Positions 1-64,000 of a DNA stretch of 64,000 nt are shown here, one piece after another (within the stretch, counting starts at the first letter, position 1; each line of letters starts with the position of its first letter). The position numbers were made by a program, and so were the translations under genes. Source of the DNA: Gracilibacillus suaedae (lineage in GTDB: Bacteria > Bacillota > Bacilli > Bacillales > Amphibacillaceae); contig NZ_JAGFVL010000039.1 in NCBI RefSeq assembly GCF_017599345.1, forward strand, positions 62,001 to 126,000, in the 5' to 3' direction. The notes under the pieces were generated by a model. It saw nothing but the letters and a program-made list of their open reading frames with translations. It was not told the origin of the DNA and made no database searches.

Positions 1-1
1 T

Positions 2-1903
2 CGGTTTACACAGACAGATAGTGGCTACTTCTTACATAATGAAGCTCTGGAGTATAACTTTTTATACCATATGCTCCCGAAAATTCAAAAATTAGTACAA
101 GTATATGCTACAACTGCTGTGCGGAACAGGATCTTCAAAGAGAATCCGCGGCCAAAGATTAAAGTAAAGATCCAAAGGGAACGAACCAACTGGTTGGAAT
201 TCAAATTTGAAATGGATGGCATCCCTGACCAAGAGATACGCGACATATTATCGGCTTTGGAGGAAAAGCAAAAGTACTATCGTTTGCGGGACGGATCCTT
301 ATTGTCATTGGAAACAAGAGAGTTTGAAGAGCTTCAACGTTTTTTAAGGAGTGCTGCTCCGATCCAGGATCAAGAAGACGTGGTAAGTGGACTACATGTA
401 CCAGTCATTAAAGGAATGCAGTTACTAGACTCTGCTGATGATCAGGTATTCACATTTGAACAATCGTTTCGGCAGTTCCTACACAATATCGAAAATCCTG
501 ATAATCAGAAGTTTACAGTTCCGAATAACTTAAAGACCATATTACGAGATTATCAGACACAAGGTTATAAATGGCTAAAAACCCTTGCTATACATGGATT
601 TGGCGGAATTCTTGCAGATGATATGGGACTTGGCAAATCGCTACAAAGTATTGCATTTATTTTGTCTGAGCTTCCTACTATCCGTAAGAAAAAACTTCCT
701 ATTCTAATTGTTTGTCCATCATCTTTAATGTATAACTGGCGTAGTGAGATAAAGAAGTTCGCACCTGACATTCAAGTGACTATTGTAGATGGAAATAGAA
801 CAAAGCGATCCCAAAAGCGGACAATGGCGTTGGAAGTAGACGTTGTCATTACTTCCTACCAATTGTTACGAATGGATATCGACTGGTATAAGAAACAAGC
901 CTTTCACACTGTCTTCTTTGATGAGGCACAAGCCTTTAAAAATCCCGTTACACAAACAGCACAGGCAGTAAAGAAGATACAAGCTAGTAATCGCTTCGCA
1001 CTAACTGGTACACCGGTAGAAAATAATCAAGAGGAACTATGGTCGATTTTCCATGTCGTCTTTCCAGAACTATTTCATGGATTGAAGGAGTATAGTAATC
1101 TCACGAGAACGCAAATTACTCGGAGGAGCAGACCCTTTTTACTTCGTAGGGTGAAAGAGGATGTCCTCTCAGAGCTACCAGAAAAAATTGAATCAAGGGA
1201 ATCTGTCGAACTGCTACCAGATCAAAAGAAGCTTTATGCCGCTTATTTGGCAAAACTTCGTCATGACACCTTAAAGCATCTAGACCAGGACACATTACGG
1301 AAAAATCGGATCAAAATCCTTGCTGGCCTGACACGGTTACGACAGATCTGCTGTCACCCTGCCTTATTTGTAGATGGGTATAAAGGAAGTTCTGCTAAAT
1401 TTGAACAGCTAAAACAGATTTTAGAGGAATCGAGGCTAGCAGGAAGAAGGGTATTGATTTTCTCACAGTTTACGAAAATGCTTGAGTTAATAGGTAGAGA
1501 TCTAGCGATTCAAGGCAGGTCCTTTTTGTATCTGGATGGGCAAACCCCGTCAGAAGAACGTGTCAAAAGATGCAATCGATTCAATGCAGGTGAATGCGAT
1601 TTGTTTCTGATTTCAATGAAAGCAGGTGGAACAGGCCTTAACCTGACTGGTGCTGACACGGTTATTTTTTATGATACTTGGTGGAATCCTGCTGTGGAAG
1701 AACAAGCAGCAGACCGTGCCCATCGTATTGGGCAGACGAATGCCGTACAAGTCCTCAAGCTTGTTGCCCGTGGTACAATTGAAGAAAAAATGAATGATTT
1801 GCAAGAACAAAAAAGATCCCTTATAGAAGAGATCATTGCTTCGAAGGAAAAAGCATCGTCCACATTAACAGAAGAAGATATTCGTGAAATATTGTTATTG
1901 TGA
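2..1903 (+). CDS. SNF2-family DEAD/DEAH-like helicase, 5' end missing
   Basis: C-terminal part of a large SNF2/RapA-like ATP-dependent DNA translocase. The frame is open to the left edge: in-frame codons upstream of the ATG at 71 encode more of the SNF2-associated domain, so the gene starts outside the window and that ATG is internal. Numbering from it, the Walker A motif DDMGLGKS is at residues 183-190, followed by the DEAQ box, the LTGTP motif III, and a helicase C domain with GGTGLNLT and a QAADRAHRIGQ arginine-finger motif. The bacterial family usually carries a SWIM zinc finger at the N-terminus, which would lie outside. Role inferred: DNA or nucleoprotein remodelling; specific substrate unknown. 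Confidence 0.93.
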   Translation, partial: RFTQTDSGYFLHNEALEYNFLYHMLPKIQKLVQVYATTAVRNRIFKENPRPKIKVKIQRERTNWLEFKFEMDGIPDQEIRDILSALEEKQKYYRLRDGSLLSLETREFEELQRFLRSAAPIQDQEDVVSGLHVPVIKGMQLLDSADDQVFTFEQSFRQFLHNIENPDNQKFTVPNNLKTILRDYQTQGYKWLKTLAIHGFGGILADDMGLGKSLQSIAFILSELPTIRKKKLPILIVCPSSLMYNWRSEIKKFAPDIQVTIVDGNRTKRSQKRTMALEVDVVITSYQLLRMDIDWYKKQAFHTVFFDEAQAFKNPVTQTAQAVKKIQASNRFALTGTPVENNQEELWSIFHVVFPELFHGLKEYSNLTRTQITRRSRPFLLRRVKEDVLSELPEKIESRESVELLPDQKKLYAAYLAKLRHDTLKHLDQDTLRKNRIKILAGLTRLRQICCHPALFVDGYKGSSAKFEQLKQILEESRLAGRRVLIFSQFTKMLELIGRDLAIQGRSFLYLDGQTPSEERVKRCNRFNAGECDLFLISMKAGGTGLNLTGADTVIFYDTWWNPAVEEQAADRAHRIGQTNAVQVLKLVARGTIEEKMNDLQEQKRSLIEEIIASKEKASSTLTEEDIREILLL

Positions 1904-1951
1904 ATTTTTGCAAGGGGTGTGAGGGACAAGATACCTGACCCCCGTCCCATT

Positions 1952-2500
1952 CTAGTTACCTTTCACCTTACTTTTATAGTCACCATACAATAAGAGGCTT
2001 AGAATGAAAAGAAACATGATCATCATAAGCGGTATGATCCATAATTGACTTTCCTCCATCTTCCATCCTGCTATCATAATCGATACCGAAATAATTGGAG
2101 CGAATATATAATAAGACTTCGCTTCATAAAACCAGCCATAAGGGAAAAAATGGGCTCCTGTCACGATAGCAAAAAAGATAATCATGTCCTTAGGGCTTTG
2201 CATAAACGCCCAAAATATAATAGGAAAATACATAAACTGAGCTAAGTTTAAGAATAACCCTAACATTCCTAGTGGATTATCCGCTAATTTCCAATCGGCT
2301 TTTACAATAGCTGAAACACCTAATGCCAGTGGAAAAAGGAAAGCGCTAAGAAAAAATAAGATGATATTCTTTGTTTGAATTGGTATCGTTTGTGCATAAA
2401 TGATAGCAATCGCTAGCCAAATAATCGTTGCCGCCATAATAAAAGCAATCCCGTTCTTCCCTTTTACAGCAGCATCTCGTTTCCATTCAGAAATATTCAA
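1952..2500 (-). CDS. Integral membrane protein, DUF7010-like
   Basis: A 182-residue hydrophobic protein with about six predicted membrane segments; no catalytic motif seen. The N-terminal block ISEWKRDAAVKGKNGIAF resembles proteins I recall as DUF7010, function unknown. I chose a TTG start at 2500 because GGAGG sits 8 nt before it; the upstream ATG at 2584 has no ribosome binding site and adds a non-hydrophobic leader. It lies 95 nt downstream of the tetR-like gene on the same strand, so it may be the last gene of that operon. Confidence 0.72.
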   Translation of the reverse strand: MNISEWKRDAAVKGKNGIAFIMAATIIWLAIAIIYAQTIPIQTKNIILFFLSAFLFPLALGVSAIVKADWKLADNPLGMLGLFLNLAQFMYFPIIFWAFMQSPKDMIIFFAIVTGAHFFPYGWFYEAKSYYIFAPIISVSIMIAGWKMEESQLWIIPLMMIMFLFILSLLLYGDYKSKVKGN

Positions 2501-2595
2501 TTTTTTAACCTCCAGCACTATAGACATTAGCTTGGTGTGTGATCTTCTGTTGGTTAACTTATTATACCATGTTAAAAATAACATACTTCATTTTT

Positions 2596-3180
2596 TTATT
2601 GTTTTAATCCTGCTAACAAATGCTCCAGAACAACCATCGCTTCTCCTATTACCTCTTTCTGATCAATATGCTCAGCAATCCATAGAACCGCTTCATTCAT
2701 TGCTCCTGATAAGCAATGTGTCATAGCTTCAATGGAAATCGGCTTTAGTAATCCTTGTTCCTGCATTAACTGTAATTGTTCTTTCAAAGAACTCATCGAG
2801 TATTTTTCGTCCATTTTCCGAAACACATCCCAGCCTAAAACGGCCGGTCCATCAATCAAAAGGATACGTTGATTGTGGGATTGCACTGCCCCTTCCAAAA
2901 AAGCTCGACAACCACGGATCAGCTGCTCCCAGCTGTCATTCCCTCTTGCCGCTTCTACTTCTACATGTTCCCCCACTTCCTTTTGAACAGTTTCAAAAAC
3001 AGCAAGAAAAAGCCCTTTTTTATTTCGAAAGTGGTGGTATAATGCCCCTCGAGTTAAGTTCGCTTCTTTAACTATCTCTTCTAATGCCACTTTTGCATAG
3101 CCATACTCTGTAAAATGATATCGGGCAATTTTTATCAAGTTATCTATTGTCTGCTCCGTTTCTAATTTGGTTCTTCTCAT
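2596..3180 (-). CDS. TetR/AcrR-family transcriptional regulator
   Basis: 194 residues with an N-terminal TetR helix-turn-helix at about residues 33-52 (motif LTRGALYHHFRNKKGLF) and a divergent C-terminal ligand-binding helical domain. The family represses nearby genes and is released by small hydrophobic ligands. TAAGGAG precedes the ATG. It is the third gene of a leftward VOC - AlkC-like - TetR operon; the best operator candidate is the 29-bp palindrome at 4440-4468 upstream of that operon, where it could control both divergent units. Target assignment is inference. Confidence 0.9.
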   Translation of the reverse strand: MRRTKLETEQTIDNLIKIARYHFTEYGYAKVALEEIVKEANLTRGALYHHFRNKKGLFLAVFETVQKEVGEHVEVEAARGNDSWEQLIRGCRAFLEGAVQSHNQRILLIDGPAVLGWDVFRKMDEKYSMSSLKEQLQLMQEQGLLKPISIEAMTHCLSGAMNEAVLWIAEHIDQKEVIGEAMVVLEHLLAGLKQ

Positions 3181-3193
3181 GCTGTTCCACTCC

Positions 3194-3976
3194 TTACTTC
3201 ACTTTTCGCAATAACTCTAGTGCATGCTCATGTTCTGATTTTACCAGAGTTCTTAATCCGTTTTTAATTATTTTTCGATTCACATGATGATTGGCTTTCA
3301 TCAGATGATGCAACCATATTAAAACTTGTTCCGGAGATTCTTTCGTTAAATCATTCAGATGATTGGCTACTGATTTTTGCACATAAGGAGAAGTATCATG
3401 AAGCAAGCTTTTAAGCAAAGATAAATTGTTTTCAAGATTATTCTTCAGTGGTGGCATCTTTTTAGCCCAAGGCAGCCTTGGGCGTGTTCCTTCACTGACT
3501 AATCGCCTCACATGTGGGTTGGGATCTGTTATCCAATCTTGAAGATAGTTCATGGAATGATCGATATCTGCTATTAGATATGGACGGATCGTATATTCAG
3601 CTGTATGTCGTTTTGTTATTTCATATATTGCATAGAAGGAAAGATCAAAATACGCCAACCCATACTTTTCAACAAAATAGGCTACCGGCATTAGGAAATA
3701 TCCGTTGGTAAACATTCCTTTTTCTGTTTTATTTTCCGGTCCGAGTATCTTTAGTAAGATAGCGATAGCTTCCGGATAGTCTGATGGGAGGTTTTGTTGC
3801 AATGCATCCGCAAACACCTCCACTCTAGCTTTCAATTCTTTATTCGCTACCTCTCTGGTTACTAACTCTATAAAGACCTTGTGGTTAAAGTTAGGATAAA
3901 TCGGGTGAATTAATTCCGCTAAACGAAGGGCCAATTCTTGATCAAAGTAATATTTTAAAGGGACATAATTGCCCAT
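3194..3976 (-). CDS. AlkC/AlkD-like DNA alkylation repair protein (HEAT-like repeats)
   Basis: 260-residue all-helical protein. The SEGTRPRLPWA block at residues 161-171 and the following HEAT-like helices (DTSPYVQKSVANHLND) are typical of the AlkC branch of the AlkC/AlkD superfamily, which are DNA glycosylases removing N3- or N7-alkylated purines without base flipping. The ATG overlaps the TAA of the upstream VOC gene in a TAATG junction, implying translational coupling, and the tetR-like gene follows after 13 nt. Members of this superfamily vary in activity, so glycosylase function is probable, not shown. Confidence 0.85.
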   Translation of the reverse strand: MGNYVPLKYYFDQELALRLAELIHPIYPNFNHKVFIELVTREVANKELKARVEVFADALQQNLPSDYPEAIAILLKILGPENKTEKGMFTNGYFLMPVAYFVEKYGLAYFDLSFYAIYEITKRHTAEYTIRPYLIADIDHSMNYLQDWITDPNPHVRRLVSEGTRPRLPWAKKMPPLKNNLENNLSLLKSLLHDTSPYVQKSVANHLNDLTKESPEQVLIWLHHLMKANHHVNRKIIKNGLRTLVKSEHEHALELLRKVK

Positions 3977-4407
3977 TACACTTCATCCTTCCATGCTTCT
4001 TCTCTATACTGATCTTGAAACGATTTATCAGGTGGAATGACGGTGATTACATCAATTAAGATACCATTTGGATCACTTGTAATAAAATGTCTTTGTCCAA
4101 ATGCCTCGTCGCGTAATTCAAGGTGTAAAGGAAGTCGATGTTCTTTAATCAGTTTCTGATAGACTTGATCCACATTGTCTACCTCAAAATTAAGGATTAA
4201 CCCTTGCACTGACTTACCAAACGATGATGGTACTGTTTCATGGCTAGCTTGAAGAATTGCCAATTCATCACCAGTCTCCTCCTGTTTCAAACTCATGTAC
4301 CAATCCGCTTCAAACACGACAGAGAAACCAAAAAACTTTTGATAAAATTCTCCTGTTTCCTTTACCTTTTCCGTCATCAATACCGGATAAAAACTGCTTA
4401 ATCTCAT
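3976..4407 (-). CDS. VOC superfamily (glyoxalase/bleomycin-resistance fold) protein
   Basis: 143-residue protein with two beta-alpha-beta-beta-beta modules of the vicinal oxygen chelate fold: [20 protein letters not shown] at the start and a C-terminal [14 protein letters not shown] block. Glyoxalases, bleomycin-binding proteins and dioxygenases share this fold; substrate cannot be told. The ATG at 4407 has GAGGAG 8 nt upstream, whereas the in-frame GTG three codons earlier would sit on that site. First gene of the operon with the AlkC-like and TetR genes, so a role in resistance to a DNA-damaging or toxic compound is a reasonable guess. Confidence 0.85.
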
Positions 4408-4439
4408 GATTCTCACTCCTCTTTTAAATTTGAATCCAT

Positions 4440-4468
4440 TTTAACATACACACTGTATGTATGTTAAA
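4440..4468. promoter_or_regulatory. 29-bp palindrome, probable TetR/AcrR-type operator
   Basis: Perfect 11-bp arms TTTAACATACA and TGTATGTTAAA around a 7-bp spacer, between the divergent VOC operon and amidase gene. ACATACA/TGTATGT arms resemble operators of AcrR-type TetR repressors. The palindrome overlaps the likely -35 of the amidase promoter and lies just upstream of the VOC operon, so one protein could shut both. Confidence 0.75.
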
Positions 4469-4482
4469 TGATATGCTATACT
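4454..4482 (+). promoter_or_regulatory. Putative sigma-A promoter for the amidase gene
   Basis: A good -10 TATACT is at 4477-4482. The hexamer 17 bp upstream (TGTATG, 4454-4459) is a weak -35 and lies inside the palindrome, which fits a repressor-controlled promoter. Confidence 0.45.
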
Positions 4483-4520
4483 GTAAATAAGTGTTATGTA
4501 TAGAGGAGAGTGACTGATAT

Positions 4521-5963
4521 ATGAAAGCTTTGAATGATTTGCTTCAACTAGATGCCTTAGGGCAAAAGGCGTTGCTCAATCAAAAGGAAATATCTGTCCT
4601 AGAACTAACCGATTTTTATATCAATCAAATCGAGCAATTTAACCCCATTTTGAATGCGATAGTCACAAAAAGTTTTGAACTAGGGCGAGATCAAGCAAAA
4701 AAGATGACGACATCAGAAGGGAAGGTTGCAGGACTTCCTTTTTTAATAAAAGATTTAAATGCGGTAAAAGGAATTAGACAAACAAGCGGGTCTCGAATGT
4801 TAAAGGATTTTATCGCTCCAGAAAGTGATGAGATCGTTAATCGTTTTGAAAATGCTGGACTTATTTTTCTAGGAAAAACAAATACACCTGAATTGGGTTT
4901 TCTACCTACGACAGAGCCTCTGCTATTTGGGGCGACTAAAAACCCATGGGATTTAGAACGCTCACCAGGGGGATCAAGCGGTGGTTCTGCAGCAGCTGTT
5001 GCAGCTGGTTTAATTCCTTTTGCACATGCTAATGATGGTGGTGGATCGATTCGAATTCCCGCCTCTGCCTGTGGATTGTTTGGCTTTAAGCCAAGTCGAG
5101 GAAGAATGCCCTATCCTGCTTATATGAATCATTTCTCTATCAACCACGCACTTACTCGTTCTGTTAGAGATAGTGTAGCATTATTGGATATTTTAAATGG
5201 CGCCGGAGACCACCAACTGTATCCTGCTTTTACTTCAAAGAAAAACTTCTTAGAACGTGTCCATGAAACACCTAGAAAACTGAGGATTGCTGTTCAATAT
5301 CAAACAGATGAGACTATTCATTTTGATGAAGAGACTAGAAAAAACATGGAGAGCACCGTACAACTAGTAAAGGAGTTAGGGCATGAAGTAGTCGAGAAAA
5401 TGCCGAAAATCGATTTCCAAGAACTAGCCAAACATTTTATTAATATTTGGATGGGGAGTGGATCTGCTGTTATCAAGCATTCTGGATTAATGGTCAGCCA
5501 AGAACCTTCTTACCAGAACCTAGAACCGTTAACTTACGAAATTCTAAGACACGGAAAAGACTTATCAGCATTAGAATATGAGGAATCCCGAGTATATATC
5601 CAGAAGGAAGCTCAAAACATCTTAGCCTTTTTCCAAGATGTAGATGTATGGATGACACCGACTATGAATCAATTGCCAACAAAACTTGGAAAAGATACAA
5701 CCCCACCAAAAGATGCATTTGAACAAATGATGAATAACATGTTAGACTATAATCCATTTATGCCCATTGCCAATGCAACGGGACAACCGGCAATGAGTGT
5801 CCCAACTCATTGGACAAATGAAGGAATACCCGTTGGAACGCATTTCTTTGGTAGGCTTGGTGAAGATCAATTATTGCTCCAGCTCGCTTCCCAGATTGAA
5901 CGAGAAAAACCATGGTTTCACAACTATCAAAAAATTAGTGATAACATATTAGGAGGGAGGTGA
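4521..5963 (+). CDS. Amidase-signature family amidase
   Basis: 480-residue soluble enzyme of the amidase signature family, hydrolysing carboxamides. The Ser-cisSer-Lys triad is visible: Lys77 in LPFLIKDLN, cis-Ser153 in [10 protein letters not shown], and nucleophile Ser176 in [10 protein letters not shown]. The C-terminal block [14 protein letters not shown] with GTHFFGR is typical of 6-aminohexanoate/AtzF-like amidases. No GatA partners are nearby, so it is unlikely to be the tRNA amidotransferase subunit. GGAG lies upstream of the ATG. Divergent from the TetR operon and probably under the same operator. Confidence 0.93.
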
Positions 5964-5980
5964 CCACCCTCCCCTATTTT

Positions 5981-6802
5981 TCACTCCTTAACAGATCCAG
6001 AAGTTAAACCAGATACGATCCGCTTTTGGAATAATAGTACTAAGACAACAATCGGGATTGTGACGATAACTGTTGCTGCGGAAATATCGCCCCACGGAAT
6101 AGAAAATTCACTTTGATACATAGATATCCCTACTGGAACAGTTCTCCATAAATCATCACTATTAATAGTTAAGGCAAACAAGTACTCATTCCAAGCAGCG
6201 ATAAAAACTAAAATCGCTGTCGTAAATATGCCCGGTGTTGCTAATGGGAAGATAATTTTACGAAATGTTTGAAATGGGCTTGCACCATCTAATTTTGCTG
6301 ATTCTTCTAATTCGAACGGAATCTTATTAAAAAAAGTGGCAAGCACCCAGATCGATAACGGTAAACTAATCGTAATATACGGGATGACTAATCCGATATA
6401 GCTATTACGCAATCCTAATTCTGTCACTAAGTTAAAAATGGGTGATATAATCGCAATTTGCGGAAACATCGATGCTGCGAGTACAACTCCTAAAAATAAT
6501 CCTTTCCCCTTGATTGGCAACCTTGTAACAGCATAGGCTGCAAATGCAGCACATCCAACTGCTAAAATCGTAGTTAAACTTGAAACGACAAAACTGTTTA
6601 ACATATAGCGCAATAACGGTCGATTCGTCAATGCAGCTTCATAAGATGATAATGTAGGACTCGTGGTAAACCAACGGAATGAAGTAAAAATTTCACCAAC
6701 TGGTTTTACCGAAGTCAAAAAAACCCATATAAATGGAAACATTACTAAAAAAACAAAGATAGCTAAAAATAGATAAAAACCAATACCAGCTCGTTTTCTC
6801 AT
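5981..6802 (-). CDS. Carbohydrate ABC transporter permease, MalG-type
   Basis: 273-residue inner subunit of a CUT1-type sugar importer, with six predicted membrane helices and the EAA cytoplasmic loop (EESAKLDGASPFQTF) that docks on the ATPase. It follows the MalF-type gene by 14 nt and ends the operon. No ATPase gene is present, so as in other Firmicutes CUT1 systems a shared MsmX/MsmK-like ATPase encoded elsewhere probably powers it. The sugar cannot be read from the permease. Confidence 0.94.
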   Translation of the reverse strand: MRKRAGIGFYLFLAIFVFLVMFPFIWVFLTSVKPVGEIFTSFRWFTTSPTLSSYEAALTNRPLLRYMLNSFVVSSLTTILAVGCAAFAAYAVTRLPIKGKGLFLGVVLAASMFPQIAIISPIFNLVTELGLRNSYIGLVIPYITISLPLSIWVLATFFNKIPFELEESAKLDGASPFQTFRKIIFPLATPGIFTTAILVFIAAWNEYLFALTINSDDLWRTVPVGISMYQSEFSIPWGDISAATVIVTIPIVVLVLLFQKRIVSGLTSGSVKE

Positions 6803-6816
6803 CTCAGTACCCCCTT

Positions 6817-8130
6817 CTATTTCGTACGTCCTGCGAATAAATCGGAACCAATTAATCGAACATAGATAAAACTAATCAATGCCACACAGAGAAATACGAT
6901 AACGGATAATACTGAACCCTCACCAAAGTTCTGCTGTGAGAACAAGGTAACGTATGCATACACGGAGATCGACTCTGTGGCATTCGCCGGTCCACCACCA
7001 GTTAACACATAAATTAAGTCGAAAACTCGAAACGCATCCAATGTTCTAAACAATAGAGCAACTAAAATAGCTGATTTTAGTAAAGGTAGTGTAATCTTAA
7101 AGAATTGTTGCCATTTATTTGCACCATCGACATTACTAGCTTCATACAATGAATTCGGGATCGTTTGCAATCCAGCAAGTAATAATAACGCCATGTATGG
7201 TGTTGTTTTCCAAACGTCCGCAAATATAATGGCAAACATACCACCATCAGAAGTGGACAATAGCCATGATGCACTTGGTATAATATTTAACTTCTCAAAA
7301 TAATGGGCAACGATCCCAGTTTGGCCATCGTATAAAAACCCCCACATCATGGCAGCAACCGCTGTAGGTATTGCCCATGGAATTAATACAGAAGCACGCA
7401 CGATCCCTCGTCCTTTAAATGCTCGGTTAATCAGTAAAGCAATTGCTAAACCTAAGACAAGTTCAAATCCAACAGAGACAACGGTAAAATAAAACGTATT
7501 CCACAAAGATTGCCACATACGTTGGTCTTGGAAGTATTTAGTGTAATTTGCAAAACCAATAAAATTTGATTCTAAAATATTATCACTTGTCCCTGCAAGT
7601 AAGGATCCAGTTTGTTCGAAACTTTGAGCTAACTGTTCATTGTCAGTAGAGTCCGCTATAGACAAGAAATCTGCCGATATATTCTCCAGAGCACCCCGAT
7701 AATCTGCGGCAAAATCATTATCTACCTTGGTATATTTGAGCTCAGAGTCTGATATGGGCTCAAAGTTCATCAACATTTCATCTATCTGTTCTATTTTTGC
7801 ATTAATTTCCGCATCACTTGTTAATTCCTGATGATAACCTTCGATCGCTTCCCTTGCTTGCTGAACAGCTTCTAACTGATCACCCTCAGCATTACCTTCT
7901 AGATCACTAAGCTGACCATCGATATAAAAGTAATTGTCAACATAACGTTCCAAATCAATATTAGCGTTCAACATTTTTTGTGACCTTGTCGGATCATTAA
8001 GGCGATAATCAAATAAACTGTTATAAAAAGACTGTGCAACCGGCCATAAAGTGACAACGATAACAAGTAGTAACGATGGTAAAATCATCGCATAACCTAG
8101 CTGTTTTTCGTTAAGTTGAAATTTTTTCAC
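6817..8130 (-). CDS. Carbohydrate ABC transporter permease, MalF-type, with large extracytoplasmic insert
   Basis: 437 residues, against roughly 290-310 for ordinary MalF-type permeases. After membrane segment 1 (about residues 12-36) comes a charged, hydrophilic and helical stretch at residues 50-188, then the usual core beginning NFIGFANYTKYF and the EAA loop YEASNVDGANKWQQFF. The insert would sit outside the membrane between TM1 and TM2, unlike E. coli MalF where the P2 loop lies between TM3 and TM4. It may contact the binding protein; that is inference. Same operon as the LacI regulator, lipoprotein and MalG-type gene. Confidence 0.93.
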   Translation of the reverse strand: MKKFQLNEKQLGYAMILPSLLLVIVVTLWPVAQSFYNSLFDYRLNDPTRSQKMLNANIDLERYVDNYFYIDGQLSDLEGNAEGDQLEAVQQAREAIEGYHQELTSDAEINAKIEQIDEMLMNFEPISDSELKYTKVDNDFAADYRGALENISADFLSIADSTDNEQLAQSFEQTGSLLAGTSDNILESNFIGFANYTKYFQDQRMWQSLWNTFYFTVVSVGFELVLGLAIALLINRAFKGRGIVRASVLIPWAIPTAVAAMMWGFLYDGQTGIVAHYFEKLNIIPSASWLLSTSDGGMFAIIFADVWKTTPYMALLLLAGLQTIPNSLYEASNVDGANKWQQFFKITLPLLKSAILVALLFRTLDAFRVFDLIYVLTGGGPANATESISVYAYVTLFSQQNFGEGSVLSVIVFLCVALISFIYVRLIGSDLFAGRTK

Positions 8131-8184
8131 TTTACCTTCCCTCCCCTTCTATCAAACACACCTTACGAAAGATGTACTTGAAAG

Positions 8185-8225
8185 AAAAAGCAAGATGAGT
8201 TCACACATGCCCATCTTGCTTTTTT
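8185..8225 (-). terminator. Intra-operon stem-loop with U-tract between binding-protein and permease genes
   Basis: Arms AAAAAGCAAGATG (8185-8197) and CATCTTGCTTTTT (8212-8224) form a strong hairpin; read leftward it ends in a T-rich stretch. Its place just after the lipoprotein gene suggests a leaky terminator or mRNA-stabilising hairpin that keeps binding protein in excess over permeases. Confidence 0.75.
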
Positions 8226-8243
8226 AGTTCGATTTGATACAAA

Positions 8244-9572
8244 TTAGTCTCCCATTGCTTCCTCCATTTTGGATTGCATATTTTCTGCAGCTTCCTCTGC
8301 TGATTGATCTCCAGTTAATACTTTAGATATTTCAATTTGCATGATATCTGAAATCTCCGGGTAAATCGGTGATACAGGACGTGGTACCGCAGATTGTAAA
8401 ACATTCACAAATTCAGGGTTTGCAAATAACGGCCCAGCTTCTTTTACTTCCGGATCTTCATAAAGCGCTTCCAATGTTGGCGCGCGTCCTCCATGGACCG
8501 CAATGATTTTCTGCCCCTCTTCACCAGTCATAAACTTTAAGAATTCCCATGCTTCTTCTGGATGTTCTGAATAACGGTTAATCATACCCATCCAGCCTCC
8601 TAAAGTGGCTGCATGACCTTCGTCACCTGCTGGAAGTGGTGCAATATCTACGTTACCGACAATAGATGAACGCTCCTCATCATTTGACGATGCTTGTAAA
8701 TATGGCCAGTTACGAGCAAACACCGCATCTCCTGCAATCCAAGCATTTTCTGTTTCTGTTTCCATAAAGTTCAAAATATTGTCAGGAACAAAATCTGAAT
8801 TCACAACTTCCGTTAATTTTTCTAGTCCTTTAACCGTCTCAGGACTGTTTACAACTACATTATTATCATCATCAATAACTTGCCCACCATAAGATGCTAT
8901 AAATTCAATATAGTTACATACTAACCCTTCATATTGTGCAGCTTGCATCAAGTATCCAAATTCTGTACCTTCTTCTCCTTGCAGCTCACTCGCTTGCTCT
9001 ATCAATTCATCCCAAGTTTCGGGTGCTTCCTCAACAATATCAGATCGATAGTAAAGCATCCCAGCATCTGTGAATTTGGGCATTGCCCATTGCTTGCCAT
9101 TAAAGTTTGCTGCTTGAACAGTACCTGGGAAATAGGCATCCATATCAATGCTATCTCTTTCAATAAAGCGATCTAATTCTAATGCATAGTTTGCTTGTGC
9201 AAATTCTGCTGGCCAGATAACATCTGCATCAAATACATCTACTTCAGAACTTTGTGAACTGAACATGGTTACGTATTGATCATGTGATTGACCTGTATCT
9301 GCCGGCATTTCTCTGAGTTCTACGTTAATATGGGGATGTTTCTCTTCGAAAGCTTCAATGACTAAATCAATGGCTCCTGTCGTATCTACACCACGTGCAT
9401 AAACGATGGTAACCTCTTCTGAAGCGCTTTCATTTCCTTCACTGGTTGTTTCTTCATCAGATGTACCTTCTGTATTATCTGTTTCTGATGTACTTTCACC
9501 ATTACACGCCACAACAAAAATAGCCAATACTGAGATAATACCTACTAGTAAAAGTCTTTTCATCTGTTCCAT
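8244..9572 (-). CDS. Sugar ABC transporter substrate-binding lipoprotein
   Basis: 442 residues: a lipoprotein signal with lipobox VVAC (Cys23), an acidic Ser/Thr/Glu linker at about 24-50, then a family-1 extracellular solute-binding fold (GAIDLVIEAFEEKHP, VDVFDADVIWPAEFA, GGWMGMINRYSEHPEEAWEFL). The VDVFDADVIWPAEFA block is reminiscent of trehalose/maltose-type proteins (ThuE/LpqY), but ligand is not established. AGGGGG sits 7 nt before the chosen ATG. It follows the LacI gene, with a candidate operator in the gap. Confidence 0.93.
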   Translation of the reverse strand: MEQMKRLLLVGIISVLAIFVVACNGESTSETDNTEGTSDEETTSEGNESASEEVTIVYARGVDTTGAIDLVIEAFEEKHPHINVELREMPADTGQSHDQYVTMFSSQSSEVDVFDADVIWPAEFAQANYALELDRFIERDSIDMDAYFPGTVQAANFNGKQWAMPKFTDAGMLYYRSDIVEEAPETWDELIEQASELQGEEGTEFGYLMQAAQYEGLVCNYIEFIASYGGQVIDDDNNVVVNSPETVKGLEKLTEVVNSDFVPDNILNFMETETENAWIAGDAVFARNWPYLQASSNDEERSSIVGNVDIAPLPAGDEGHAATLGGWMGMINRYSEHPEEAWEFLKFMTGEEGQKIIAVHGGRAPTLEALYEDPEVKEAGPLFANPEFVNVLQSAVPRPVSPIYPEISDIMQIEISKVLTGDQSAEEAAENMQSKMEEAMGD

Positions 9573-9615
9573 AACAGAACCCCCTATTACAGATTTTCGA
9601 TTTCGTTTAACCTTT

Positions 9616-9629
9616 TGAAATCGATTACA
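9616..9629. promoter_or_regulatory. LacI-type operator candidate upstream of the binding-protein gene
   Basis: TGAAATCGATTACA, an imperfect 14-bp palindrome with CG at its centre as in LacI/GalR operators. It lies 44 nt before the lipoprotein start and closely matches the site upstream of the lacI-like gene at 10799-10812. Confidence 0.65.
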
Positions 9630-9721
9630 TTTTGATTTTATATGAACTGTATATACAAGTCAACAATTTACGAAAATAAATTATCTTAATTTAATCGGCG
9701 GAAAAAGTTACACCGAAACTT

Positions 9722-10708
9722 TTAAGTAGATTCTCTTATAATTAATTCATGGTCTAATATGACATCTTCTATTTCCTCGCCTCGAATTTTCTTTATTAGC
9801 ATATCTACTGCTATACTTCCCATTTTATACATTGGTTGTGCAACCGTTGTCAATCTTGGAAATGTCATATTAGTAAAATCAATTTTGTCAAAGCCAACGA
9901 TCGCCATCTCATCGGGAACATGGACCCCTTGTATATTTAATTCCTTTAACGCACCAATAGCTAATACATCTGATACAGCAAAAACTGCAGTAAACTTCCC
10001 TGCCTTGTGACTCAACAGTGACCTCATCACCTGTTGACCTGCTTCAAACGTCACATTATTTGTTTTATAAATCCAATCATCCTCAAATTCTATGTCAAAT
10101 TCTTTCAGCGCTCTCAGAAAGCCTTTCTTTCGTTCGCGAGCGTAAAGAAATTTTTCATCACTATTGATCAAGACAATTCGCTTATGCCCTTGTTTTAAGA
10201 GAAACTTTGTCATCTGGTATGCTGCCAGTTCGCTATCAATTGTTATATAAGACAAACTTTTATCTTTGTCATACTCACTACATTGTACAATCGGAAATTG
10301 TCTAGCCAATTGTACGAGTTTATCCTTATCTATCGTGGGATCCATTGTTATAGCTCCATCTGCTAACCGATTTTTTAATAGATCAAAATAGACACTTTCC
10401 CTTTCCGTTTTAGAATGCGTTTGACAGACTAATATATTATACCCGTGATCTAGTGCAGTCTCTTCTATTCCTTCGACTATTCGCAAGTAGAAAGGGTTTG
10501 ATATTTTCGGTATCAAAACAAGCAACATTCTACTTTCAGAATTCCTGAGATTTCGACCTAAAATGCTAGGGGCATAATCTAATTCCTGCATTGCATCCTG
10601 AACTTTTTGTCTCGTTTTTTCTGTCACCGCAGACGGGGTATTCAAAACCCGTGAAACGGTCGCAACTGAAACACCTGCTTTTTTTGCCACGTCTTGTATA
10701 GTAGGCAT
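9722..10708 (-). CDS. LacI/GalR-family transcriptional repressor
   Basis: 328 residues: N-terminal LacI helix-turn-helix (TIQDVAKKAGVSVATVSRVL, residues 3-22), hinge helix, and a periplasmic-binding-protein-like effector domain ending in the usual VDMLIKKIRGEE block. It would sense the imported sugar or its phosphate. Head of a leftward operon with the ABC importer, 149 nt upstream of the lipoprotein gene. Two matching palindromes, one ahead of it and one ahead of the lipoprotein, point to autoregulation and control of the importer. Confidence 0.95.
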   Translation of the reverse strand: MPTIQDVAKKAGVSVATVSRVLNTPSAVTEKTRQKVQDAMQELDYAPSILGRNLRNSESRMLLVLIPKISNPFYLRIVEGIEETALDHGYNILVCQTHSKTERESVYFDLLKNRLADGAITMDPTIDKDKLVQLARQFPIVQCSEYDKDKSLSYITIDSELAAYQMTKFLLKQGHKRIVLINSDEKFLYARERKKGFLRALKEFDIEFEDDWIYKTNNVTFEAGQQVMRSLLSHKAGKFTAVFAVSDVLAIGALKELNIQGVHVPDEMAIVGFDKIDFTNMTFPRLTTVAQPMYKMGSIAVDMLIKKIRGEEIEDVILDHELIIREST

Positions 10709-10798
10709 AATACTACCTCCTTCCTAACATCATGAAGGTCACCATATAAATAAAAAATGAAGAATTCACCATATACGGACCTTGATTATCTATCAAAA

Positions 10799-10812
10799 TG
10801 TAATCCATTACA
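10799..10812. promoter_or_regulatory. LacI-type operator candidate upstream of lacI-like gene
   Basis: TGTAATCCATTACA has perfect 6-bp arms around a 2-bp centre. It lies 90 nt before the repressor start and resembles the site at 9616-9629, consistent with autorepression. Confidence 0.65.
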
Positions 10813-10936
10813 TATTTGATAACATTATAATATAGGTAAATATAAAGTCAATCTCTACCTGTTATATAACATTTTTTATCAAATAGGATGAAAATAGGAC
10901 ATTAAAATCAAATATCTATTCTCACTCCATTATAAA

Positions 10937-10969
10937 GAACCGAGATGAGTTTTCATACATTCTCGGTTC
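10937..10969 (-). terminator. Stem-loop terminator after padR-like gene
   Basis: Arms GAACCGAGA (10937-10945) and TCTCGGTTC (10961-10969) with a modest T-rich tail on the leftward strand. It separates the PadR unit from the LacI operon. Confidence 0.6.
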
Positions 10970-10988
10970 AAATCTTGCAACTTCCATT

Positions 10989-11492
10989 TTATTTTTGGTC
11001 CCCAGCAAGGATATCAAGCCATTTTATATCCGCTTCTAAGTGCAGTAATGCTCCTTCGATAAGCATTTTCATCGTATCATTTCCTGATTGCGTCATTTGC
11101 TTTTTTAAATGGGTTAAATGAAGGACTTCCTTTATCATCGTTTCTTTTTGTTTCTTGATCATTTTTTGTTTCTCATCGTATGCTACATGATCAGTACAGA
11201 GAAACTTAAAATAAAATTCGTCTTTTAACAATGACCGTCCGACCGGTTTTTCCAACCAATTCCAAAGTTCTTCTTTACCTGCTTGTGTTATCGTATAAAG
11301 CTTACGATCCTTTTGATCGTTTCCCGGAGACTCTACTGAAGCATCACGCTCCAACCGATCAAGAGTGGTATATACTTGGCCAGCATTGAGTGGCCACATT
11401 CCTTGAACAAGTTCTTCGAAACCTGTTTTCAATTCATAGCCGTGTCTCGGTTTTTCATATAATAATGCAAGCATAGAATGTTTTACTGACAT
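10989..11492 (-). CDS. PadR-family transcriptional regulator
   Basis: 167 residues: an N-terminal winged helix (HSMLALLYEKPRHGYELKTGFEEL ... QVYTTLDRLERD) and a C-terminal Vir-type helical dimerisation domain with Lys/Glu-rich helices. PadR proteins commonly repress efflux or stress genes. It follows a 77-residue membrane protein by about 35 nt on the same strand; that protein is the only obvious linked target. The inducer is unknown. Confidence 0.9.
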   Translation of the reverse strand: MSVKHSMLALLYEKPRHGYELKTGFEELVQGMWPLNAGQVYTTLDRLERDASVESPGNDQKDRKLYTITQAGKEELWNWLEKPVGRSLLKDEFYFKFLCTDHVAYDEKQKMIKKQKETMIKEVLHLTHLKKQMTQSGNDTMKMLIEGALLHLEADIKWLDILAGDQK

Positions 11493-11527
11493 GGTAATCC
11501 CCGCTTATTCATAGTTTATCGCTTCTT

Positions 11528-11761
11528 TCACTGGTATATGTGATGCTGTTCTGCTGTGGAGATTTCACCTGTTTCGTTATAGATCAAGAAGGCTAATCCA
11601 GCTTCTAGAATGAGTAAGAAGAGGAACAAAAATAAAAAGAATAAGCTATGTTTCCTCTTACCAAACAGATAACGCACCCCACCAAATAACAATATGAAGA
11701 CAAGTGATAGTATTTCAGCGACAATAAAGATTTCCCATTGGTATTGGACAATAAAATTCAA
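11528..11761 (-). CDS. Small membrane protein, possibly truncated
   Basis: 77 residues with two hydrophobic helices (about 10-33 and 38-62) separated by a basic loop RYLFGKRKHS, and a short polar tail. I recall longer Bacillaceae proteins beginning in this way and continuing past the second helix, so this may be a shortened paralogue; no alternative frame downstream restores a longer protein. It precedes the PadR gene in the same direction and may be its target. Function unknown. Confidence 0.6.
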   Translation of the reverse strand: MNFIVQYQWEIFIVAEILSLVFILLFGGVRYLFGKRKHSLFFLFLFLFLLILEAGLAFLIYNETGEISTAEQHHIYQ

Positions 11762-11790
11762 TTTTCCCCCCCTTTTTTATGGCCGATTGT

Positions 11791-11828
11791 AAAAAAGCCG
11801 AAAAAGTACTACATGTACTCTTTCGGCT
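11791..11828 (-). terminator. Rho-independent terminator after racemase-like gene
   Basis: Hairpin with arms AGCCGAAAAAGTAC and GTACTCTTTCGGCT (one mismatch) followed, on the leftward strand, by a run of T residues. It lies 8 nt past the stop codon. Confidence 0.85.
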
Positions 11829-11835
11829 AACTCCT

Positions 11836-12462
11836 TTATATTTTTATCTCTTTCAAGGCATCAACCGGGGTCATAACGTTAAACCCTTTATTTTTTAAGT
11901 GTGTGGCTGCCTGGTGCATGGAAAGCTGAGGAAATACTATCTGCCCTTGAGGTGGATTATTTTCGATATAGTCAATAATCACTTCACTATATGCGTCTTG
12001 CTTATTGGACATTAGTAGCGCAAAAGCATGATCAATGACCTCCACCTGGAAATCAGCTTTTACGTTTGGTTGCTGTTTAAGTCGATTAATAGTACCTTTC
12101 ACCGTAGCGGGATTGGTAAAATATAAAGTTGCAGTTGGATAATCAATGAGAGACTTGAGAAATAATTCATCTATTTTCAATATGGGAGTATCATTTATCT
12201 TAGTTTCCTTTATGTATAGACTATAATTGGTACATGTGATTAAAATAGCATCTGGCTCAGCAGATGCCAACCATTCTAGTTGTGTCTGTACTCGTTTTTC
12301 AATCTGTTGAGTTGATTTATTTTTAATCGCATCAATAAGGCCTGGATCAACATGGTGAATTTGTTCTACGTTGGTACTTTTCAGTGCTGACTCTGTATAT
12401 TCAATGTTACTATGGTGTGCGTGTAAAACTACTAGTTTAGCTTTTCTATTAAGATTCATCAT
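11836..12462 (-). CDS. Aspartate/glutamate/hydantoin racemase-like protein
   Basis: 208 residues. The family signature is the LITCTNYSLY block, giving the first catalytic cysteine; a second conserved cysteine, normally in a GCT motif in the C-terminal half, is not seen (the equivalent region reads IVFPQLSMHQAA). Such one-cysteine members are usually not classical racemases, so activity is uncertain. I prefer the ATG at 12462, preceded by AGAAGG at a somewhat long distance, over the ATG at 12507, which has no clear site. Monocistronic with its own terminator. Confidence 0.68.
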   Translation of the reverse strand: MMNLNRKAKLVVLHAHHSNIEYTESALKSTNVEQIHHVDPGLIDAIKNKSTQQIEKRVQTQLEWLASAEPDAILITCTNYSLYIKETKINDTPILKIDELFLKSLIDYPTATLYFTNPATVKGTINRLKQQPNVKADFQVEVIDHAFALLMSNKQDAYSEVIIDYIENNPPQGQIVFPQLSMHQAATHLKNKGFNVMTPVDALKEIKI

Positions 12463-12586
12463 GTTCAAACCCAACCTTCTAATGGATAATTCCGTTATGA
12501 TACTCATTTTACTAGTAGTACCTGATTATTTCCAAGCATTATTCGGGAGATTCCATGGGATGTGGTGAAACAGAGTATAGCAGGAT

Positions 12587-12782
12587 CTTACGGACACGAT
12601 TACAGATTTTCACGATTTTGTGTCCATAAGAATCTACCTTATGGACACATGTTGACTTGTTTACTTTAAACTGTCTGTAAGACGTATTCTTGCAGACAAA
12701 ATTTCTCACATTCCCCTCATACTGTCCATAAGATTTGTTTTTACGGACACAATTTTGCATATGGACTCTAAACTGTCCGTAA
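12587..12782. repeat. 51-bp tandem repeat array with alternating inverted TGTCCRTAAG motifs
   Basis: Nearly four copies of a 51-52 bp unit. TGTCCATAAG-like words start at 12621, 12672, 12723 and 12774, and their reverse forms CTTACGGACAC/CTTATGGACAC at 12587, 12638, 12689 and 12740. Each unit can therefore fold as a hairpin. No coding or spacer-like variation suggesting CRISPR. A 73-residue open frame spans it only because 51 is a multiple of three. Confidence 0.85.
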
Positions 12783-12794
12783 AAAATCTAAATT

Positions 12795-13403
12795 TCAATA
12801 CAACAGCTTATATTTCAAGTGTGTAACATTTGAACCATCTGTAACTTCTTGAGATTCTAACTTTATTTGTTCTGAGCCAATTTGATCAAACAAGCGAATA
12901 CCTTTTCCCATTAGGATTGGCGCTACATGCAGATGCATTTCATCCAGAAGACCGGCTTTTATACATTGCTGAGCAATACTTGCTGTTCCAATACTGACAT
13001 TTTTACCATTTGCAGCTTCTTTCGCCTGTACAATAGCATCTTTAACTCCACTGGTGACAAAAGTAAAGCTTGTCTTATCTTCTTCATAACTTTCCGGAGC
13101 TTCATGTGTTACGATAAAAATAGGAACATCCTGAATCGGATGACTGCCACCCCAACCATTAACAATATCAAAAGTTCTCCTTCCTACAACCATCGCCCCT
13201 GTCATGGGAACTGGACCATCAAAAATTTCTTTGTTTGTGGCAGAAAGCTTAAAAAATTCATTGTAACGACTGGATTGATCACCACTGAACAACCAGTTTT
13301 GAATCAATTCCCCTCCTTCCCCTAGCGGCTGCTTTTGGTTATCATTCACACCTGCGATAAAACCATCAAGTGACATAGAAATATCAAGAATAACTTTTGA
13401 CAT
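12795..13403 (-). CDS. Dihydrofolate reductase-like (RibD C-terminal) protein
   Basis: 202-residue Rossmann-like reductase of the RibD_C/DHFR superfamily: N-terminal ILDISMSLDGFIAG, central GAMVVGRRTFDIVNGWGG and C-terminal HLHVAPILMGKGIRLF blocks. Such stand-alone proteins bind NADPH, but most have no proven substrate; a riboflavin role is not implied. AAGGAG precedes the ATG by 8 nt. Single gene, ending next to the tandem repeat array. Confidence 0.9.
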   Translation of the reverse strand: MSKVILDISMSLDGFIAGVNDNQKQPLGEGGELIQNWLFSGDQSSRYNEFFKLSATNKEIFDGPVPMTGAMVVGRRTFDIVNGWGGSHPIQDVPIFIVTHEAPESYEEDKTSFTFVTSGVKDAIVQAKEAANGKNVSIGTASIAQQCIKAGLLDEMHLHVAPILMGKGIRLFDQIGSEQIKLESQEVTDGSNVTHLKYKLLY

Positions 13404-13594
13404 TTAATTCACTCCTTCCCCTTTGTTTCTTTATTCTAGCATGTGAAATAGCTGAATATTTCTCTTATATTGCTAGACAAAAACTCAGTGAACAACAGAA
13501 AATAAAAGCAATTTAGAAGAAACCCATTGGTCTAAGAAATTGTATAATAAGATAGATTTATATAAAACATTTAATATAAAAAGGAGATGGGATT

Positions 13595-14029
13595 ATGTCC
13601 AGTATCGAACACTTTCAAATTGTGAACAGTCCAGTTCAAAATGTATACGAGGTATTGACAACGGAAAAAGGTCTTTCCGAAATATGGACAAATGACTTAA
13701 ATTTCAATAATGAAATAGGTGCGATTAATGTGTTTCGTTTCGGCGAAAGGGATGAAAGCAAAATTCGTGTAGAAGAGCTAATTGTTAATAAGAAGGTTGT
13801 TTGGAAATGCATTGAATCAGATGAACCAGAATGGATCAATACAACAATTTCCTTTGATTTGGAAGAAAACAACGAAAAAACTGAGATCATTTTCCGTCAT
13901 ACAAATTGGCAGGATATTACCACATGCTATCGTAGTTGTAATTACAACTGGGCTATCTTTTTATACAGTCTGAAACAATATTGCGAAGGTGGAAAAGGAA
14001 TATCGTATCAAACAAGGAAGTTTTCATAG
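13595..14029 (+). CDS. SRPBCC/AHSA1-type (START-like) domain protein
   Basis: 144 residues with the Aha1-like START fold: N-terminal IVNSPVQNVYEVLTTEKGLSEIWT, a beta-sheet core, and a C-terminal helix (NWAIFLYSLKQYCEGGKG). Members bind hydrophobic ligands or act as co-chaperone-like domains; ligand unknown. Good AAGGAG site before the ATG. Monocistronic; a perfect hairpin with arms TAGGGGG/CCCCCTA at 14027-14045 overlaps its end but has no T-run. Confidence 0.85.
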   Translation: MSSIEHFQIVNSPVQNVYEVLTTEKGLSEIWTNDLNFNNEIGAINVFRFGERDESKIRVEELIVNKKVVWKCIESDEPEWINTTISFDLEENNEKTEIIFRHTNWQDITTCYRSCNYNWAIFLYSLKQYCEGGKGISYQTRKFS

Positions 14030-14193
14030 GGGGTTCTGCCCCCTACATAGAGAAGGCAGTAATTCAAATTCCTCAAGTATTCTAACTTTGTATCTTCGTT
14101 AATCAAATTTTCTCCCTTTTTTAAAGGTTTATAAATTTATAGCTGATCACCACTAAACAACTAGGTCGAAAGCACTTCTCATCTATCTAACAT

Positions 14194-14473
14194 CTAGTCA
14201 AACGAAACAACAGTAGGTTGAATCATTGCTGCTCCTAAACCAGCTAAAACTCTAAAACATATCAATGCTAATAAGGAACCTGATATGCCGGTTACAAATG
14301 TTGCACCTGAAAATACAGCGATACCTGCTAATAACACTTTTCTTTTACCCATACGAGCGGGATATGCTTACCATTACTAATCCAAACACTGCATAAGATA
14401 AAGCATAAGATGTAAATAAGACCCCACTGAGTTCCATCTTTAAATCTAAATCATTACTTATTACTTGATTTCT
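14194..14473 (-). pseudogene. Remnant of a major facilitator superfamily transporter
   Basis: Translating leftward gives an MFS TM1-TM4 region in two frames. One frame reads NQVISNDLDLKMELSGVLFT then SYALSYAVFGLVMVS; after a frameshift near 14355 the second reads PARMGKRKVLLAGIAVF and on to RVLAGLGAAMIQPTVVSFD. PARMGKRKV is MFS motif A and RVLAGLGAAMIQP motif B. Both ends are missing, no start or full-length frame exists, so this is a decayed fragment. Confidence 0.8.
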
Positions 14474-14700
14474 GAATCTAATACTTTTGTTAGTTTATTT
14501 GTTTTTTGATGAAGAGTAAGGAAAAGCTGTACTTCTGCATTCGGATTATTTAATGGATGCCGCATATATGTTCACCACTTTTTAGGGAATTAATCCATTT
14601 TATTGTAACACCAAATAGTTAATCACCTAATCATATCAACCTTTTTATCCTTTTCAGAATCCGTTCTTCATTTAAGGAACAGAAACATACTCCGGCATGT

Positions 14701-15249
14701 CTATCCTTTTATATCAGTTATAAGGTCTGGTATTCCATCGGAAAAGTAATGGCCTTCTCTTTCTAACACTCTAGTAATAGCTTGTGGAAATTCGGTCGCG
14801 TAGTGATGGATGTGCGTAACCGGCACTACCATATCATCCTTGCTGTGATACAAATATATATGGGATATGTGTGGAAGGTTTGATGTGAAATTCTCTGCTA
14901 GGGTAAACTCCTCAGCCTGCCAGTCCTCCTCTTTTCCCCAGTATGGTGATGCAATTAAGAACAAACTAGAGACAACAGGCTTTACATCCATTTCCGAAAG
15001 ATATTTTAATAAAACCGCCCCACCCAGCGAATGTCCAATCAGTATTACTTCATTATCCAAGTTAGCGAATATGTTTGTTAATGCTGCTTTCCATCTGGCA
15101 TACTCAGGATTTTCTGGACTAGGCATCTTAGGAGATATCAAATGATAAGTATCACCAAGTTGACCTTGTAGATATTCGATTAAATCACTGCTTCCTTGCT
15201 GAGGACCCTGTGGCCCTGCACTATGGACAAAAAGTATTTGCTTTTTCAC
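14701..15249 (-). CDS. RBBP9/YdeN-type alpha/beta hydrolase
   Basis: 182-residue serine hydrolase. N-terminal LFVHSAGPQGPQQGS oxyanion region, nucleophile elbow GHSLGG (Ser74), an acid in SKDDMVVP (near residue 139) and the catalytic His in EGHYF near the C-terminus. The family has esterase activity on unknown physiological substrates. Downstream of the DinB-like gene by about 17 nt, so the two are probably co-transcribed. Confidence 0.92.
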   Translation of the reverse strand: MKKQILFVHSAGPQGPQQGSSDLIEYLQGQLGDTYHLISPKMPSPENPEYARWKAALTNIFANLDNEVILIGHSLGGAVLLKYLSEMDVKPVVSSLFLIASPYWGKEEDWQAEEFTLAENFTSNLPHISHIYLYHSKDDMVVPVTHIHHYATEFPQAITRVLEREGHYFSDGIPDLITDIKG

Positions 15250-15266
15250 CTATTACACCTCCAGCA

Positions 15267-15740
15267 CTATAGATCATGATAACTCGAATGATTTTGCTCC
15301 AATATTCGCTGCATTGTAAGAATCTGCCCCAAATGCATTGCCTCATGGAATAATCCAAGACTGGCAAACTCTTCAAAACGGTCGATCCCATCAAATGGTT
15401 CTGTTAAACGTTCTTGCACCTGTTCAGATGACATATTCCCGATTCGATTTACTTGATCTTGTAAATCTAATACTAATTGGTCCATGCTTGGTACATTTTG
15501 AGGCCAATCATTAGGTTTGGTACCTCTTCCAAACAACTTCTTATAATTATCTGGTAAGCTACTCTTACTTCGATGCGGGAAATTAGCAATTTCTTCTGCT
15601 ATGACTAATACATGGCCAATCTGCCAATGAATCGTATTACGAAATCCAGGTGGCTGCAGATCAATCAAATCCTTCGCAATCGGTGAGATGGAATCAATAA
15701 ACAACCCTCTCGTCAACTTATATTGATCAAATATTGTCAT
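15267..15740 (-). CDS. DinB-superfamily protein
   Basis: 157-residue four-helix bundle of the DinB/YfiT-like superfamily. Metal-binding histidines are visible: H in TIHWQIGHVL, and HEAMHLGQIL near the C-terminus. Members include thiol-dependent S-transferases and proteins of unknown function. I moved the start to the ATG at 15740, which has a strong AAGGAGGAGG site; the longer frame would place this inside the protein. One of three DinB-like genes in the window. Confidence 0.88.
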   Translation of the reverse strand: MTIFDQYKLTRGLFIDSISPIAKDLIDLQPPGFRNTIHWQIGHVLVIAEEIANFPHRSKSSLPDNYKKLFGRGTKPNDWPQNVPSMDQLVLDLQDQVNRIGNMSSEQVQERLTEPFDGIDRFEEFASLGLFHEAMHLGQILTMQRILEQNHSSYHDL

Positions 15741-15850
15741 GTGCTTCCTCCTCCTTGGTTTAGTATTCAATCAAACATTAATGAGAGTATACCAAAGACT
15801 AACCAACACATTTCTTATTATTTGCTAGGGTTCTGCTCCATTTCATAAGT

Positions 15851-15885
15851 AAAAAACTCCGTTCACTTTTCACATGTGAACGGAG
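15851..15885 (-). terminator. Rho-independent terminator after GDPD gene
   Basis: Arms CTCCGTTCAC (15857-15866) and GTGAACGGAG (15876-15885) followed on the leftward strand by GTTTTTTAC. It ends the aminoglycoside nucleotidyltransferase-like/GNAT/GDPD operon. Confidence 0.85.
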
Positions 15886-15914
15886 GTCATTAGCGATTTA
15901 TAAAGTTAGTCTTA

Positions 15915-16799
15915 CTAAATATTATTTGAAAGTATTTCTGCCAACCGATCAGGATAATCTGTAAAAATGCCGTCAACTCCCCACCTTATCATTTGTACCA
16001 TATCCTCTTCCGTATTGACTGTATAAGTATGAACGTGTAAATCTTCATTATGAATCTTTTGAACGAGCTCTTGATCTAACTCTTGATAGGAAACACCTAC
16101 TCCTGATGCATATTGTCGAATCTGATTGTAATTAGCGGACTTTGCTTCATCTTTATACAACAGTTGAATAAGCGGAATTGACTCATATTTTGCATGAATT
16201 TGTTCCAATGTCTCTGCACTAAAGGATTGAATGATGACTTTATTTTCTTCGATTAGGTGGTAGTCCTCTAACATGCTAAGAAATTTGTCAGTCATCACAG
16301 GATCTGGGTCTTTTATCTCGATATAATAATTGCTATGTAAACCGAAAGTATCGAAAATCTCTTCTAAAGTGGGCACTTCTATTCCAACATAATAATCGTC
16401 TACTTTTTCAGGATAAGCAATATTGAACCAAGTCCCAGCATCCAATTTTTTCAGTTCAGTAAGAGACATATCTTCAACTAAACCACTTCCATTTGTCGTA
16501 CGGGAAACATCCTCATCATGCAGCGCAACTAACTCTCCATCAGCTGTCATATGTATGTCAATCTCTAAATAATCTGCATTCATCTGTTGAGCAGACTCAT
16601 AAGCAATTAATGTGTGTTCTGGTGCATAGCCGGATGCTCCACGATGGGCGATATTCAAAATTTTGTCAGAAGATAAAGAAACGGGTGATACACTATTAAC
16701 ATTTCCCACCTTTTCCTCAGCCTTCCATAAATATGTTCCTCCAATTATCATTATCACAACAAAAAGTACGATGAAGCTCCATTTCCAAGTTGTCTTCAC
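15915..16799 (-). CDS. Membrane-anchored glycerophosphodiester phosphodiesterase
   Basis: 294 residues: an N-terminal signal anchor (about 8-25) and a GDPD TIM barrel facing the outside. Catalytic motifs HRGASGYAPEHT (His52, Arg53, Glu62), the metal-binding LEIDIHMTADG (Glu79, Asp81) and His94 are present. It would hydrolyse glycerophosphodiesters, perhaps from phospholipid or teichoic acid breakdown. Starts at GTG with GAAGGTGAT upstream. Last gene of a leftward operon. Confidence 0.93.
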   Translation of the reverse strand: MKTTWKWSFIVLFVVIMIIGGTYLWKAEEKVGNVNSVSPVSLSSDKILNIAHRGASGYAPEHTLIAYESAQQMNADYLEIDIHMTADGELVALHDEDVSRTTNGSGLVEDMSLTELKKLDAGTWFNIAYPEKVDDYYVGIEVPTLEEIFDTFGLHSNYYIEIKDPDPVMTDKFLSMLEDYHLIEENKVIIQSFSAETLEQIHAKYESIPLIQLLYKDEAKSANYNQIRQYASGVGVSYQELDQELVQKIHNEDLHVHTYTVNTEEDMVQMIRWGVDGIFTDYPDRLAEILSNNI

Positions 16800-16829
16800 A
16801 ACATCACCTTCACTACTCTAAAAATGTTT

Positions 16830-17159
16830 CTAACTATAGATCCAGAAAGGTAAAAACACCCATTTATTGTCTACAAAAAACACCATGATAATTCCTATGA
16901 GGACACCTATACTTGAAACCATTAAAATTTGAGCTTTATTTTTAATCCAACCGAACGTATAACCAACAGCCAACACGAGTGGTATAAATGTTAATCCTAC
17001 TGTCAGTTGCCCTATAGAAAACCCCGCCAAGAAACTAAATATATAAATACCAATTGCAGATATCCAGTAATAATGACGTTTCCCGCTAATAGCTAAAATC
17101 ACTGATATAAGTGCTACAATTAAGGAGGAATATGCGAAGACAGTATACAATAGCTTCAC
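16830..17159 (-). CDS. Small four-helix membrane protein of unknown function
   Basis: 109 residues, almost entirely hydrophobic, with four predicted membrane helices and short basic loops (SGKRHYYW, WIKNKAQ). I do not recognise the family. GTG start with GGTGA close upstream. It sits 9 nt after the GNAT gene and 30 nt before the GDPD gene, so it is expressed with them. Confidence 0.65.
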   Translation of the reverse strand: MKLLYTVFAYSSLIVALISVILAISGKRHYYWISAIGIYIFSFLAGFSIGQLTVGLTFIPLVLAVGYTFGWIKNKAQILMVSSIGVLIGIIMVFFVDNKWVFLPFWIYS

Positions 17160-17168
17160 TCACCATAG

Positions 17169-17921
17169 TTAGCTTTTTATTCTATACCAATATTGATACG
17201 CTTCTGTAAAGCCTAGCTTTTCGTATAGCTTTAGAGCTGGTTTATTATGTAACATCACTTGAAGATATGCCTTTTCTGCACCATGGTTCTTTCCCCAATT
17301 TAGAATGGAAGAAACGAGTTCTATACCATATCCTTTGTTCCTATGCTCTTCACTCGTAACAATATCGTATAATCCTATCCATCTGTCTTCTAGCACACCC
17401 ATTCCACATGCGAGCGTTTCTTCCTTCCTGTTAATCAAACGAACATAACAAACATCTGCATGGATATGGTTTAACATCTGTTTAAGCGTATACTGGTCCG
17501 TAACTTTTATATGATTTAATTCACAAAAATCAGTAAACCAATTATCATCTAATTGATTATCAATAAGAGCCTTGTTCGAGAAAGATATCTCTCTTTCGTC
17601 AAGCGATAATAATTGAACACTCGTCTTTCCAACAAGATCATACCCTATCCGTTCTAGAATGCTGTCTAATTGATCAGGGAAAACGTGAGTTGTTAGTTTA
17701 TAGATAACTTTTAATCCTTTGCTTTGGTATACTTTTTCACATTTCTCTATCTTTCGGTTAATATCTTCTTGTGAATCATATAACGGATTAATAGAGTTTG
17801 CTCTTTTTGCATAACCATTGGAGAAGCGTAATACCCACCCATCCAAAAGTTGTGTTTGCAGTGAGGGGAAAGCATTCATGGATAGCTCTTCCATTTTTCG
17901 AATATCTATATGACTACTCAT
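17169..17921 (-). CDS. GNAT-family N-acetyltransferase
   Basis: 250 residues with a C-terminal GNAT domain: the acetyl-CoA loop is in VTSEEHRNKGYGIELVSSIL, followed by AYLQVMLHNKPALKLYEKLGF and a final YRIKS. The N-terminal half has the LQTQLLDGWVLRFSNGYAKRANS pattern shared with a subgroup of bacillary acetyltransferases. Six nucleotides after the nucleotidyltransferase-like gene, so co-expressed with it; acetylation of an antibiotic is possible but not shown. Confidence 0.9.
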   Translation of the reverse strand: MSSHIDIRKMEELSMNAFPSLQTQLLDGWVLRFSNGYAKRANSINPLYDSQEDINRKIEKCEKVYQSKGLKVIYKLTTHVFPDQLDSILERIGYDLVGKTSVQLLSLDEREISFSNKALIDNQLDDNWFTDFCELNHIKVTDQYTLKQMLNHIHADVCYVRLINRKEETLACGMGVLEDRWIGLYDIVTSEEHRNKGYGIELVSSILNWGKNHGAEKAYLQVMLHNKPALKLYEKLGFTEAYQYWYRIKS

Positions 17922-17927
17922 GTTTTA

Positions 17928-18791
17928 CTATCTCCCTTGATAATATGAATCCACTAAATGGGTTGCGTATCGAATATTTTCATCAGGATAAGGAATATTC
18001 TTCAAGTGATAAACTTCTATAGACACTTCATGAAACAAATTCATGGTATTTTTAAGCGCTTTCCACACATCATCTTCTTCGTAATGTGCATATATATGCT
18101 TGAATTGGGAAACGAATTTAGTATCAGCCCATTCCTCAACAAAACGAAACGCGTGCCATGTATTATACTCCATGCCATTATTTAATTTTGCATGTATTCG
18201 AATAAAAGAGATAAGCAGGTGTTTCATATAACTATCAATTATTGATTTCCCTTCTAACAACTCAGCTCTCCGTAGTTTTTTTGCAGCTAGAACGGCGTGA
18301 TACCAGAAATCGTGCAACATATTTTCTATTTCTTCTGGTATTTCATTTTTAATGAGGTTTGCTTTAATATTCTTTTTCAGGCGTGGTATGATATTATCCT
18401 TATCTACTAGTACTTTAGTTCCTTTGGAAAGAACACTTAACACTTGATGATGAGATTCCATCTCTGCAATTGCTGATATAGGAAAGCAAGCAAAGTCGAC
18501 ATCCAGTCCACCATCAAATAAAACTCTTCTTTCGATCCCTCCACCAACTGCTGTTTGTTCAAGAAAAGTAAGATAATACCTACCTATCTGAGCTAACCAT
18601 TTGGTATGATGGAGTAATGAATTGGGATTGTCGGCAAATAAAACGAGATCTAGATCTGCATATTGATCAGCTGGCTTTTCTCGCCTTGCTCTTGAACCAA
18701 CTATTATTGCTACTCGGATATTTTGCTCTCTTTCAGCAAATGATTGAAATCTCTCTGTTATGATATCGTATGTCAAATTAACCAAATTCAT
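17928..18791 (-). CDS. Aminoglycoside 6-adenylyltransferase-like protein (ANT(6) family)
   Basis: 287 residues. The nucleotidyltransferase active site is GSRAR (residues 32-36) with YADLDLVLF (Asp46 and Asp48 as metal ligands), followed by the helical C-terminal domain of the streptomycin ANT(6)/AadK family (HDFWYHAVLAAKKLRRAEL). It would adenylylate streptomycin-like aminoglycosides at O-6 using ATP. Its chromosomal setting without mobile-element genes suggests an intrinsic AadK-like gene; activity on drugs is unproven. First gene of the operon with GNAT, membrane protein and GDPD. Confidence 0.85.
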   Translation of the reverse strand: MNLVNLTYDIITERFQSFAEREQNIRVAIIVGSRARREKPADQYADLDLVLFADNPNSLLHHTKWLAQIGRYYLTFLEQTAVGGGIERRVLFDGGLDVDFACFPISAIAEMESHHQVLSVLSKGTKVLVDKDNIIPRLKKNIKANLIKNEIPEEIENMLHDFWYHAVLAAKKLRRAELLEGKSIIDSYMKHLLISFIRIHAKLNNGMEYNTWHAFRFVEEWADTKFVSQFKHIYAHYEEDDVWKALKNTMNLFHEVSIEVYHLKNIPYPDENIRYATHLVDSYYQGR

Positions 18792-18874
18792 CCACCTACC
18801 ATCTTTCTGTATCCTCTAGGTCTAGATCAGTTATTACTGTTTGGCATAGGGATATTTGTTAGAACTATTAACTA

Positions 18875-19462
18875 TTATTTTTTCTCTGTTGGTTCCGCTC
18901 CCCATTTATGTATATAAGTTCCCTCATATTTCAACATTCGATCGATTAATTTTTTTGATTCATTTTCTATTAAAATAAGTTCTTTATATTCCGGTTTCAC
19001 AAAGCCTTGCTCTATCATATGATCAAAAAGCGTCATAATCGGATCATAGTATTTATTGATGTTAAGTAGTGCACATGGCTTCTTATGGTAACCTATTTGA
19101 GCCCAAGTGAATACTTCAAACCATTCTTCTAACGTCCCTGTTCCGCCTGGTAATGCAATAAATCCGTCCGCATAGTCTGACATCATCGCTTTTCGTTCAT
19201 GCATCGTTTGCACGACATGTAGTTCAGTCAGTTTCTCATGGGCAATCTCCACATTCTTTAACTTTTCTGGGATGACACCAATCACATTACCACCATTTTC
19301 TAAGACGCCATCTGCGACAGCTCCCATACACCCGACATTCGAACCGCCGTATACAAGATCAATACCGTTTGCTACTAATAGTTGTCCTAACTTCTTTGCC
19401 TCTTCTACATAAATCGGGTCTGTCCCCTTACTAGATCCACAATAAACTGCTAACCTTTTCAT
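18875..19462 (-). CDS. LOG-family protein (cytokinin riboside 5'-monophosphate phosphoribohydrolase-like)
   Basis: 195 residues with a Rossmann fold and the PGGTGTLEE motif of the LOG/lysine decarboxylase-like family, plus YGGSNVGCMGAVAD near the N-terminus. Homologues release the base from cytokinin or other nucleoside monophosphates. I start it at the ATG at 19462, 8 nt after GAGG, rather than 18 nt upstream. Monocistronic. Confidence 0.92.
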   Translation of the reverse strand: MKRLAVYCGSSKGTDPIYVEEAKKLGQLLVANGIDLVYGGSNVGCMGAVADGVLENGGNVIGVIPEKLKNVEIAHEKLTELHVVQTMHERKAMMSDYADGFIALPGGTGTLEEWFEVFTWAQIGYHKKPCALLNINKYYDPIMTLFDHMIEQGFVKPEYKELILIENESKKLIDRMLKYEGTYIHKWGAEPTEKK

Positions 19463-19572
19463 AACTATTACCTCACTCATCCATTATTGATTTCTTCATA
19501 TATTACTATATTAAACCATATTCCAACTTATGCCTATTATAGAAAGAGCTATTACAACATTTCACTTTGAAA

Positions 19573-20034
19573 TCAGAAAGTTATCTCAAGCATTGCTTTC
19601 ATATCATCTAAAATATCTTTATGTGTGTCCACAGTGACAAGCGGATGATCAGAATTGTCAAGTTGATTATAGTTGAACAGAATCGTTCCATCCTCCAAAA
19701 TTTGAAACCCATAATCTTCTTTTTGAATATTTGTACTCTCACCTTCAAAAAAGCCAAACATATAGTAACTATCATGATTCTCTAGTATTCTAATTAGTTC
19801 ATCATTGTCAATTTCTTCTGCTTCCAGTCCTTCCACCGTAGATAACGCTTGTTTTATTTTTTCCGGATCTTCTATCAGCATCGCGAGTTTATCTGAAGTA
19901 AAATTATTTTCTACCTTTTGCACAAATAGCGTATTGGCAAAATCTTTATTCTCTATTTGAACCGTTTTTTCCTCAGTAGAACAAGCACATAATAGGATAG
20001 AAAGAATGACTAGTATAAAAGATACCTTCTTCAA
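19573..20034 (-). CDS. Lipoprotein of unknown function
   Basis: 153 residues: lipoprotein signal KKVSFILVILSILLCAC with the lipobox cysteine near residue 18, then a soluble acidic domain. No recognised catalytic motif. A TTG start at 20034 with AAGGAG 10 nt upstream places the signal peptide at the very N-terminus, whereas the longest frame would bury it, so I prefer TTG. Single gene; family not recognised. Confidence 0.7.
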   Translation of the reverse strand: MKKVSFILVILSILLCACSTEEKTVQIENKDFANTLFVQKVENNFTSDKLAMLIEDPEKIKQALSTVEGLEAEEIDNDELIRILENHDSYYMFGFFEGESTNIQKEDYGFQILEDGTILFNYNQLDNSDHPLVTVDTHKDILDDMKAMLEITF

Positions 20035-20336
20035 TGTTGAATTGCTCCTTCCGTGAATGTATGTACACATAAGACAATTTCTTGTCCCTATATTTTTTTC
20101 TATATTAAAGGAGACGATTTCATTACATGTAAGGTTTCATTTATCCATATTAAATTAATATTACAGTTTTATGTCTTTCATTGTTATATGTATCTTAGCA
20201 ATTCTATCTTGATCTTAACACAAACTTATTCTGTAAAAAAAAGGGGGAAATAGATACAATAGATACAATAGATACAACTACATATATATGCCATCGTATT
20301 TTCAGAACTTATTTTAACTAAAGGAAGTGTATATTA
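20035..20336. other. Intergenic region between divergent lipoprotein and maa-like genes
   Basis: AT-rich spacer carrying promoters for both genes, not individually resolved. It contains a run of three 9-bp units TAGATACAA at 20251-20277, 60 nt before the acetyltransferase start. Nothing else is recognised. Confidence 0.5.
20251..20277. repeat. Three tandem copies of TAGATACAA
   Basis: Three exact 9-bp repeats in the leader of the maa-like gene. Copy number could vary by slippage and change promoter spacing or leader length. Confidence 0.9.
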
Positions 20337-20897
20337 ATGAAAACAGAAAAGGAAAAAATGCTAGCAGGCGAAATGTACAATCCATCTGACCCACAATTAT
20401 GGAGTGATCGAGAGTATGTAAGAAAATTGGTGAGAGAATATAATCATACTACGGAAAAGGAAACTAATAAACGAGAAAAGCTATTGAAAGAATTACTAGG
20501 TTCTTCTGGTGAAGGTGTATTTATGGAACCTAATATACGCTTTGATTATGGTTATAACACTTATGTTGGTAACCATTTTTTTGCTAATTTTGACTGTACG
20601 ATTTTAGATGTTTGCGAAGTCCGCTTTGGTGATAATTGCATGTTAGGTCCTAACGTTCAAATCTATACAGCAACACATCCACTTCACCCTGACGATCGTA
20701 ATTCTGGCAAAGAATATGCAAAACCAATTACGATTGGCAATAATGTATGGTTTGGTGGTGGAGCAATCATTAATCCCGGTGTAACCATTGGCGACAATGT
20801 CGTAATTACATCCGGAGCGGTAGTCACCAAGGATGTACCTAGTAATGTTGTCGCAGGTGGTAATCCGGCAAAGATTATTAAACCAATACAGGTGTAG
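20337..20897 (+). CDS. maa: Maltose/galactoside O-acetyltransferase
   Basis: 186 residues: N-terminal Mac domain ([18 protein letters not shown]) and a left-handed beta-helix of hexapeptide repeats ending in [11 protein letters not shown]. Catalytic His is in [12 protein letters not shown]. Transfers acetyl from acetyl-CoA to maltose, glucose or other sugars, thought to detoxify non-metabolised sugars. Ribosome binding site AAGGAAG before the ATG. Followed by a bidirectional terminator. Confidence 0.93.
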
Positions 20898-20954
20898 CTG
20901 ATTCATTTCAGGTATCATTTTTCATTCTCTACACACCACCAACTGGAAAAAGAT

Positions 20955-20987
20955 AAAACCTGAAGTGACAGTCTCTTCAGGTTTTTT
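20955..20987. terminator. Bidirectional terminator between maa-like gene and membrane protein gene
   Basis: Arms AAACCTGAAG (20956-20965) and CTTCAGGTTT (20975-20984), T-rich on the rightward strand and A-rich before it, so it can stop transcription of both convergent genes. Confidence 0.85.
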
Positions 20988-20990
20988 ATA

Positions 20991-21629
20991 TTATATTGTC
21001 AGCTTTTTGTGAATGAAGATATCCATCAGTTTATACACAAAGAAAAGGCCGAAAAAGCCAATTCCATATAACATGAATGTTACTTCAAGTACGATACTAA
21101 TTAATGGCGGATCTGTAAGCACATTTGATATCACTAGCAATATGAGCGATGCGGTTATTCCTAACAACGCATATCCCCCTAAATAATAATGAGCATGCAT
21201 GTTGAAAATTTGAGTGTTTTTGGATATGGAAGAAAACTCATTCACTTTAAATTCGTTTATAGCAGCTATGATCGCATCTTCTTTTGTCATCCCCTGCTCT
21301 ATTAGATCTTGAGAATAGTCTTCTAGATATGCTTGTAACTCTAATCTTTCATCATTGGATAATACGAGATTATCAACAAATGCTTTAATATTGTTATTCC
21401 TTTTGTACATACCATTTAGACGAATATGACCAATATAATTGAACACCGCCCAAGCAAAGACAATTAAAAGGCTAATTGCGTAGGCAACTAGTGCAACCTT
21501 GGGCGATCCAGTCTGATGAAACGCTAGATCCATATATATAGTAGTGGTGAATACTAATATTGATATAAATAGTAGCCAACTATATTTTATGTCCTTTAGA
21601 TAAAGTAATTTTTTGATGAAATGTTTCAC
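20991..21629 (-). CDS. Membrane protein with cytoplasmic helical DUF1700-like segment
   Basis: 212 residues with two N-terminal membrane helices, a soluble region containing LSNDERLELQAYLEDYSQDL then MTKEDAIIAAINEF, and two C-terminal helices. The soluble part resembles the permease-prefix/DUF1700 segment often found beside PadR regulators. GTG start at 21629 with GGAGG 8 nt upstream; the longer frame overlaps the uppP stop without a site. Downstream of uppP in a PadR-headed cluster. Function unknown. Confidence 0.7.
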   Translation of the reverse strand: MKHFIKKLLYLKDIKYSWLLFISILVFTTTIYMDLAFHQTGSPKVALVAYAISLLIVFAWAVFNYIGHIRLNGMYKRNNNIKAFVDNLVLSNDERLELQAYLEDYSQDLIEQGMTKEDAIIAAINEFKVNEFSSISKNTQIFNMHAHYYLGGYALLGITASLILLVISNVLTDPPLISIVLEVTFMLYGIGFFGLFFVYKLMDIFIHKKLTI

Positions 21630-21675
21630 ATTACATTCCTCCACGTTGAACGATTTTAGACTAGTCTTTTTTATC

Positions 21676-22497
21676 CTACAAGAATAGGATGACAAGAACT
21701 CCGACTATCAAACAATAATAGGAAAAGTAGCCTAAATTACCTCTTGTCATGATATTAATAAACCATCTTAGAGAAAATAAAGTGGCAATGAAAGTGGCTA
21801 CAAACGCAACCGCATATGGAATTATTAATTCCGAAAAATTTGGATCATTTACAATTTCGGGTATTTCCAAAATTCCTGTACCAAGACTTACTGGAATATA
21901 AAGTAAGAACGCAAACCTTAACGCTGTTTCCTGTTTCATCCCTACAAGCATAGCCCCTACAATCGACGCTCCTGAACGACTGATCCCTGGCGTTACAGCT
22001 ATTGCCTGGGCAAAACCCACAATAATCGAATCTTTTATTGATAGATCTCCGTCGTATTTTCTACCCTTGAGGTTTCGAATCATCCATAATGCAACTGCAG
22101 TAATGAGTAAAGTAACACCCACAACTTTTGTATTGCTTAGCCATTCACTAATTACATCTCCAAACAGTACGCCAATGACACCAACAGGAATAGTAGCAAT
22201 AATTAAATATACAATAAATTGAAAATCGCTCTTTTGCTCATACTTACGAGTTACAAGAAATTGCACACCATTTTTCGCTAAGCGAACTATATCTGTTCTG
22301 TAGATAACAAGAACCGCTAAGAGAGAAGCGAAATTAACAAATATTTCAAATGAAAGCCCGGTTGCTTCAATACCAAAAAGCTCTCGTAAAATGATAAGGT
22401 GACCGCTTGAAGAGATCGGAATAGGCTCCGTGATCCCTTGTGTTAAACCTAACAATAAATACTTTATCACTGTCCATAATTCTGTAAAACCTTCCAT
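21676..22497 (-). CDS. uppP: Undecaprenyl-diphosphatase (bacitracin resistance type)
   Basis: 273-residue polytopic protein of the BacA/UppP family. Signature motifs are [20 protein letters not shown] near the N-terminus and PGISRSGAS in the middle. It dephosphorylates undecaprenyl diphosphate to recycle the lipid carrier for wall synthesis; extra copies raise bacitracin tolerance. ATG at 22497 has AAGGAGG 8 nt upstream. Coupled to a PadR regulator just upstream, suggesting this copy is inducible and not the only one in the genome. Confidence 0.95.
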
Positions 22498-22562
22498 TAT
22501 TAGATCCTCCTTCATTTTTCCTAAGGCAACATGCCCAAACTTTTAGCGTAATATAAACTTTT

Positions 22563-22877
22563 TTATATAAAGCGTTGTACTAACTGAGCCATAAGCTCCC
22601 AGTCTTTTTTATACTGGTTATACTGTTGCTGTCCCAGTTCAGTTATTGAGTAATATTTTCGTTTACCTCCTTGACTCTCTTTCCCCCAGTAAGAAGTAAT
22701 AGCGCCGTTTTTCTCTAAACGTTTTAATGACAAATAGAGAGTTGCTTCTTGTATATTGAAGGAACCATCAGATTTATCTTTAATCCGTTTGGATATCTCG
22801 TATCCATATCCTTCCTTATCCTGCAGAAGTGAAAGTATAAGAAGATCAATAGTACCTTTCAGCATTTCCTTATTCAA
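22563..22877 (-). CDS. PadR-family transcriptional regulator, short form
   Basis: 104 residues containing only the winged-helix PadR domain (LKGTIDLLILSLLQDKEGYGYEISKRI ... ATLYLSLKRLEKNGAI ... YYSITELGQQQ). Family members repress small operons of membrane genes and respond to cell-wall drugs. It heads a leftward cluster with uppP and a membrane protein; a 61-bp inverted-repeat region directly upstream is the probable autoregulatory operator. Confidence 0.92.
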   Translation of the reverse strand: MNKEMLKGTIDLLILSLLQDKEGYGYEISKRIKDKSDGSFNIQEATLYLSLKRLEKNGAITSYWGKESQGGKRKYYSITELGQQQYNQYKKDWELMAQLVQRFI

Positions 22878-22895
22878 TGATCTACCCCCTACACA

Positions 22896-22956
22896 ATTAC
22901 CTTGTAATATTAAGTAATTTCAGTATACTGCACATTACTTAATAATACAAGGTAAT
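22896..22956. promoter_or_regulatory. Large inverted repeat, probable PadR operator
   Basis: Two 23-bp arms (22896-22918 and 22934-22956) are inverted copies with a single mismatch; each contains TTACCTTGTA and TTAAGTAAT. The 15-bp centre carries a perfect 10-bp palindrome CAGTATACTG at 22921-22930. It lies 19 nt upstream of the padR start, so it should cover the promoter. Confidence 0.8.
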
Positions 22957-23046
22957 TCCTAAAAATATAACCTATGGATACACTATTGGATTTCATAATA
23001 ATAATAGATTTTCAATGACATTTTAGAATTTCAGAAAAAATATAAA

Positions 23047-23072
23047 GAGCTGCCACCTATTGGTGGCAGCTC
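23047..23072 (-). terminator. Stem-loop terminator after NlpC/P60 gene
   Basis: Perfect hairpin with arms GAGCTGCCACC and GGTGGCAGCTC around TATT. Read leftward it is followed by TTTATATTTTT. The nearest gene reading into it is the wall hydrolase ending at 23135. Confidence 0.8.
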
Positions 23073-23134
23073 TATTTTACTTCCTGTTTCGCGAGAGAAA
23101 TTCATTCACAAAGAGCTATATCGTTCTTTCATTT

Positions 23135-24232
23135 TTAATAGAATCTCTTAAAACTTTCAAAGTGTTTCTTCCAATAAGAATTATCCAGACTAGTAATCAC
23201 AACCCCATTGGAACTTGCATGGATAAACTTATTATCTCCTAAATAGATCCCCATATGAGAGATACCAGATTTATAGGTTCCTTCAAAGAATACTAGGTCT
23301 CCTACTTTTGGATTATTCACATAATAGGAACGATCATAGTATCCAGAACTGGAAAGACGGCGAATATCCATACCAGCTTCCTTGTAAACATAATATATGT
23401 ATCCACTACAATCGAATCCACTTGGAGTTGCTCCACCCCATGCATAACCAGTGCCTTTCAAACCTGTCGCTACTTCAATAAGCTTGTCAACATTGTATTC
23501 TACATCAACAGTTGACTTGTCACTAGAACTACTATTCTTGGAAGAGGACCCACTGCTTTTTGCTTCTCCGATGTTTAATTTTTGCCCGATATAGATTGTA
23601 TCTGAGCTTAAATTATTCCATTTCTTCAGATTGGCAACTGTCACACTGTGCTTTGCTCCAATATGAGATAGTGTGTCACCAGATTTTACAACGTACACAA
23701 TAGAAGACCCAACACTTTGTTCTTTAGGTTTCGACTTAGAAGTGGAAGTGTTATTGTTTTTAGAACTGCTACTAGTTTTAGTAGGTTCTGCAACAACAAA
23801 AACATTTCCTGGATAAATTAATGTAGTATCTAAATCATTCCATTTCATTAGATCGTTAAGTGAAATACTATGTTTGGATGCAATCGCACTTAACGTATCT
23901 CCGCTTTTCACGGTATACTTCTTGGTAGAACTGGATTGTTCTGTTTGGCTACTCTCATTGTCTTTATTTTTAGTATTACTACTACTTGTATTACTACTAC
24001 TTGAAGAGTTTTTGCTAGTTTGTAGAATTTGATTCGGATAAATGACATCTGAAGTGAGCTTATTGATGTCGATTAATGATTGTACATTGGTGTCATATTT
24101 TTGTGCTATCTTCCATAATGAATCTCCACTTTTGACTTTATATGATGCAGCTTCTGCTTCATCTGCACCTACCATTGCTGCTGCAATCGCTGCACCTAAG
24201 GTAACCGACATAACCACTTTTTTATTTGCCAA
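23135..24232 (-). CDS. Cell-wall D,L-endopeptidase: three LysM repeats plus NlpC/P60
   Basis: 365 residues, LytE/CwlS-like architecture. A signal peptide (about 1-28), three LysM modules each beginning [10 protein letters not shown] / [10 protein letters not shown] / [10 protein letters not shown], separated by Ser/Thr/Asn/Lys linkers, then a C-terminal NlpC/P60 domain with catalytic Cys in [12 protein letters not shown] and His in [11 protein letters not shown]. It would bind peptidoglycan and cut D-Glu-meso-DAP stem peptide bonds. Three LysM repeats match B. subtilis LytE. Monocistronic with a 300-nt leader in which I see no further gene. Confidence 0.95.
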
Positions 24233-24532
24233 TTTCCATATCCTCCTATTTTCTAAAAAATGTGGCGTTGATTTAAAATAAAGCTCGATTAATACACACG
24301 TATATTCATCTAATCGAAAAAGTATGGCATGACTTTTATACTAACACACGTGACTTTATTTTAAATCTACTTGAGGATATTATATCTTTTTTTAGAAAAA
24401 ATTGATAGATAAATAGAGAAATTATTAAAAAAATTGTTAAACTTTCCCGAAAAATAGGAGATAACTAGAAATGAGCAGAAAGACTCACGTCAATTTCTGA
24501 AGTATGTGGCAGACCACTGTAATAATGAATCA

Positions 24533-25003
24533 TCATACAGTGTAGTTAATCCCTTTATTCTCATCCCATATTCCACGGCTTTTTCGAATTTGCAAAATTT
24601 GTCCAATGTGATAGGCAATGTGTAAGTTTATGTAAGTAAGACTTTGTGAATGCCTTTCTATATATTCTTCATCACATCGTTTTAGTTCATCTATCCAATC
24701 TTTCATTATAGTAAATAATTTGTTCACCAGTAATTCCCAACTCATCTCGCTTGCCACACTAAATGTTGTCTTATTGTCTTTGACACTTACATCTTCAGCT
24801 ATATCTTTGAATCGATTTAATTCTAATAGATTATAAAAGTATACGTGATGTACAATCTCCATTATAGAATGGGTAGAATTTTCACTTTTGTAAGAAGCTT
24901 GATAAGAACTTACCCCCTCTAGCGCAGTCTTCAAAGATACAAACCAAGTATCCCTGTTATAACAAGCTTCAAATTGGTTCAAAATAAATTCCTTTGTGTT
25001 CAT
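24533..25003 (-). CDS. DinB-superfamily protein
   Basis: 156 residues. Metal-binding histidines of the DinB fold are in IMEIVHHVYFYNLLELNRF and in HIAYHIGQILQIRKSRG near the C-terminus. Close in kind to B. subtilis YfiT/DinB-like proteins of unclear function. Start at the ATG at 25003, preceded by TAGGAGTGAG; the longest frame begins 75 nt earlier without a site. Single gene. Confidence 0.87.
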   Translation of the reverse strand: MNTKEFILNQFEACYNRDTWFVSLKTALEGVSSYQASYKSENSTHSIMEIVHHVYFYNLLELNRFKDIAEDVSVKDNKTTFSVASEMSWELLVNKLFTIMKDWIDELKRCDEEYIERHSQSLTYINLHIAYHIGQILQIRKSRGIWDENKGINYTV

Positions 25004-25153
25004 TTTACTCACTCCTATGTTTATTTTACGCATATGATTAAACGGTAGTTGGTCCGACAAACAGGTGATAATACCCATTTAATGGTAAGCGTTAATCTGT
25101 TCTATGATATACTAACATATACAGACAAAATATATTATAGGTGGAGTAGGTAA

Positions 25154-25768
25154 ATGAGTGAAAAACTGACAATTTATGATGAGAATCGCAATGAAATAGG
25201 CGTAGCAGATAGGGATGAAGTGCATAAGAACGGGTATTGGCATGAAACATTTCAATGCTGGTTCGTTGATAACCATGATGGTATAGATTATATTTATTTG
25301 CAAAAACGCAGCAATGATAAAAAGGATTTCCCTAACCTTTTTGACATAACTGCTGCTGGCCATTTATTAGCAACGGAAACTGTTGCAGATGGTGTTAGAG
25401 AAATAGAGGAAGAACTTGGGGTTGATGTAGATTGGAATCATTTACTATCATTAGGCGTTATCGAAGATCCCATTGAAACAAATAGCTTTTTGGACAGAGA
25501 GTGGGCAAATGTCTTTCTATACCGTGTAAAAGAAACCGATCAGTTTAACTTGCAACAAGAAGAGGTTGCTGGGATTGTGAAGGCAACGTTTCATGATTTC
25601 TATAATTTGTGCTTTGATCAGAAAAAGGAAATTAGAGTAGATGGTTGGGAAATAAATGAACTCGGGGAGAGAACCGTCATTAACAAAAAGGTAAGTTTAA
25701 AAGATATTGTTCCCCATCGAAAAGCATATTTCCAACAAGTTGTGAAGTGGATTGTTGATAACAAATAA
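25154..25768 (+). CDS. NUDIX hydrolase (IDI-like subgroup)
   Basis: 204 residues. The Nudix box is complete: GHLLATETVADGVREIEEELG gives the G-x5-E-x7-REUxEExGU pattern. The N-terminus LTIYDENRNEIGVADRDEVHK and FQCWFV match the isopentenyl-isomerase-like NUDIX subgroup, but most such stand-alone members are pyrophosphohydrolases of unknown substrate. GTGGAG lies before the ATG. Monocistronic. Confidence 0.9.
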   Translation: MSEKLTIYDENRNEIGVADRDEVHKNGYWHETFQCWFVDNHDGIDYIYLQKRSNDKKDFPNLFDITAAGHLLATETVADGVREIEEELGVDVDWNHLLSLGVIEDPIETNSFLDREWANVFLYRVKETDQFNLQQEEVAGIVKATFHDFYNLCFDQKKEIRVDGWEINELGERTVINKKVSLKDIVPHRKAYFQQVVKWIVDNK

Positions 25769-25813
25769 TAATTAGAATCACTGGACTTACTTAGCGGTTG
25801 TTGAGGAGGAAAA

Positions 25814-25897
25814 ATGACACAAACTTATGATTTTCTCACTGAAAAAAGTAAAAAAATCCTCCAAGCATCCGGAGAGTTGCATGTGAGTCTTGATTAA
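25814..25897 (+). CDS. Short ORF of 27 codons with a strong ribosome binding site, possible gene remnant
   Basis: ATG at 25814 is preceded by GAGGAGG at 4-5 nt spacing and encodes MTQTYDFLTEKSKKILQASG plus seven residues before TGA... the frame ends TAA at 25897. Amphipathic and Lys-rich, no family recognised. It overlaps the 3' end of the convergent methyltransferase gene by 4 nt. Either a real small peptide or the truncated start of a lost gene. Confidence 0.4.
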   Translation: MTQTYDFLTEKSKKILQASGELHVSLD

Positions 25898-26619
25898 AAT
25901 CTAGAACATTCATTACTATTTTGATGTACCACAAATGTGATTACATTCGATTTTAATAGAACGGGTTTCTCATCACGTACAATCTGATATTCCAATGGTC
26001 TTACTAACTGTTTGACGACCTTCCATCCCTTATAATTGTTAGTTAACTTATCGATCATTCGGTCTGTTGTAAGGTTGACCTCCATTAATGCATCATGTCG
26101 CTTATTTGTTTCGATTTCAATCTCTTCTATTTCGGAATTGATGATAATGCAATTTATACCACCTTTTTTGGTACCTTGAGTCATCTGATTAAGAACTCTT
26201 TCCAGAATATTCTCGGAACTAACATGTTCTAAGCTTGATACCGCAACAATCACATCATATTCCTCTTCTTTTATGGAATATTGGTCAATATCGGCTTTTT
26301 CTGTTTCAATAATGTCTGCCACATCAAACTCTTTACTGTATTCTATTAATTTCTCTATTGCTGAATCTAGTAAATCAACACAAACAACTCTTCCACCTTT
26401 GTCTTTGATTTCCTCAGCAATTGGAATACTATTTCTTCCCACACCTGCACCCAAATCCAAAACATTTAAAGGAGCTTTACCTTCAAGTAATGCTATAGAT
26501 TCCATTACTGACTTCACCGGTTTGTATAACCACGAGCCTTTCTCAAACAATCGATAATTATCGTAACAATGGTCGTGATACTTCTTTTCTTCCTTACGAA
26601 TAAATTTTATCCTGTCCAT
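25894..26619 (-). CDS. Class I SAM-dependent methyltransferase
   Basis: 241 residues. SAM-binding motif I is VLDLGAGVGRNSIPIAEEI, motif II is the acidic VVCVDLLDSAIEKL, and motif IV is YDVIVAVSSLEHVS. TehB/UbiE-like fold; acceptor unknown. Single leftward gene, divergent from the oligogalacturonate lyase gene. Confidence 0.9.
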   Translation of the reverse strand: MDRIKFIRKEEKKYHDHCYDNYRLFEKGSWLYKPVKSVMESIALLEGKAPLNVLDLGAGVGRNSIPIAEEIKDKGGRVVCVDLLDSAIEKLIEYSKEFDVADIIETEKADIDQYSIKEEEYDVIVAVSSLEHVSSENILERVLNQMTQGTKKGGINCIIINSEIEEIEIETNKRHDALMEVNLTTDRMIDKLTNNYKGWKVVKQLVRPLEYQIVRDEKPVLLKSNVITFVVHQNSNECSRF

Positions 26620-26814
26620 TTACTCCCCTCCACATCTGTTATCGGATACAGGAAGTTATTTCTAATTACCTTACCTCTTTTCTATATAATATCAATAATT
26701 GGAGCAAAATGTGAAGTTACCTATATTTCGAACCGAATTCACTAAATCCTTTGAGTAAAATGAAAGGATAGCTTAAAATGAAATTATGACTAAGACTTCT
26801 TTTTAAATCAAAAA

Positions 26815-26828
26815 TGAATACGATTACA
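26815..26828. promoter_or_regulatory. Candidate LacI-type operator upstream of oligogalacturonate lyase gene
   Basis: TGAATACGATTACA differs at only a few positions from the two candidate operators of the LacI-importer locus (9616-9629 and 10799-10812). It is 43 nt before the lyase start. Three-site similarity is suggestive, not proof. Confidence 0.4.
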
Positions 26829-26871
26829 TTTAGGTAAGGAAATTTTCTAAAAAAGAAAGGGTTGGAATTCT

Positions 26872-28023
26872 ATGTCCAAAAGTACCGTATGGCCAGCAGA
26901 ATGGAAAAGATATAAAGATCGCTTTTCGGGAGTAACCATTACACAATTAACAGATTATACTGGTCACAGTCATCACCTCTATTTTACAGAAAACGGTTGG
27001 TACGATAATGGTAATAAGATATTGTTTTGCTCGGATCGAGAGAATAAAACCAATTTATTTAGCGTGAATGTATCCACTGGAGAGATTGTACAATTGACCG
27101 ATCACGATACGACATATGGTAGTTTACCCGCTTGCTTACATCCAAATGGACAATTCGCTTTCTTCAGAAAAGAACATCAAATTATCGAAATTGATTTAAT
27201 CACCTTGAAAGAAAGAGTGATTCATGAAGGAGACCCATCACTAGTTGGAGGTAATATTAACTGTACTGCAGATGGGAAATATATTATTACATGTCAACAT
27301 GAAGATTTTAAAAACAAATTTCCAATTGATTTAAAAAATGGCTATGTAGGTCATCGTGAATTAATGGAAGCAAAGCCTTACTCGCAAATTCTTCAAATAA
27401 AGATTGAAGATGGTGAGTCTACCATAGTATTTGATGATCATAACTTCATCACACATATCAATACTTCACCTACCCATCATAATCTGATCACATTCTGCCA
27501 TGAAGGTCCGTGGCATCTTGTCGACCATCGGATATGGGGACTTAATTTGGAAACAAAAGAAGTATGGAAGATTCGTGAAAGAAAGGAACCTCGTGAGATG
27601 GTTGGGCATGAATACTGGTATCCAGATGGTGAACATATCGGGTATCATGGGTTCAGGGAAAATGGAACTGCCTTTTTCGGAAAAATACACTATCGCAATA
27701 CAGATCTGGAAGAGATAGAGTTTTCATTCCGCAATTGGCATGCACATTCTCACGGATTTTCGAAGGTTGTAATAGATGGTAGATCACCGCTCGATAAGTT
27801 AATTGTCTGGGAACAGGTTGATGGTACGTTTTCCAATCCAAAAATATTATGTGAACATCGTTGCAGTTTCCATGTACAAAAGGTACATGCCCATCCACAA
27901 TTTAACCCAGATGGCACGAAATTGTTGTTTACTAGTGATAAAAATGGCTACGGGAATCTGTATTTAATTGATTTGCCGGAGCGTTTTGAAAGTTTACCAG
28001 ATTTTGATGCAAATAATCATTAA
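26872..28023 (+). CDS. ogl: Oligogalacturonate lyase (PL22-type)
   Basis: 383 residues, same size as E. coli/Dickeya Ogl (about 388). Seven-bladed propeller pattern of TolB-like repeats (ILFCSDRENKTNLFSVNVST, LLFTSDKNGYGNLYLIDLPE), and the family block TFCHEGPWHLVDHRIWGLN with HEYWYPDGEHIGY supplies the histidines that coordinate Mn2+. It is a cytoplasmic beta-elimination enzyme that cleaves short, often unsaturated, oligogalacturonides from pectin. No other pectin genes are adjacent. Followed by a strong terminator. Confidence 0.92.
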   Translation: MSKSTVWPAEWKRYKDRFSGVTITQLTDYTGHSHHLYFTENGWYDNGNKILFCSDRENKTNLFSVNVSTGEIVQLTDHDTTYGSLPACLHPNGQFAFFRKEHQIIEIDLITLKERVIHEGDPSLVGGNINCTADGKYIITCQHEDFKNKFPIDLKNGYVGHRELMEAKPYSQILQIKIEDGESTIVFDDHNFITHINTSPTHHNLITFCHEGPWHLVDHRIWGLNLETKEVWKIRERKEPREMVGHEYWYPDGEHIGYHGFRENGTAFFGKIHYRNTDLEEIEFSFRNWHAHSHGFSKVVIDGRSPLDKLIVWEQVDGTFSNPKILCEHRCSFHVQKVHAHPQFNPDGTKLLFTSDKNGYGNLYLIDLPERFESLPDFDANNH

Positions 28024-28030
28024 CTAACAT

Positions 28031-28080
28031 AGCATTCATTTTGAAAATATTTTTACGAAATGAATGCTTGTTATTTTTTT
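28031..28080 (+). terminator. Rho-independent terminator after ogl
   Basis: Arms AGCATTCATTT (28031-28041) and AAATGAATGCT (28058-28068) followed by a run of eight or more T. Confidence 0.88.
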
Positions 28081-28094
28081 TGGATTTAAGCAAT

Positions 28095-28412
28095 TTATGG
28101 CTTCGTATAAGTAGCTAATTCAATGAAGCCAACCACTACCACACTTACGAAGATAAATAGAAATAAGCCGAGCGACCACCAAGCAAATGTATTTTTATAC
28201 TTTAATCTTGTAAAACTCAATAGTCCAGAAATAACCCCTAGAACGGGAACAATCAACAGAAATACATTAGAAAACAACGGTAAACCAATGGACGTCATTA
28301 ACATCATATTAAAATAGGCTAAGGTTAATAAGGCACAAATAAATGAGAATATGCTTAACCTTGTCTCTCGTAGCTTTGGTTTTTTGCTGTTACTTCGTTT
28401 TACCAATTCCAT
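28095..28412 (-). CDS. Small membrane protein, DUF4190-like, in sigma-factor operon
   Basis: 105 residues: a basic N-terminus (VKRSNSKKPKLRET), then three hydrophobic helices with the pattern of DUF4190-type proteins (GVISGLLSFTRLKYKN between helices). Function unknown. The start overlaps the 3' end of the anti-sigma gene by about 13 nt, so it is the third gene of the ECF sigma operon. Confidence 0.7.
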   Translation of the reverse strand: MELVKRSNSKKPKLRETRLSIFSFICALLTLAYFNMMLMTSIGLPLFSNVFLLIVPVLGVISGLLSFTRLKYKNTFAWWSLGLFLFIFVSVVVVGFIELATYTKP

Positions 28413-29494
28413 AACCGAACCTCCCCAATCGATATCGTTCGAATGGATTCGTTGTCTCTTAACTGTAAAATTTCTTTAGCAGGACCCGTAATGACTCCTC
28501 CATAGGCATGCAGCCCATGTTTTTCGATATAATTAATACGATAATCTAGATCTAACCATTTTGCATGCGCAATGTTAGTTGCCTGTTCTTCATATTCTTT
28601 AAGAAACACAAGACTCTCCATAAATTGTTCATCATTTGGCTCTCTCCCATTGTATGGAGACCATGCATCCGGATCTGGCTGGGCAGGATACCCAATTGGA
28701 GCTAAATAGCCTCCATCAAGACTTTTCCCTGATGCCTCTAAACCAGTGTCAATAGCATACCATCTCCATTCCACATCAACATCTTCTATGACCTCTTTGG
28801 CATTTTCAGGTTGGATTAACTCATCCAACGATACATATACTTCAGCAACTGTTCCTTCCGGGAGCCTTTCTAATCTATTCCATGCAGCCATATCTCGATT
28901 GGTTATGGCTGCTTCTGGATGATAGAGTTTTTTCGTATCATAATAAGGAATAGCTTCTGGCGGATTTTCTGATATATAATTTCTCTGAGGGAATTCGGCA
29001 TCATCATATTGATAAGTTACTTCCCAATCGCCTTGTTTGATATCACTTTTTCCTACTCTTTTATATAAATCCATTGTAACTTCAAATGTAAATAACCCAA
29101 ACGCTCTCTCGATATCCATTTCTTCTAAACTGACATTTGGTTCTGTTATATAAACGGTTTGAATCGGAACTTGGATAAGGTCTTCTGCCTTTTGATTCCA
29201 TGCATAGTAAATATAACTAGCTAGTGTGAGGATCGGATAAATTAACAAAAGAATCATGATGACGTATGCCGCTAAGGAAAACTTTGCATTTCGCATGCTA
29301 TTATTGAGAATCTTATTCACTTTTTCAGGTGGTAGGTCATCAGGCTGGTACTCAGCTTCAGCATCTAATTCCTCTGAGATAACTTCCTGATAAGCATTTA
29401 ATTTTTCTAGATCTCTTTCGACTTCTTCCGCTTCTTCCTCTGTGAGATTTCCTTCATAATATTTTTGTAATTTATTTTTCCATTCATCACTCAT
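28400..29494 (-). CDS. Anti-sigma factor (Sigma_reg N/C type)
   Basis: 364 residues. N-terminal cytoplasmic helical region (WKNKLQKYYEGNLTEEEAEE), one membrane segment at about residues 72-95, and a large extracytoplasmic domain ending in the conserved GVITGPAKEILQL block of the sigma-regulator C-terminal family. It should hold the partner ECF sigma at the membrane and release it on an envelope signal. Start at ATG 29494 with GGGAG 8 nt upstream, overlapping the sigma gene by 8 nt. Confidence 0.9.
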   Translation of the reverse strand: MSDEWKNKLQKYYEGNLTEEEAEEVERDLEKLNAYQEVISEELDAEAEYQPDDLPPEKVNKILNNSMRNAKFSLAAYVIMILLLIYPILTLASYIYYAWNQKAEDLIQVPIQTVYITEPNVSLEEMDIERAFGLFTFEVTMDLYKRVGKSDIKQGDWEVTYQYDDAEFPQRNYISENPPEAIPYYDTKKLYHPEAAITNRDMAAWNRLERLPEGTVAEVYVSLDELIQPENAKEVIEDVDVEWRWYAIDTGLEASGKSLDGGYLAPIGYPAQPDPDAWSPYNGREPNDEQFMESLVFLKEYEEQATNIAHAKWLDLDYRINYIEKHGLHAYGGVITGPAKEILQLRDNESIRTISIGEVRLWNW

Positions 29495-29984
29495 TCTCGA
29501 CACTCCCTTTCCTATAGAGCTGTCTAAGTTTCCCTCTTCCTCTAAAAATATGGGTTTTTAATGTATTTTCTTTTATAGCTAGAATTGAAGCTGCTTCTTT
29601 ATAAGAAAACCCTTGTAAGTCACACAATACTATCGCTTTTTTCTGTATCGGCTTTAATTGCTCTAGCTTCCAATACAATTCCTCTTTGTCGGTATTTTTT
29701 TGCCATTCCGTTTCTACAGTATTGTCGGATGAAAAAGTTATAAAATAATCTGGTGGTTGATAGTCCATTTTTCTCATTCGCCTCTTATAGTCAATAAATG
29801 TATAGTAAGCTATTTTTATTAACCAGGATTTAAGAGCCTTTGGCGGACTGCTATCTAACGCTTGGTATGCTTTCATAAATGTATCTTGTGTTAAATCCTC
29901 TGCTAAACCCTTATCCTTACAAAGGGAGAGAAGATATCTATAGACATCATGGATATATAATTTATATAGTTGTTGAATATCCAA
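29487..29984 (-). CDS. ECF-type RNA polymerase sigma factor
   Basis: 165 residues with sigma region 2 (DVYRYLLSLCKDKGLAEDLTQDTFMKAYQ) and region 4 (QKKAIVLCDLQGFSYKEAASILAIKENTLKTHIFRGRGKLR). Drives an extracytoplasmic stress regulon, probably including its own operon. TTG at 29984 is the likely start because GGGGGAG is 5 nt upstream; the GTG at 30002 would lie inside that site. Couples translationally with the anti-sigma gene. Confidence 0.94.
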   Translation of the reverse strand: MDIQQLYKLYIHDVYRYLLSLCKDKGLAEDLTQDTFMKAYQALDSSPPKALKSWLIKIAYYTFIDYKRRMRKMDYQPPDYFITFSSDNTVETEWQKNTDKEELYWKLEQLKPIQKKAIVLCDLQGFSYKEAASILAIKENTLKTHIFRGRGKLRQLYRKGSVENE

Positions 29985-30082
29985 TTTTTCTCCCCCCTTC
30001 ACTAAACAAACGGATATTAAATCTTTAAAGTTGCACTTTTTTATATTTTTTCCTTTTTTTCTCTGATACTATGGAATTGTAT

Positions 30083-30111
30083 TGTTTTTTTACCCGAACA
30101 TATATAAGATA
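30083..30111 (+). promoter_or_regulatory. Possible promoter of the candidate leader RNA
   Basis: TTGTTT and TAAGAT separated by 17 bp, rightward. It would start a transcript running into the long hairpin at 30159 and terminator at 30286. Only moderately close to consensus. Confidence 0.35.
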
Positions 30112-30158
30112 AAGATAGAGATGTATCGAAAGGGGAATTCTTCTACATGTGTCCAATT

Positions 30159-30312
30159 CTGTAATGAATGATGTATCAAAATAAATAACTGCTTATCCAG
30201 AACGCTAAAGGGATAGGTATGTCTATTTATTGCATGCTATTCATTACAGGGATGCGCGGTGTGGAGGTATGAATATCCATTGACTAAGCAGATCCCATGT
30301 GGATCTGCTTTT
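30159..30312 (+). ncRNA. Candidate structured RNA or leader: long hairpin followed by terminator
   Basis: CTGTAATGAAT (30159-30169) pairs exactly with ATTCATTACAG (30239-30249). Inside, AAATAAATA pairs with TATTTATT, and GCTTATCC (30191-30198) with GGATAGGT (30211-30218) around a 12-nt loop. A rho-independent terminator follows at 30286-30312, then a CCCC/GGGGG pairing that could cover the ribosome binding site of the SDR gene. It matches no riboswitch class I know. Either a cis-acting leader of the SDR gene or an independent ~200-nt small RNA. Confidence 0.5.
30286..30312 (+). terminator. Terminator between candidate RNA and SDR gene
   Basis: Arms AAGCAGATCC and GGATCTGCTT around a 5-nt loop, followed by TTGTTA. 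Confidence 0.8.
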
Positions 30313-30380
30313 GTTATATGAGACTGTTACATCTCTATTGCCCCTTAGCGAGTATCCCTAAAAATCAGGGGGTATATAAA

Positions 30381-31136
30381 ATGAGTCAGTTTCAACGTAA
30401 AGTGGCACTAATTACGGGAGCAAGTAGCGATAAGGATATGGGAACAGCTATCTGTCGTAAGCTAGCTGCTGAAGGTATTGATATTTTCTTTACGTACTGG
30501 AAAGCAAACTCCGATTGGAAAAAAACATTTCAACAAGAGATAAGAGAAATGGATGTGCGTTGCGAAAGTTTGGAAATAGACTTATCTCACGCAAATGCAG
30601 CTATTGAAATGCTTGATACAGTTACCGATAAGCTTGGTTTACCATCAATATTGGTAAACAATGCGGCCCATTCAACAAGGGATGGTTATGTACAATTAGA
30701 TGCCAAAACGCTTGATGACCATTATGTAGTCAATATGCGATCAACTTTTCTCCTTTGTGTCGAATTTGCTCGTCTGTTTGAAAAATCTAATTTAGATACA
30801 GGAAGAATGATCAATATGACCTCAGGACAAGATCTCGGACCTATGACGGGAGAGTTAGCTTATGCAGCAACTAAAGGCGCCATTTCTAGCTTTACTAGAT
30901 CATTATCACAGGAACTTGCACCATTGGGAATAACGGTTAATGCTGTTAATCCAGGGCCAACTGATTCAACTTGGATGACAGATGAAATAAGAAATACACT
31001 TTTACCTAAGTTTCCTATGGGGCGAATTGGTAGACCAGAAGATGTGGCTCGTATCATTAGATTTCTTGCAAGTGATGAAGCTGCATGGATAACAGGACAG
31101 GTTATAAATTCTGAAGGTGGGTTTATTAGAGGTTAA
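30381..31136 (+). CDS. Short-chain dehydrogenase/reductase
   Basis: 251 residues. The cofactor site is VALITGASSDKDMGTAICRKLA, NNAAH follows, and the catalytic Ser and Tyr-x3-Lys are in NMTSGQDLGP and YAATKGAISS. C-terminal WITGQVINSEGGF is typical of FabG-like members. The start is the ATG at 30381 with GGGGG at 9 nt; longer frames run into the preceding terminator. Substrate unknown. Confidence 0.92.
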   Translation: MSQFQRKVALITGASSDKDMGTAICRKLAAEGIDIFFTYWKANSDWKKTFQQEIREMDVRCESLEIDLSHANAAIEMLDTVTDKLGLPSILVNNAAHSTRDGYVQLDAKTLDDHYVVNMRSTFLLCVEFARLFEKSNLDTGRMINMTSGQDLGPMTGELAYAATKGAISSFTRSLSQELAPLGITVNAVNPGPTDSTWMTDEIRNTLLPKFPMGRIGRPEDVARIIRFLASDEAAWITGQVINSEGGFIRG

Positions 31137-31221
31137 TGAAATAGGCTAATTGATGAACTGTTTTAGATCACTCATTAGTATAGCCCTATTTGTCTATTTG
31201 CTTAATTAAATTCAATAATAC

Positions 31222-31263
31222 AAAAAGCATCCATTTCGAAAAATTCGAAATGGATGCTTTTCA
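31222..31263 (+). terminator. Rho-independent terminator after SDR gene
   Basis: Long perfect hairpin with arms AAAAGCATCCATTTCGAA and its complement at 31244-31261 around AAA, ending in TTTTC. Its symmetry lets it act on both strands. Confidence 0.85.
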
Positions 31264-31388
31264 TTTATCTTCAGAATAATACTTCTTGATTTATTAAAAG
31301 GCTTGTCGAAAATCTCTATTAGACTTACATATAATAGAGTAATCAATAGATCGACTTCATATGAGAGGTGGCGCCGAATATTAGTATT

Positions 31389-31700
31389 TCACATTTCAAA
31401 GTATTTACTGTAATGATTCGCACAATTGGGATTAAATGGTGCATTACAATTACTACACTTTTGATTTTGGATATATTCGTTTATTGTTAATTCATGAAAA
31501 CAATTACCACAAAGTATTGCTTTTTCATTAAACTCTTCCTTTACCCAAATTTGTCGCTCATGGTCAGTACTTGCATCATGGCATTTATAACAAGGATAAT
31601 AGCTATTACAACATTTAAACTTGATCGATACAATATCATTTTTCCCATGATAATGTTTACACCTACCTGCAGAGTCAACAGGGAATCCAAGTATCTCCAT
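31389..31700 (-). CDS. CHY-type zinc-finger protein
   Basis: 103 residues dense in Cys/His pairs: RCKHYHGKNDI, KCCNSYYPCYKCHDAS, HERQIW, LCGNCFHELT and KCSNCNAPFNPNC follow the CHY zinc-finger order, normally binding three zinc ions. Bacterial members have no firm function. ATG at 31700 has GAGG 7 nt upstream. It is separated from the zinc-starvation operon by a terminator, so co-regulation is not evident, but a zinc-rich small protein beside zinc chaperones is notable. Confidence 0.85.
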   Translation of the reverse strand: MEILGFPVDSAGRCKHYHGKNDIVSIKFKCCNSYYPCYKCHDASTDHERQIWVKEEFNEKAILCGNCFHELTINEYIQNQKCSNCNAPFNPNCANHYSKYFEM

Positions 31701-31766
31701 CATTACACCTCTTTTATGGCTTCTTTGTAGCATAATCAAATATTCTCATATTTTATTACACGATGC

Positions 31767-31800
31767 AAAAAAGTGTTGCTTAGAAATATCCAAGCAACAC
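31767..31800 (-). terminator. Rho-independent terminator of the zinc-starvation operon
   Basis: GTGTTGCTT and AAGCAACAC arms followed on the leftward strand by TTTTTTGC. It lies just past the stop of the first COG0523 gene. Confidence 0.85.
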
Positions 31801-31803
31801 CAC

Positions 31804-32973
31804 TTAAACAAACGAAGGTAATGGATCCTTAAAGGAATGATTCTCTTTTTCTTCTTCGGTTACTAAACACGCATTCAATGAATTAATAATAGCTTCCTTA
31901 TCCATATTACTCCCAATAAAAACAAGCTCTGTCATTCTATCTCCTGTTTGTTCATTCCACCCTTCAAACAATGCAGGGTCCTGTGCCTTTAATTTTTCTT
32001 GTTCCTCTTCAGTGTAGCTAGCTAACCACCTACCTGCACCTTCTAAAGTTAACATCGATCCCGCTTGTGACAAGAGTCCTGCAACTTCATTTCTTGTCAC
32101 TAACCAAAAGAAACCTTTTGCCCGAATAATTTCTGATGGCCAATTTTCCAACCATTGATGAAAACGCTCTGGGTGGAAGGCTTTCCTGCTTCTATAAACA
32201 AATGAACTAATACCATACTCTTCCGTTTCCGGGGTATGCTCCTCATTCAATTCCTTAATCCAGCCTGCTCCTTGACTTGCCTCTTCAAAATTAAAATGAT
32301 TAGTATGAAGTACCTGTAATGGATCAATTTGTCCAAAGCTTGTCGGAATAATCTTTGCTTCCGGATTTAATTTAGTAAGCAAGTTGTTTAATTTTGTTAC
32401 TTCACTGTCAGACAGCCTATCTATTTTATTTAAAACCATCACATTCGCAAACTCAATTTGATCAATTAGTAAATCAACAATACCTCTTTCATCATCATCG
32501 GAAACGTGTAATTGCCTGTCGATTAATAAATCCTCCGATTGATAATCTTCCCAAAACTGCTGACCATTGACAACTGTTACCATGGTATCAAGTTGGAAAA
32601 AGTTATTTAAGTCTATTCCTAATTCTTCATCATGATAGACAAAACTTTGTGCTACTGGAATAGGCTCAGACACACCACTTGATTCGATTAACACATAATC
32701 CATATCCAGTTTTGCCAATTTCTCTAATTCCACTACTAAATCTTCTCGTAGTGTGCAGCAAATACAGCCATTTGTCATTTCTACCATATTTTCTGCTGTT
32801 CTCACAAAGCCACCTTCTTTCACAAGCTTTGCGTCCACATTAATTTCGCTCATATCGTTAACGATAATCGCTATTTTTAATCCATGCTGATTTTTCAGGA
32901 GATGATTAAGTAAAGTTGTCTTACCAGCTCCTAAAAATCCGCTTAAAACTGTTACCGGTATTTTTTTACTCAT
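31804..32973 (-). CDS. COG0523 (CobW/YciC-type) GTPase metallochaperone, copy 1
   Basis: 389 residues. Walker A GFLGAGKTT (12-20), NDMSEINVD switch region, the metal-binding CICC motif at residues 70-73 and NKID (G4) are all present; the C-terminal CobW_C domain holds SFVYRSRKAFHPERF. Such G3E GTPases deliver zinc to client enzymes under zinc shortage. Its ATG overlaps the TAA of the dCTP deaminase gene in a TAATG junction. Last gene of the operon, closely related to copy 2 at 33535-34725. Confidence 0.94.
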   Translation of the reverse strand: MSKKIPVTVLSGFLGAGKTTLLNHLLKNQHGLKIAIIVNDMSEINVDAKLVKEGGFVRTAENMVEMTNGCICCTLREDLVVELEKLAKLDMDYVLIESSGVSEPIPVAQSFVYHDEELGIDLNNFFQLDTMVTVVNGQQFWEDYQSEDLLIDRQLHVSDDDERGIVDLLIDQIEFANVMVLNKIDRLSDSEVTKLNNLLTKLNPEAKIIPTSFGQIDPLQVLHTNHFNFEEASQGAGWIKELNEEHTPETEEYGISSFVYRSRKAFHPERFHQWLENWPSEIIRAKGFFWLVTRNEVAGLLSQAGSMLTLEGAGRWLASYTEEEQEKLKAQDPALFEGWNEQTGDRMTELVFIGSNMDKEAIINSLNACLVTEEEKENHSFKDPLPSFV

Positions 32974-33518
32974 TACTTGTCTTCCTCTCTATCCATATAC
33001 ACTCGACTAGGTGTAGCACCTTCTTGAAATAAATACTTTCCACTATAACCTTCGGTAGCTTGATCAACTTGCGCTATTACCAATTGACACACCCGCATAC
33101 CGACTTTTAATTGAACAGGTACACGATTTGCGTTAAATAACTCTAAAGTGATTTGACCGGAGAAGCCCGGATCAATCCAACCCGCGTTTTGAATAAAAAC
33201 ACCAAGTCTTCCGACGGAACTTCTCCCTTCAACAAAAGCCGTTAAATGGTCAGGTAAACGAATTTGCTCTAATGTTGTTCCTAACATAAAAGTCTTTGGT
33301 GGAATCGTGACAACTCCCCCATCTGTTACTTGCATTTCATGATAACTTGCCGACTTGTCGACAGATAAATAAAGGGTAGACATGTCATCTACTACTAAGA
33401 AATGCTTTCCTAAACATAAATCAATCGACGCTGGCTGTATGCTTACATCCTTGTAAGGAATAATTGAAATTATTTCATCGTGTATGAATTGTTTAATCGT
33501 TTGTCCTGATAAAATCAC
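32973..33518 (-). CDS. dcd: dCTP deaminase
   Basis: 181 residues of the trimeric dUTPase-like fold. Signature blocks: QPASIDLCLG, FVEGRSSVGRLGVFIQNAGWIDPGFSGQITLEL with the catalytic Glu, and a C-terminal GKY...GATPSRVY tail. It turns dCTP into dUTP (or dUMP in bifunctional forms) for thymidylate synthesis. GTG start with GGGGTGAG upstream. It sits between two COG0523 GTPase genes inside the zinc operon; Gram-positives usually rely on zinc-dependent dCMP deaminase, so a zinc-free bypass is a plausible reason for its presence (inference). Confidence 0.92.
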   Translation of the reverse strand: MILSGQTIKQFIHDEIISIIPYKDVSIQPASIDLCLGKHFLVVDDMSTLYLSVDKSASYHEMQVTDGGVVTIPPKTFMLGTTLEQIRLPDHLTAFVEGRSSVGRLGVFIQNAGWIDPGFSGQITLELFNANRVPVQLKVGMRVCQLVIAQVDQATEGYSGKYLFQEGATPSRVYMDREEDK

Positions 33519-33534
33519 CTATTCTCACCCCTAA

Positions 33535-34725
33535 TTAAGAAATTCGCCAGTTAAATGGATTTCTAAATTTCGACCAATCTTCGGTCATTTCTGACTCACT
33601 TAACAAACAACGTTCCAATTCGCTCTTTATTTCTTCAACATCTAAATCCATTCCAATGAAAACTAGCTTAGTATGGCGATCTCCAAAATCAGCGTCCCAT
33701 AAATCTTTCACTTCAGGATTATTCTTAAAAATTTCCTTTTGTTGGCCTTTTGGTAATGATGCTACCCAATAGGCTAACGGTTCAACCGATACTGATGGAC
33801 CAGCTTGCGATAACAATAAAGCCATATCATAATGAGTCGCACACCATATCACACCTTTTATCCGAACAATTTCTTTTGGTAAATCTTGATACCAGCTCAT
33901 TAATCGTTCCGTGTGAAAAGGCAGTCTGGATGTATACACGAACGAACTAATTCCGTATTCCTCTGTTTCCGGGGTATGATTCTCTACTCCAGCATTGAGT
34001 TCCTTCAACCAACCAGCTGATTCACTAGCTTTCTCAAAATCAAATAAACGGGTATTTACTATTTCTTTTGGATCTACCTTACTATGTTGGGTTCGGATAA
34101 TTTTCGCTTCAGGCTGTAACTTACGTATGACTTTCTCTAACTTCTGTAGATCTTCCTCTTTCACTAAATCTGTTTTATTCAAAATAAGGACATTACAGAA
34201 TTCAATTTGGTCAAGTAATAAATCGGCAATATTGCGCGTATCTTCGTCACCTACCGCTTGTTGTCTTTCTAGCAAGCTGTCTCCTGAACCGAAATCATGC
34301 CAAAAGCGATTAGCATCGACAACTGTAACCATCGTATCCAAGCTGCAATATTTCGTTAGATCAATTCCCATCTCTTCATCAATATAAGAGAAAGTTTGTG
34401 CAACTGGAACAGGCTCACTAATTCCGGATGATTCAATCAAAATATAATCAACAACACCTTTTTTCACGAGTCTTTCTACTTCTACCAATAAATCCTCTCG
34501 TAATGTACAGCAAATACAACCATTAGACATTTCTACTAATTTTTCTTCGGTACGGGAAAAGCCACCTTGTGATTGTACTAACTCACTATCTATATTGACT
34601 TCACTCATGTCATTGACAATTACCGCAACCTTTAATCCTTCTCGGTTATGTAAGACATGATTCAATAGCGTAGTTTTTCCAGCGCCTAAATATCCACTTA
34701 GTACAGTAACAGGAATCTTTTTCAT
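33535..34725 (-). CDS. COG0523 (CobW/YciC-type) GTPase metallochaperone, copy 2
   Basis: 396 residues. Walker [14 protein letters not shown] at residues 70-73, NKTD G4 motif, and a CobW_C domain with [15 protein letters not shown]. The same NDMSEVNID switch as copy 1 and similar overall layout point to a duplication. AAAGGAGGAG precedes the ATG. Sixteen nucleotides ahead of dcd, so co-transcribed. Probable zinc insertase for an enzyme that must keep working in zinc shortage. Confidence 0.94.
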
Positions 34726-34789
34726 TTATTACTCCTCCTTTTATAACGGTGTTAATCGTCGGTAAAACCCCACTGAGGGAAGTCATGCT

Positions 34790-36463
34790 TTAGGATAAGA
34801 AATATAGTCCTGCAGCAAGAAAAGCTGCACTAACGACACTTGTCAGCATTTGCTTCCACGCAATGGATAAAGCATTCTTCCAACTTAGTTCTCTACCGAT
34901 AGTAAATAACGTAACAAGACAAGCTGATAGTGTTGATGCTAAGTAAACAAGCATAAATATTTGACTGATTGACATATCCATGAACAAACTGCCCTGCCCC
35001 TCATTTAAGACAAGTAATCCATCCTTTCTAATAAAGGAAAAGATCAATCCAGGTGCTACATCTGTTGGTAATGAAAATAGATATAATAACGGCATTGCAA
35101 GCCAACTAAAAATGGATAATATTCCTACTGTTTCTAGTACAGATGCAATCAAACAAATCAACAAGAAAATCGGCATAGCTTGAAGTAAAAATTGTTTAAT
35201 CACACTAGAAACCTTCCACCAAAATGAACTCCAATTGATTCCTTGTAAATAAGGTAGGGGGGCAATTCTAGTTAGCTCGTTCGTGGTGGTTCTGTTCCAA
35301 ATCCTTGTATGAATAGCTCCAACTACAAAAAGGAAGAACAAATAAGGAATAAATAATAAAGGAGCATGTGCTGCATTGAAAATAGATAACGTTGCTCCTA
35401 TTTGATAACTGCAGGCTGAACCAAAAGCAAGCATTGATACACAAGATACTCGGGTGCAGCTACTACAGCTTCTGCTTTGCATGACTGCGACAACGTTACA
35501 ACCAAAACCAGTGATAACAGGAAGCAAATCTCTTCCTGTTAATCCAATTTTACGAAGCCATGGATCTAACGCATTTGTTAAATGCTCTTGTATACCTATC
35601 TCTTCTGTAATAGTCGTAGTTACGCTAATTAACAAGACAACAGGAAATGCCCAGAGAAACGAGTACCAACCTAAGGTAATGACTCCATAATCACCAACCA
35701 ATACATTTGCTAAAAAGCCAGGTGTCTGCTCTAGCCATACAGTTATCGGTGTAAGCAGATACTGATCTGTAATCGGTTCTAGCCAACTGACAAATAAATA
35801 GGCTGCAAACACTGGTAAAGCAAACATAGACAGTATAATCAGGCAAGCTAGCATTGGTCCTACTAACCTCAAACGGAACACCGGAATCAGTTTATTAACT
35901 GGATTAGGTGTTGAAGGTAGAAAACGAAGAATACTTGCAGTAACAGCCCAACTTCGAGCATGCTCGATACATGTGATTACTTTTGCTTGTTCTGCTTGGT
36001 CCATTTTTCTAGCATTAACCCAAACAACTGGTAATTGTAACAACTCCTTTACTCTTTTTTGTTCAGCGTTAGAAGGCTGGTATTTATCCTGGTGAGTTGC
36101 TACAATAGCTACTTGTTTACCTTTCAAATTCAATTCTTTCTGTAACTGTATTAACTCCTCCTTCAGTTCCGTTGCTTTAACAACTAATAGAATAGTTTGA
36201 TTCTCTTCTAAATGATCTAATGTCAGCTGTGTACTTATGCTGTCCATATCGAATTGAAGTCCTGGTAAATCTGTTAATCGCATATTACTGTTTAATTTAC
36301 AGGACGCCGTGAGGGCCGCTATGGTGGAGCCTTTCACATTACTTGTCAGTGCGCGTTTTTCACCAGTCAAATGGCGAAACAAACCTGATTTACCAACAGA
36401 TTCACAACCTACTAGCATCACATCTATTGGACAAGCAGCAGAAGACTGCACGCTTTCTAGCAT
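34790..36463 (-). CDS. FeoB-like GTPase-permease with cysteine-rich gate
   Basis: 557 residues, shorter than FeoB (about 650-770). An N-terminal G domain has Walker A GCESVGKS (19-26) and DLPG (65-68), but the G4 motif reads THQD (123-126) instead of NKxD. Two nucleoside-recognition gate domains follow; the first has GFGCN (319-323) and then cysteines at 333, 336, 341 and 351, where iron FeoB has few. About eight membrane helices. No FeoA nearby. Its zinc-operon setting suggests it imports zinc or another divalent metal; unproven. ATG at 36463, GAGAGG upstream, overlaps the FAD gene by 7 nt. Confidence 0.82.
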   Translation of the reverse strand: MLESVQSSAACPIDVMLVGCESVGKSGLFRHLTGEKRALTSNVKGSTIAALTASCKLNSNMRLTDLPGLQFDMDSISTQLTLDHLEENQTILLVVKATELKEELIQLQKELNLKGKQVAIVATHQDKYQPSNAEQKRVKELLQLPVVWVNARKMDQAEQAKVITCIEHARSWAVTASILRFLPSTPNPVNKLIPVFRLRLVGPMLACLIILSMFALPVFAAYLFVSWLEPITDQYLLTPITVWLEQTPGFLANVLVGDYGVITLGWYSFLWAFPVVLLISVTTTITEEIGIQEHLTNALDPWLRKIGLTGRDLLPVITGFGCNVVAVMQSRSCSSCTRVSCVSMLAFGSACSYQIGATLSIFNAAHAPLLFIPYLFFLFVVGAIHTRIWNRTTTNELTRIAPLPYLQGINWSSFWWKVSSVIKQFLLQAMPIFLLICLIASVLETVGILSIFSWLAMPLLYLFSLPTDVAPGLIFSFIRKDGLLVLNEGQGSLFMDMSISQIFMLVYLASTLSACLVTLFTIGRELSWKNALSIAWKQMLTSVVSAAFLAAGLYFLS

Positions 36464-37569
36464 TGACACCTCTCCCCACACATCGAAAGATCATCAAGAT
36501 AGAAGTTCTCTCGTTTGTACTCTGCTAATATCGATAAATCTAAGCCTAACTGGCTACCAATCGTTTCTGCTATGATTGCAAATCGCTGACGAAATTTGTA
36601 AATATAACAGAAAATATGATCATCGTGGCGAAGTTCTGGTCCTGCTAAAAATAAACCAGGAGTCGTTTTAGCTTCATCTTTTTCATTGACTAGTACTTCG
36701 CCATGCTCGCCACGTGTGACTAGATTTTCGATCTTCGATGTACTGCCCGAGAAACCAGTAGCTAATATGGGCTTCTCTGCTGTTGAGTAAACTTTCCCTC
36801 TACTTGTATAAACGTCATAACCCGAAGACACTGACTCTATTCTTGTGACAATTGTGTCGCCAACCACCGTTAACAAATGGGAGCCTAACAAATGACGAAC
36901 ACGACTATATGTGTAAGGAGACAGAGCTATACTTGGATCACTATCATCAATTTCCCAAGTATTTGTTTTAGCTATTAAAGTAGTTTTCTTACCTAAACGT
37001 CCTAATTGGAATGCGGCATCCATACCACTTTCATAACCTCCGATGATAATAAAATCATCACCTTCTAGCTCTTGCCAAGATGGAATTAAACTATTGTGCA
37101 CGCCAAGCTCTGCACCTGGGAAAGACTTTAAATCGGGATATTGATACTGCCCTGCTGCCCAAATAACATAGCGACTTTGATATGTCCCTTGGGTCGTATC
37201 TATCGAAAAAATACCATCTTTTTTATAGATTTGATCTACTTGTACTCCTTTTTCAATAGGAAGCGTAAAATGCGCTGCCACTATATCAAGATAATCTGCA
37301 TATGCTTCACCAGTAGGATGTTCCATATCTAATGTGTAAGCTGGTGAAGTTTTCGGTACAATGGCATTTAAATCTGTCTGTCCAAACCCTTGCGCAGGAA
37401 ACGAAGGGGTTATAAACCTCATTTCCTTAGGCCAACGCAGAAAAGATGCTCCTACTTCTTCTTTTTCTAATATCAAATAGGAAATACAGTTCATTTGTTG
37501 TAATAAAGCGGCGACACCAATTCCGGAAGGTCCAGCTCCTACAACGATGACATCATATATTTTATTCAT
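36457..37569 (-). CDS. FAD-dependent NAD(P)-binding oxidoreductase with C-terminal cysteine tail
   Basis: 370 residues. FAD-binding GAGPSG at 11-16, a second Rossmann motif IIGGYESGMDAAFQLG, and LATGF near the C-terminal half, as in the CzcO/YpdA-like flavoprotein group. The last residues are CGERCQC, a possible metal or disulfide site. First gene of the zinc operon, directly behind a Zur-like box; overlaps the FeoB-like gene by 7 nt. Reductant supply for thiol-metal handling is a guess. ATG at 37569 is preferred over the GTG 9 nt upstream. Confidence 0.85.
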   Translation of the reverse strand: MNKIYDVIVVGAGPSGIGVAALLQQMNCISYLILEKEEVGASFLRWPKEMRFITPSFPAQGFGQTDLNAIVPKTSPAYTLDMEHPTGEAYADYLDIVAAHFTLPIEKGVQVDQIYKKDGIFSIDTTQGTYQSRYVIWAAGQYQYPDLKSFPGAELGVHNSLIPSWQELEGDDFIIIGGYESGMDAAFQLGRLGKKTTLIAKTNTWEIDDSDPSIALSPYTYSRVRHLLGSHLLTVVGDTIVTRIESVSSGYDVYTSRGKVYSTAEKPILATGFSGSTSKIENLVTRGEHGEVLVNEKDEAKTTPGLFLAGPELRHDDHIFCYIYKFRQRFAIIAETIGSQLGLDLSILAEYKRENFYLDDLSMCGERCQC

Positions 37570-37583
37570 TATTACCACCCCTC

Positions 37584-37604
37584 AAATCATAATGATTTCG
37601 ATTT
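37584..37604. promoter_or_regulatory. Zur-like box ahead of the FAD/FeoB-like/COG0523 operon
   Basis: AAATCATAATGATTTCGATTT; its core TCATAATGATTTCGA matches 12 of 14 defined positions of the Bacillus Zur 7-1-7 core TCGTAATNATTACGA. It overlaps a leftward TTGCGA - 16 bp - TATGAT promoter, leaving a short leader before the ATG at 37569. Confidence 0.8.
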
Positions 37605-37617
37605 GCGTCGCAAAAAA

Positions 37618-38580
37618 TTAAGCAAGACAATATTGAAAACCTCTCTCTAACTCCTGATAATCGAGATTCTTCCCAATAAATACTATCTCACTTTGGCGCT
37701 TTTCATTATTCGCCCATTTAAAACCTTCTGTACCTGCAAATAGCATATGTACACCTTGGAAAACAACTCTTTTATCCAGTTGCTTTATATGGAGCACTCC
37801 TTTATAACGATATAAATGTTCTCCCTTAAACTGCACTAAATAGGCGAACCATTTATTCACTTTCTCTAAATCAAGTGGACGTTCTTCTCGAAAAACAAAA
37901 GAAGTGACTTGATCATTATGATGATGGTGATGTCTTTCGGCTAATAGGCTTGGATCCATTTTTAATACATTACCTAATTCAAAGGATTTTTTCCCTATTA
38001 AATCTTGGCTTTCTACATCTGCATATGTTGTGTAAATTCGTTTTGCATGTGGATTCATGTTAATCAGCTGTTGTTCCAGTTCTTGCTTGTCATCTTCTGT
38101 GATCAAATCGATTTTATTTAATAGCAGTACGTCAGCAAAAGCGATTTGTTGCCCTGGTTCTTCTTCTTTTAGATGTTGCCAGATATGCTTGGCATCGACC
38201 ATCGTAATCACACTGTCTATTTCGAATGATTTTGCTGTTTGTTCATCCATTAAAAAAGTTTGAATAACCGGAGCTGGATTAGCCATCCCTGTTGTTTCAA
38301 TGACAACACGATCTATTTTTTCTTGTTCCATCAAATTACTTAATATATGAATTAAATCTCCTCGTACATTACAACAAATACAACCACTGTTTATCTCAAT
38401 AATTTCTTCCTTTGTTGAAACCACCAAGTGACTATCAATGGATGTGTCACCAAATTCATTAATAATGACAGCAACTTTCTGTTCTGGCATGTCCTTTAAT
38501 AAGTTATTCAGCAATGTTGTTTTACCTGCACCTAAAAAACCAGTTAAAATGGTTACCGGAATCGTTTGTTCTTTTGACAA
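37618..38580 (-). CDS. COG0523 (CobW/YciC-type) GTPase metallochaperone, copy 3, His-rich
   Basis: 320 residues. Walker A GFLGAGKT (14-21), CICC at 67-70, NKID, and a His5 run at residues 217-221 (ERHHHHHNDQ) typical of zinc-handling members. Its NEFGDTSID switch differs from copies 1 and 2, so it belongs to another COG0523 subgroup. TTG start at 38580 with AGGAGG 9 nt upstream; longer frames lack a site. Downstream of rpsN2 by about 150 nt and probably under the same Zur-regulated promoter. Confidence 0.93.
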   Translation of the reverse strand: MSKEQTIPVTILTGFLGAGKTTLLNNLLKDMPEQKVAVIINEFGDTSIDSHLVVSTKEEIIEINSGCICCNVRGDLIHILSNLMEQEKIDRVVIETTGMANPAPVIQTFLMDEQTAKSFEIDSVITMVDAKHIWQHLKEEEPGQQIAFADVLLLNKIDLITEDDKQELEQQLINMNPHAKRIYTTYADVESQDLIGKKSFELGNVLKMDPSLLAERHHHHHNDQVTSFVFREERPLDLEKVNKWFAYLVQFKGEHLYRYKGVLHIKQLDKRVVFQGVHMLFAGTEGFKWANNEKRQSEIVFIGKNLDYQELERGFQYCLA

Positions 38581-38732
38581 CGGAATTTCCCTCCTCTTAC
38601 TATGTACAAAGGATTTTTGTATCAAAAATAAGACAGGGACAAAATTTAGATGCCCCTGTTACTTATTTTAATTCTCTCAGTTAATAAAGCAGTGTGGTTC
38701 TGACAGGACGATTTGCCCCATGATAACCTCTC

Positions 38733-39002
38733 TTACCAACTAGATTTTTTCACGCCTGGTATTTGTCCTTTATGAGCATAATCTCTAAAGGCAATACGTG
38801 ACATCTTAAATTTCCGCATGTAACCTCTTGGTCTTCCAGTAATTTCGCAACGACTTTTTAAGCGAGTTGGAGAAGAGTCTCGCGGCAATTTACGAAGTGC
38901 TTCATAATCACCCTTCTCTTTTAACTCTCTTCTCAAGGCTGCATATTGTTCAACCATTTTCTGGCGTTTTTTCTCTTTTGCTATTTTAGATTTTTTAGCC
39001 AT
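38733..39002 (-). CDS. rpsN2: Ribosomal protein S14, zinc-free paralogue
   Basis: 89 residues. C-terminal [33 protein letters not shown] is S14, but the CxxC...CxxC zinc ribbon of the essential 61-residue form is absent; this is the C-minus form. In B. subtilis the equivalent (YhzA) is Zur-repressed and replaces the zinc form when zinc is scarce, freeing zinc. Two Zur boxes flank its promoter here, which fits. Heads the unit with the third COG0523 gene. Confidence 0.96.
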
Positions 39003-39056
39003 CTGATCTTACCCCTTTCAATAATTAGAATTTATCCTTTATATCAAAACAATTAT

Positions 39057-39077
39057 AAATCGTAATGATTACGCCTT
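39057..39077. promoter_or_regulatory. Zur box 1 upstream of rpsN2
   Basis: AAATCGTAATGATTACGCCTT; core matches 13 of 14 positions of the Zur consensus. Lies at and just past the likely transcription start, about 55 nt before the ATG. Confidence 0.88.
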
Positions 39078-39084
39078 TTATTGC

Positions 39085-39113
39085 ATTATAGTACATTTCA
39101 TTTTAAATGTAAA
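39085..39113 (-). promoter_or_regulatory. Sigma-A promoter of rpsN2
   Basis: Leftward TTTACA (39108-39113) and TATAAT (39085-39090) with an exact 17-bp spacer. Zur box 2 overlaps the -35 and box 1 covers the start region, so both boxes would block transcription. Confidence 0.82.
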
Positions 39114-39131
39114 TAGTAATGATTACGATTT
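39111..39131. promoter_or_regulatory. Zur box 2 upstream of rpsN2
   Basis: AAATAGTAATGATTACGATTT differs from the Zur 21-mer consensus at a single position. Centre lies 54 bp from box 1. Confidence 0.9.
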
Positions 39132-39206
39132 ATGTTTCGTATGACTTCCGCTAATCTTTCGCGAATTGATCATCTTAATCGGTAACAGAACATGGCGTGG
39201 TATACT

Positions 39207-39345
39207 ACAAATCTTTCTGGTACTCGTTGAGATTTGTCTATTATACCGTTTTTTACGACAAATCTTTCTGGATTCCACAGAGGTTTGTTTATTATATCGT
39301 TTTTTATGACAAATCTTTCTGACCTTCAGTTAGATTTGTTTATTA
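39207..39345. repeat. 51-bp tandem array of ACAAATC...GATTTGT hairpin units
   Basis: ACAAATCTTTCTG starts at 39207, 39258 and 39309, exactly 51 bp apart. Each unit ends its arm with GATTTGT or GGTTTGT, so each forms a 7-bp stem, and units are linked by TTATTATATCGTTTTTTA-like spacers. Same period as the array at 12587-12782 with a related TTTTTACG junction. Confidence 0.85.
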
Positions 39346-39370
39346 TCTCTTCTCCCTTCATACCTTTCAG

Positions 39371-39750
39371 AAAAACTAAACAAAAAACCGCTCAATAAAA
39401 TGGATCTTCAGGCCAAACGAAGTGGGCGCTCTTCGTTTAATGCGAACGCTACAACATTTGTCAGATCAGGTAACTTTGATTATTATTCCTGTGAAGTGCA
39501 GATATGACATAGGAAATCACTAATAGGGGGTATAAAGCCGATATGCTTTTTCTGTTATTCGTTATAGAAGAAAAGTATAGCGAAGGCCAACCATTTTGAC
39601 TCCTTTAGTGTTAGCATACTCTTGGAAAGCGAACGGTCAGCTGTAGCGGTTAAACTTGCACTAGCTAGCTTTCAAAATAGCAACTCTATCTGTATAGCTA
39701 TTCTTGCTTCTTAAAATATATGTTTTGAATCACCTTTTCCTATGATACTT
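39371..39750. repeat. Long dispersed intergenic repeat, copy A
   Basis: About 380 bp similar along nearly its whole length to 46041-46481, in the same orientation. Shared blocks include TGGATCTTCAGG, CTACAACATTTGTCAGA, CATAGGAAATCACTAATAGG, ATATGCTTTTTCTGTTATTC, AAAGTATAGCGAAGGCC and TAGCTATTCTTGCTTCTTAA. No coding capacity or transposase. Resembles known extragenic repeat families of Bacillaceae. The rest of 39132-39857 holds the tandem array and a terminator. Confidence 0.88.
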
Positions 39751-39800
39751 GCTTATAAAGGTTGTAATATCAATGGTTATATAGTTTCTTTACTTATTAT

Positions 39801-39843
39801 TAAAAAACTGCATCTTAAAAAGTCTCTCTTTTTTAAGATGCAG
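39801..39843 (-). terminator. Rho-independent terminator of the siderophore operon
   Basis: Arms CTGCATCTTAAAA (39808-39820) and TTTTAAGATGCAG (39831-39843), followed leftward by GTTTTTTAAT. Confidence 0.9.
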
Positions 39844-39857
39844 CTCTATATTCATCA

Positions 39858-40787
39858 TTATTCTCCTAGAAAAGCTTCTTCAAAAATTCCCGTTAAATAA
39901 TCAAGTGTGATTGGGTCACTGTACGTAGACGCATCTTGGTCTATTTCTATTACCCGATCGTTCTGAACGGCCGGGATATTGTTCCAAGTATCACTTTCCA
40001 TAAATTCATTATCCTCGGATGTTTTTTTACTAACGACGATAAAATCACCCGCGTATTCTGGTAGAGCTTCTAATGACAACGTATGATATCCTTCTTCTAA
40101 TGCATCTTCACTTACTTTTTTAGGCATGTTTAGATCCATTGCTTGATATAAGATTTCTGTACCTCGTGCCCAATTATCACCGAATACATAGAAGTTTTTC
40201 GCATCTACTTCAAACACTGTTACTGTAACGTCTTCCCCATATTCCGCTTTGATCTCTTCACCAATTTTAGCTGTACGTTGTTCGAAATCATCAACCCATT
40301 CCTGAGCCTCTTCTTCTTTATTCAGTAACTTTCCAATTTCCACCTGCTGAGACAGGTAATCAAGTTTTCCCCAAGTATATATAACGGTAGGGGCAATTTT
40401 CTCTAGTTCTTCAAGGTTTTCCATGTGAGATCCAGCAATGATTAGATCTGGTTCTTGCGCCATAATAGTTTCTGGCTCATTTTCTGAAACAGTAGCTACA
40501 TCTTCTAATTCATCTGCAAAAAGCGGATTGGATTTTGTCCATTGGTCAACACCGACTAACTTTCCATCTAGCGCATGTACATTAGGTGCGTTAGTCAAAG
40601 CAACGATCCGTTGTGGATCTGCTGGAATTTCTACTGGTCCAGTCTCTGAATCATATGTAACCGTATCTGAAGATTCTTCATCTGTTGTAGCTGATTCCGC
40701 CTGATCACTTGATTCACTACCACAAGCACTTATTACGAAAATACTAGAAATTAAAATAATCATAAAGAAAAAATGTTTCATTTTCAT
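39858..40787 (-). CDS. Siderophore/iron ABC transporter binding lipoprotein 1
   Basis: 309 residues. Signal with lipobox ISAC (Cys22), acidic Ser-rich linker, then a class III binding protein fold (PQRIVALTNAPNVHALDG, EPETIMAQEPDLIIAGSHMENLEELEKIAPTVIYTWG) as in YfiY/FeuA-type iron-hydroxamate or carboxylate siderophore receptors. Last gene of the operon. A second binding protein heads the same operon, so the pair may widen substrate range. Siderophore identity unknown. Confidence 0.93.
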   Translation of the reverse strand: MKMKHFFFMIILISSIFVISACGSESSDQAESATTDEESSDTVTYDSETGPVEIPADPQRIVALTNAPNVHALDGKLVGVDQWTKSNPLFADELEDVATVSENEPETIMAQEPDLIIAGSHMENLEELEKIAPTVIYTWGKLDYLSQQVEIGKLLNKEEEAQEWVDDFEQRTAKIGEEIKAEYGEDVTVTVFEVDAKNFYVFGDNWARGTEILYQAMDLNMPKKVSEDALEEGYHTLSLEALPEYAGDFIVVSKKTSEDNEFMESDTWNNIPAVQNDRVIEIDQDASTYSDPITLDYLTGIFEEAFLGE

Positions 40788-40822
40788 GTTTCATGTTCCT
40801 TTCTATAAAAAACTATTATTAT

Positions 40823-41860
40823 TTACTTCACATATAGATATTCTTTATTTTTTTCTTTAAAGCGGTCATTGTGAGAAGACACAAGTGCTACTTTTTGTGC
40901 TTCGGGATCTAGGTAACGCTTCGCACCATTCACAGCATTTGCAGCATCTTGGAAAGCTCCGGCAATAAGGTGCAGCTTACCGTCATGTGAGAGAATATCT
41001 CCAGCACCATATAAACCTGGAACATTTGATTCTCCCAGCACATTGCCTTTAATAAAATAATTATCTTTCAAATCAATTTGCAGGCCACTTTCATTCATCA
41101 ATTGATGGTTGCGATTATATCCATGATTTACAAGAACCGCATCTACTGATAGAATGTCCGTCTTTTTTGTTTGATTATGAAGTAATACCACTTCATTAAT
41201 CTGATCGTCACCTTGTAGTGCGGTAATTTCTGTATGCGTCCGATACTCAACATTGTTTTTCGCTAATTTTGAAACGTCGGCCTCATGTCCCTTCAATTGG
41301 TCACCTCGATAGATTAATAGAACTTTCTTTGCTATCGGAGCTAATTCATTAGCCCAATCTACAGCAGATGGCCCTCCACCTGATATCAAAATGGTCTTAT
41401 TTTTAAAATCTTTAAGGGACTGTACACTATAGAACAAGTTACTATCTTCGAAAGTTGACGCTTTGTCGACATCGAGTTTAATTGGATCAATTACCCCTCC
41501 CCCGACTGCCATGATCACGGTTTTAGAATAATGTTTCTTTTGTTGGTCGGTTTCTAATTCAAATATTTGAGAATCTAGTTTATTCATTTTTGTTATGGTC
41601 TGTTGGAGCTCAATTGTCGGATCAAAGGTAAGTCCTTGTTCTATCATTTGTTCAATCAGCTCTGAACCTGTTACAGGTGTCATCCCGCCGACATCCCAAA
41701 TCATTTTCTGTGGATAAACATGGACTTTTCCTCCTAATCTATCCTGTGCTTCAATCACCTTCACCTTCATTTCACGTAATCCTGCATAAAAAGCGGCAAA
41801 TAATCCAGCGGGTCCTCCACCAATGATCGTCACGTCATATAACTCTTTGTTATCTTCCAT
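40823..41860 (-). CDS. Ferredoxin/flavodoxin-NADP+ reductase-like flavoprotein (YcgT/YumC type)
   Basis: 345 residues. FAD motif GGGPAGLFAAFYAGLR, NADPH motif ISGGGPSAVDWANEL, and GAGDILSHDGKLHLIAGAFQDA near the C-terminus, with no CxxC thioredoxin-reductase dithiol: the thioredoxin reductase-like ferredoxin-NADP+ reductase family. B. subtilis YcgT is Fur-regulated, and here the gene lies inside an iron-uptake operon, so reductive release of iron from siderophores is a likely role (inference). ATG at 41860; the GTG upstream overlaps the GAGAGG site. Confidence 0.93.
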   Translation of the reverse strand: MEDNKELYDVTIIGGGPAGLFAAFYAGLREMKVKVIEAQDRLGGKVHVYPQKMIWDVGGMTPVTGSELIEQMIEQGLTFDPTIELQQTITKMNKLDSQIFELETDQQKKHYSKTVIMAVGGGVIDPIKLDVDKASTFEDSNLFYSVQSLKDFKNKTILISGGGPSAVDWANELAPIAKKVLLIYRGDQLKGHEADVSKLAKNNVEYRTHTEITALQGDDQINEVVLLHNQTKKTDILSVDAVLVNHGYNRNHQLMNESGLQIDLKDNYFIKGNVLGESNVPGLYGAGDILSHDGKLHLIAGAFQDAANAVNGAKRYLDPEAQKVALVSSHNDRFKEKNKEYLYVK

Positions 41861-41881
41861 TATAAATAACACCTCTCTTTT

Positions 41882-42919
41882 TTAATCTTTCGTTTTTGCA
41901 AGCAAGTATAAGAAATATGGAGCACCGATTACGGCGACAATAATACCTGCTGGAATTTCGGATGGCTGCATCATCCATCGCCCTAAAGTATCCGCAACAA
42001 GCAGCAATAATCCACCAACCATTGCCGAAATCGGAATAATATATTCGTGTTTATCCCCAACTAACCGTCGCGTGAGATGGGGGGCTATTAAACCAACAAA
42101 ACCGATACCACCACTTACTGAAACACAAGCTGCAGCGACAATAACTGCTAATATTAACAGGATCCGCCTCTCCCTTTCCATATGTGCACCTAAACCGATA
42201 GCTGTTTCATCGCCAAGCGTTAAGATATTAAGAACAGAAGATTTAGAATAGATGAATGGAAGAAATACAAGTAACCACGGCAATAACGCAAGGACAAATT
42301 TCCAATTGGAACCCCAGATGCTACCCGCTATCCATGTAGCTAAAAATTGATAGTTATCCGGATCAAGTCTTAAAGTCAAAACAATCATTAATGCATCAAT
42401 CCCAGCCGCAATCGCGATACCGGTAAGCACAAGACGAATAGGAGAAATTCCTTCATGACGTTTATAGGACAAGATATAAATTAATAATGCTACTCCTCCA
42501 GCACCAATAAACGCGATCATCGGCATCGCAAATACCGGAGCGTCTGATACAGTTGCGAAAAATGAAATGAATAGCATAACCGCCAGTCCTGCTCCCGCAT
42601 TAATCCCGATGATGCCAGGTTCTGCTAATGGATTGCGAACAACCCCTTGTAATACCGCCCCGGATACCGCCAAACCCATTCCTACTAAAATCGCGATAAC
42701 CATACGTGGCAAGCGAAAATCAAATAAAATTAACGATTGCTGTTCTGTACCTTGACCGAATAGAGTCATGAGCGTTTCTTGAGGTGATAACCGGATATGA
42801 CCAGTATTTAAACTAATAAAGAAACAGACACTGATCAGGATAAAAATGATCAAAGCAGTTAATTTTACTTGTCTTTCTTTTTTTAGTTGACTCTTCGTTT
42901 TCCATTGTTTGTTCGTCAT
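41882..42919 (-). CDS. Iron-siderophore ABC transporter permease (FecCD family), second subunit
   Basis: 345 residues with about nine to ten membrane helices. FecCD signatures: GLAVSGAVLQGVVRNPLAEPGIIGINAGA and GGIGFVGLIAPHLTRRLVG. Its ATG overlaps the stop of the first permease gene by 4 nt. Forms the membrane channel with that partner. Confidence 0.95.
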   Translation of the reverse strand: MTNKQWKTKSQLKKERQVKLTALIIFILISVCFFISLNTGHIRLSPQETLMTLFGQGTEQQSLILFDFRLPRMVIAILVGMGLAVSGAVLQGVVRNPLAEPGIIGINAGAGLAVMLFISFFATVSDAPVFAMPMIAFIGAGGVALLIYILSYKRHEGISPIRLVLTGIAIAAGIDALMIVLTLRLDPDNYQFLATWIAGSIWGSNWKFVLALLPWLLVFLPFIYSKSSVLNILTLGDETAIGLGAHMERERRILLILAVIVAAACVSVSGGIGFVGLIAPHLTRRLVGDKHEYIIPISAMVGGLLLLVADTLGRWMMQPSEIPAGIIVAVIGAPYFLYLLAKTKD

Positions 42920-43971
42920 ACGTGTCCTCCCCCTTTTCTTGCGAGATACAAGAAGAAGGGCACACCTAAGAGTGCAATTAGTGCACCGATTGGTGTTTCA
43001 TAAGGAGGGTTGATAATTCTTGCTGTTAAATCTGCCAACACAACAAGTAATGCTCCTAACATCGCCGAAGCAGGGATAATCCAGCGATAATCATGCCCTA
43101 CTAAGCGACGAGCAAGGTGAGGTACAATTAATCCAACAAAGCTAACAGCCCCAACTACCGAAACGGCCGCTCCTGCTAAAATCAAGATGAGGACAGCACT
43201 TAATAACTTGACCCGACCCATTCTCTCACCAAGTCCAATTGCTACTTCTTCACCAAGACTTAAGATAGTAATCGATCGTGATAAAGCAATTGCTCCTATT
43301 AGAGCAAGACATAACCATGGTGTCACCACTTTCAATTGTCCCCAAGTTGTACCTGATACACCTCCGGCATACCAGAACGCTAAATCTTGACCAATTTCGA
43401 AATAAAGTGCTATACCTTCACTTAACGCTCCTAACAAAGCACTAACAGCTGCTCCTGCTAATACTAAACGAATTGGTGTCAACCCATTTTCTGATAAAGA
43501 GCCAACACCGTACACAATCCCTGCTCCTAATGCTGCTCCTAAAAAGGAGAATACTATGACGTAGGAATAGGGTAAGCCCGGAAAAAAAGCAAAACATAAA
43601 GCCAACATAAAAGCTGCTCCCGCATTTAATCCAAGCAAACCAGAGTCAGCTAAAGGATTTCGTGTCATCCCTTGCATCAATGCACCAGACACTGCAAAAC
43701 AACTGCCAACGATTGCCGCTCCAATAACCCTAGGTATTCTCAGCTCCCAGATAATTTGATGATCCACTAAATCAGGATTGAAATGAAATATCGTCCCCCA
43801 AACTGTTTTGAAGTCGATATCTGCTGCTCCTAGCGATATCGACAGTGCTAGCGAAAAAATGAGTAACAACGTTCCAACAGTTAGGATCAATATTCCAACT
43901 GTCGGACGAGCCGTGTCTTTCACTTTTTTTAATTGTTCTTTTTCGTCCATTTGTTCCTTTGACCATTCCAT
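42916..43971 (-). CDS. Iron-siderophore ABC transporter permease (FecCD family), first subunit
   Basis: 351 residues. Hydrophilic Lys/Glu-rich N-terminus then multiple helices with GSCFAVSGALMQGMTRNPLADSGLLGLNAGA and GAVSFVGLIVPHLARRLVG. A 175-nt gap to the preceding ATPase gene contains a G/C-rich hairpin (GGGG/CCCC arms at about 44021-44042) that might stabilise or attenuate the transcript; still in the same direction, so one operon is likely. Confidence 0.95.
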   Translation of the reverse strand: MEWSKEQMDEKEQLKKVKDTARPTVGILILTVGTLLLIFSLALSISLGAADIDFKTVWGTIFHFNPDLVDHQIIWELRIPRVIGAAIVGSCFAVSGALMQGMTRNPLADSGLLGLNAGAAFMLALCFAFFPGLPYSYVIVFSFLGAALGAGIVYGVGSLSENGLTPIRLVLAGAAVSALLGALSEGIALYFEIGQDLAFWYAGGVSGTTWGQLKVVTPWLCLALIGAIALSRSITILSLGEEVAIGLGERMGRVKLLSAVLILILAGAAVSVVGAVSFVGLIVPHLARRLVGHDYRWIIPASAMLGALLVVLADLTARIINPPYETPIGALIALLGVPFFLYLARKGGGHV

Positions 43972-44146
43972 CTATTGATAGTTCCTTTCTTTTATGCACA
44001 GATAAAGTGTGACTATCATCAGTTGGGGTTTATCCCCCCGCTGATCATTAGCGAAACTTGTCAGAATATTAGGTTATCCCTATTTATCATTGTGTTACTT
44101 AAGCGGGAGGCTTACAGAAGATTAGAACCATGGGAAATGACTCATA

Positions 44147-44956
44147 CTATCTAACTTTGCACCCCACACTATGCTCACATAACTGATATGATAAACAGAC
44201 CGGATTTGCACTGTACGGGCATGAAATTAATTCTGCATCAATCTGAAAAACTCTTCTTAAATAATCACAAGTCATGACTTCGTTTGGTGCTCCTTCCGTT
44301 ACAATTGCTCCGTCGCGCATTGCAATCATATAATCAGAAAAACGTGATGCGTGATTTAAGTCATGGAGAACCATAATAATGGTTCGACCTTCCTCTTTGT
44401 TTAAACGTTGTAATAATAATAAAATGTCTAATTGATGAGCTAAATCTAAATAGGTAGTCGGTTCGTCAAGTACAAGAATATCGGTTCCTTGTGCCAATGC
44501 CATTGCAATCCACACTCTTTGTCTCTGACCTCCCGACAAAGCATTGGCGGGCTGGTCTCGCAAATCATTCAAACCTGTTACATCCAGAGCCCAATGAATA
44601 TATTCATAATCTTGTTTAGATAATCTACCCATCCGCTTACGATGCGGAAAACGTCCATAAGACACCAATTCAAATACGGTTAGTCCGCTAGGTGCTTGTG
44701 CTGTTTGAGGTAAAATCGCCATACGTTTAGCAACCTCTTTAGTATCTAATGTATGGATCGCTTTGCCTTCAAGGAAAACAGCCCCCTCTTTTGCTTGCAA
44801 CACACGTACAATGGTCTTTAACAATGTAGATTTACCACATCCATTAGGTCCGACAATAGTAGTGATCTTGTGTTTAGGCATAGAAACACTTAAATCTTTG
44901 ATAATTAAGTCATTTGAGTAACCTACACTGATATTGTTGACATCTAAAGCATCCAT
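44147..44956 (-). CDS. Iron-siderophore ABC transporter ATPase (YusV/FecE type)
   Basis: 269 residues. Walker A GPNGCGKST, Q-loop LPQTAQAP, signature LSGGQRQRV, Walker B DILVLDEPTTYLDLAHQ and H-loop VLHDLNHA. Powers the FecCD permeases. ATG at 44956 with GAGGAG 7 nt upstream, 11 nt after the stop of the second binding lipoprotein gene. The C-terminus has extra cysteines (CPYSANPVC, CEHSVGC), unusual for this family. Confidence 0.95.
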   Translation of the reverse strand: MDALDVNNISVGYSNDLIIKDLSVSMPKHKITTIVGPNGCGKSTLLKTIVRVLQAKEGAVFLEGKAIHTLDTKEVAKRMAILPQTAQAPSGLTVFELVSYGRFPHRKRMGRLSKQDYEYIHWALDVTGLNDLRDQPANALSGGQRQRVWIAMALAQGTDILVLDEPTTYLDLAHQLDILLLLQRLNKEEGRTIIMVLHDLNHASRFSDYMIAMRDGAIVTEGAPNEVMTCDYLRRVFQIDAELISCPYSANPVCLSYQLCEHSVGCKVR

Positions 44957-44967
44957 GTTACATCTCC

Positions 44968-45933
44968 TCACTTTTCACTAGATTGAAAGAAATCCACCAG
45001 TAAATCTAATTGATATTCCAGTGCGATAACATCTTGAAAATAGAACGAGTCTAGGTCATATTCATAGACCTTTCCTTCTTTAACAGCAGGTAATTCCGTC
45101 CATAGTTTGCTAGATTGGACCTCTGCTTTTCTGTCTAATCCCTGCTCTCGCACACCCATCAAAATATAATCTGCTTCACCTAAATACTCTGGTATTGTTT
45201 CTTGGGAAATACTTGCCCACCCCTCAGCTTCTGTTACTTCTTCTACATTCTGCGGTTGTTTTAATTCTAATTGGTTATATAAAATTTCTCCTCCGCGTCC
45301 GTATGTTTTACCGAATAAGTATAAATCTTTATCCGTAACTTCAATAATCGCTACCTTCGTGTCTTGATCTAAAATCTTTGAAAGTTGTTCTTTCTTCTCC
45401 TTCACTTTTTCCTGGAACTGTTCTAATCGTTGTTCGGCTTCTTGCTCTTTATTTAATATGTTGCTGATTTCAAGTAGGCGTTCTTCATAATCAAGCGTTC
45501 CGTATGGAAGTAAAACCGTTGGAGCGATTTTAGACAATTGTTCGTATGAATCTTCTGCATATGTAATAATCAAATCTGGATTTAAACTTGTAATTTTTTC
45601 TAACGAAATTGCTGTATCCTCTCCGACACTCTCAACCCCATCTAACTGATCCTGATAATAAGGTGCATCCAAGACCATTGTTTCCGATACTCCTACAGGT
45701 TTAACTCCTGCAGCTAATACATCGCCAACATAATCTCTGACAGCAACAACTACTCTTGAAGGTTCGAGTGGTATCTCCACGTTTCCTTTTTCACTTTCGT
45801 AATATCTGACACTTTCATCCTTGCTATCTTCTTCATTGATAGCTGAATCTGCTTCATTCGAGTTACAGGCGCTTAGCAAAACAACAAGCAACAGGCACAA
45901 GATTACGAGACTATTATTATTCCGTTTATACAC
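44968..45933 (-). CDS. Siderophore/iron ABC transporter binding lipoprotein 2
   Basis: 321 residues. Lipobox LSAC (Cys23), acidic linker, then a class III binding fold (PSRVVVAVRDYVGDVLAAG, LEKITSLNPDLIITYAEDSYEQLSKIAPTVLLPYG). The GTG at 45933 has GGAGGAG 5 nt upstream and places the signal peptide at the N-terminus; the longer frame begins inside the Fur box. First gene of the operon, under Fur control. Confidence 0.92.
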   Translation of the reverse strand: MYKRNNNSLVILCLLLVVLLSACNSNEADSAINEEDSKDESVRYYESEKGNVEIPLEPSRVVVAVRDYVGDVLAAGVKPVGVSETMVLDAPYYQDQLDGVESVGEDTAISLEKITSLNPDLIITYAEDSYEQLSKIAPTVLLPYGTLDYEERLLEISNILNKEQEAEQRLEQFQEKVKEKKEQLSKILDQDTKVAIIEVTDKDLYLFGKTYGRGGEILYNQLELKQPQNVEEVTEAEGWASISQETIPEYLGEADYILMGVREQGLDRKAEVQSSKLWTELPAVKEGKVYEYDLDSFYFQDVIALEYQLDLLVDFFQSSEK

Positions 45934-45965
45934 TACTTCTCCTCCAAACTCGATTCGACCAATAT

Positions 45966-45980
45966 TGATAATCATTATCA
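45966..45980. promoter_or_regulatory. Perfect Fur box
   Basis: TGATAATCATTATCA is an exact match to the Bacillus Fur 7-1-7 consensus. It lies 33 nt upstream of the first gene of the siderophore operon. Confidence 0.95.
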
Positions 45981-46040
45981 ATTAAAGAGTATATACTAAT
46001 CCCTTAATTTTTACAACCCTTGACTATATTTAGCTATAAG

Positions 46041-46481
46041 AAAAACTGAGCAAAAACCACTCGAAAAAGTGGATCTTCAGGCTAAACAATTCCCACAGGA
46101 GTGGAAGTGGGCGGCCTACGCTTTATCCATGTTCTACAACATTTGTCAGACTAGACAACTTGAGTTATTATCCCTGTGAAAGTGCATGGTATGGCATAGG
46201 AAATCACTAATAGGGGTTATAAAACCAATATGCTTTTTCTGTTATTCGTTGTAGAGCAAAAGTATAGCGAAGGCCGAGCGTTTCGACTCCTTTAGCGTTA
46301 GCATGATCTGAGGGTCCGCTTTTGCAGAAGTGAACTTCTCCTGTAAAAGTTAGCTAAAAGAGCATGCCCCTTGAAAAGCGAAGGGTCAGCCGCAGCGGTT
46401 GAATGACAACTCCTTTCATACTGGATAGCTATTCTTGCTTCTTAAAATATATGTTCTGAATCGCCTTTTCCTATCATACTT
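46041..46481. repeat. Long dispersed intergenic repeat, copy B
   Basis: Direct repeat of 39371-39750 but longer by about 60 bp, mainly an extra segment around 46310-46372 (TGAGGGTCCGCTTTTGCAG and following). Also contains CACAGGAGTGGAAGTGGGCG near 46095, typical of extragenic repeats in this group. No open reading frame. Together with copy A it brackets the siderophore operon. Confidence 0.88.
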
Positions 46482-46552
46482 TCTGTACTTATAAGAAAGT
46501 GCAGAGTGCACGATTAGAAACGTATTTATATGCTTTCTCTATAAAACTATGA

Positions 46553-46582
46553 AAGCGAGCTGAATATTTATTCAGCTCGCTT
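46553..46582 (-). terminator. Stem-loop after SH3b-amidase gene
   Basis: 14-bp perfect stem, arms AAGCGAGCTGAATA and TATTCAGCTCGCTT, with a tiny loop. T-tail on the leftward strand is weak, but the position 10 nt past the stop fits a terminator. Confidence 0.7.
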
Positions 46583-46591
46583 GACCTTAAC

Positions 46592-47698
46592 TTATTCAAA
46601 GTAATGGATTAATCCATTTGTAATTCCTTGTGCTATATCGTTCTGATAACTTGCTGTTTGTACGACAGACAGATCATGAGGATTTGATATAAAGCCTAAC
46701 TCAAGTAAAACAGAAGGAGCTGATGTATTCCTAAGCACTTTGAAATTCGCTTGTCTTACTCCTCGGTCATGAAGGTCAACTTGAGATATCATGGCTGACT
46801 GTATAGAATCACCCAAGTGCTTATCAGCCTTATCAGCAAAATATGTAGCAATCCCATTTGCTGATATATGCAAGGATGCGTCATAATGAAGGCTAATATA
46901 AGCATCCGTATAATAGCTATTACTAATTCGGACACGATCATCTAAATAAACATAATAATCTCCTGACCTAGTGACAATGACATTGGCACCGGCATCTCGC
47001 AAGTGATCAATAACTTTTGTGGATGTCGGTAACACAACGTCTTTTTCTTGTACTCCATTGAATCCTATTGCGCCGGGATCTGTGCCACCATGTCCTGGGT
47101 CTACCACAATATTATATCCTTCTAAACTTTTGGAGTTTGAGGGAACCGTGTTGTTATTTGATGAGGCTTGCGATGTCTGAACTGTTTGTGTTACTTGTTC
47201 CGTTAACCAAGAAGCTATCCAGCCTGTCTCTGACCCATTTAACCTAACTTGATACCAATCATCTGTCTCATCCGTCACTTCAAAACTATCTCCAGATACT
47301 GCCGAGCCTATCGATTCATAGTTAGTACCTGGTCCACTACGGACAAAAATACTTTCGGATTTAATCGTAACATTTTTTGGTGTGTTACTTGCTTCGGTAG
47401 AAACTTCTGTACTAGAAGACGCCTGTTGAATAAGATGATGTTTAGCTACCCATACTTCTTCACCATCAAAGTAAGTTTGAACCCATCCGTATTTTTCCTG
47501 AAAAACTACTAGCTCGTCCCCTTTCATGAGTTGCGCCACTATTTCACCATTAGAAGAAGGCGCACTTCGAACGTTGAGAATCGATGAACTAACTTCATAG
47601 GATTCTGAACTACTAGCCATAACTGGTTGTAATAAAAAGCATGAGAGAATAGATAACGAAAAAATAAATACGAGTCGAGAAATTAGCCTATGATTCAT
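46592..47698 (-). CDS. N-acetylmuramoyl-L-alanine amidase with two SH3b domains
   Basis: 368 residues: signal peptide (about 1-28), two SH3b wall-binding domains (SSILNVRSAPSSNGEIVAQL; SIFVRSGPGTNYESIGSAV), a linker, and an Amidase_3 domain. Zinc ligands are in VVDPGHGGTDPGAIG (His), NGVQEKDVV (Glu) and SLHYDAS (His); catalytic Glu in VLLELGFISN. Cleaves the lactyl-Ala bond of peptidoglycan outside the cell. Monocistronic. Confidence 0.95.
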   Translation of the reverse strand: MNHRLISRLVFIFSLSILSCFLLQPVMASSSESYEVSSSILNVRSAPSSNGEIVAQLMKGDELVVFQEKYGWVQTYFDGEEVWVAKHHLIQQASSSTEVSTEASNTPKNVTIKSESIFVRSGPGTNYESIGSAVSGDSFEVTDETDDWYQVRLNGSETGWIASWLTEQVTQTVQTSQASSNNNTVPSNSKSLEGYNIVVDPGHGGTDPGAIGFNGVQEKDVVLPTSTKVIDHLRDAGANVIVTRSGDYYVYLDDRVRISNSYYTDAYISLHYDASLHISANGIATYFADKADKHLGDSIQSAMISQVDLHDRGVRQANFKVLRNTSAPSVLLELGFISNPHDLSVVQTASYQNDIAQGITNGLIHYFE

Positions 47699-47974
47699 TG
47701 AAATCCTCCTTTTTTCCCCTATAGGTAAGTTACTAAAAATCCCTCTTATTCATATGGTAGATTACCCTAAATCATATACTTCTATGCTTATCTAGCAAAA
47801 ATAGATTATATTTACCTAGCAAATTCGAGGTGAAGGAGGATAATTTTACTAGTTCATTAAAAAATAATATTGCAAATAGATTGCTAGTCCCGTTATAATA
47901 ATCGAGCCAAATTTATTCTACAAACTGATCTCCTATTTCGAAAAACATGGATCAAAATACGCTTTTCGACTATT

Positions 47975-48445
47975 CTATTTTGAGATTTGCTGATAGATAC
48001 TTTTTATGCCCCCAAAATGCATTCCTTCATGATAAAGACAAAAGCTCAAACATTCTTTCACTTTATTAATCTCTAGCCCTGTCGAAGTGGTATACACTTC
48101 CTTAATGGATTCCTCTATTCTTTCTGTCGATAGTGATTCTACTTTTATTCGTTGTTCATTTAACAAAAATAGTAACTCTTCTTTCCCTGGGGCTTCTATA
48201 GACCAATCTCTAGGAGATGTCCCCGGCTTAAATAATTCAGGAAAATCAGTCGGTATATTTGTTTCTTCACCAGTAAGTTGAAAAGCAAATATTTCTGTGA
48301 CGAGATAAATATGTCCCAAGTTCCACCTAATATTATTATTCATTGCTACAGGTATAACATCCAGGTACCTTTCATTGATATCTTTCACATAATTCAATGT
48401 ACTGTTACGCACAAATTTAATCTGGTCAACAAGGTAATGACTCAT
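47975..48445 (-). CDS. DinB-superfamily protein
   Basis: 156 residues. Family histidines in NIRWNLGHIYLV and LYHEGMHFGGI near the C-terminus. Nearest in style to the DinB-like protein at 15267-15740 (both have the NxxWNxGH/HWQIGH and FK.GT.P.DW blocks), so the two may be paralogues. Single gene, 42 nt downstream of the MFS gene on the same strand. Confidence 0.87.
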   Translation of the reverse strand: MSHYLVDQIKFVRNSTLNYVKDINERYLDVIPVAMNNNIRWNLGHIYLVTEIFAFQLTGEETNIPTDFPELFKPGTSPRDWSIEAPGKEELLFLLNEQRIKVESLSTERIEESIKEVYTTSTGLEINKVKECLSFCLYHEGMHFGGIKSIYQQISK

Positions 48446-48486
48446 TTACGGTCAATCCTTTCTTATGATTATTTATTTTTACTTAC

Positions 48487-49713
48487 TTAAACTGTTACTT
48501 TACTGCTGACAGGGACAGGTTGTTCCTTAATCAATGTTGTAAGAATGACACCAAACACTAATAGAACGGCCCCTGACCAAAATGCAGTTTCATAATTTCC
48601 TGTCATTGTTCGAAGATAACCACCTAGAAATACACCTAGTGCTGCAAATACTTGATGGATAAACCAACTAAATCCCAGTATGCTTCCCATTGCGTTTTTC
48701 CCGAATCTATCACCAATGATTCCTGTTACAAGTGGAATAATCGGCATGGAAGAGACACCATACACGACAGCAAATACATATAGTTGCCAAATACCTGGTG
48801 ATAATGCGAGCCATAAAAAAGCAAGTAATCTGACAACGTATAAAAAAACGAGTAAATTCTTTTTTCCTATTTTCCGTGTGAATTGTCCCGTCATCCACAT
48901 AGAACATGCACTTGCTAAAGCAGCGATTCCCAGTAATTTTCCTCCCAGTGATTCTCCACCTCCTAAATCAACTGCAAAGCTTGGTATATGCATCGTTACT
49001 AAGTACAAAGTAAAACCGCATGTAGCAAATCCTAAAGTAGCTATCCAAAAATCGCTACTTTTTAAAGCTTCCATCAATGAAACACTTCTCGCTTCTGTAT
49101 ATAAAGAGGTTGAATCTCCATCCGGCAGCTGATTATCATCTGACGGATTATTCTTTACTACAATACATATGATTGGAACCACGATAACGAGCATGATAAA
49201 CCCTAGCACGACAAATGCAGTTTGAAAACTTGTACTAGCGATTAAAAATCCGGTAAGCGGAAGCAGTATAAGTTGACCGATATTCATTCCCATCGAGCTT
49301 CTTGAAAGCATTTTAGCTCGCTTCTTAACATACCACCTAGATATTAATACAGAATTAGCCATGGAACCACAGCCTGCAAAACCTATGGCTGTAAATACAC
49401 CATAATAAAGAAAGAATTGCCATAGTTGTGTGATCGTTGCTGAAAGAATAAAAGCAATACCCATTAACGCTGCACTACCTGTAATAACTGATTTGGGTCC
49501 AAATTTGTCGATCAACTTCCCCATAATTGGTTGAAAAACTCCCCAAATGATCATATTAAGGGACACAGCTAAGCTTAAAATCGCCAAATCCCAACCATAT
49601 GCATCATTTAATGGAGCAAAAAATTGTCCTGCTGTTAAATTTAACCCAAATGCTCCCATTAATGTAATAAAGGATACTGCAACCATTTTTGTACCTGAAA
49701 AAGCATTGGTCAT
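48487..49713 (-). CDS. MFS transporter
   Basis: 408 residues, twelve predicted membrane helices. MFS motif A is seen as GKLIDKFGPKSV and again in the second half as GQFTRKIGKKNL. Layout resembles oxalate/formate-antiporter-like or CynX-type members; substrate unknown. AAAGGAGGGG precedes the ATG. Divergent from a CGNR-type regulator with GGTTAA-type palindromes in the shared promoter region, suggesting that regulator controls it. Confidence 0.93.
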   Translation of the reverse strand: MTNAFSGTKMVAVSFITLMGAFGLNLTAGQFFAPLNDAYGWDLAILSLAVSLNMIIWGVFQPIMGKLIDKFGPKSVITGSAALMGIAFILSATITQLWQFFLYYGVFTAIGFAGCGSMANSVLISRWYVKKRAKMLSRSSMGMNIGQLILLPLTGFLIASTSFQTAFVVLGFIMLVIVVPIICIVVKNNPSDDNQLPDGDSTSLYTEARSVSLMEALKSSDFWIATLGFATCGFTLYLVTMHIPSFAVDLGGGESLGGKLLGIAALASACSMWMTGQFTRKIGKKNLLVFLYVVRLLAFLWLALSPGIWQLYVFAVVYGVSSMPIIPLVTGIIGDRFGKNAMGSILGFSWFIHQVFAALGVFLGGYLRTMTGNYETAFWSGAVLLVFGVILTTLIKEQPVPVSSKVTV

Positions 49714-49748
49714 ATAATCCCCTCCTTTAATTAACCCTTTAAAATGAT

Positions 49749-49810
49749 ATTAACTGGTTAATAATATAATTCATTATAATTAACCTGTCAAGTGTGATAA
49801 AATAGGTTAA
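49749..49810. promoter_or_regulatory. Cluster of GGTTAA/TTAACC sites between MFS and CGNR-regulator genes
   Basis: Perfect 14-bp palindrome ATTAACTGGTTAAT at 49749-49762, then TTAACC at 49780 and GGTTAA at 49805 as a further inverted pair. Likely operators for the divergent genes. Confidence 0.6.
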
Positions 49811-49833
49811 AAAATAATAAAGGGGTTATTCAA

Positions 49834-50415
49834 ATGGCAAATGAAGTAACTTTCCCACTTATATCAGGGAATATCTCCATTGATTTAATTAATACGGAAG
49901 TCGTTCGACATGGTATTCGACACGATTTGCTTACTAAACCAGAACATGTAATAGCCTGGTTCCATACATTAACAAAAGAAAATATCATCATGAATCAACA
50001 GTTTAATATGGATATAGAAGATTGGGCGGAGGATTCGTTACCTCGCTTACGTGAAATGCGTTCATTGTTGCGTAAAAGTTATGAAAACGTGGCGGACGGA
50101 GTAGAACTGTCTTCTGATTGGATCACTGATTTAGAATTATTCATTAAACAAGCTCCCTTTGCTTATCAATTGATAGATGGTAAATTAGTTCTTATTCCAG
50201 TAGGAGAACCTGCAAAAGCATTAGTATCCTTGATTGCACTAGATGCCTTATCCCTTATTGACTCAGGTCAATTGAGCTATCTCCATCGTTGCGCAAATCC
50301 GGAATGTGTCTTGTTATTTATCGACACCCGTGGAAGACGGAAGTGGTGCTCCATGAAAATATGTGGGAATCGTCATAAAGTAACCCGTCATCAACACAAA
50401 AAAAAGGAGAAATAA
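49834..50415 (+). CDS. CGNR zinc-finger (ABATE-domain) transcriptional regulator
   Basis: 193 residues. N-terminal ABATE stress-sensing helical domain (GNISIDLINTEVVRHG) and a C-terminal CGNR zinc finger: CANPECVLLFIDTRGRRKWCS...ICGNRHK with four cysteines, followed by a Lys/His-rich tail. Family members bind DNA and regulate neighbouring transport genes. Probably controls the divergent MFS gene. Confidence 0.92.
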   Translation: MANEVTFPLISGNISIDLINTEVVRHGIRHDLLTKPEHVIAWFHTLTKENIIMNQQFNMDIEDWAEDSLPRLREMRSLLRKSYENVADGVELSSDWITDLELFIKQAPFAYQLIDGKLVLIPVGEPAKALVSLIALDALSLIDSGQLSYLHRCANPECVLLFIDTRGRRKWCSMKICGNRHKVTRHQHKKKEK

Positions 50416-50732
50416 GAGCTAGGACTCCTATTTCTCCATCGAATTCTATTTCACAACATCACTAGAAAATGAATGATCAGCTATTCTTCCAACTGCTCCT
50501 TCCATTCCTCAGTTTATTGTACTTTTTTTCTTCTGGCAAATAGTCATACGATCCATTATTTTAATACTAAGAAGTATATTGAATTTAGTTAGTGCAAGTT
50601 TCCTTAATGGAGTCATTAACTGAATAAGACCTTTTATGTATGGTTTACTAAGACCTATGCATGATGTGTAAAGTTTCTTAAATGGTAGCATAGAAAGTAA
50701 CAAGGTAAAGAGAGTAAAAGGAGGAAAATCAA
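50416..50732. other. Intergenic spacer before arylamine N-acetyltransferase gene
   Basis: AT-rich. A GGAGAAATA...TATTTCTCC hairpin overlaps the end of the regulator gene without a rightward T-run. A 64-codon leftward frame at 50509-50703 has no ribosome binding site. Otherwise nothing recognised. Confidence 0.4.
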
Positions 50733-51518
50733 ATGAGTGAGCTAAACACGTTATTCCGTAGAAAAATCAAAGTTTCCACAAACGAAGAAATTACATTTAC
50801 AGCCTTAAATACCATTCTTGAAAAAACAGCAACAACGTTTCCATTTGGAAACTTAAGCATCATTGCAAACAAAACGGAAGTCGTAACCAAGGAAAATTTA
50901 ATCAACAAATTACTTATTCGTAACGAAGGGGGTTTATGCTTTGAATTAAATCCATTACTTTATTTTTTCTTGATTGAGAATGGATTTAATGCCACTTTAG
51001 TTCGCGGAGAGGTTTATAACGATGAAAAGCAGGACTGGTACCACTTTGGAAGAACCCACGTAGCAATTCTTCTACATCACGAAGAACAAACTTATTTACT
51101 GGACACCGGATTTGGTGGAAATCTTCCCTTAAAGCCTGTTCCATTAAATGGTGATACGGTTATATCCCGAAATGGAGATTTTCGAGTTCAAAGGCAACAA
51201 ACTGAATATGGCAATAACGTGCTCCAATTCAAGCTAAGATATAAACATACTGACTGGCAAATGGGTTATACATTTGATTCAAATCATCCAGTGGCAGATA
51301 TGATGGAATTAAATGAATTACAGGAAATCATTGTACAGGATGAGAGGTCACCTTTTAACAAATCCCCGCTGATTACTAAACTTACAAGTAACGGAAATGT
51401 AACGCTAACGAATAATTCATTCACACAATGGAGTCATGGAAAGTCAAAAAAAGAACAGATCGATGAGGCAAGGTTCAAACAGTTAGTACACCAGTATTTT
51501 GGCTTGCAAGTTCTATGA
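50733..51518 (+). CDS. nat: Arylamine N-acetyltransferase
   Basis: 261 residues. The Cys-His-Asp triad is Cys69 in RNEGGLCFELN, His109 in RTHVAIL and Asp124 in LLDTGFGG. It moves acetyl from acetyl-CoA to arylamines and hydrazines in the cytoplasm. Strong AAAGGAGG upstream. Monocistronic with a terminator at 51530. Confidence 0.95.
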   Translation: MSELNTLFRRKIKVSTNEEITFTALNTILEKTATTFPFGNLSIIANKTEVVTKENLINKLLIRNEGGLCFELNPLLYFFLIENGFNATLVRGEVYNDEKQDWYHFGRTHVAILLHHEEQTYLLDTGFGGNLPLKPVPLNGDTVISRNGDFRVQRQQTEYGNNVLQFKLRYKHTDWQMGYTFDSNHPVADMMELNELQEIIVQDERSPFNKSPLITKLTSNGNVTLTNNSFTQWSHGKSKKEQIDEARFKQLVHQYFGLQVL

Positions 51519-51529
51519 ATAGTCATTAC

Positions 51530-51557
51530 GGCTACTCGAAAATGGTGTAGCCTTTAT
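51530..51557 (+). terminator. Rho-independent terminator after nat
   Basis: GGCTAC (51530-51535) and GTAGCC (51547-51552) arms followed by TTTATT. Confidence 0.7.
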
Positions 51558-51653
51558 TAAAAACCATTTTATCAATTACTCTTAGGCCTTAAGTTTTTTC
51601 ACTTGATTTAAGTTATAATAAGACCAAAATGAAATGGTAAAGGATGGATGTTA

Positions 51654-53324
51654 ATGACCAAATCGGATAAGGAGTTACTTATTCAGAAAGAAATCGCCGT
51701 TACCTTAAACCAATGTATAGATATGTATGAAATGTTAGAAGTTTCATTAAAAAAGCTATTAGAATTAATGGAACTTCAAACAGGGTGGATATTTTTAACC
51801 AATGAGGCGAGTGCTTATGAGCTAGCTGCCTATCAAAACCTTCCTCCTGTCTTTTTAGATGATAACTTTAACAGATTGACATGTAGTAGCGGTTGTTATG
51901 ATTGCGCTTGCTTACAACTCTACTGGGAAGGAAACCTCCACAATGCAGTGAATAGTATCAAGTGCGTTCGCTTAGAAGAAGCAATACTAGAAAACGCTGG
52001 TGATACTCGCAACTTAAAGTTTCACGCCAGTATTCCTTTGACAATCCGTGGCAGAAAACTTGGATTACTAAATCTTGCTTCTTTAGAGAAAAAACGATTT
52101 GATCAGAAAGAATTGCTCTTATTAGAATCAATTGCATACCAAATTGGCACAGCTGCTGAGCGTATTCAACTATATGAAGCACAAAAAAAACAAGAAGTAG
52201 ATTCCATAGCTCGCTATCTTGTAGATTACTATAAAGATATGGACCGCCTCAACAGGCAACTAGAGAAAGCAAGTAACCGCCAGGAACTATACAAAATGAT
52301 TATAGAGGAGTTAAGTTCTCATTTTAAATTTTGGCCAAGGGTTGCTCTTCTTACAAAAGAAAACAATGAACTACTGTTACGTGCTATTACCCATGCTCAA
52401 CATACAAAGATGTTAACAGAACAACCCTTTGCTCCACTTCCATCTATCATTCACAAGGCTTATTATGAAAAGAGCATTTCCCAAAGTTATCAACAATCTT
52501 TAAGTTATTCATCGCTAGAGACATGGGAAAACTGTTACACTATCGCTTTGCCATTAGAAACTAATGAACGGCAGAGCCACGCTCTAGGTGTTCTTTTACT
52601 AGGCAGAGAATCAGCAGTATTTACCGATCTAGAAATAGAAATGCTTGAAGTGCTCGCAGGTCTCCTTTCTATGGCTATCGAGAAAACATACTTGCAAGAA
52701 GAGTGGGAAGCTTTATTAGTTGAAAAAGAAAGAAACAGACTTGCTCGTGATCTCCATGATGCGGTAAACCAGAAATTATTCGCCCTTTCCTTGACAGCAA
52801 GAGGGTTGCAAAAGATCACAACAGATAGTAAAGACATGGTTACAGAGGCAATTTTAGATATTCAAAATTTGTCGCAAGATGCATTAAGTGAAATGCGAAG
52901 TTTAATATGGCAATTAAGACCACAGGAACTAGACAAAGAAATTGCCACATCCATCCAAGAATATGGGAGTAAACTTGGTCTACAATTAGAGATCCATGCT
53001 CCTGAAAATATCATGCTATCCGATAAGAAGGAGCAAGCTCTATGGCGAATCGCACAAGAAGCATTAAATAATATAAAAAAACATGCTAAAACAAATGAGG
53101 GAATCGTTCATATAAGGAAAACATCTTCTTTTATAGAAATGAAAATCTCAGATCACGGTCGTGGAGGAGCCGCTGAAAAACAACACTCTATAGGTATGAA
53201 AAGCATGAGAGAACGTGCGAAAGAAATCAATGCCAAATTTACGATTGAAAGCATCAGCGGGAAAGGAACAAGTATCACAGTAACAGTGCCAATGCAAAAT
53301 GAGGAGGAAAAAGAATGTCTATAA
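51654..53324 (+). CDS. GAF-domain sensor histidine kinase with a cysteine cluster (AirS/NreB-like)
   Basis: 556 residues, no membrane helix, so cytoplasmic. GAF domain 1 (about 15-165) contains cysteines at 77, 81, 84, 86 and 104 (C-x3-C-x2-C-x-C-x17-C), a possible Fe-S site. A second GAF-like region (about 205-345) precedes the HisKA_3 box RNRLARDLHDAV with His368, and an HATPase domain with N box EALNNIKKHA. The layout recalls staphylococcal AirS, a redox sensor. ATG at 51654 suits the AAAGGA site better than 51648. Overlaps the response regulator gene by 10 nt. Confidence 0.92.
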   Translation: MTKSDKELLIQKEIAVTLNQCIDMYEMLEVSLKKLLELMELQTGWIFLTNEASAYELAAYQNLPPVFLDDNFNRLTCSSGCYDCACLQLYWEGNLHNAVNSIKCVRLEEAILENAGDTRNLKFHASIPLTIRGRKLGLLNLASLEKKRFDQKELLLLESIAYQIGTAAERIQLYEAQKKQEVDSIARYLVDYYKDMDRLNRQLEKASNRQELYKMIIEELSSHFKFWPRVALLTKENNELLLRAITHAQHTKMLTEQPFAPLPSIIHKAYYEKSISQSYQQSLSYSSLETWENCYTIALPLETNERQSHALGVLLLGRESAVFTDLEIEMLEVLAGLLSMAIEKTYLQEEWEALLVEKERNRLARDLHDAVNQKLFALSLTARGLQKITTDSKDMVTEAILDIQNLSQDALSEMRSLIWQLRPQELDKEIATSIQEYGSKLGLQLEIHAPENIMLSDKKEQALWRIAQEALNNIKKHAKTNEGIVHIRKTSSFIEMKISDHGRGGAAEKQHSIGMKSMRERAKEINAKFTIESISGKGTSITVTVPMQNEEEKECL

Positions 53325-53944
53325 GAGTACTGCTCGTTGATGATCACCTAGTCGTGCTGAAAGGGTTACGCTTTTTCTTACAAACACAATCACACATCGA
53401 GCTAGTTGGGGAAGCTCAGAACGGAGAAGAAGCCTTACAAAAGATAGAACAAACGCATCCAGATGTCGTTCTTCTCGATGTAATGATGCCTAAAATGGAT
53501 GGAATCGAGACAACAAAACATATCATTAATAATTCTCCTGAAATAAAAGTGATTATACTAACTAGTTTTTCCGATCAGGATTACGTTTTACCAGCAATTA
53601 AGGCCGGAGCACATGGCTATCAATTGAAAGATGTAGATCCTGATATTCTAGTAGAAACAATCGAGGCTGTTATGGACGGCCAAAAAAAACTACATCCAGA
53701 CGTGACCAATCAACTAATGACGCATATAACAGAAGATGAAAAAAATATCGATATGCTTACGTCCAGAGAAGCAACCGTTTTGAAGCATATCACCTATGGT
53801 CAAAGTAACAAAGAAATTGCTGCAGAACTATCCATTACTGAAAAAACTGTCAAAACACACATCACTAACATTTTTGGCAAAATGGAAGTGCAGGATCGTA
53901 CACAAGCTGCCTTATATGCCATCAAGCATAAATGGTTTAATTAA
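53315..53944 (+). CDS. NarL/LuxR-type response regulator
   Basis: 209 residues: receiver domain with phosphorylation site Asp55 (VVLLDVMMPKMDG), acidic pocket DD at 9-10, Lys in the LKDVD loop, and a C-terminal LuxR helix-turn-helix (LTSREATVLKHITYGQSNKEIAAELSITEKTVKTHI). Partner of the upstream kinase, translated from GAGGAGG inside its 3' end. Target genes may include the azoreductase and efflux genes downstream, but nothing in the sequence proves that. Confidence 0.95.
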   Translation: MSIRVLLVDDHLVVLKGLRFFLQTQSHIELVGEAQNGEEALQKIEQTHPDVVLLDVMMPKMDGIETTKHIINNSPEIKVIILTSFSDQDYVLPAIKAGAHGYQLKDVDPDILVETIEAVMDGQKKLHPDVTNQLMTHITEDEKNIDMLTSREATVLKHITYGQSNKEIAAELSITEKTVKTHITNIFGKMEVQDRTQAALYAIKHKWFN

Positions 53945-53956
53945 TATGATAAGAAG

Positions 53957-54001
53957 AAGCTGTCTATTAGTTCTACTAAAGAGCTTAAGACAGCTTTTTC
54001 T
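53957..54001 (+). terminator. Rho-independent terminator after the two-component genes
   Basis: AAGCTGTCT and AGACAGCTT arms (53957-53965, 53988-53996) followed by TTTTCT. The remainder of the gap to 54305 is AT-rich spacer plus the site at 54242-54272. Confidence 0.75.
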
Positions 54002-54241
54002 ATTGAAGTTAAGAATTATTGCTTATATATATTTATTAAATCATACATAGATCTTCCATTTGCAAGCCTTTCAATTCCAGTTAAATAAGCCCCATTCTCT
54101 TCACACTCCCTTATCATTAACTCCCACACACATAATTCGTTTTTTAACTTCCCAAAAAATCAATTCTATACTACTTATCTACGACTATTTATGTAGATAT
54201 TTTTTAGACAGTAGCAGGATGTGCAAAGCGTTTGAAATCAA

Positions 54242-54272
54242 TATAATGAACTCAACAAGTCACTAGTTGACT
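54242..54272 (+). promoter_or_regulatory. Putative -10 and operator upstream of the azoreductase gene
   Basis: TATAAT at 54242-54247 with a weak -35, followed by the palindrome AGTCACTAGTTGACT (54258-54272), placed where a repressor would cover the start point. Regulator unknown. Confidence 0.4.
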
Positions 54273-54305
54273 GTTTGATCACTATATTTGATTGGAGAGA
54301 TAAAA

Positions 54306-54923
54306 ATGACTACTTTATTTATCAAAGCGAATGATCGACCAGCAGAGAAGTCCATCAGTGTAAAAATGTATGAACAGTTTCTTAAAAGGTTCCGAGAATC
54401 CCATCCAGAAGAAGAAATACAGGAAGTTCACTTATATCATACACCACTTCCACTTATAGGTACTTCCTTAATTGATAACAACAATCAAGCACCTCTGGGA
54501 CTGAACCTTGGCTCCAGTAACTTATCAGCAGCTGACATTCAACAACAGCATTTAGAACAATTTATTGCTGCAGACAAAATCGTTATAGCGTTTCCGTTAT
54601 GGAATTTAACGGTTCCTGCTGCATTGCATATGTATCTCGATTGTTTGCACCATCCTAGAAAAACATTCACATATACAAAAGAGGGTGTTAAAGGGCTATT
54701 AACAGATAAAAAGGCCATCATACTAAATGCCAGAGGTGGGATATACAGAAAGGATGATCCATCTGAAATGTCAGTGAGATTTGTACGTAACCATTTGAAT
54801 TTTTTCGGAATAACCGATATTACAGAATGTGTTATTGAAGGGCATCATCAATATCCAGATCGCAGCGAAAAAATTATTCAACAAGGGCTGGAACAAGTGA
54901 CTCGAACAGCGGAAACAATTTAG
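54306..54923 (+). CDS. FMN-dependent NADH-azoreductase
   Basis: 205 residues of the flavodoxin-like AzoR/AcpD family: LFIKANDRPAEKSISVKMYEQF at the FMN phosphate site, ADKIVIAFPLWNLTVPAALHMYLD and ILNARGGIY for the isoalloxazine pocket. Reduces azo compounds and quinones using NADH, a protection against electrophiles. ATG at 54306 follows GGAGAG. Upstream of an MFS pump by 36 nt, so the two likely form a detoxification operon. Confidence 0.93.
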   Translation: MTTLFIKANDRPAEKSISVKMYEQFLKRFRESHPEEEIQEVHLYHTPLPLIGTSLIDNNNQAPLGLNLGSSNLSAADIQQQHLEQFIAADKIVIAFPLWNLTVPAALHMYLDCLHHPRKTFTYTKEGVKGLLTDKKAIILNARGGIYRKDDPSEMSVRFVRNHLNFFGITDITECVIEGHHQYPDRSEKIIQQGLEQVTRTAETI

Positions 54924-54959
54924 TTATATAGGTTTAAGAGACAGAAAGGTAGGTTTAAA

Positions 54960-56486
54960 ATGAAAAGGAAGGAAAGAAAAACAAATCATATATCGTCTCA
55001 AGCAACTTGGCGCGAATGGAGCGGGCTTATCGTATTAATGCTTCCACTGTTTATGTTGGCAACAGATATAAGTGTATTATACTTAGCTATGCCATCGATA
55101 AGTGCCGACCTTATCCCGTCCAGTTCCCAAATGCTATGGATTTTGCATATTGGTGAATTTCTATCGATCAGCTTTGTGCTCACAATGGGGCGTCTGGCAG
55201 ACCGGATTGGACGGCGCAAGTTACTCATTTTCGGTGTAAGTATCTATGGTATTGGCTCCGCATTTGCTGCATTTGCATTAAACCCAGAAATGCTCATTGC
55301 TCTTAGGGCATTGTTAGGTATTGCTACGGCAACCGTCATGCCAGCTTCGATGGCGTTACTGCGAAATATGTTCGTTGACCAAAAGCAATTTTCTTTCGCT
55401 ATCGCCCTCTACATCAGTACTTTTTCTGCCGGTTCAGCACTGGGCCCGCCTCTTGGAGGGTTTTTAGTAGAGTATTTCTGGTGGGGAGCTGCTTTTCTCG
55501 CTAATATACCTTTTGCAGCATTGTTCCTTATGTTTAGTTGGTTATTGCCAACATATCGGGATCGACAAGCTAAAAATCCTGACCATGTAAGTGTTGCCTT
55601 TTCACTGGTATCCATATTAGGCGTGATTTATGGTTTTCAACAAATTGCTGAAAATGGCATTGCTACCACTTATATCGTATCAATTGCTGTTGGAATGATT
55701 TTTGGTTGGCTTTTTATCAAACGACAACAACAACTTACTGATCCATTGCTCGACCTAAATTTATTTAAATTTAAGACGTTGTCTATCTCCCTCCTTGCCA
55801 TGTTGCTTATAGTGCTCACTTTTACTGCGCCTGATATGCTTTTTGCCCAATACTTGCAAGGAGTTACCGGTTTTTCAACAGCGATAGCAGGACTGCTTTT
55901 AATTTTTCCTGCTCTCACTTCCGTAATCGGAACTATGATAGCACCTGTATTAACAAAGTTTTTTCAAGTTTATATAGCAATGACTCTCGGCGTATTAGTA
56001 GCTATTGGAGGTGCATGTATCGTGATCATTGGTTCATCGATTTCTAATGTTCCTCTCTTGTTAACCGGCGTTTCACTGATAGGGTTAGGTGGAGGTCCGA
56101 TCATGACCTTAGGTAGCGACCTAATTGTTTCTTCAGCTCCAATGAAACGAACTAGTTCTGCCTCTGCTTTAACTGATGTTGCAACAGGGTTCGGTAGCGG
56201 CATTAGCATTGCATTGCTGGGTAGTATCGCCACTATCATCTACAGATTCTCACTAAACAGAGCAGAGACTGACGGAGTCCCTAGTGAAGCCATGAATATT
56301 GCCTCAGAAAATATCGGTTCAGCAATGGGAATTGCAGATAGTCTTCCAACTGAAACAGGAATGCATTTACTTCATTTGGCACAAAATTCTTTTACGCTGG
56401 GAATGCAAGTGGTCTATGCCATTACAATAGTTCTAATGATTTTGACAGCTTTCTTTATCTTACGTCCATTAAAAAACAACGCCTAA
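54960..56486 (+). CDS. DHA2-family MFS multidrug efflux transporter (14 TM)
   Basis: 508 residues with about fourteen helices. Motif A GRLADRIGRRKLLIFG, motif C-like GSALGPPLGGFLVEYFWW and the TDISVLYLAMP motif D1 region match QacA/SmvA-type proton-driven pumps for cationic drugs. AGGTAGG site before the ATG. In tandem with the azoreductase gene. Confidence 0.94.
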   Translation: MKRKERKTNHISSQATWREWSGLIVLMLPLFMLATDISVLYLAMPSISADLIPSSSQMLWILHIGEFLSISFVLTMGRLADRIGRRKLLIFGVSIYGIGSAFAAFALNPEMLIALRALLGIATATVMPASMALLRNMFVDQKQFSFAIALYISTFSAGSALGPPLGGFLVEYFWWGAAFLANIPFAALFLMFSWLLPTYRDRQAKNPDHVSVAFSLVSILGVIYGFQQIAENGIATTYIVSIAVGMIFGWLFIKRQQQLTDPLLDLNLFKFKTLSISLLAMLLIVLTFTAPDMLFAQYLQGVTGFSTAIAGLLLIFPALTSVIGTMIAPVLTKFFQVYIAMTLGVLVAIGGACIVIIGSSISNVPLLLTGVSLIGLGGGPIMTLGSDLIVSSAPMKRTSSASALTDVATGFGSGISIALLGSIATIIYRFSLNRAETDGVPSEAMNIASENIGSAMGIADSLPTETGMHLLHLAQNSFTLGMQVVYAITIVLMILTAFFILRPLKNNA

Positions 56487-56513
56487 AATTATACCTTAAT
56501 AGATTTCTTTTAC

Positions 56514-56550
56514 CAGAGTGGAGACATCCATTATCCTCCACTCTTCCCTT
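56514..56550 (+). terminator. Stem-loop after the DHA2 transporter gene
   Basis: AGAGTGGAG and CTCCACTCT arms about 14 nt apart, followed by TCCCTT. Weak T-tail. Confidence 0.55.
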
Positions 56551-56631
56551 AATCCACAATCAGTTCCAATACCCATTCATATGCATCATAAAGCTTATCC
56601 ATTTCTTCCTGCTTATGAAACGCCTCCTTAT
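56549..56631 (-). pseudogene. Possible C-terminal gene remnant
   Basis: A leftward frame reads EAFHKQEEMDKLYDAYEWV then LELIVD and stops at 56549. The helical, charged composition looks like the end of a real protein, but no start or upstream extension exists. Too short to name; the surrounding 56487-56760 holds nothing else recognised. Confidence 0.3.
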
Positions 56632-56760
56632 ATTAGATGCAAATCCATTTCATAAAGAGCTATAAGAACTTGAAATTTACCTAATCAAGAAGAGAACAAA
56701 GGATAAGGCACCTTGTAACTTCTAATAAATTCCTGTGTTTTCAATCATCTTACAAATACT

Positions 56761-57750
56761 TCAATTTGTTAAGAAAACCTTTCCTTTCTCTTTATTTCTA
56801 GATTCGGACATAGAAACAGCTTCTTTTATATCTAACAAATCGTATGGATCGCCACTCGTATTTAATGCAATTTTCTCTTCTGTAATAAGGGTAATCAATT
56901 TTTTAAACGTTTGTTGCCAAGTAAGAATAGATATTCGTTGAATCCAATGGCGTAAATGAAATAACTTAACTTTAATCTCCGACTTTTGCGAAATTAATTT
57001 CCAATCTACTGGTTTACCCGATAATAGTCCAATTGTTAAGAAAGTACCATTCGGTTGCACACAAAAGGCTAGTTCTGTCCCTTCCGTACCACCTACTGAA
57101 TCGATAACTGAGGTGACCCCCAAACCATTCGTTAACTCCATAACTGATTTATTTAATGATCTCTCTGTCGTATTTATGACAGTATATGCACCCATCTCCA
57201 TTAACTTATTGGTATATTTGTCACTTCTCGTTACTGCAATCATACGAAACCCAATTACTTTAGATAATTGAGCAAAAATCCGACCAATAGAAGATCCACT
57301 CGCGTTGACAATTAAAGTATCACTTGACTTTAGCTCTAAAACATCCGTACAAACTATCCATGCAGTAACTGGGTTTATATATAATTGAGCAGCCACATAA
57401 TCATCTATAGAATCAGGGACAGGCACTGCAAAATCAGCAGATGTTTTAACATATTCCTGCCATGTCCCCTCACCTCGTAATGGTAGAACACGCTTACCAA
57501 TTAGTTCTTTCGATACGCCAACTCCTACATCTTCGACAACCCCAATCCCTTCATAACCAGGGGTAGCCGGTAAAGTAATCCTATGGGAATATGCACCCTT
57601 AATAGGAATTAAATCAGATGGATTTATAGGCCGAAGTTTCATATGAACAAGGATTTCCCCATTTAATGGTGGATTGACATTTTTGGATTCGATCTTCAAA
57701 ACGTTTTGGGGACTCCCAAATTCGTAAAACTTAACACAATTGGCTTCCAA
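56761..57750 (-). CDS. MDR-family NAD(P)H oxidoreductase (quinone/enoyl reductase-like)
   Basis: 329 residues. GroES-like N-terminal half (NPSDLIPIKGAY, LPATPGYEGIGVV) and a Rossmann half with the cofactor block DTLIVNASGSSIGRIFAQLSKV. No zinc-binding cysteine pattern is seen, as in quinone oxidoreductase and mitochondrial enoyl-reductase (MECR) types. TTG start with AAGGAG 10 nt upstream. Single gene, substrate unknown. Confidence 0.88.
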   Translation of the reverse strand: MEANCVKFYEFGSPQNVLKIESKNVNPPLNGEILVHMKLRPINPSDLIPIKGAYSHRITLPATPGYEGIGVVEDVGVGVSKELIGKRVLPLRGEGTWQEYVKTSADFAVPVPDSIDDYVAAQLYINPVTAWIVCTDVLELKSSDTLIVNASGSSIGRIFAQLSKVIGFRMIAVTRSDKYTNKLMEMGAYTVINTTERSLNKSVMELTNGLGVTSVIDSVGGTEGTELAFCVQPNGTFLTIGLLSGKPVDWKLISQKSEIKVKLFHLRHWIQRISILTWQQTFKKLITLITEEKIALNTSGDPYDLLDIKEAVSMSESRNKEKGKVFLTN

Positions 57751-57978
57751 AATAATAATTCTCCTTAATTAAAGTTATACTTATTTAAGTCTATCATTTT
57801 TCTGAAGATAGTAGTTCAATTAATATACATGTACAACATCGTAACCCTCTTCTTCAAGTAAAGACACCTAATTTCCAAAATAAAAGGCATCATCCCACAA
57901 TCACCATGTAAACTTGCCCGAAATCTTCCTCAAGGATGTTGAATCTGAGCCCCGCTAGAACGGAGCAGTTTAAATAAA

Positions 57979-58782
57979 TTATTCAACTATTTTCACTCGT
58001 ACTTCTTTACGTCCCCATTGGAGAGCATCGTCACGATTCGGAATGAACACATCAATAGCATTGCCATTTATTCCACCGCCAATATCCGCTGCAATGGCAA
58101 CTCCGTATCCTTCCACTTCTACAATTGATCCAAGTGGAATAACACTAGGATCAACAGCGATCACTTTTGCATCAGGATATTGCTTTAAATCGAGCCCCAT
58201 CTTTGTTACACCTGAACACCCATCACAATCTGCCGTATATGCTGTACTTTCTACAGTCAATGTTTTTCCAACAGCTGAACTACGCTTACTCAAACTATCT
58301 AACGCTGATCTTGTATTCGGTCCTGCAATCCCATCAACGGCTAAACCTTGTTGTTTTTGAAAGTTCTTGACTGCGCTCACTGTGCCGGAACCATAAATTC
58401 CATCTATACTTGAATGGTAGTGACCAGTCTCCTTCAGCTGATATTGAATGTGAATAACTTGTTTACCGATATCACCATTTCGTAAAACCTGTATGGCATT
58501 GTTTGTTTGCGGACCAGCAATTCCATCAACTTTCAAGTTGCGTTTACGCTGAAAATCCTTGACGGCTTCTTCCGTAATATTACCGTAATATCCTGTTGAG
58601 GTATGATACGGGAAAACTCCTTTCGTCATCAAGTAGTCTTGTAATTCAGCTACATCCGCTCCTGATGATCCATTAGCGAGTATACGATCCCCAACCGCAG
58701 CTTCTGTAATGATTGGTGCTAAGATCATCATAAGGAAGCTAGCAACCATTCCAATAAGTAGGTTCCTACATCTTTTTATCAT
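57979..58782 (-). CDS. Secreted 3D-domain protein with two peptidoglycan-binding domains
   Basis: 267 residues: signal peptide (about 1-28), two PG_binding_1 helical repeats (GADVAELQDYLMTKGVFPY ... GKQVIHIQYQLKETGHYHS), and a C-terminal 3D domain with the three conserved aspartates (VIAVDPSVIPLGS, AADIGG, IDVFIPN). The 3D domain is related to lytic transglycosylase MltA and resembles B. subtilis YocH-type muralytic proteins. GGGGAGG precedes the ATG. Monocistronic. Confidence 0.94.
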   Translation of the reverse strand: MIKRCRNLLIGMVASFLMMILAPIITEAAVGDRILANGSSGADVAELQDYLMTKGVFPYHTSTGYYGNITEEAVKDFQRKRNLKVDGIAGPQTNNAIQVLRNGDIGKQVIHIQYQLKETGHYHSSIDGIYGSGTVSAVKNFQKQQGLAVDGIAGPNTRSALDSLSKRSSAVGKTLTVESTAYTADCDGCSGVTKMGLDLKQYPDAKVIAVDPSVIPLGSIVEVEGYGVAIAADIGGGINGNAIDVFIPNRDDALQWGRKEVRVKIVE

Positions 58783-59110
58783 AAAAAATCCTCCCCGTTT
58801 TCTCTTTCATAAGAGAATTCGAGAAGAAAAAAGATTTCTTGTGTGTAAAAAACAGATTCACAACGTTAGACCCTTTATCATCCATTATTTTGTAATAATG
58901 CATCCTATATGGTCTGCCTAAGGATAAGTATATCTCTACTATATCCCTATCTATTACCACTGTATGCAATTCGCCCTTATTCGTTATAATTACCTAGATC
59001 CATAGTTTTTCCACACTTTTTTCTCAATCTTTTCTTTGACTTGGGCTCATTACTTTATGATAATAGAAATAGGTAAGTTGTTGAATCAGAAGGGAGATTT
59101 CACAACCAAC
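58783..59110. other. Divergent spacer between 3D-domain and relP-like genes
   Basis: AT-rich region holding the promoters of both genes; no confident -35/-10 pair, operator or RNA identified. In-frame codons upstream of 59111 are open back to 59036 but lack a ribosome binding site and family similarity. Confidence 0.4.
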
Positions 59111-59842
59111 ATGGAACATACTTCAATAGAAATGAAAGATATTAAGCATTGGAAAACAGAACTGGTACGATTTATGATGGCATATAAGTTCGCTGTAGAA
59201 GAAGTTAGTACAAAAATAAGTATATTACAGCAGGAATTTCAACATATACATGATTACAATCCAATCGAACATGTGAAATCACGCGTTAAATCACCTGAAA
59301 GTATTTTTAAAAAAGTGCAAAAGAAAAAGTTGCCTTTAAATCTTCCTGTCATTCAGGAGAACATCCGTGATATTGCTGGAATTAGAATCAATTGTTCATT
59401 TGTAAGTGATATTTACCGAGTAGCAGATATGCTTACTGAACAAAAAGATATTACATTAATTGAAAAAAAAGACTATATACAAAATCCAAAGCCAAATGGG
59501 TACAAAAGTCTTCACTTAATAGTACAAATACCGATTTTCATGTCAGACCGGGTAGAAAATGTTTATGCTGAAATTCAAATTAGAACGATTGCAATGGATT
59601 TCTGGGCAAGTTTGGAACATAAAATCTACTATAAATATAATAAATCTATTCCAAAAGCATTACGAGATGATTTAAGAGATGCTGCAGTTTCTGCTAATGA
59701 ACTAGATGAACGAATGGAGAGAATCCATAAGGAAGTAAATCAACTCAAAGAAGAAGACCACCTTAATGGTAATGGGGAAAAGCCGGTGATTCTTCCTCCT
59801 GAATTTCTATCATTTTTAACGGATGATAGAGAAAAGTCATAA
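59111..59842 (+). CDS. relP: Small alarmone synthetase (RelP/YwaC-type)
   Basis: 243 residues with a stand-alone RelA/SpoT synthetase domain: KSRVKSPESIFKKV, DIAGIRINCSF, NPKPNGYKSLHL (G-loop) and VYAEIQIRTIAMDFWASLEHKIYYKYN. No HD hydrolase, TGS or ACT domain. Makes (p)ppGpp from GTP/GDP and ATP, usually during cell-envelope stress in Bacillus. ATG at 59111 fits the family start, although the AAGGGAG site is 14 nt away, unusually far. Confidence 0.92.
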   Translation: MEHTSIEMKDIKHWKTELVRFMMAYKFAVEEVSTKISILQQEFQHIHDYNPIEHVKSRVKSPESIFKKVQKKKLPLNLPVIQENIRDIAGIRINCSFVSDIYRVADMLTEQKDITLIEKKDYIQNPKPNGYKSLHLIVQIPIFMSDRVENVYAEIQIRTIAMDFWASLEHKIYYKYNKSIPKALRDDLRDAAVSANELDERMERIHKEVNQLKEEDHLNGNGEKPVILPPEFLSFLTDDREKS

Positions 59843-59852
59843 TATGATTCTG

Positions 59853-59881
59853 AGCCTATGATAAGTTATCATAGGCTTTTT
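59853..59881 (+). terminator. Rho-independent terminator after relP-like gene
   Basis: AGCCTATGAT (59853-59862) and ATCATAGGCT (59868-59877) arms with a 5-nt loop and a T-run. Confidence 0.9.
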
Positions 59882-59990
59882 CTGACCCCTTACATAAGAA
59901 ATATACGAAAAGGAGTCGATTTTGCCTACGCTTAGTTTAGGTTGTTCGGATCCTCGTTCTACCTATTTAGTTATGTTCCAGTCTCATTTT

Positions 59991-61244
59991 TTATTCTTTG
60001 ACCTCTGTTGGTACTGCCTCTTTAACGATAATAATACCATCATATGCTTCGATTGGCGTCATCTTAATCGTATAAAACCTACTAGCGAATTTATACCAAA
60101 AGCTAAATTGGTCACCAATGTTAGCCATTTGTTGCTCATTGGATAAAATAGACTGTAATGCTTCTGATTGACTTGCTTCTTCAAAATCAACATAAAACAT
60201 GTTTTGATTTATATCACTGAACGCGTCTACTAACTCGTTGTGATTAGTTATCTTATATACGTCCCGCTCTTTAGAGTTACCTTTTTTAGACTGAAATTCA
60301 CTGGTGATAAAGTCTGTTCCTATCGCATAATATTGTGACCCATACTTCTCATCAAGATAACTCCCCATCGACTCGTATCCTGCTGGTGAAGCAGATGTTT
60401 TTTCGATATGACCGTTATGTCCAGACACAAGCACTTTATCATGCCCACGAGCTTGTTCAAACTTAACAATCCACTCTAGATTTTCTGCTAAGTACTGATC
60501 ACGAAGATCAGCATATTGGTCTTCGTTTAAAAATAATGCTGTTCGTTGCTTGATCACTTGTGCATATTGCAAAGTAAATGCATATTCTTCATCTGACGAT
60601 AACTGAACATATTCTGACTGTTTTTCCTGTAAGTCCGCTATGATTTGGTCCATATGATTATTTATCTCCGTCAGTTCTTGCGCTGTTAACTCTAGCATTC
60701 TATCATTTGTAGCATCCTCTAGTAATGAGCTATACTCCTTTGCCAGATCCGAATCTACTACTTCATAATAGTCGAGTAAGCCTTTTTTGCTATAGTCATA
60801 TCTTTGCATATCATTTCCGTAAAAATATATCTTCTCATCGTTACTTACAGATGCATTATAATCATGCATCCATTGGACAAGATCAATCATCTGGTTTGTT
60901 TTATAAATATCATAATCAAGGGCATAGACTGCTTCTTGTGCTGTGCCAATACTATGTAAGATAAATTGATTGATTTGCTGCCCACCACCAAAATCCGCTT
61001 CAAGTACAAAAACCCGAACATTATTATTTTGAATCAGTGTTTCAAACACATCCCGCTTCATTTCTTGAAATTCTATATTTCCATGTGTTGCCTCACCTAA
61101 TCCAATTATTTGCACATCATTTGGTATGTTTATGTCATTCACAGACTCGACGTATTGTGATGCATTCTCTAATGGCTCACCATTGCTACAAGCTGATAAA
61201 GGAATGAGAACAAAGAAAAACAGTATATATTTACATAACTTCAT
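59991..61244 (-). CDS. Erythromycin esterase-like lipoprotein
   Basis: 417 residues. Lipobox LSAC (Cys19) anchors it outside the membrane, then the EreA/EreB fold: IGLGEATHG (Glu51, His54), VFVLEADFGG, WMHDYN, and SGHNGHIEK with the second catalytic histidine. True Ere enzymes open the macrolide lactone and are cytoplasmic; a surface-anchored homologue may act on a different ester. Leftward, 21 nt after the ABC-2 permease gene, so it may be co-expressed with the exporter. Confidence 0.88.
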   Translation of the reverse strand: MKLCKYILFFFVLIPLSACSNGEPLENASQYVESVNDINIPNDVQIIGLGEATHGNIEFQEMKRDVFETLIQNNNVRVFVLEADFGGGQQINQFILHSIGTAQEAVYALDYDIYKTNQMIDLVQWMHDYNASVSNDEKIYFYGNDMQRYDYSKKGLLDYYEVVDSDLAKEYSSLLEDATNDRMLELTAQELTEINNHMDQIIADLQEKQSEYVQLSSDEEYAFTLQYAQVIKQRTALFLNEDQYADLRDQYLAENLEWIVKFEQARGHDKVLVSGHNGHIEKTSASPAGYESMGSYLDEKYGSQYYAIGTDFITSEFQSKKGNSKERDVYKITNHNELVDAFSDINQNMFYVDFEEASQSEALQSILSNEQQMANIGDQFSFWYKFASRFYTIKMTPIEAYDGIIIVKEAVPTEVKE

Positions 61245-61264
61245 TACTTAACCTCACTTCATGA

Positions 61265-61996
61265 TTAAATCGGTTTTCTCTGAAAATAAATATACCCACA
61301 AAGGAAAAAGATGAGAAAACTTCCGCCTACTACCGTTAATAATTGATCCCACGGAATGAAAAAAACATCGTCGGTACTTCCACCAACATACATCATCGAA
61401 AATGGTTGTGCCCATGGATAATACGGCCCGAACCGTTCTGAATTAACCGCTAAAATGGTCGGCAAAGTAAAAATAACATTCACAGCAAACGGTGCGGCAA
61501 AACTCTTGAATAAAATAGATAGCCATAACTGCAATGCGACTAATGGCATTGTCGCTACCCAGCCACCTATGATACTCTTCCAAACAATTGTTAATGGAAA
61601 TGGATCTGTAAAACCTTTGATCACCCCTACTGCATAAATCGCTCCTAAGTAGAGTATTTGAATAAACAAAACTAATAGAACAAGTAGTAGATATTTTGTG
61701 AGAAAAACTTTTCCTCTTGTCACAGGCAAGGCTAATAATTGCTTCCAACCACCTTCTTGATGCTCATAACGACAGATAACACTTGCTAATACACCACTTA
61801 TTAAAGGTAAAAACAAGGTCGCATAGGTGAAATTCATCATAAACAAGGGTGAATACCACTGGTTCATTTGTTCTCCAACATCTATTAAATTGCCCGTTAA
61901 TCCAATAAACAAGCCAATGAGTGGACCAACAAACAAAATCAAGATAATTTTCGATTTGCGTAATTTAAACCATTCTGATTGTAAAATGGCTAACAT
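61265..61996 (-). CDS. ABC-2 type permease, lantibiotic/bacitracin-immunity family, second subunit
   Basis: 243 residues with six predicted helices. Begins ILQSEWFKLRKSKIILIL, and CRYEHQEGGWKQLLALPVTRGKVFLTKYL is the conserved cytoplasmic helix of BcrB/SpaE/MutG-like permeases. Starts immediately after the stop of the first permease gene. Works with the ATPase at 62704-63615 in a three-gene exporter. Confidence 0.92.
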   Translation of the reverse strand: MLAILQSEWFKLRKSKIILILFVGPLIGLFIGLTGNLIDVGEQMNQWYSPLFMMNFTYATLFLPLISGVLASVICRYEHQEGGWKQLLALPVTRGKVFLTKYLLLVLLVLFIQILYLGAIYAVGVIKGFTDPFPLTIVWKSIIGGWVATMPLVALQLWLSILFKSFAAPFAVNVIFTLPTILAVNSERFGPYYPWAQPFSMMYVGGSTDDVFFIPWDQLLTVVGGSFLIFFLCGYIYFQRKPI

Positions 61997-62707
61997 TTAT
62001 CTCACATCCCTTCTTTTAAAATCAAACATACCAATAATATATAACATGCTTCCAACACCTAATCCTAACCATACATTGATAGTCGGATCATCCCATTCGT
62101 TCATTAATGATGGCCATTTCCAAATCATCCAGTCTGGTAAAGTGAAAGCGGAATAAGCAAAAATTACACCGACTACACCTACCGTAATGGAAATTCCTTG
62201 ATTTTTGCTGACAGTAGCAACCCATAACTGTAATGCTAGTACTGGCAACGCTGCAAAAAAAGGGAAGAAACTATATTGGAATACTTCAAGAAATGGAATC
62301 TCCTGATTAAAGTCTAAGAATAATCCAAATCCCAATGTGAAGACCATCAGTAAACAAGATGAAAGAAAGAACATAATCGAAAGAACTGTAAATTTAGACA
62401 AATAAACAGACATTTTGGAGATCGGTAATGCCACTAGCTGTTTCCAAGCATTTGTTTCATTTTCAATACTTGCTATAAAAGACGTGAGTATTGCAATCCC
62501 TAATACAATGGCAAGTGGCGTAAAGGCACTAATATTTTTCAGGTAATATCCCCAATAATCACTATTTTGTTGAAGTAAATACTCTTTCCTAACACCATAG
62601 TTGACCATCTGTAAAGCAATCACACCGACAGGACCCAATATTGTTAAAAACCACATACCTTTTCGCTTCATTTTCAACATATCTACCTTTAACAACCGCA
62701 TCATCAT
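61997..62707 (-). CDS. ABC-2 type permease, lantibiotic/bacitracin-immunity family, first subunit
   Basis: 236 residues with six helices; IENETNAWKQLVALPISKMSVYLSKF matches the same conserved motif as its partner. Start chosen at the ATG at 62707 with GGAGG 10 nt upstream; it overlaps the ATPase stop by 4 nt (ATGA). The longer frame upstream reads through the ATPase gene in another frame. Confidence 0.9.
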   Translation of the reverse strand: MMMRLLKVDMLKMKRKGMWFLTILGPVGVIALQMVNYGVRKEYLLQQNSDYWGYYLKNISAFTPLAIVLGIAILTSFIASIENETNAWKQLVALPISKMSVYLSKFTVLSIMFFLSSCLLMVFTLGFGLFLDFNQEIPFLEVFQYSFFPFFAALPVLALQLWVATVSKNQGISITVGVVGVIFAYSAFTLPDWMIWKWPSLMNEWDDPTINVWLGLGVGSMLYIIGMFDFKRRDVR

Positions 62708-63615
62708 CCAGCAAGCTCCTCCTTCGTCATTTGTAGGAAGATATCTTCTAACGACTTTTTGTCCTCTTCCACACGATATATGGAAATGCCTTGTTGCACG
62801 AGCAATTGAACTGCTTCTGCTACATGCTGATCGGTTTGATCTGATAAAAGGATATGTCCATCCTCCAACTCTGCTTTCATTCCACTTGCTAATAACGTAC
62901 GCCATGCATGCTCATGCTGACTTACTTTCAATTTAATATACTGTCGCGCGAACATACGCATTTCCTCGATGGAATCTTGAAAGATCATCTTTCCTTTTGT
63001 AATAATCCCTACCGTTGTAGCAATTTGATCGATTTCCGACAAAAGGTGACTAGAAATTAATATAGTCATGCCATATTTCTCTGGTAAACTTTTAATTAAT
63101 TCTCGAATTTCAATGATTCCTGAAGGGTCTAACCCGTTTGTTGGTTCATCTAAAATCAACAGTTCTGGTTTATTTAACAAGGCAGTTGCAATACCTAACC
63201 GTTGCTTCATACCTAATGAAAAACCCTTTACTTTCTTATTTGCCGCATCCTGCAAACGAACAGTTTTTAGAACTTCATCAATTCTCGTTTTCGGAACGCC
63301 AACTATTTTCCTAATAGCTTCTAAGTTTTCTTTCGCAGTTAAATGAGGATAATAGGAAGGATTCTCCACTAATGATCCTACTTTTTTTAAAATATTGATT
63401 CGCTCGCTCTTCAAGTCTTTTCCGAATATTGCAACCTTACCCGAAGTCGGTTTCATTAACCCTAGCAACATTCGTATCGTTGTTGATTTACCTGCTCCAT
63501 TCGGTCCAAGAAAACCGTATATCTCTCCTTTAGCGATTCGAATATCAACACCATTAACCGCAAGTTCTTTACCAAATTTCTTTGATAGATTTTTTGTTTG
63601 AATAATATATTCCAT
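62704..63615 (-). CDS. ABC transporter ATPase (BcrA-type)
   Basis: 303 residues. Walker A GPNGAGKST, signature FSLGMKQRL, Walker B LLILDEPTNGLDPSG, H-loop ISSHLLSEI, and a C-terminal extension ending in EEDKKSLEDIFLQMTKEELAG typical of bacitracin/lantibiotic resistance exporters. ATG at 63615 follows GAGGTG. Head of the operon; preceded by paired GTTTAAATT repeats that look like a response-regulator site. Confidence 0.95.
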   Translation of the reverse strand: MEYIIQTKNLSKKFGKELAVNGVDIRIAKGEIYGFLGPNGAGKSTTIRMLLGLMKPTSGKVAIFGKDLKSERINILKKVGSLVENPSYYPHLTAKENLEAIRKIVGVPKTRIDEVLKTVRLQDAANKKVKGFSLGMKQRLGIATALLNKPELLILDEPTNGLDPSGIIEIRELIKSLPEKYGMTILISSHLLSEIDQIATTVGIITKGKMIFQDSIEEMRMFARQYIKLKVSQHEHAWRTLLASGMKAELEDGHILLSDQTDQHVAEAVQLLVQQGISIYRVEEDKKSLEDIFLQMTKEELAG

Positions 63616-63672
63616 TCTGATCACCTCACCAACTATCTTAACGAATGAAGGTTAAAGGGAAGTATAGGTAAA

Positions 63673-63692
63673 GTTTAAATTTTGTTTAAATT
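63673..63692 (-). promoter_or_regulatory. Direct repeat GTTTAAATT, likely response-regulator binding site
   Basis: Two exact GTTTAAATT copies (63673-63681 and 63684-63692) with an 11-bp period, the spacing bound by OmpR-family regulators. It lies 58 nt upstream of the exporter's ATPase gene, next to a sensor kinase gene. Confidence 0.6.
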
Positions 63693-63701
63693 GGACAGAA
63701 A

Positions 63702-63736
63702 AAGAGATGACCCCTTTCATTTAGAGATCACCTCTT
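63702..63736 (-). terminator. Stem-loop terminator after the sensor kinase gene
   Basis: AAGAGATGA (63702-63710) and TCACCTCTT (63728-63736) pair with one wobble; leftward it ends in a T-run. Confidence 0.6.
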
Positions 63737-63742
63737 AAACAT

Positions 63743-64000
63743 TTATTGTTTATCCTGTATGTTTTTCTTAATTTTGATTGTCGTACCATCATTACTAGAC
63801 TGAATCTCCCAATCTAGTTGCATCCCTTTGATCATCATATCAACAATTGATAAACCTATACCTGCTCCTTTTTGATTAGAGCTGTCTTTCATTCCACTGC
63901 CTCGATCTCTTACAACAATTGCATCATAGCTATTCCTCGATTCTATTTTCAATTCTACGTATCGTCCATTTTTTGCATGACGTAATACATTTTGTAATAG
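63743..64000 (-). CDS. Sensor histidine kinase, 3' part only
   Basis: The leftward frame is open to the window edge; 85 codons are visible. It shows the ATP-binding domain: N box NVLRHA, G1 DRGSGM and G2 GAGIGLSIV. The internal TTG near 63952 is not a start. Its closeness to the bacitracin-type exporter, whose promoter carries an 11-bp direct repeat, suggests it belongs to the controlling two-component system; the response regulator would be outside the window. Confidence 0.88.
   Translation of the reverse strand, partial: LLQNVLRHAKNGRYVELKIESRNSYDAIVVRDRGSGMKDSSNQKGAGIGLSIVDMMIKGMQLDWEIQSSNDGTTIKIKKNIQDKQ

Follow-up and report, generated by a model that had tools for sequence, protein, structure and literature searches.

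A FeoB-like permease with a cysteine-tailed flavoprotein partner as a candidate Zur-regulated zinc importer

The gene for a FeoB-like permease was identified on the minus strand of a window from Gracilibacillus suaedae (34790..36463; ATG at 36463, stop codon ending at 34790), the window being the whole stretch of 64,000 nucleotides that was analyzed. The permease family is well supported as a candidate Zur-regulated zinc importer, with the zinc reading based on genomic context. The real unit comprises two genes, the first for a flavoprotein with a cysteine tail and the second for the permease. In the module as we infer it, Zur would bind upstream of the pair, the permease would transport zinc into the cell and the flavoprotein would serve a thiol exit on the cytosolic side, a reading that we hold to be fairly probable. 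Under starvation, bacteria are generally taken to acquire zinc via ZnuABC/AdcABC, ZIP proteins and a few other systems, and a widespread Zur-controlled relative of FeoB would add a new kind of bacterial zinc uptake. The permease is probably a so far unstudied bacterial route for zinc uptake; a literature search, mainly at the level of abstracts and largely of journals free of subscription, did not reveal any account of a FeoB relative linked to Zur. A preliminary description of this DNA had proposed the permease as a candidate zinc importer. It had overlooked the flavoprotein partner and the cysteine C437, as well as the facts that several lineages lack the G domain and that the family extends to about nine phyla and to plasmids.

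The two-gene unit and its gene run

The permease of 557 amino acids contains a variant G domain (residues 1 to about 180), Gate 1 and Gate 2. The start of its gene shares 7 nt with the end of the flavoprotein gene (36457..37578, minus strand, 373 amino acids, Pyr_redox_3), and it is the fourth gene in a run of seven on the minus strand. The run starts with rpsN (38733..39002), a paralogue of S14 with a single cysteine (the zinc-free type), followed by a short COG0523 (CobW) GTPase (37618..38625), the flavoprotein, the permease, a ZigA-like COG0523 GTPase (33535..34725), the dCTP deaminase gene dcd (32973..33518) and a second ZigA-like COG0523 GTPase (31804..32973). With 509.9 and 505.2 bits, respectively, the two ZigA-like proteins are below the cut-off of the NCBIfam ZigA model NF038288 (600 bits), and they were assigned to COG0523/cobW via PF02492. 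The dCTP deaminase encoded inside this zinc-starvation gene run could perhaps provide a zinc-free bypass of dCMP deaminase. Its gene was also observed within the run in many relatives, and a CHY zinc-finger protein is encoded just downstream of the run (31389-31739). ZnuA-type proteins are already found at three places in the genome of G. suaedae, so that a need for a further zinc importer is not evident, which weakens the zinc-importer reading.

Relation to iron FeoB

Comparison by hhalign with a profile of 33 FeoBs, E. coli FeoB included, resulted in an end-to-end alignment of 530 columns (probability 100, E 1.8e-66), and the permease is therefore regarded as a true relative of FeoB. FeoB_N (PF02421) matched with 54.2 bits (cut-off 27; 217.2 bits for E. 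coli FeoB) and Gate (PF07670) with 51.9 bits (cut-off 29.6). The profile match and the two Pfam matches would also fit an ordinary iron FeoB located by chance in a Zur operon. However, the permease scored only 89.5 bits with the FeoB equivalog TIGR00437, far below the cut-off of 315.65, and FeoB_C (PF07664) and FeoB_Cyto (PF17910), which both match E. coli FeoB, gave no match to the permease at E 1e-3. Across the G. suaedae genome no match to PF07664 or to FeoA (PF04023) was found, so that the absence of FeoA, first described for the vicinity of the gene, extends to the entire genome. Nor was any FeoB proper found in this genome above the TIGR00437 cut-off, the best piece reaching 59.3 bits. 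A phylogeny of the gate had been suggested as a check. In an unrooted tree, made with a quick method and including 34 of the 97 family rows, the family formed a branch separated from 35 FeoBs by one split with an SH-aLRT value of 100 and a long stem. An ordinary iron FeoB was rejected on the basis of this tree, the absence of FeoA and FeoB_C and the regulator sites described below (Zur-type and not Fur-type in 60/62 Bacillota loci, with a Zur motif in Proteobacteria too), and is considered very improbable.

As judged from sequence, the permease belongs to a FeoB-like family that is distinct from FeoB proper and has a partner of its own. Common to both are the G domain, the two Gate regions, the gate-1 cysteines of GFGC and SC and the gate-2 cysteine. 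FeoB contains FeoB_C, FeoB_Cyto and a G4 motif of the form N-x-x-D, whereas the permease lacks both domains and has T-x-x-D. The permease further differs from FeoB in three extra gate-1 cysteines, C437, the flavoprotein partner, Zur sites instead of Fur sites, a G domain that is missing from some lineages of the family and a genome without FeoA.

A short type of FeoB, of about 590 amino acids and located behind FeoA, was observed in L048 and L053 and, judged by gene sizes, in L049, L050, L054 and L055. It is followed downstream by a protein of about 200 amino acids, which in L053 had a weak match to nicotianamine synthase under the cut-off, and then by an LPG-synthase-TM protein. Fur cores with 0-3 mismatches were present in the five loci of this type that were scored.

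Conserved cysteines and the G4 motif

Gate 1 of the permease contains C322 (in GFGC), C333, C336, C341 and C351, and Gate 2 contains R479-K-D-G482 and C515. The translation of the open reading frame agrees with the cysteines at 333, 336, 341 and 351 and with the length of 557 amino acids given in the preliminary description. C322, C333, C341, C351, C437 and C515 were each present in 97/97 aligned family rows, where the invariance of C322, like that of N323-A326 and R479-G482, is partly due to selection by the seeds of the GTDB scan (G[FY]GCNVVA and RKDG...), while C333, C336, C341, C351, C437 and C515 are outside these seeds. C336 was present in 94/97 rows and replaced in 3/97. Some genomes occur twice among the 97 rows, and L132, which ends at the contig end, was left out.

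In FeoB, the counterparts of C322 and C351 are its two gate-1 cysteines (GFGC and SC), each found in 33/33 aligned FeoBs, and C515 aligns with the gate-2 PC. The only cysteines specific to the family relative to FeoB are C333, C336, C341 and C437, the last being a further family-specific position that the alignment adds to those first described; the residues seen there in the 33 aligned FeoBs are S, T, I, V or A. A cysteine between both gate-1 cysteines was found in 1/36 FeoBs having a recognisable segment. The gate had been described as cysteine-rich with four cysteines, and this holds for the extra C333, C336 and C341 but not for C351, which is an ordinary FeoB gate cysteine. The earlier view that iron FeoB has a single conserved SC proved incorrect, since two conserved gate-1 cysteines and the gate-2 PC are present.

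The G4 motif of the permease is T123-H-Q-D126. It had been rightly distinguished from NKxD, but calling it degenerate was too strong, as the variant is family-wide: among the 89 rows having a G domain, T-x-x-D was found in 86 and S-x-x-D in 3, with the Asp in 89/89. G1 Gly/Lys/Ser-Thr, G3 D-x-P-G and the G4 Asp are kept in 89 or 90 lettered rows, and a degenerate G domain was rejected for this clade. T-x-x-D is also the G4 motif of working GTPases, for example EngB.

Predicted structure and topology

The permease model had a pLDDT of 88.7 and a pTM of 0.84, with a pLDDT of about 78-86 in the gate-1 block. Its G domain is similar to NFeoB (Z 19.9) and gave the best Foldseek matches of the model. 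In a second structure comparison the membrane part, a helical bundle, was similar to the CNT structure 5u9w (Z 16.0, rmsd 4.9, 311 aligned), a likeness of fold only. Together with the name "Nucleoside recognition" that Pfam gives to the Gate domain, this fold could suggest a nucleoside transporter. We find such a function hardly credible for a protein with full-length FeoB profile homology, invariant cysteines and a zinc-starvation context, to which the CNT Pfam families gave no match at E 1e-3.

Near gate 1 the model contains helices 310-318 and 323-332, with GFGC between them, and helices 338-346 and 352-364, with SACSY at the break. The arrangement is repeated in the second half by helices 467-487 and 499-525. 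By analogy with CNT, 310-318/323-332 can be read as a re-entrant hairpin with GFGC at its tip. The segments 290-309, 333-338, 389-411 and 524-530 were assigned to the cytosolic side, and their K/R counts fit this assignment, with averages of 1.1-3.2 each compared to 0.1-0.6 for the other loops. C333, C336 and C341 therefore most likely form a group at the cytosolic opening of gate 1, beside C322 and C351. In a model of P. aeruginosa FeoB, the gate-1 Cys429 is located on the cytoplasmic face (PMC4847171).

Zur-type control sites

Three Zur-box-like sites with up to three mismatches were found in the window, compared to a mean of 0.01 in shuffles, in line with the Zur-boxed operon first described. 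All are on the minus strand. One (37584..37604, 2 mismatches to the 21-mer) is directly upstream of the flavoprotein-permease pair, and the others (39057..39077, 2 mismatches, and 39111..39131, 1 mismatch) are upstream of rpsN. Genome-wide, 15 Zur-like sites were found and none for a reversed control pattern; on contig C54, three of the sites outside the window are located beside a gene of the Fur family and one for a ZnuA-like protein. All searches with the 21-mer of Bacillus Zur and with cores for Zur, Fur and PerR used consensus sequences.

A Zur core with up to two mismatches was present in 60/62 non-redundant Bacillota loci (0.8 expected from shuffles), whereas a Fur core (up to two mismatches) was present in 1/62 and a PerR core in 1/62. 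The search covered the co-directional gene run and 300 bases upstream, and the shuffled sequences came from a random walk that preserves dinucleotides and in rare cases reverts to shuffling single bases. Six duplicates (L058, L059, L063, L078, L100 and L127) were dropped from the regulator and neighbor counts, and L132 is absent from the regulator count. The preliminary description had set its zinc link against Fur control among iron FeoBs, and these counts, together with the separate clade, speak for the zinc link. The two Bacillota loci without a Zur core, L060 and L114, have close upstream sites with 3 and 4 mismatches, respectively. When the search was confined to the 350 bases ahead of the flavoprotein start, or of the permease start at loci without the flavoprotein, 49/62 Bacillota loci had a Zur core of up to three mismatches, a count made with single-base shuffles; in many of the other 13 the pair follows ZigA-like or rpsN genes within one run. 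The pattern was reversed at ten FeoB loci from this order, with 0-3 mismatches for Fur and 4-5 for Zur, these being the lowest values within 700 bases before FeoB, taken without shuffles and in a search region unlike that of the 62 loci.

The enterobacterial Zur motif, as printed in PMC6103462, was found in 6/6 proteobacterial loci with 0-2 mismatches, 1.16-1.38 kb upstream of the permease and hence just before the flavoprotein; the best sites in one shuffle per whole locus had 3-6 mismatches. The Bacillus-type Zur core (up to three mismatches) was found in none of the non-Bacillota loci. The zinc role is best argued from these sites, because the pair is tied to two different operator sequences, in Bacillota and in Proteobacteria.

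Zur-type control would fit any zinc-sparing function, including the import of a substitute metal. A divalent metal such as Fe, Mn or Co could be imported during zinc starvation to load zinc enzymes or their stand-ins. FeoB relatives carry iron, P. gingivalis FeoB2 is a FeoB-type manganese transporter, and G. suaedae has no FeoB proper. According to PMC10353542, the second feo cluster of Rhodobacter capsulatus carries manganese, an earlier example of a FeoB relative adapted to a different metal. A FolE2-type cyclohydrolase is among the neighbors, and FolE_IB enzymes use Fe/Mn/Co according to PMC13192273. The permease is set apart from the FeoB-type manganese transporters by its zinc-starvation context and cysteine-rich gate, a comparison made by description and not by sequence. 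We regard a substitute metal as unlikely, since the extra invariant thiols would suit a soft metal such as zinc over Mn or Fe, and 61/62 loci have no Fur-type core and 61/62 no PerR-type core.

Neighboring genes in other genomes

COG0523 genes were searched for up to 7 kb on each side of the permease in 74 named loci and were found in 51. By phylum, they were present in 35/45 loci of Bacillota, 3/6 of Pseudomonadota, 4/5 of Chloroflexota, 5/11 of Verrucomicrobiota, 2/2 of Kiritimatiellota, 1/1 of Binatota and 1/1 from a cyanobacterial MAG, and absent from the single loci (0/1 each) of Acidobacteriota, Myxococcota and an unassigned genome. Outside Bacillota and Proteobacteria, the COG0523 neighbor is the only pointer to zinc. 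Other zinc-starvation neighbors of family loci are rpsN, folE2, ZinT and an AdcA/ZnuA-like protein.

On a K. pneumoniae plasmid (L185) the pair is located amid zinc-sparing genes in an island at 1526-13210. In this one record the pair is surrounded by carbonic anhydrase, folE2, dksA, hisI and cysS, and by two GTP-binding genes (one named zigA) and two FUR-family genes. Zur motifs with 0 mismatches were found at two places, and one with 3 mismatches is located 34 bases before the flavoprotein. The company of the pair on the plasmid repeats the zinc-sparing context of Bacillota.

The flavoprotein partner

The flavoprotein adjoins the permease in 18/18 members from the order. It was found, anywhere in the locus stretch, at 86/93 loci, in 84 as an open reading frame and in two more (L069, truncated, and L122) by tblastn; at the remaining 7/93 it was found by neither search. 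In 250 genomes of the class, drawn separately from the order sample with some genomes common to both, 17 contained the flavoprotein (E 1e-40) and the same 17 contained the permease, always with the two genes side by side. The draw gave two more permease matches (G511 and G555, with identities of 28 and 26%), which resemble ordinary FeoB. The gene order varies, and the permease is first in several Verrucomicrobiota.

The closest solved structure is the putative flavin monooxygenase 3d1c of S. aureus (profile E 1.1e-128, TMq 0.86), which is similar over the full length including the C-x3-C-x-C end. Next closest are the YpdA/Bdr bacillithiol disulfide reductases (Foldseek E 2.5e-21), although the score with TIGR04018 (YpdA) was 93.5 bits against a cut-off of 339.9. 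YpdA uses a Cys at the GxGPxG turn, whereas the flavoprotein has Ser or Ala there in 18/18 rows and differs also in its cysteine-rich tail. C324 and the C-terminal C367-x3-C371-x-C373 were invariant in 18/18 order rows. The C-x3-C-x-C pattern, counted anywhere in the last 120 residues, was present in 82/84 flavoproteins, and the two without it are from Kiritimatiellota. The last nine residues of the flavoprotein model had a pLDDT below 50, and such a disordered tail is as expected of a flexible arm. A Zur-regulated oxidoreductase and COG0523 GTPase of C. glutamicum, cg0795/cg0794, have been suggested to act jointly in zinc delivery (PMC2823685). The accessible part of that account does not mention FeoB, and the likeness of the flavoprotein to cg0795/cg0794 is one of description only.

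Since zinc needs no reduction, it is not evident that zinc import should require an NAD(P)H flavoprotein, and the partner raises the question what a reductase would do for a metal that is redox-inert. In another reading, the permease moves a zinc complex or thiol compound on which the flavoprotein acts, or serves as a membrane redox/thiol relay. The close pairing with a YpdA-like flavoprotein would fit, as would the CNT-like fold of the permease model, CNT-fold proteins being carriers of small organic substrates; near L036 and L040 there are also runs that, judged by gene sizes and order, resemble oligopeptide/metallophore-type ABC genes. However, the FeoB gate cysteines C322, C351 and C515 are kept and FeoB carries metal, no Pfam CNT family matched, and the GxGPxG turn lacks Cys in 18/18 rows. 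Transport of such a compound, or a relay, appears rather improbable.

Returning to zinc import as the preferred reading, the pair would be repressed by Zur and expressed when zinc runs out. Zinc would then cross the FeoB/CNT-type core of the permease along C515, C351 and C322, the FeoB-type gate cysteines forming an inner site, and the C333-x2-C336 loop and C341 would catch or select a soft metal at the cytosolic exit. The C-x3-C-x-C tail of the flavoprotein may keep the exit thiols reduced via its flavin. Alternatively, the tail may take the metal and pass it to the neighboring ZigA/CobW chaperones, and the COG0523 GTPases may also take zinc directly from C333/C336/C341.

At loci without the flavoprotein, its replacement by a thioredoxin reductase was considered and rejected: the upstream open reading frame of L086 is a phosphoesterase, those of L085, L099 and L120 had no Pfam match, and an NCBIfam scan of the upstream frames in L086, L099 and L120 revealed no thioredoxin reductase. 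At two loci lacking the flavoprotein, the frame immediately preceding the permease encodes a protein of 310 (L099, 6091-7023) or 285 amino acids (L120, 143-1000), and neither had a Pfam or NCBIfam match. In the two Shouchella loci L061 and L065 the permease, CobW and dcd are kept with no flavoprotein at the locus, and in L061 ZinT is located nearby.

Distribution and loss of the G domain

A long match to the family was found in 18/397 genomes of the order, G. suaedae included, and fragments in a few more (G041, G170 and G338). Of 144 relatives detected in the GTDB scan, 80 were kept, and the nearest named among these are Gracilibacillus species with 91 and 87%. The family is found in Bacillota, Chloroflexota, Verrucomicrobiota, Kiritimatiellota, Binatota, Acidobacteriota, Myxococcota, Pseudomonadota and one cyanobacterial MAG, several of these phyla being represented by single metagenome-assembled contigs that are possibly mis-binned. 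Among plasmids, 535 records matched at E 1e-5, 521 of them over at least 80% of the query, and 499/535 are from Klebsiella.

The G domain is absent in 7/18 order members (L041-L047), which are 376-387 amino acids long. In family f117 of the class sample, 6/7 members (L221-L224, L233 and L234) have a short N-terminal remnant without P-loop, and G592 keeps the P-loop; two of the remnant members were scanned and gave a Gate match and no G-domain match. The seven cysteines are kept in 7/7 f117 members. Zur cores were found before the flavoprotein in the seven order loci without G domain (0-2 mismatches) and in the f117 loci (0-3 mismatches). L224 has a 3-mismatch site at a distance of 61 bases upstream of the flavoprotein, and a 3-mismatch site of L234 is at the called start of the flavoprotein frame. 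Members with no G domain or with only the remnant were observed still to have gate cysteines, flavoprotein and Zur-type sites.

The G domain could serve as an accessory gate and have been given up by some lineages. Whether FeoB is a channel or a transporter is an open question (PMC4847171), and the members without G domain are a natural test of whether the GTPase drives or only gates the FeoB core. If they do work, GTP gating would not be required for metal to pass through a FeoB/CNT core. It is a more tentative proposal, and one that we judge somewhat more likely to fail than to hold, that the pair is a new class of zinc importer, made up of a FeoB-type permease and an NAD(P)H flavoprotein whose cysteine tail reduces or unloads the thiol exit, spread over about nine phyla and Klebsiella plasmids and with a dispensable G domain.

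Decayed copies of the permease were also observed. In G338 (L052) fragments are located beside pieces of ZigA-like and dcd genes with a Zur-type site, and G041 contains a C-terminal fragment (L021/L051). In L232 (G673) the permease frame is present as two open reading frames of about 300 amino acids, the result of a split or a frameshift.
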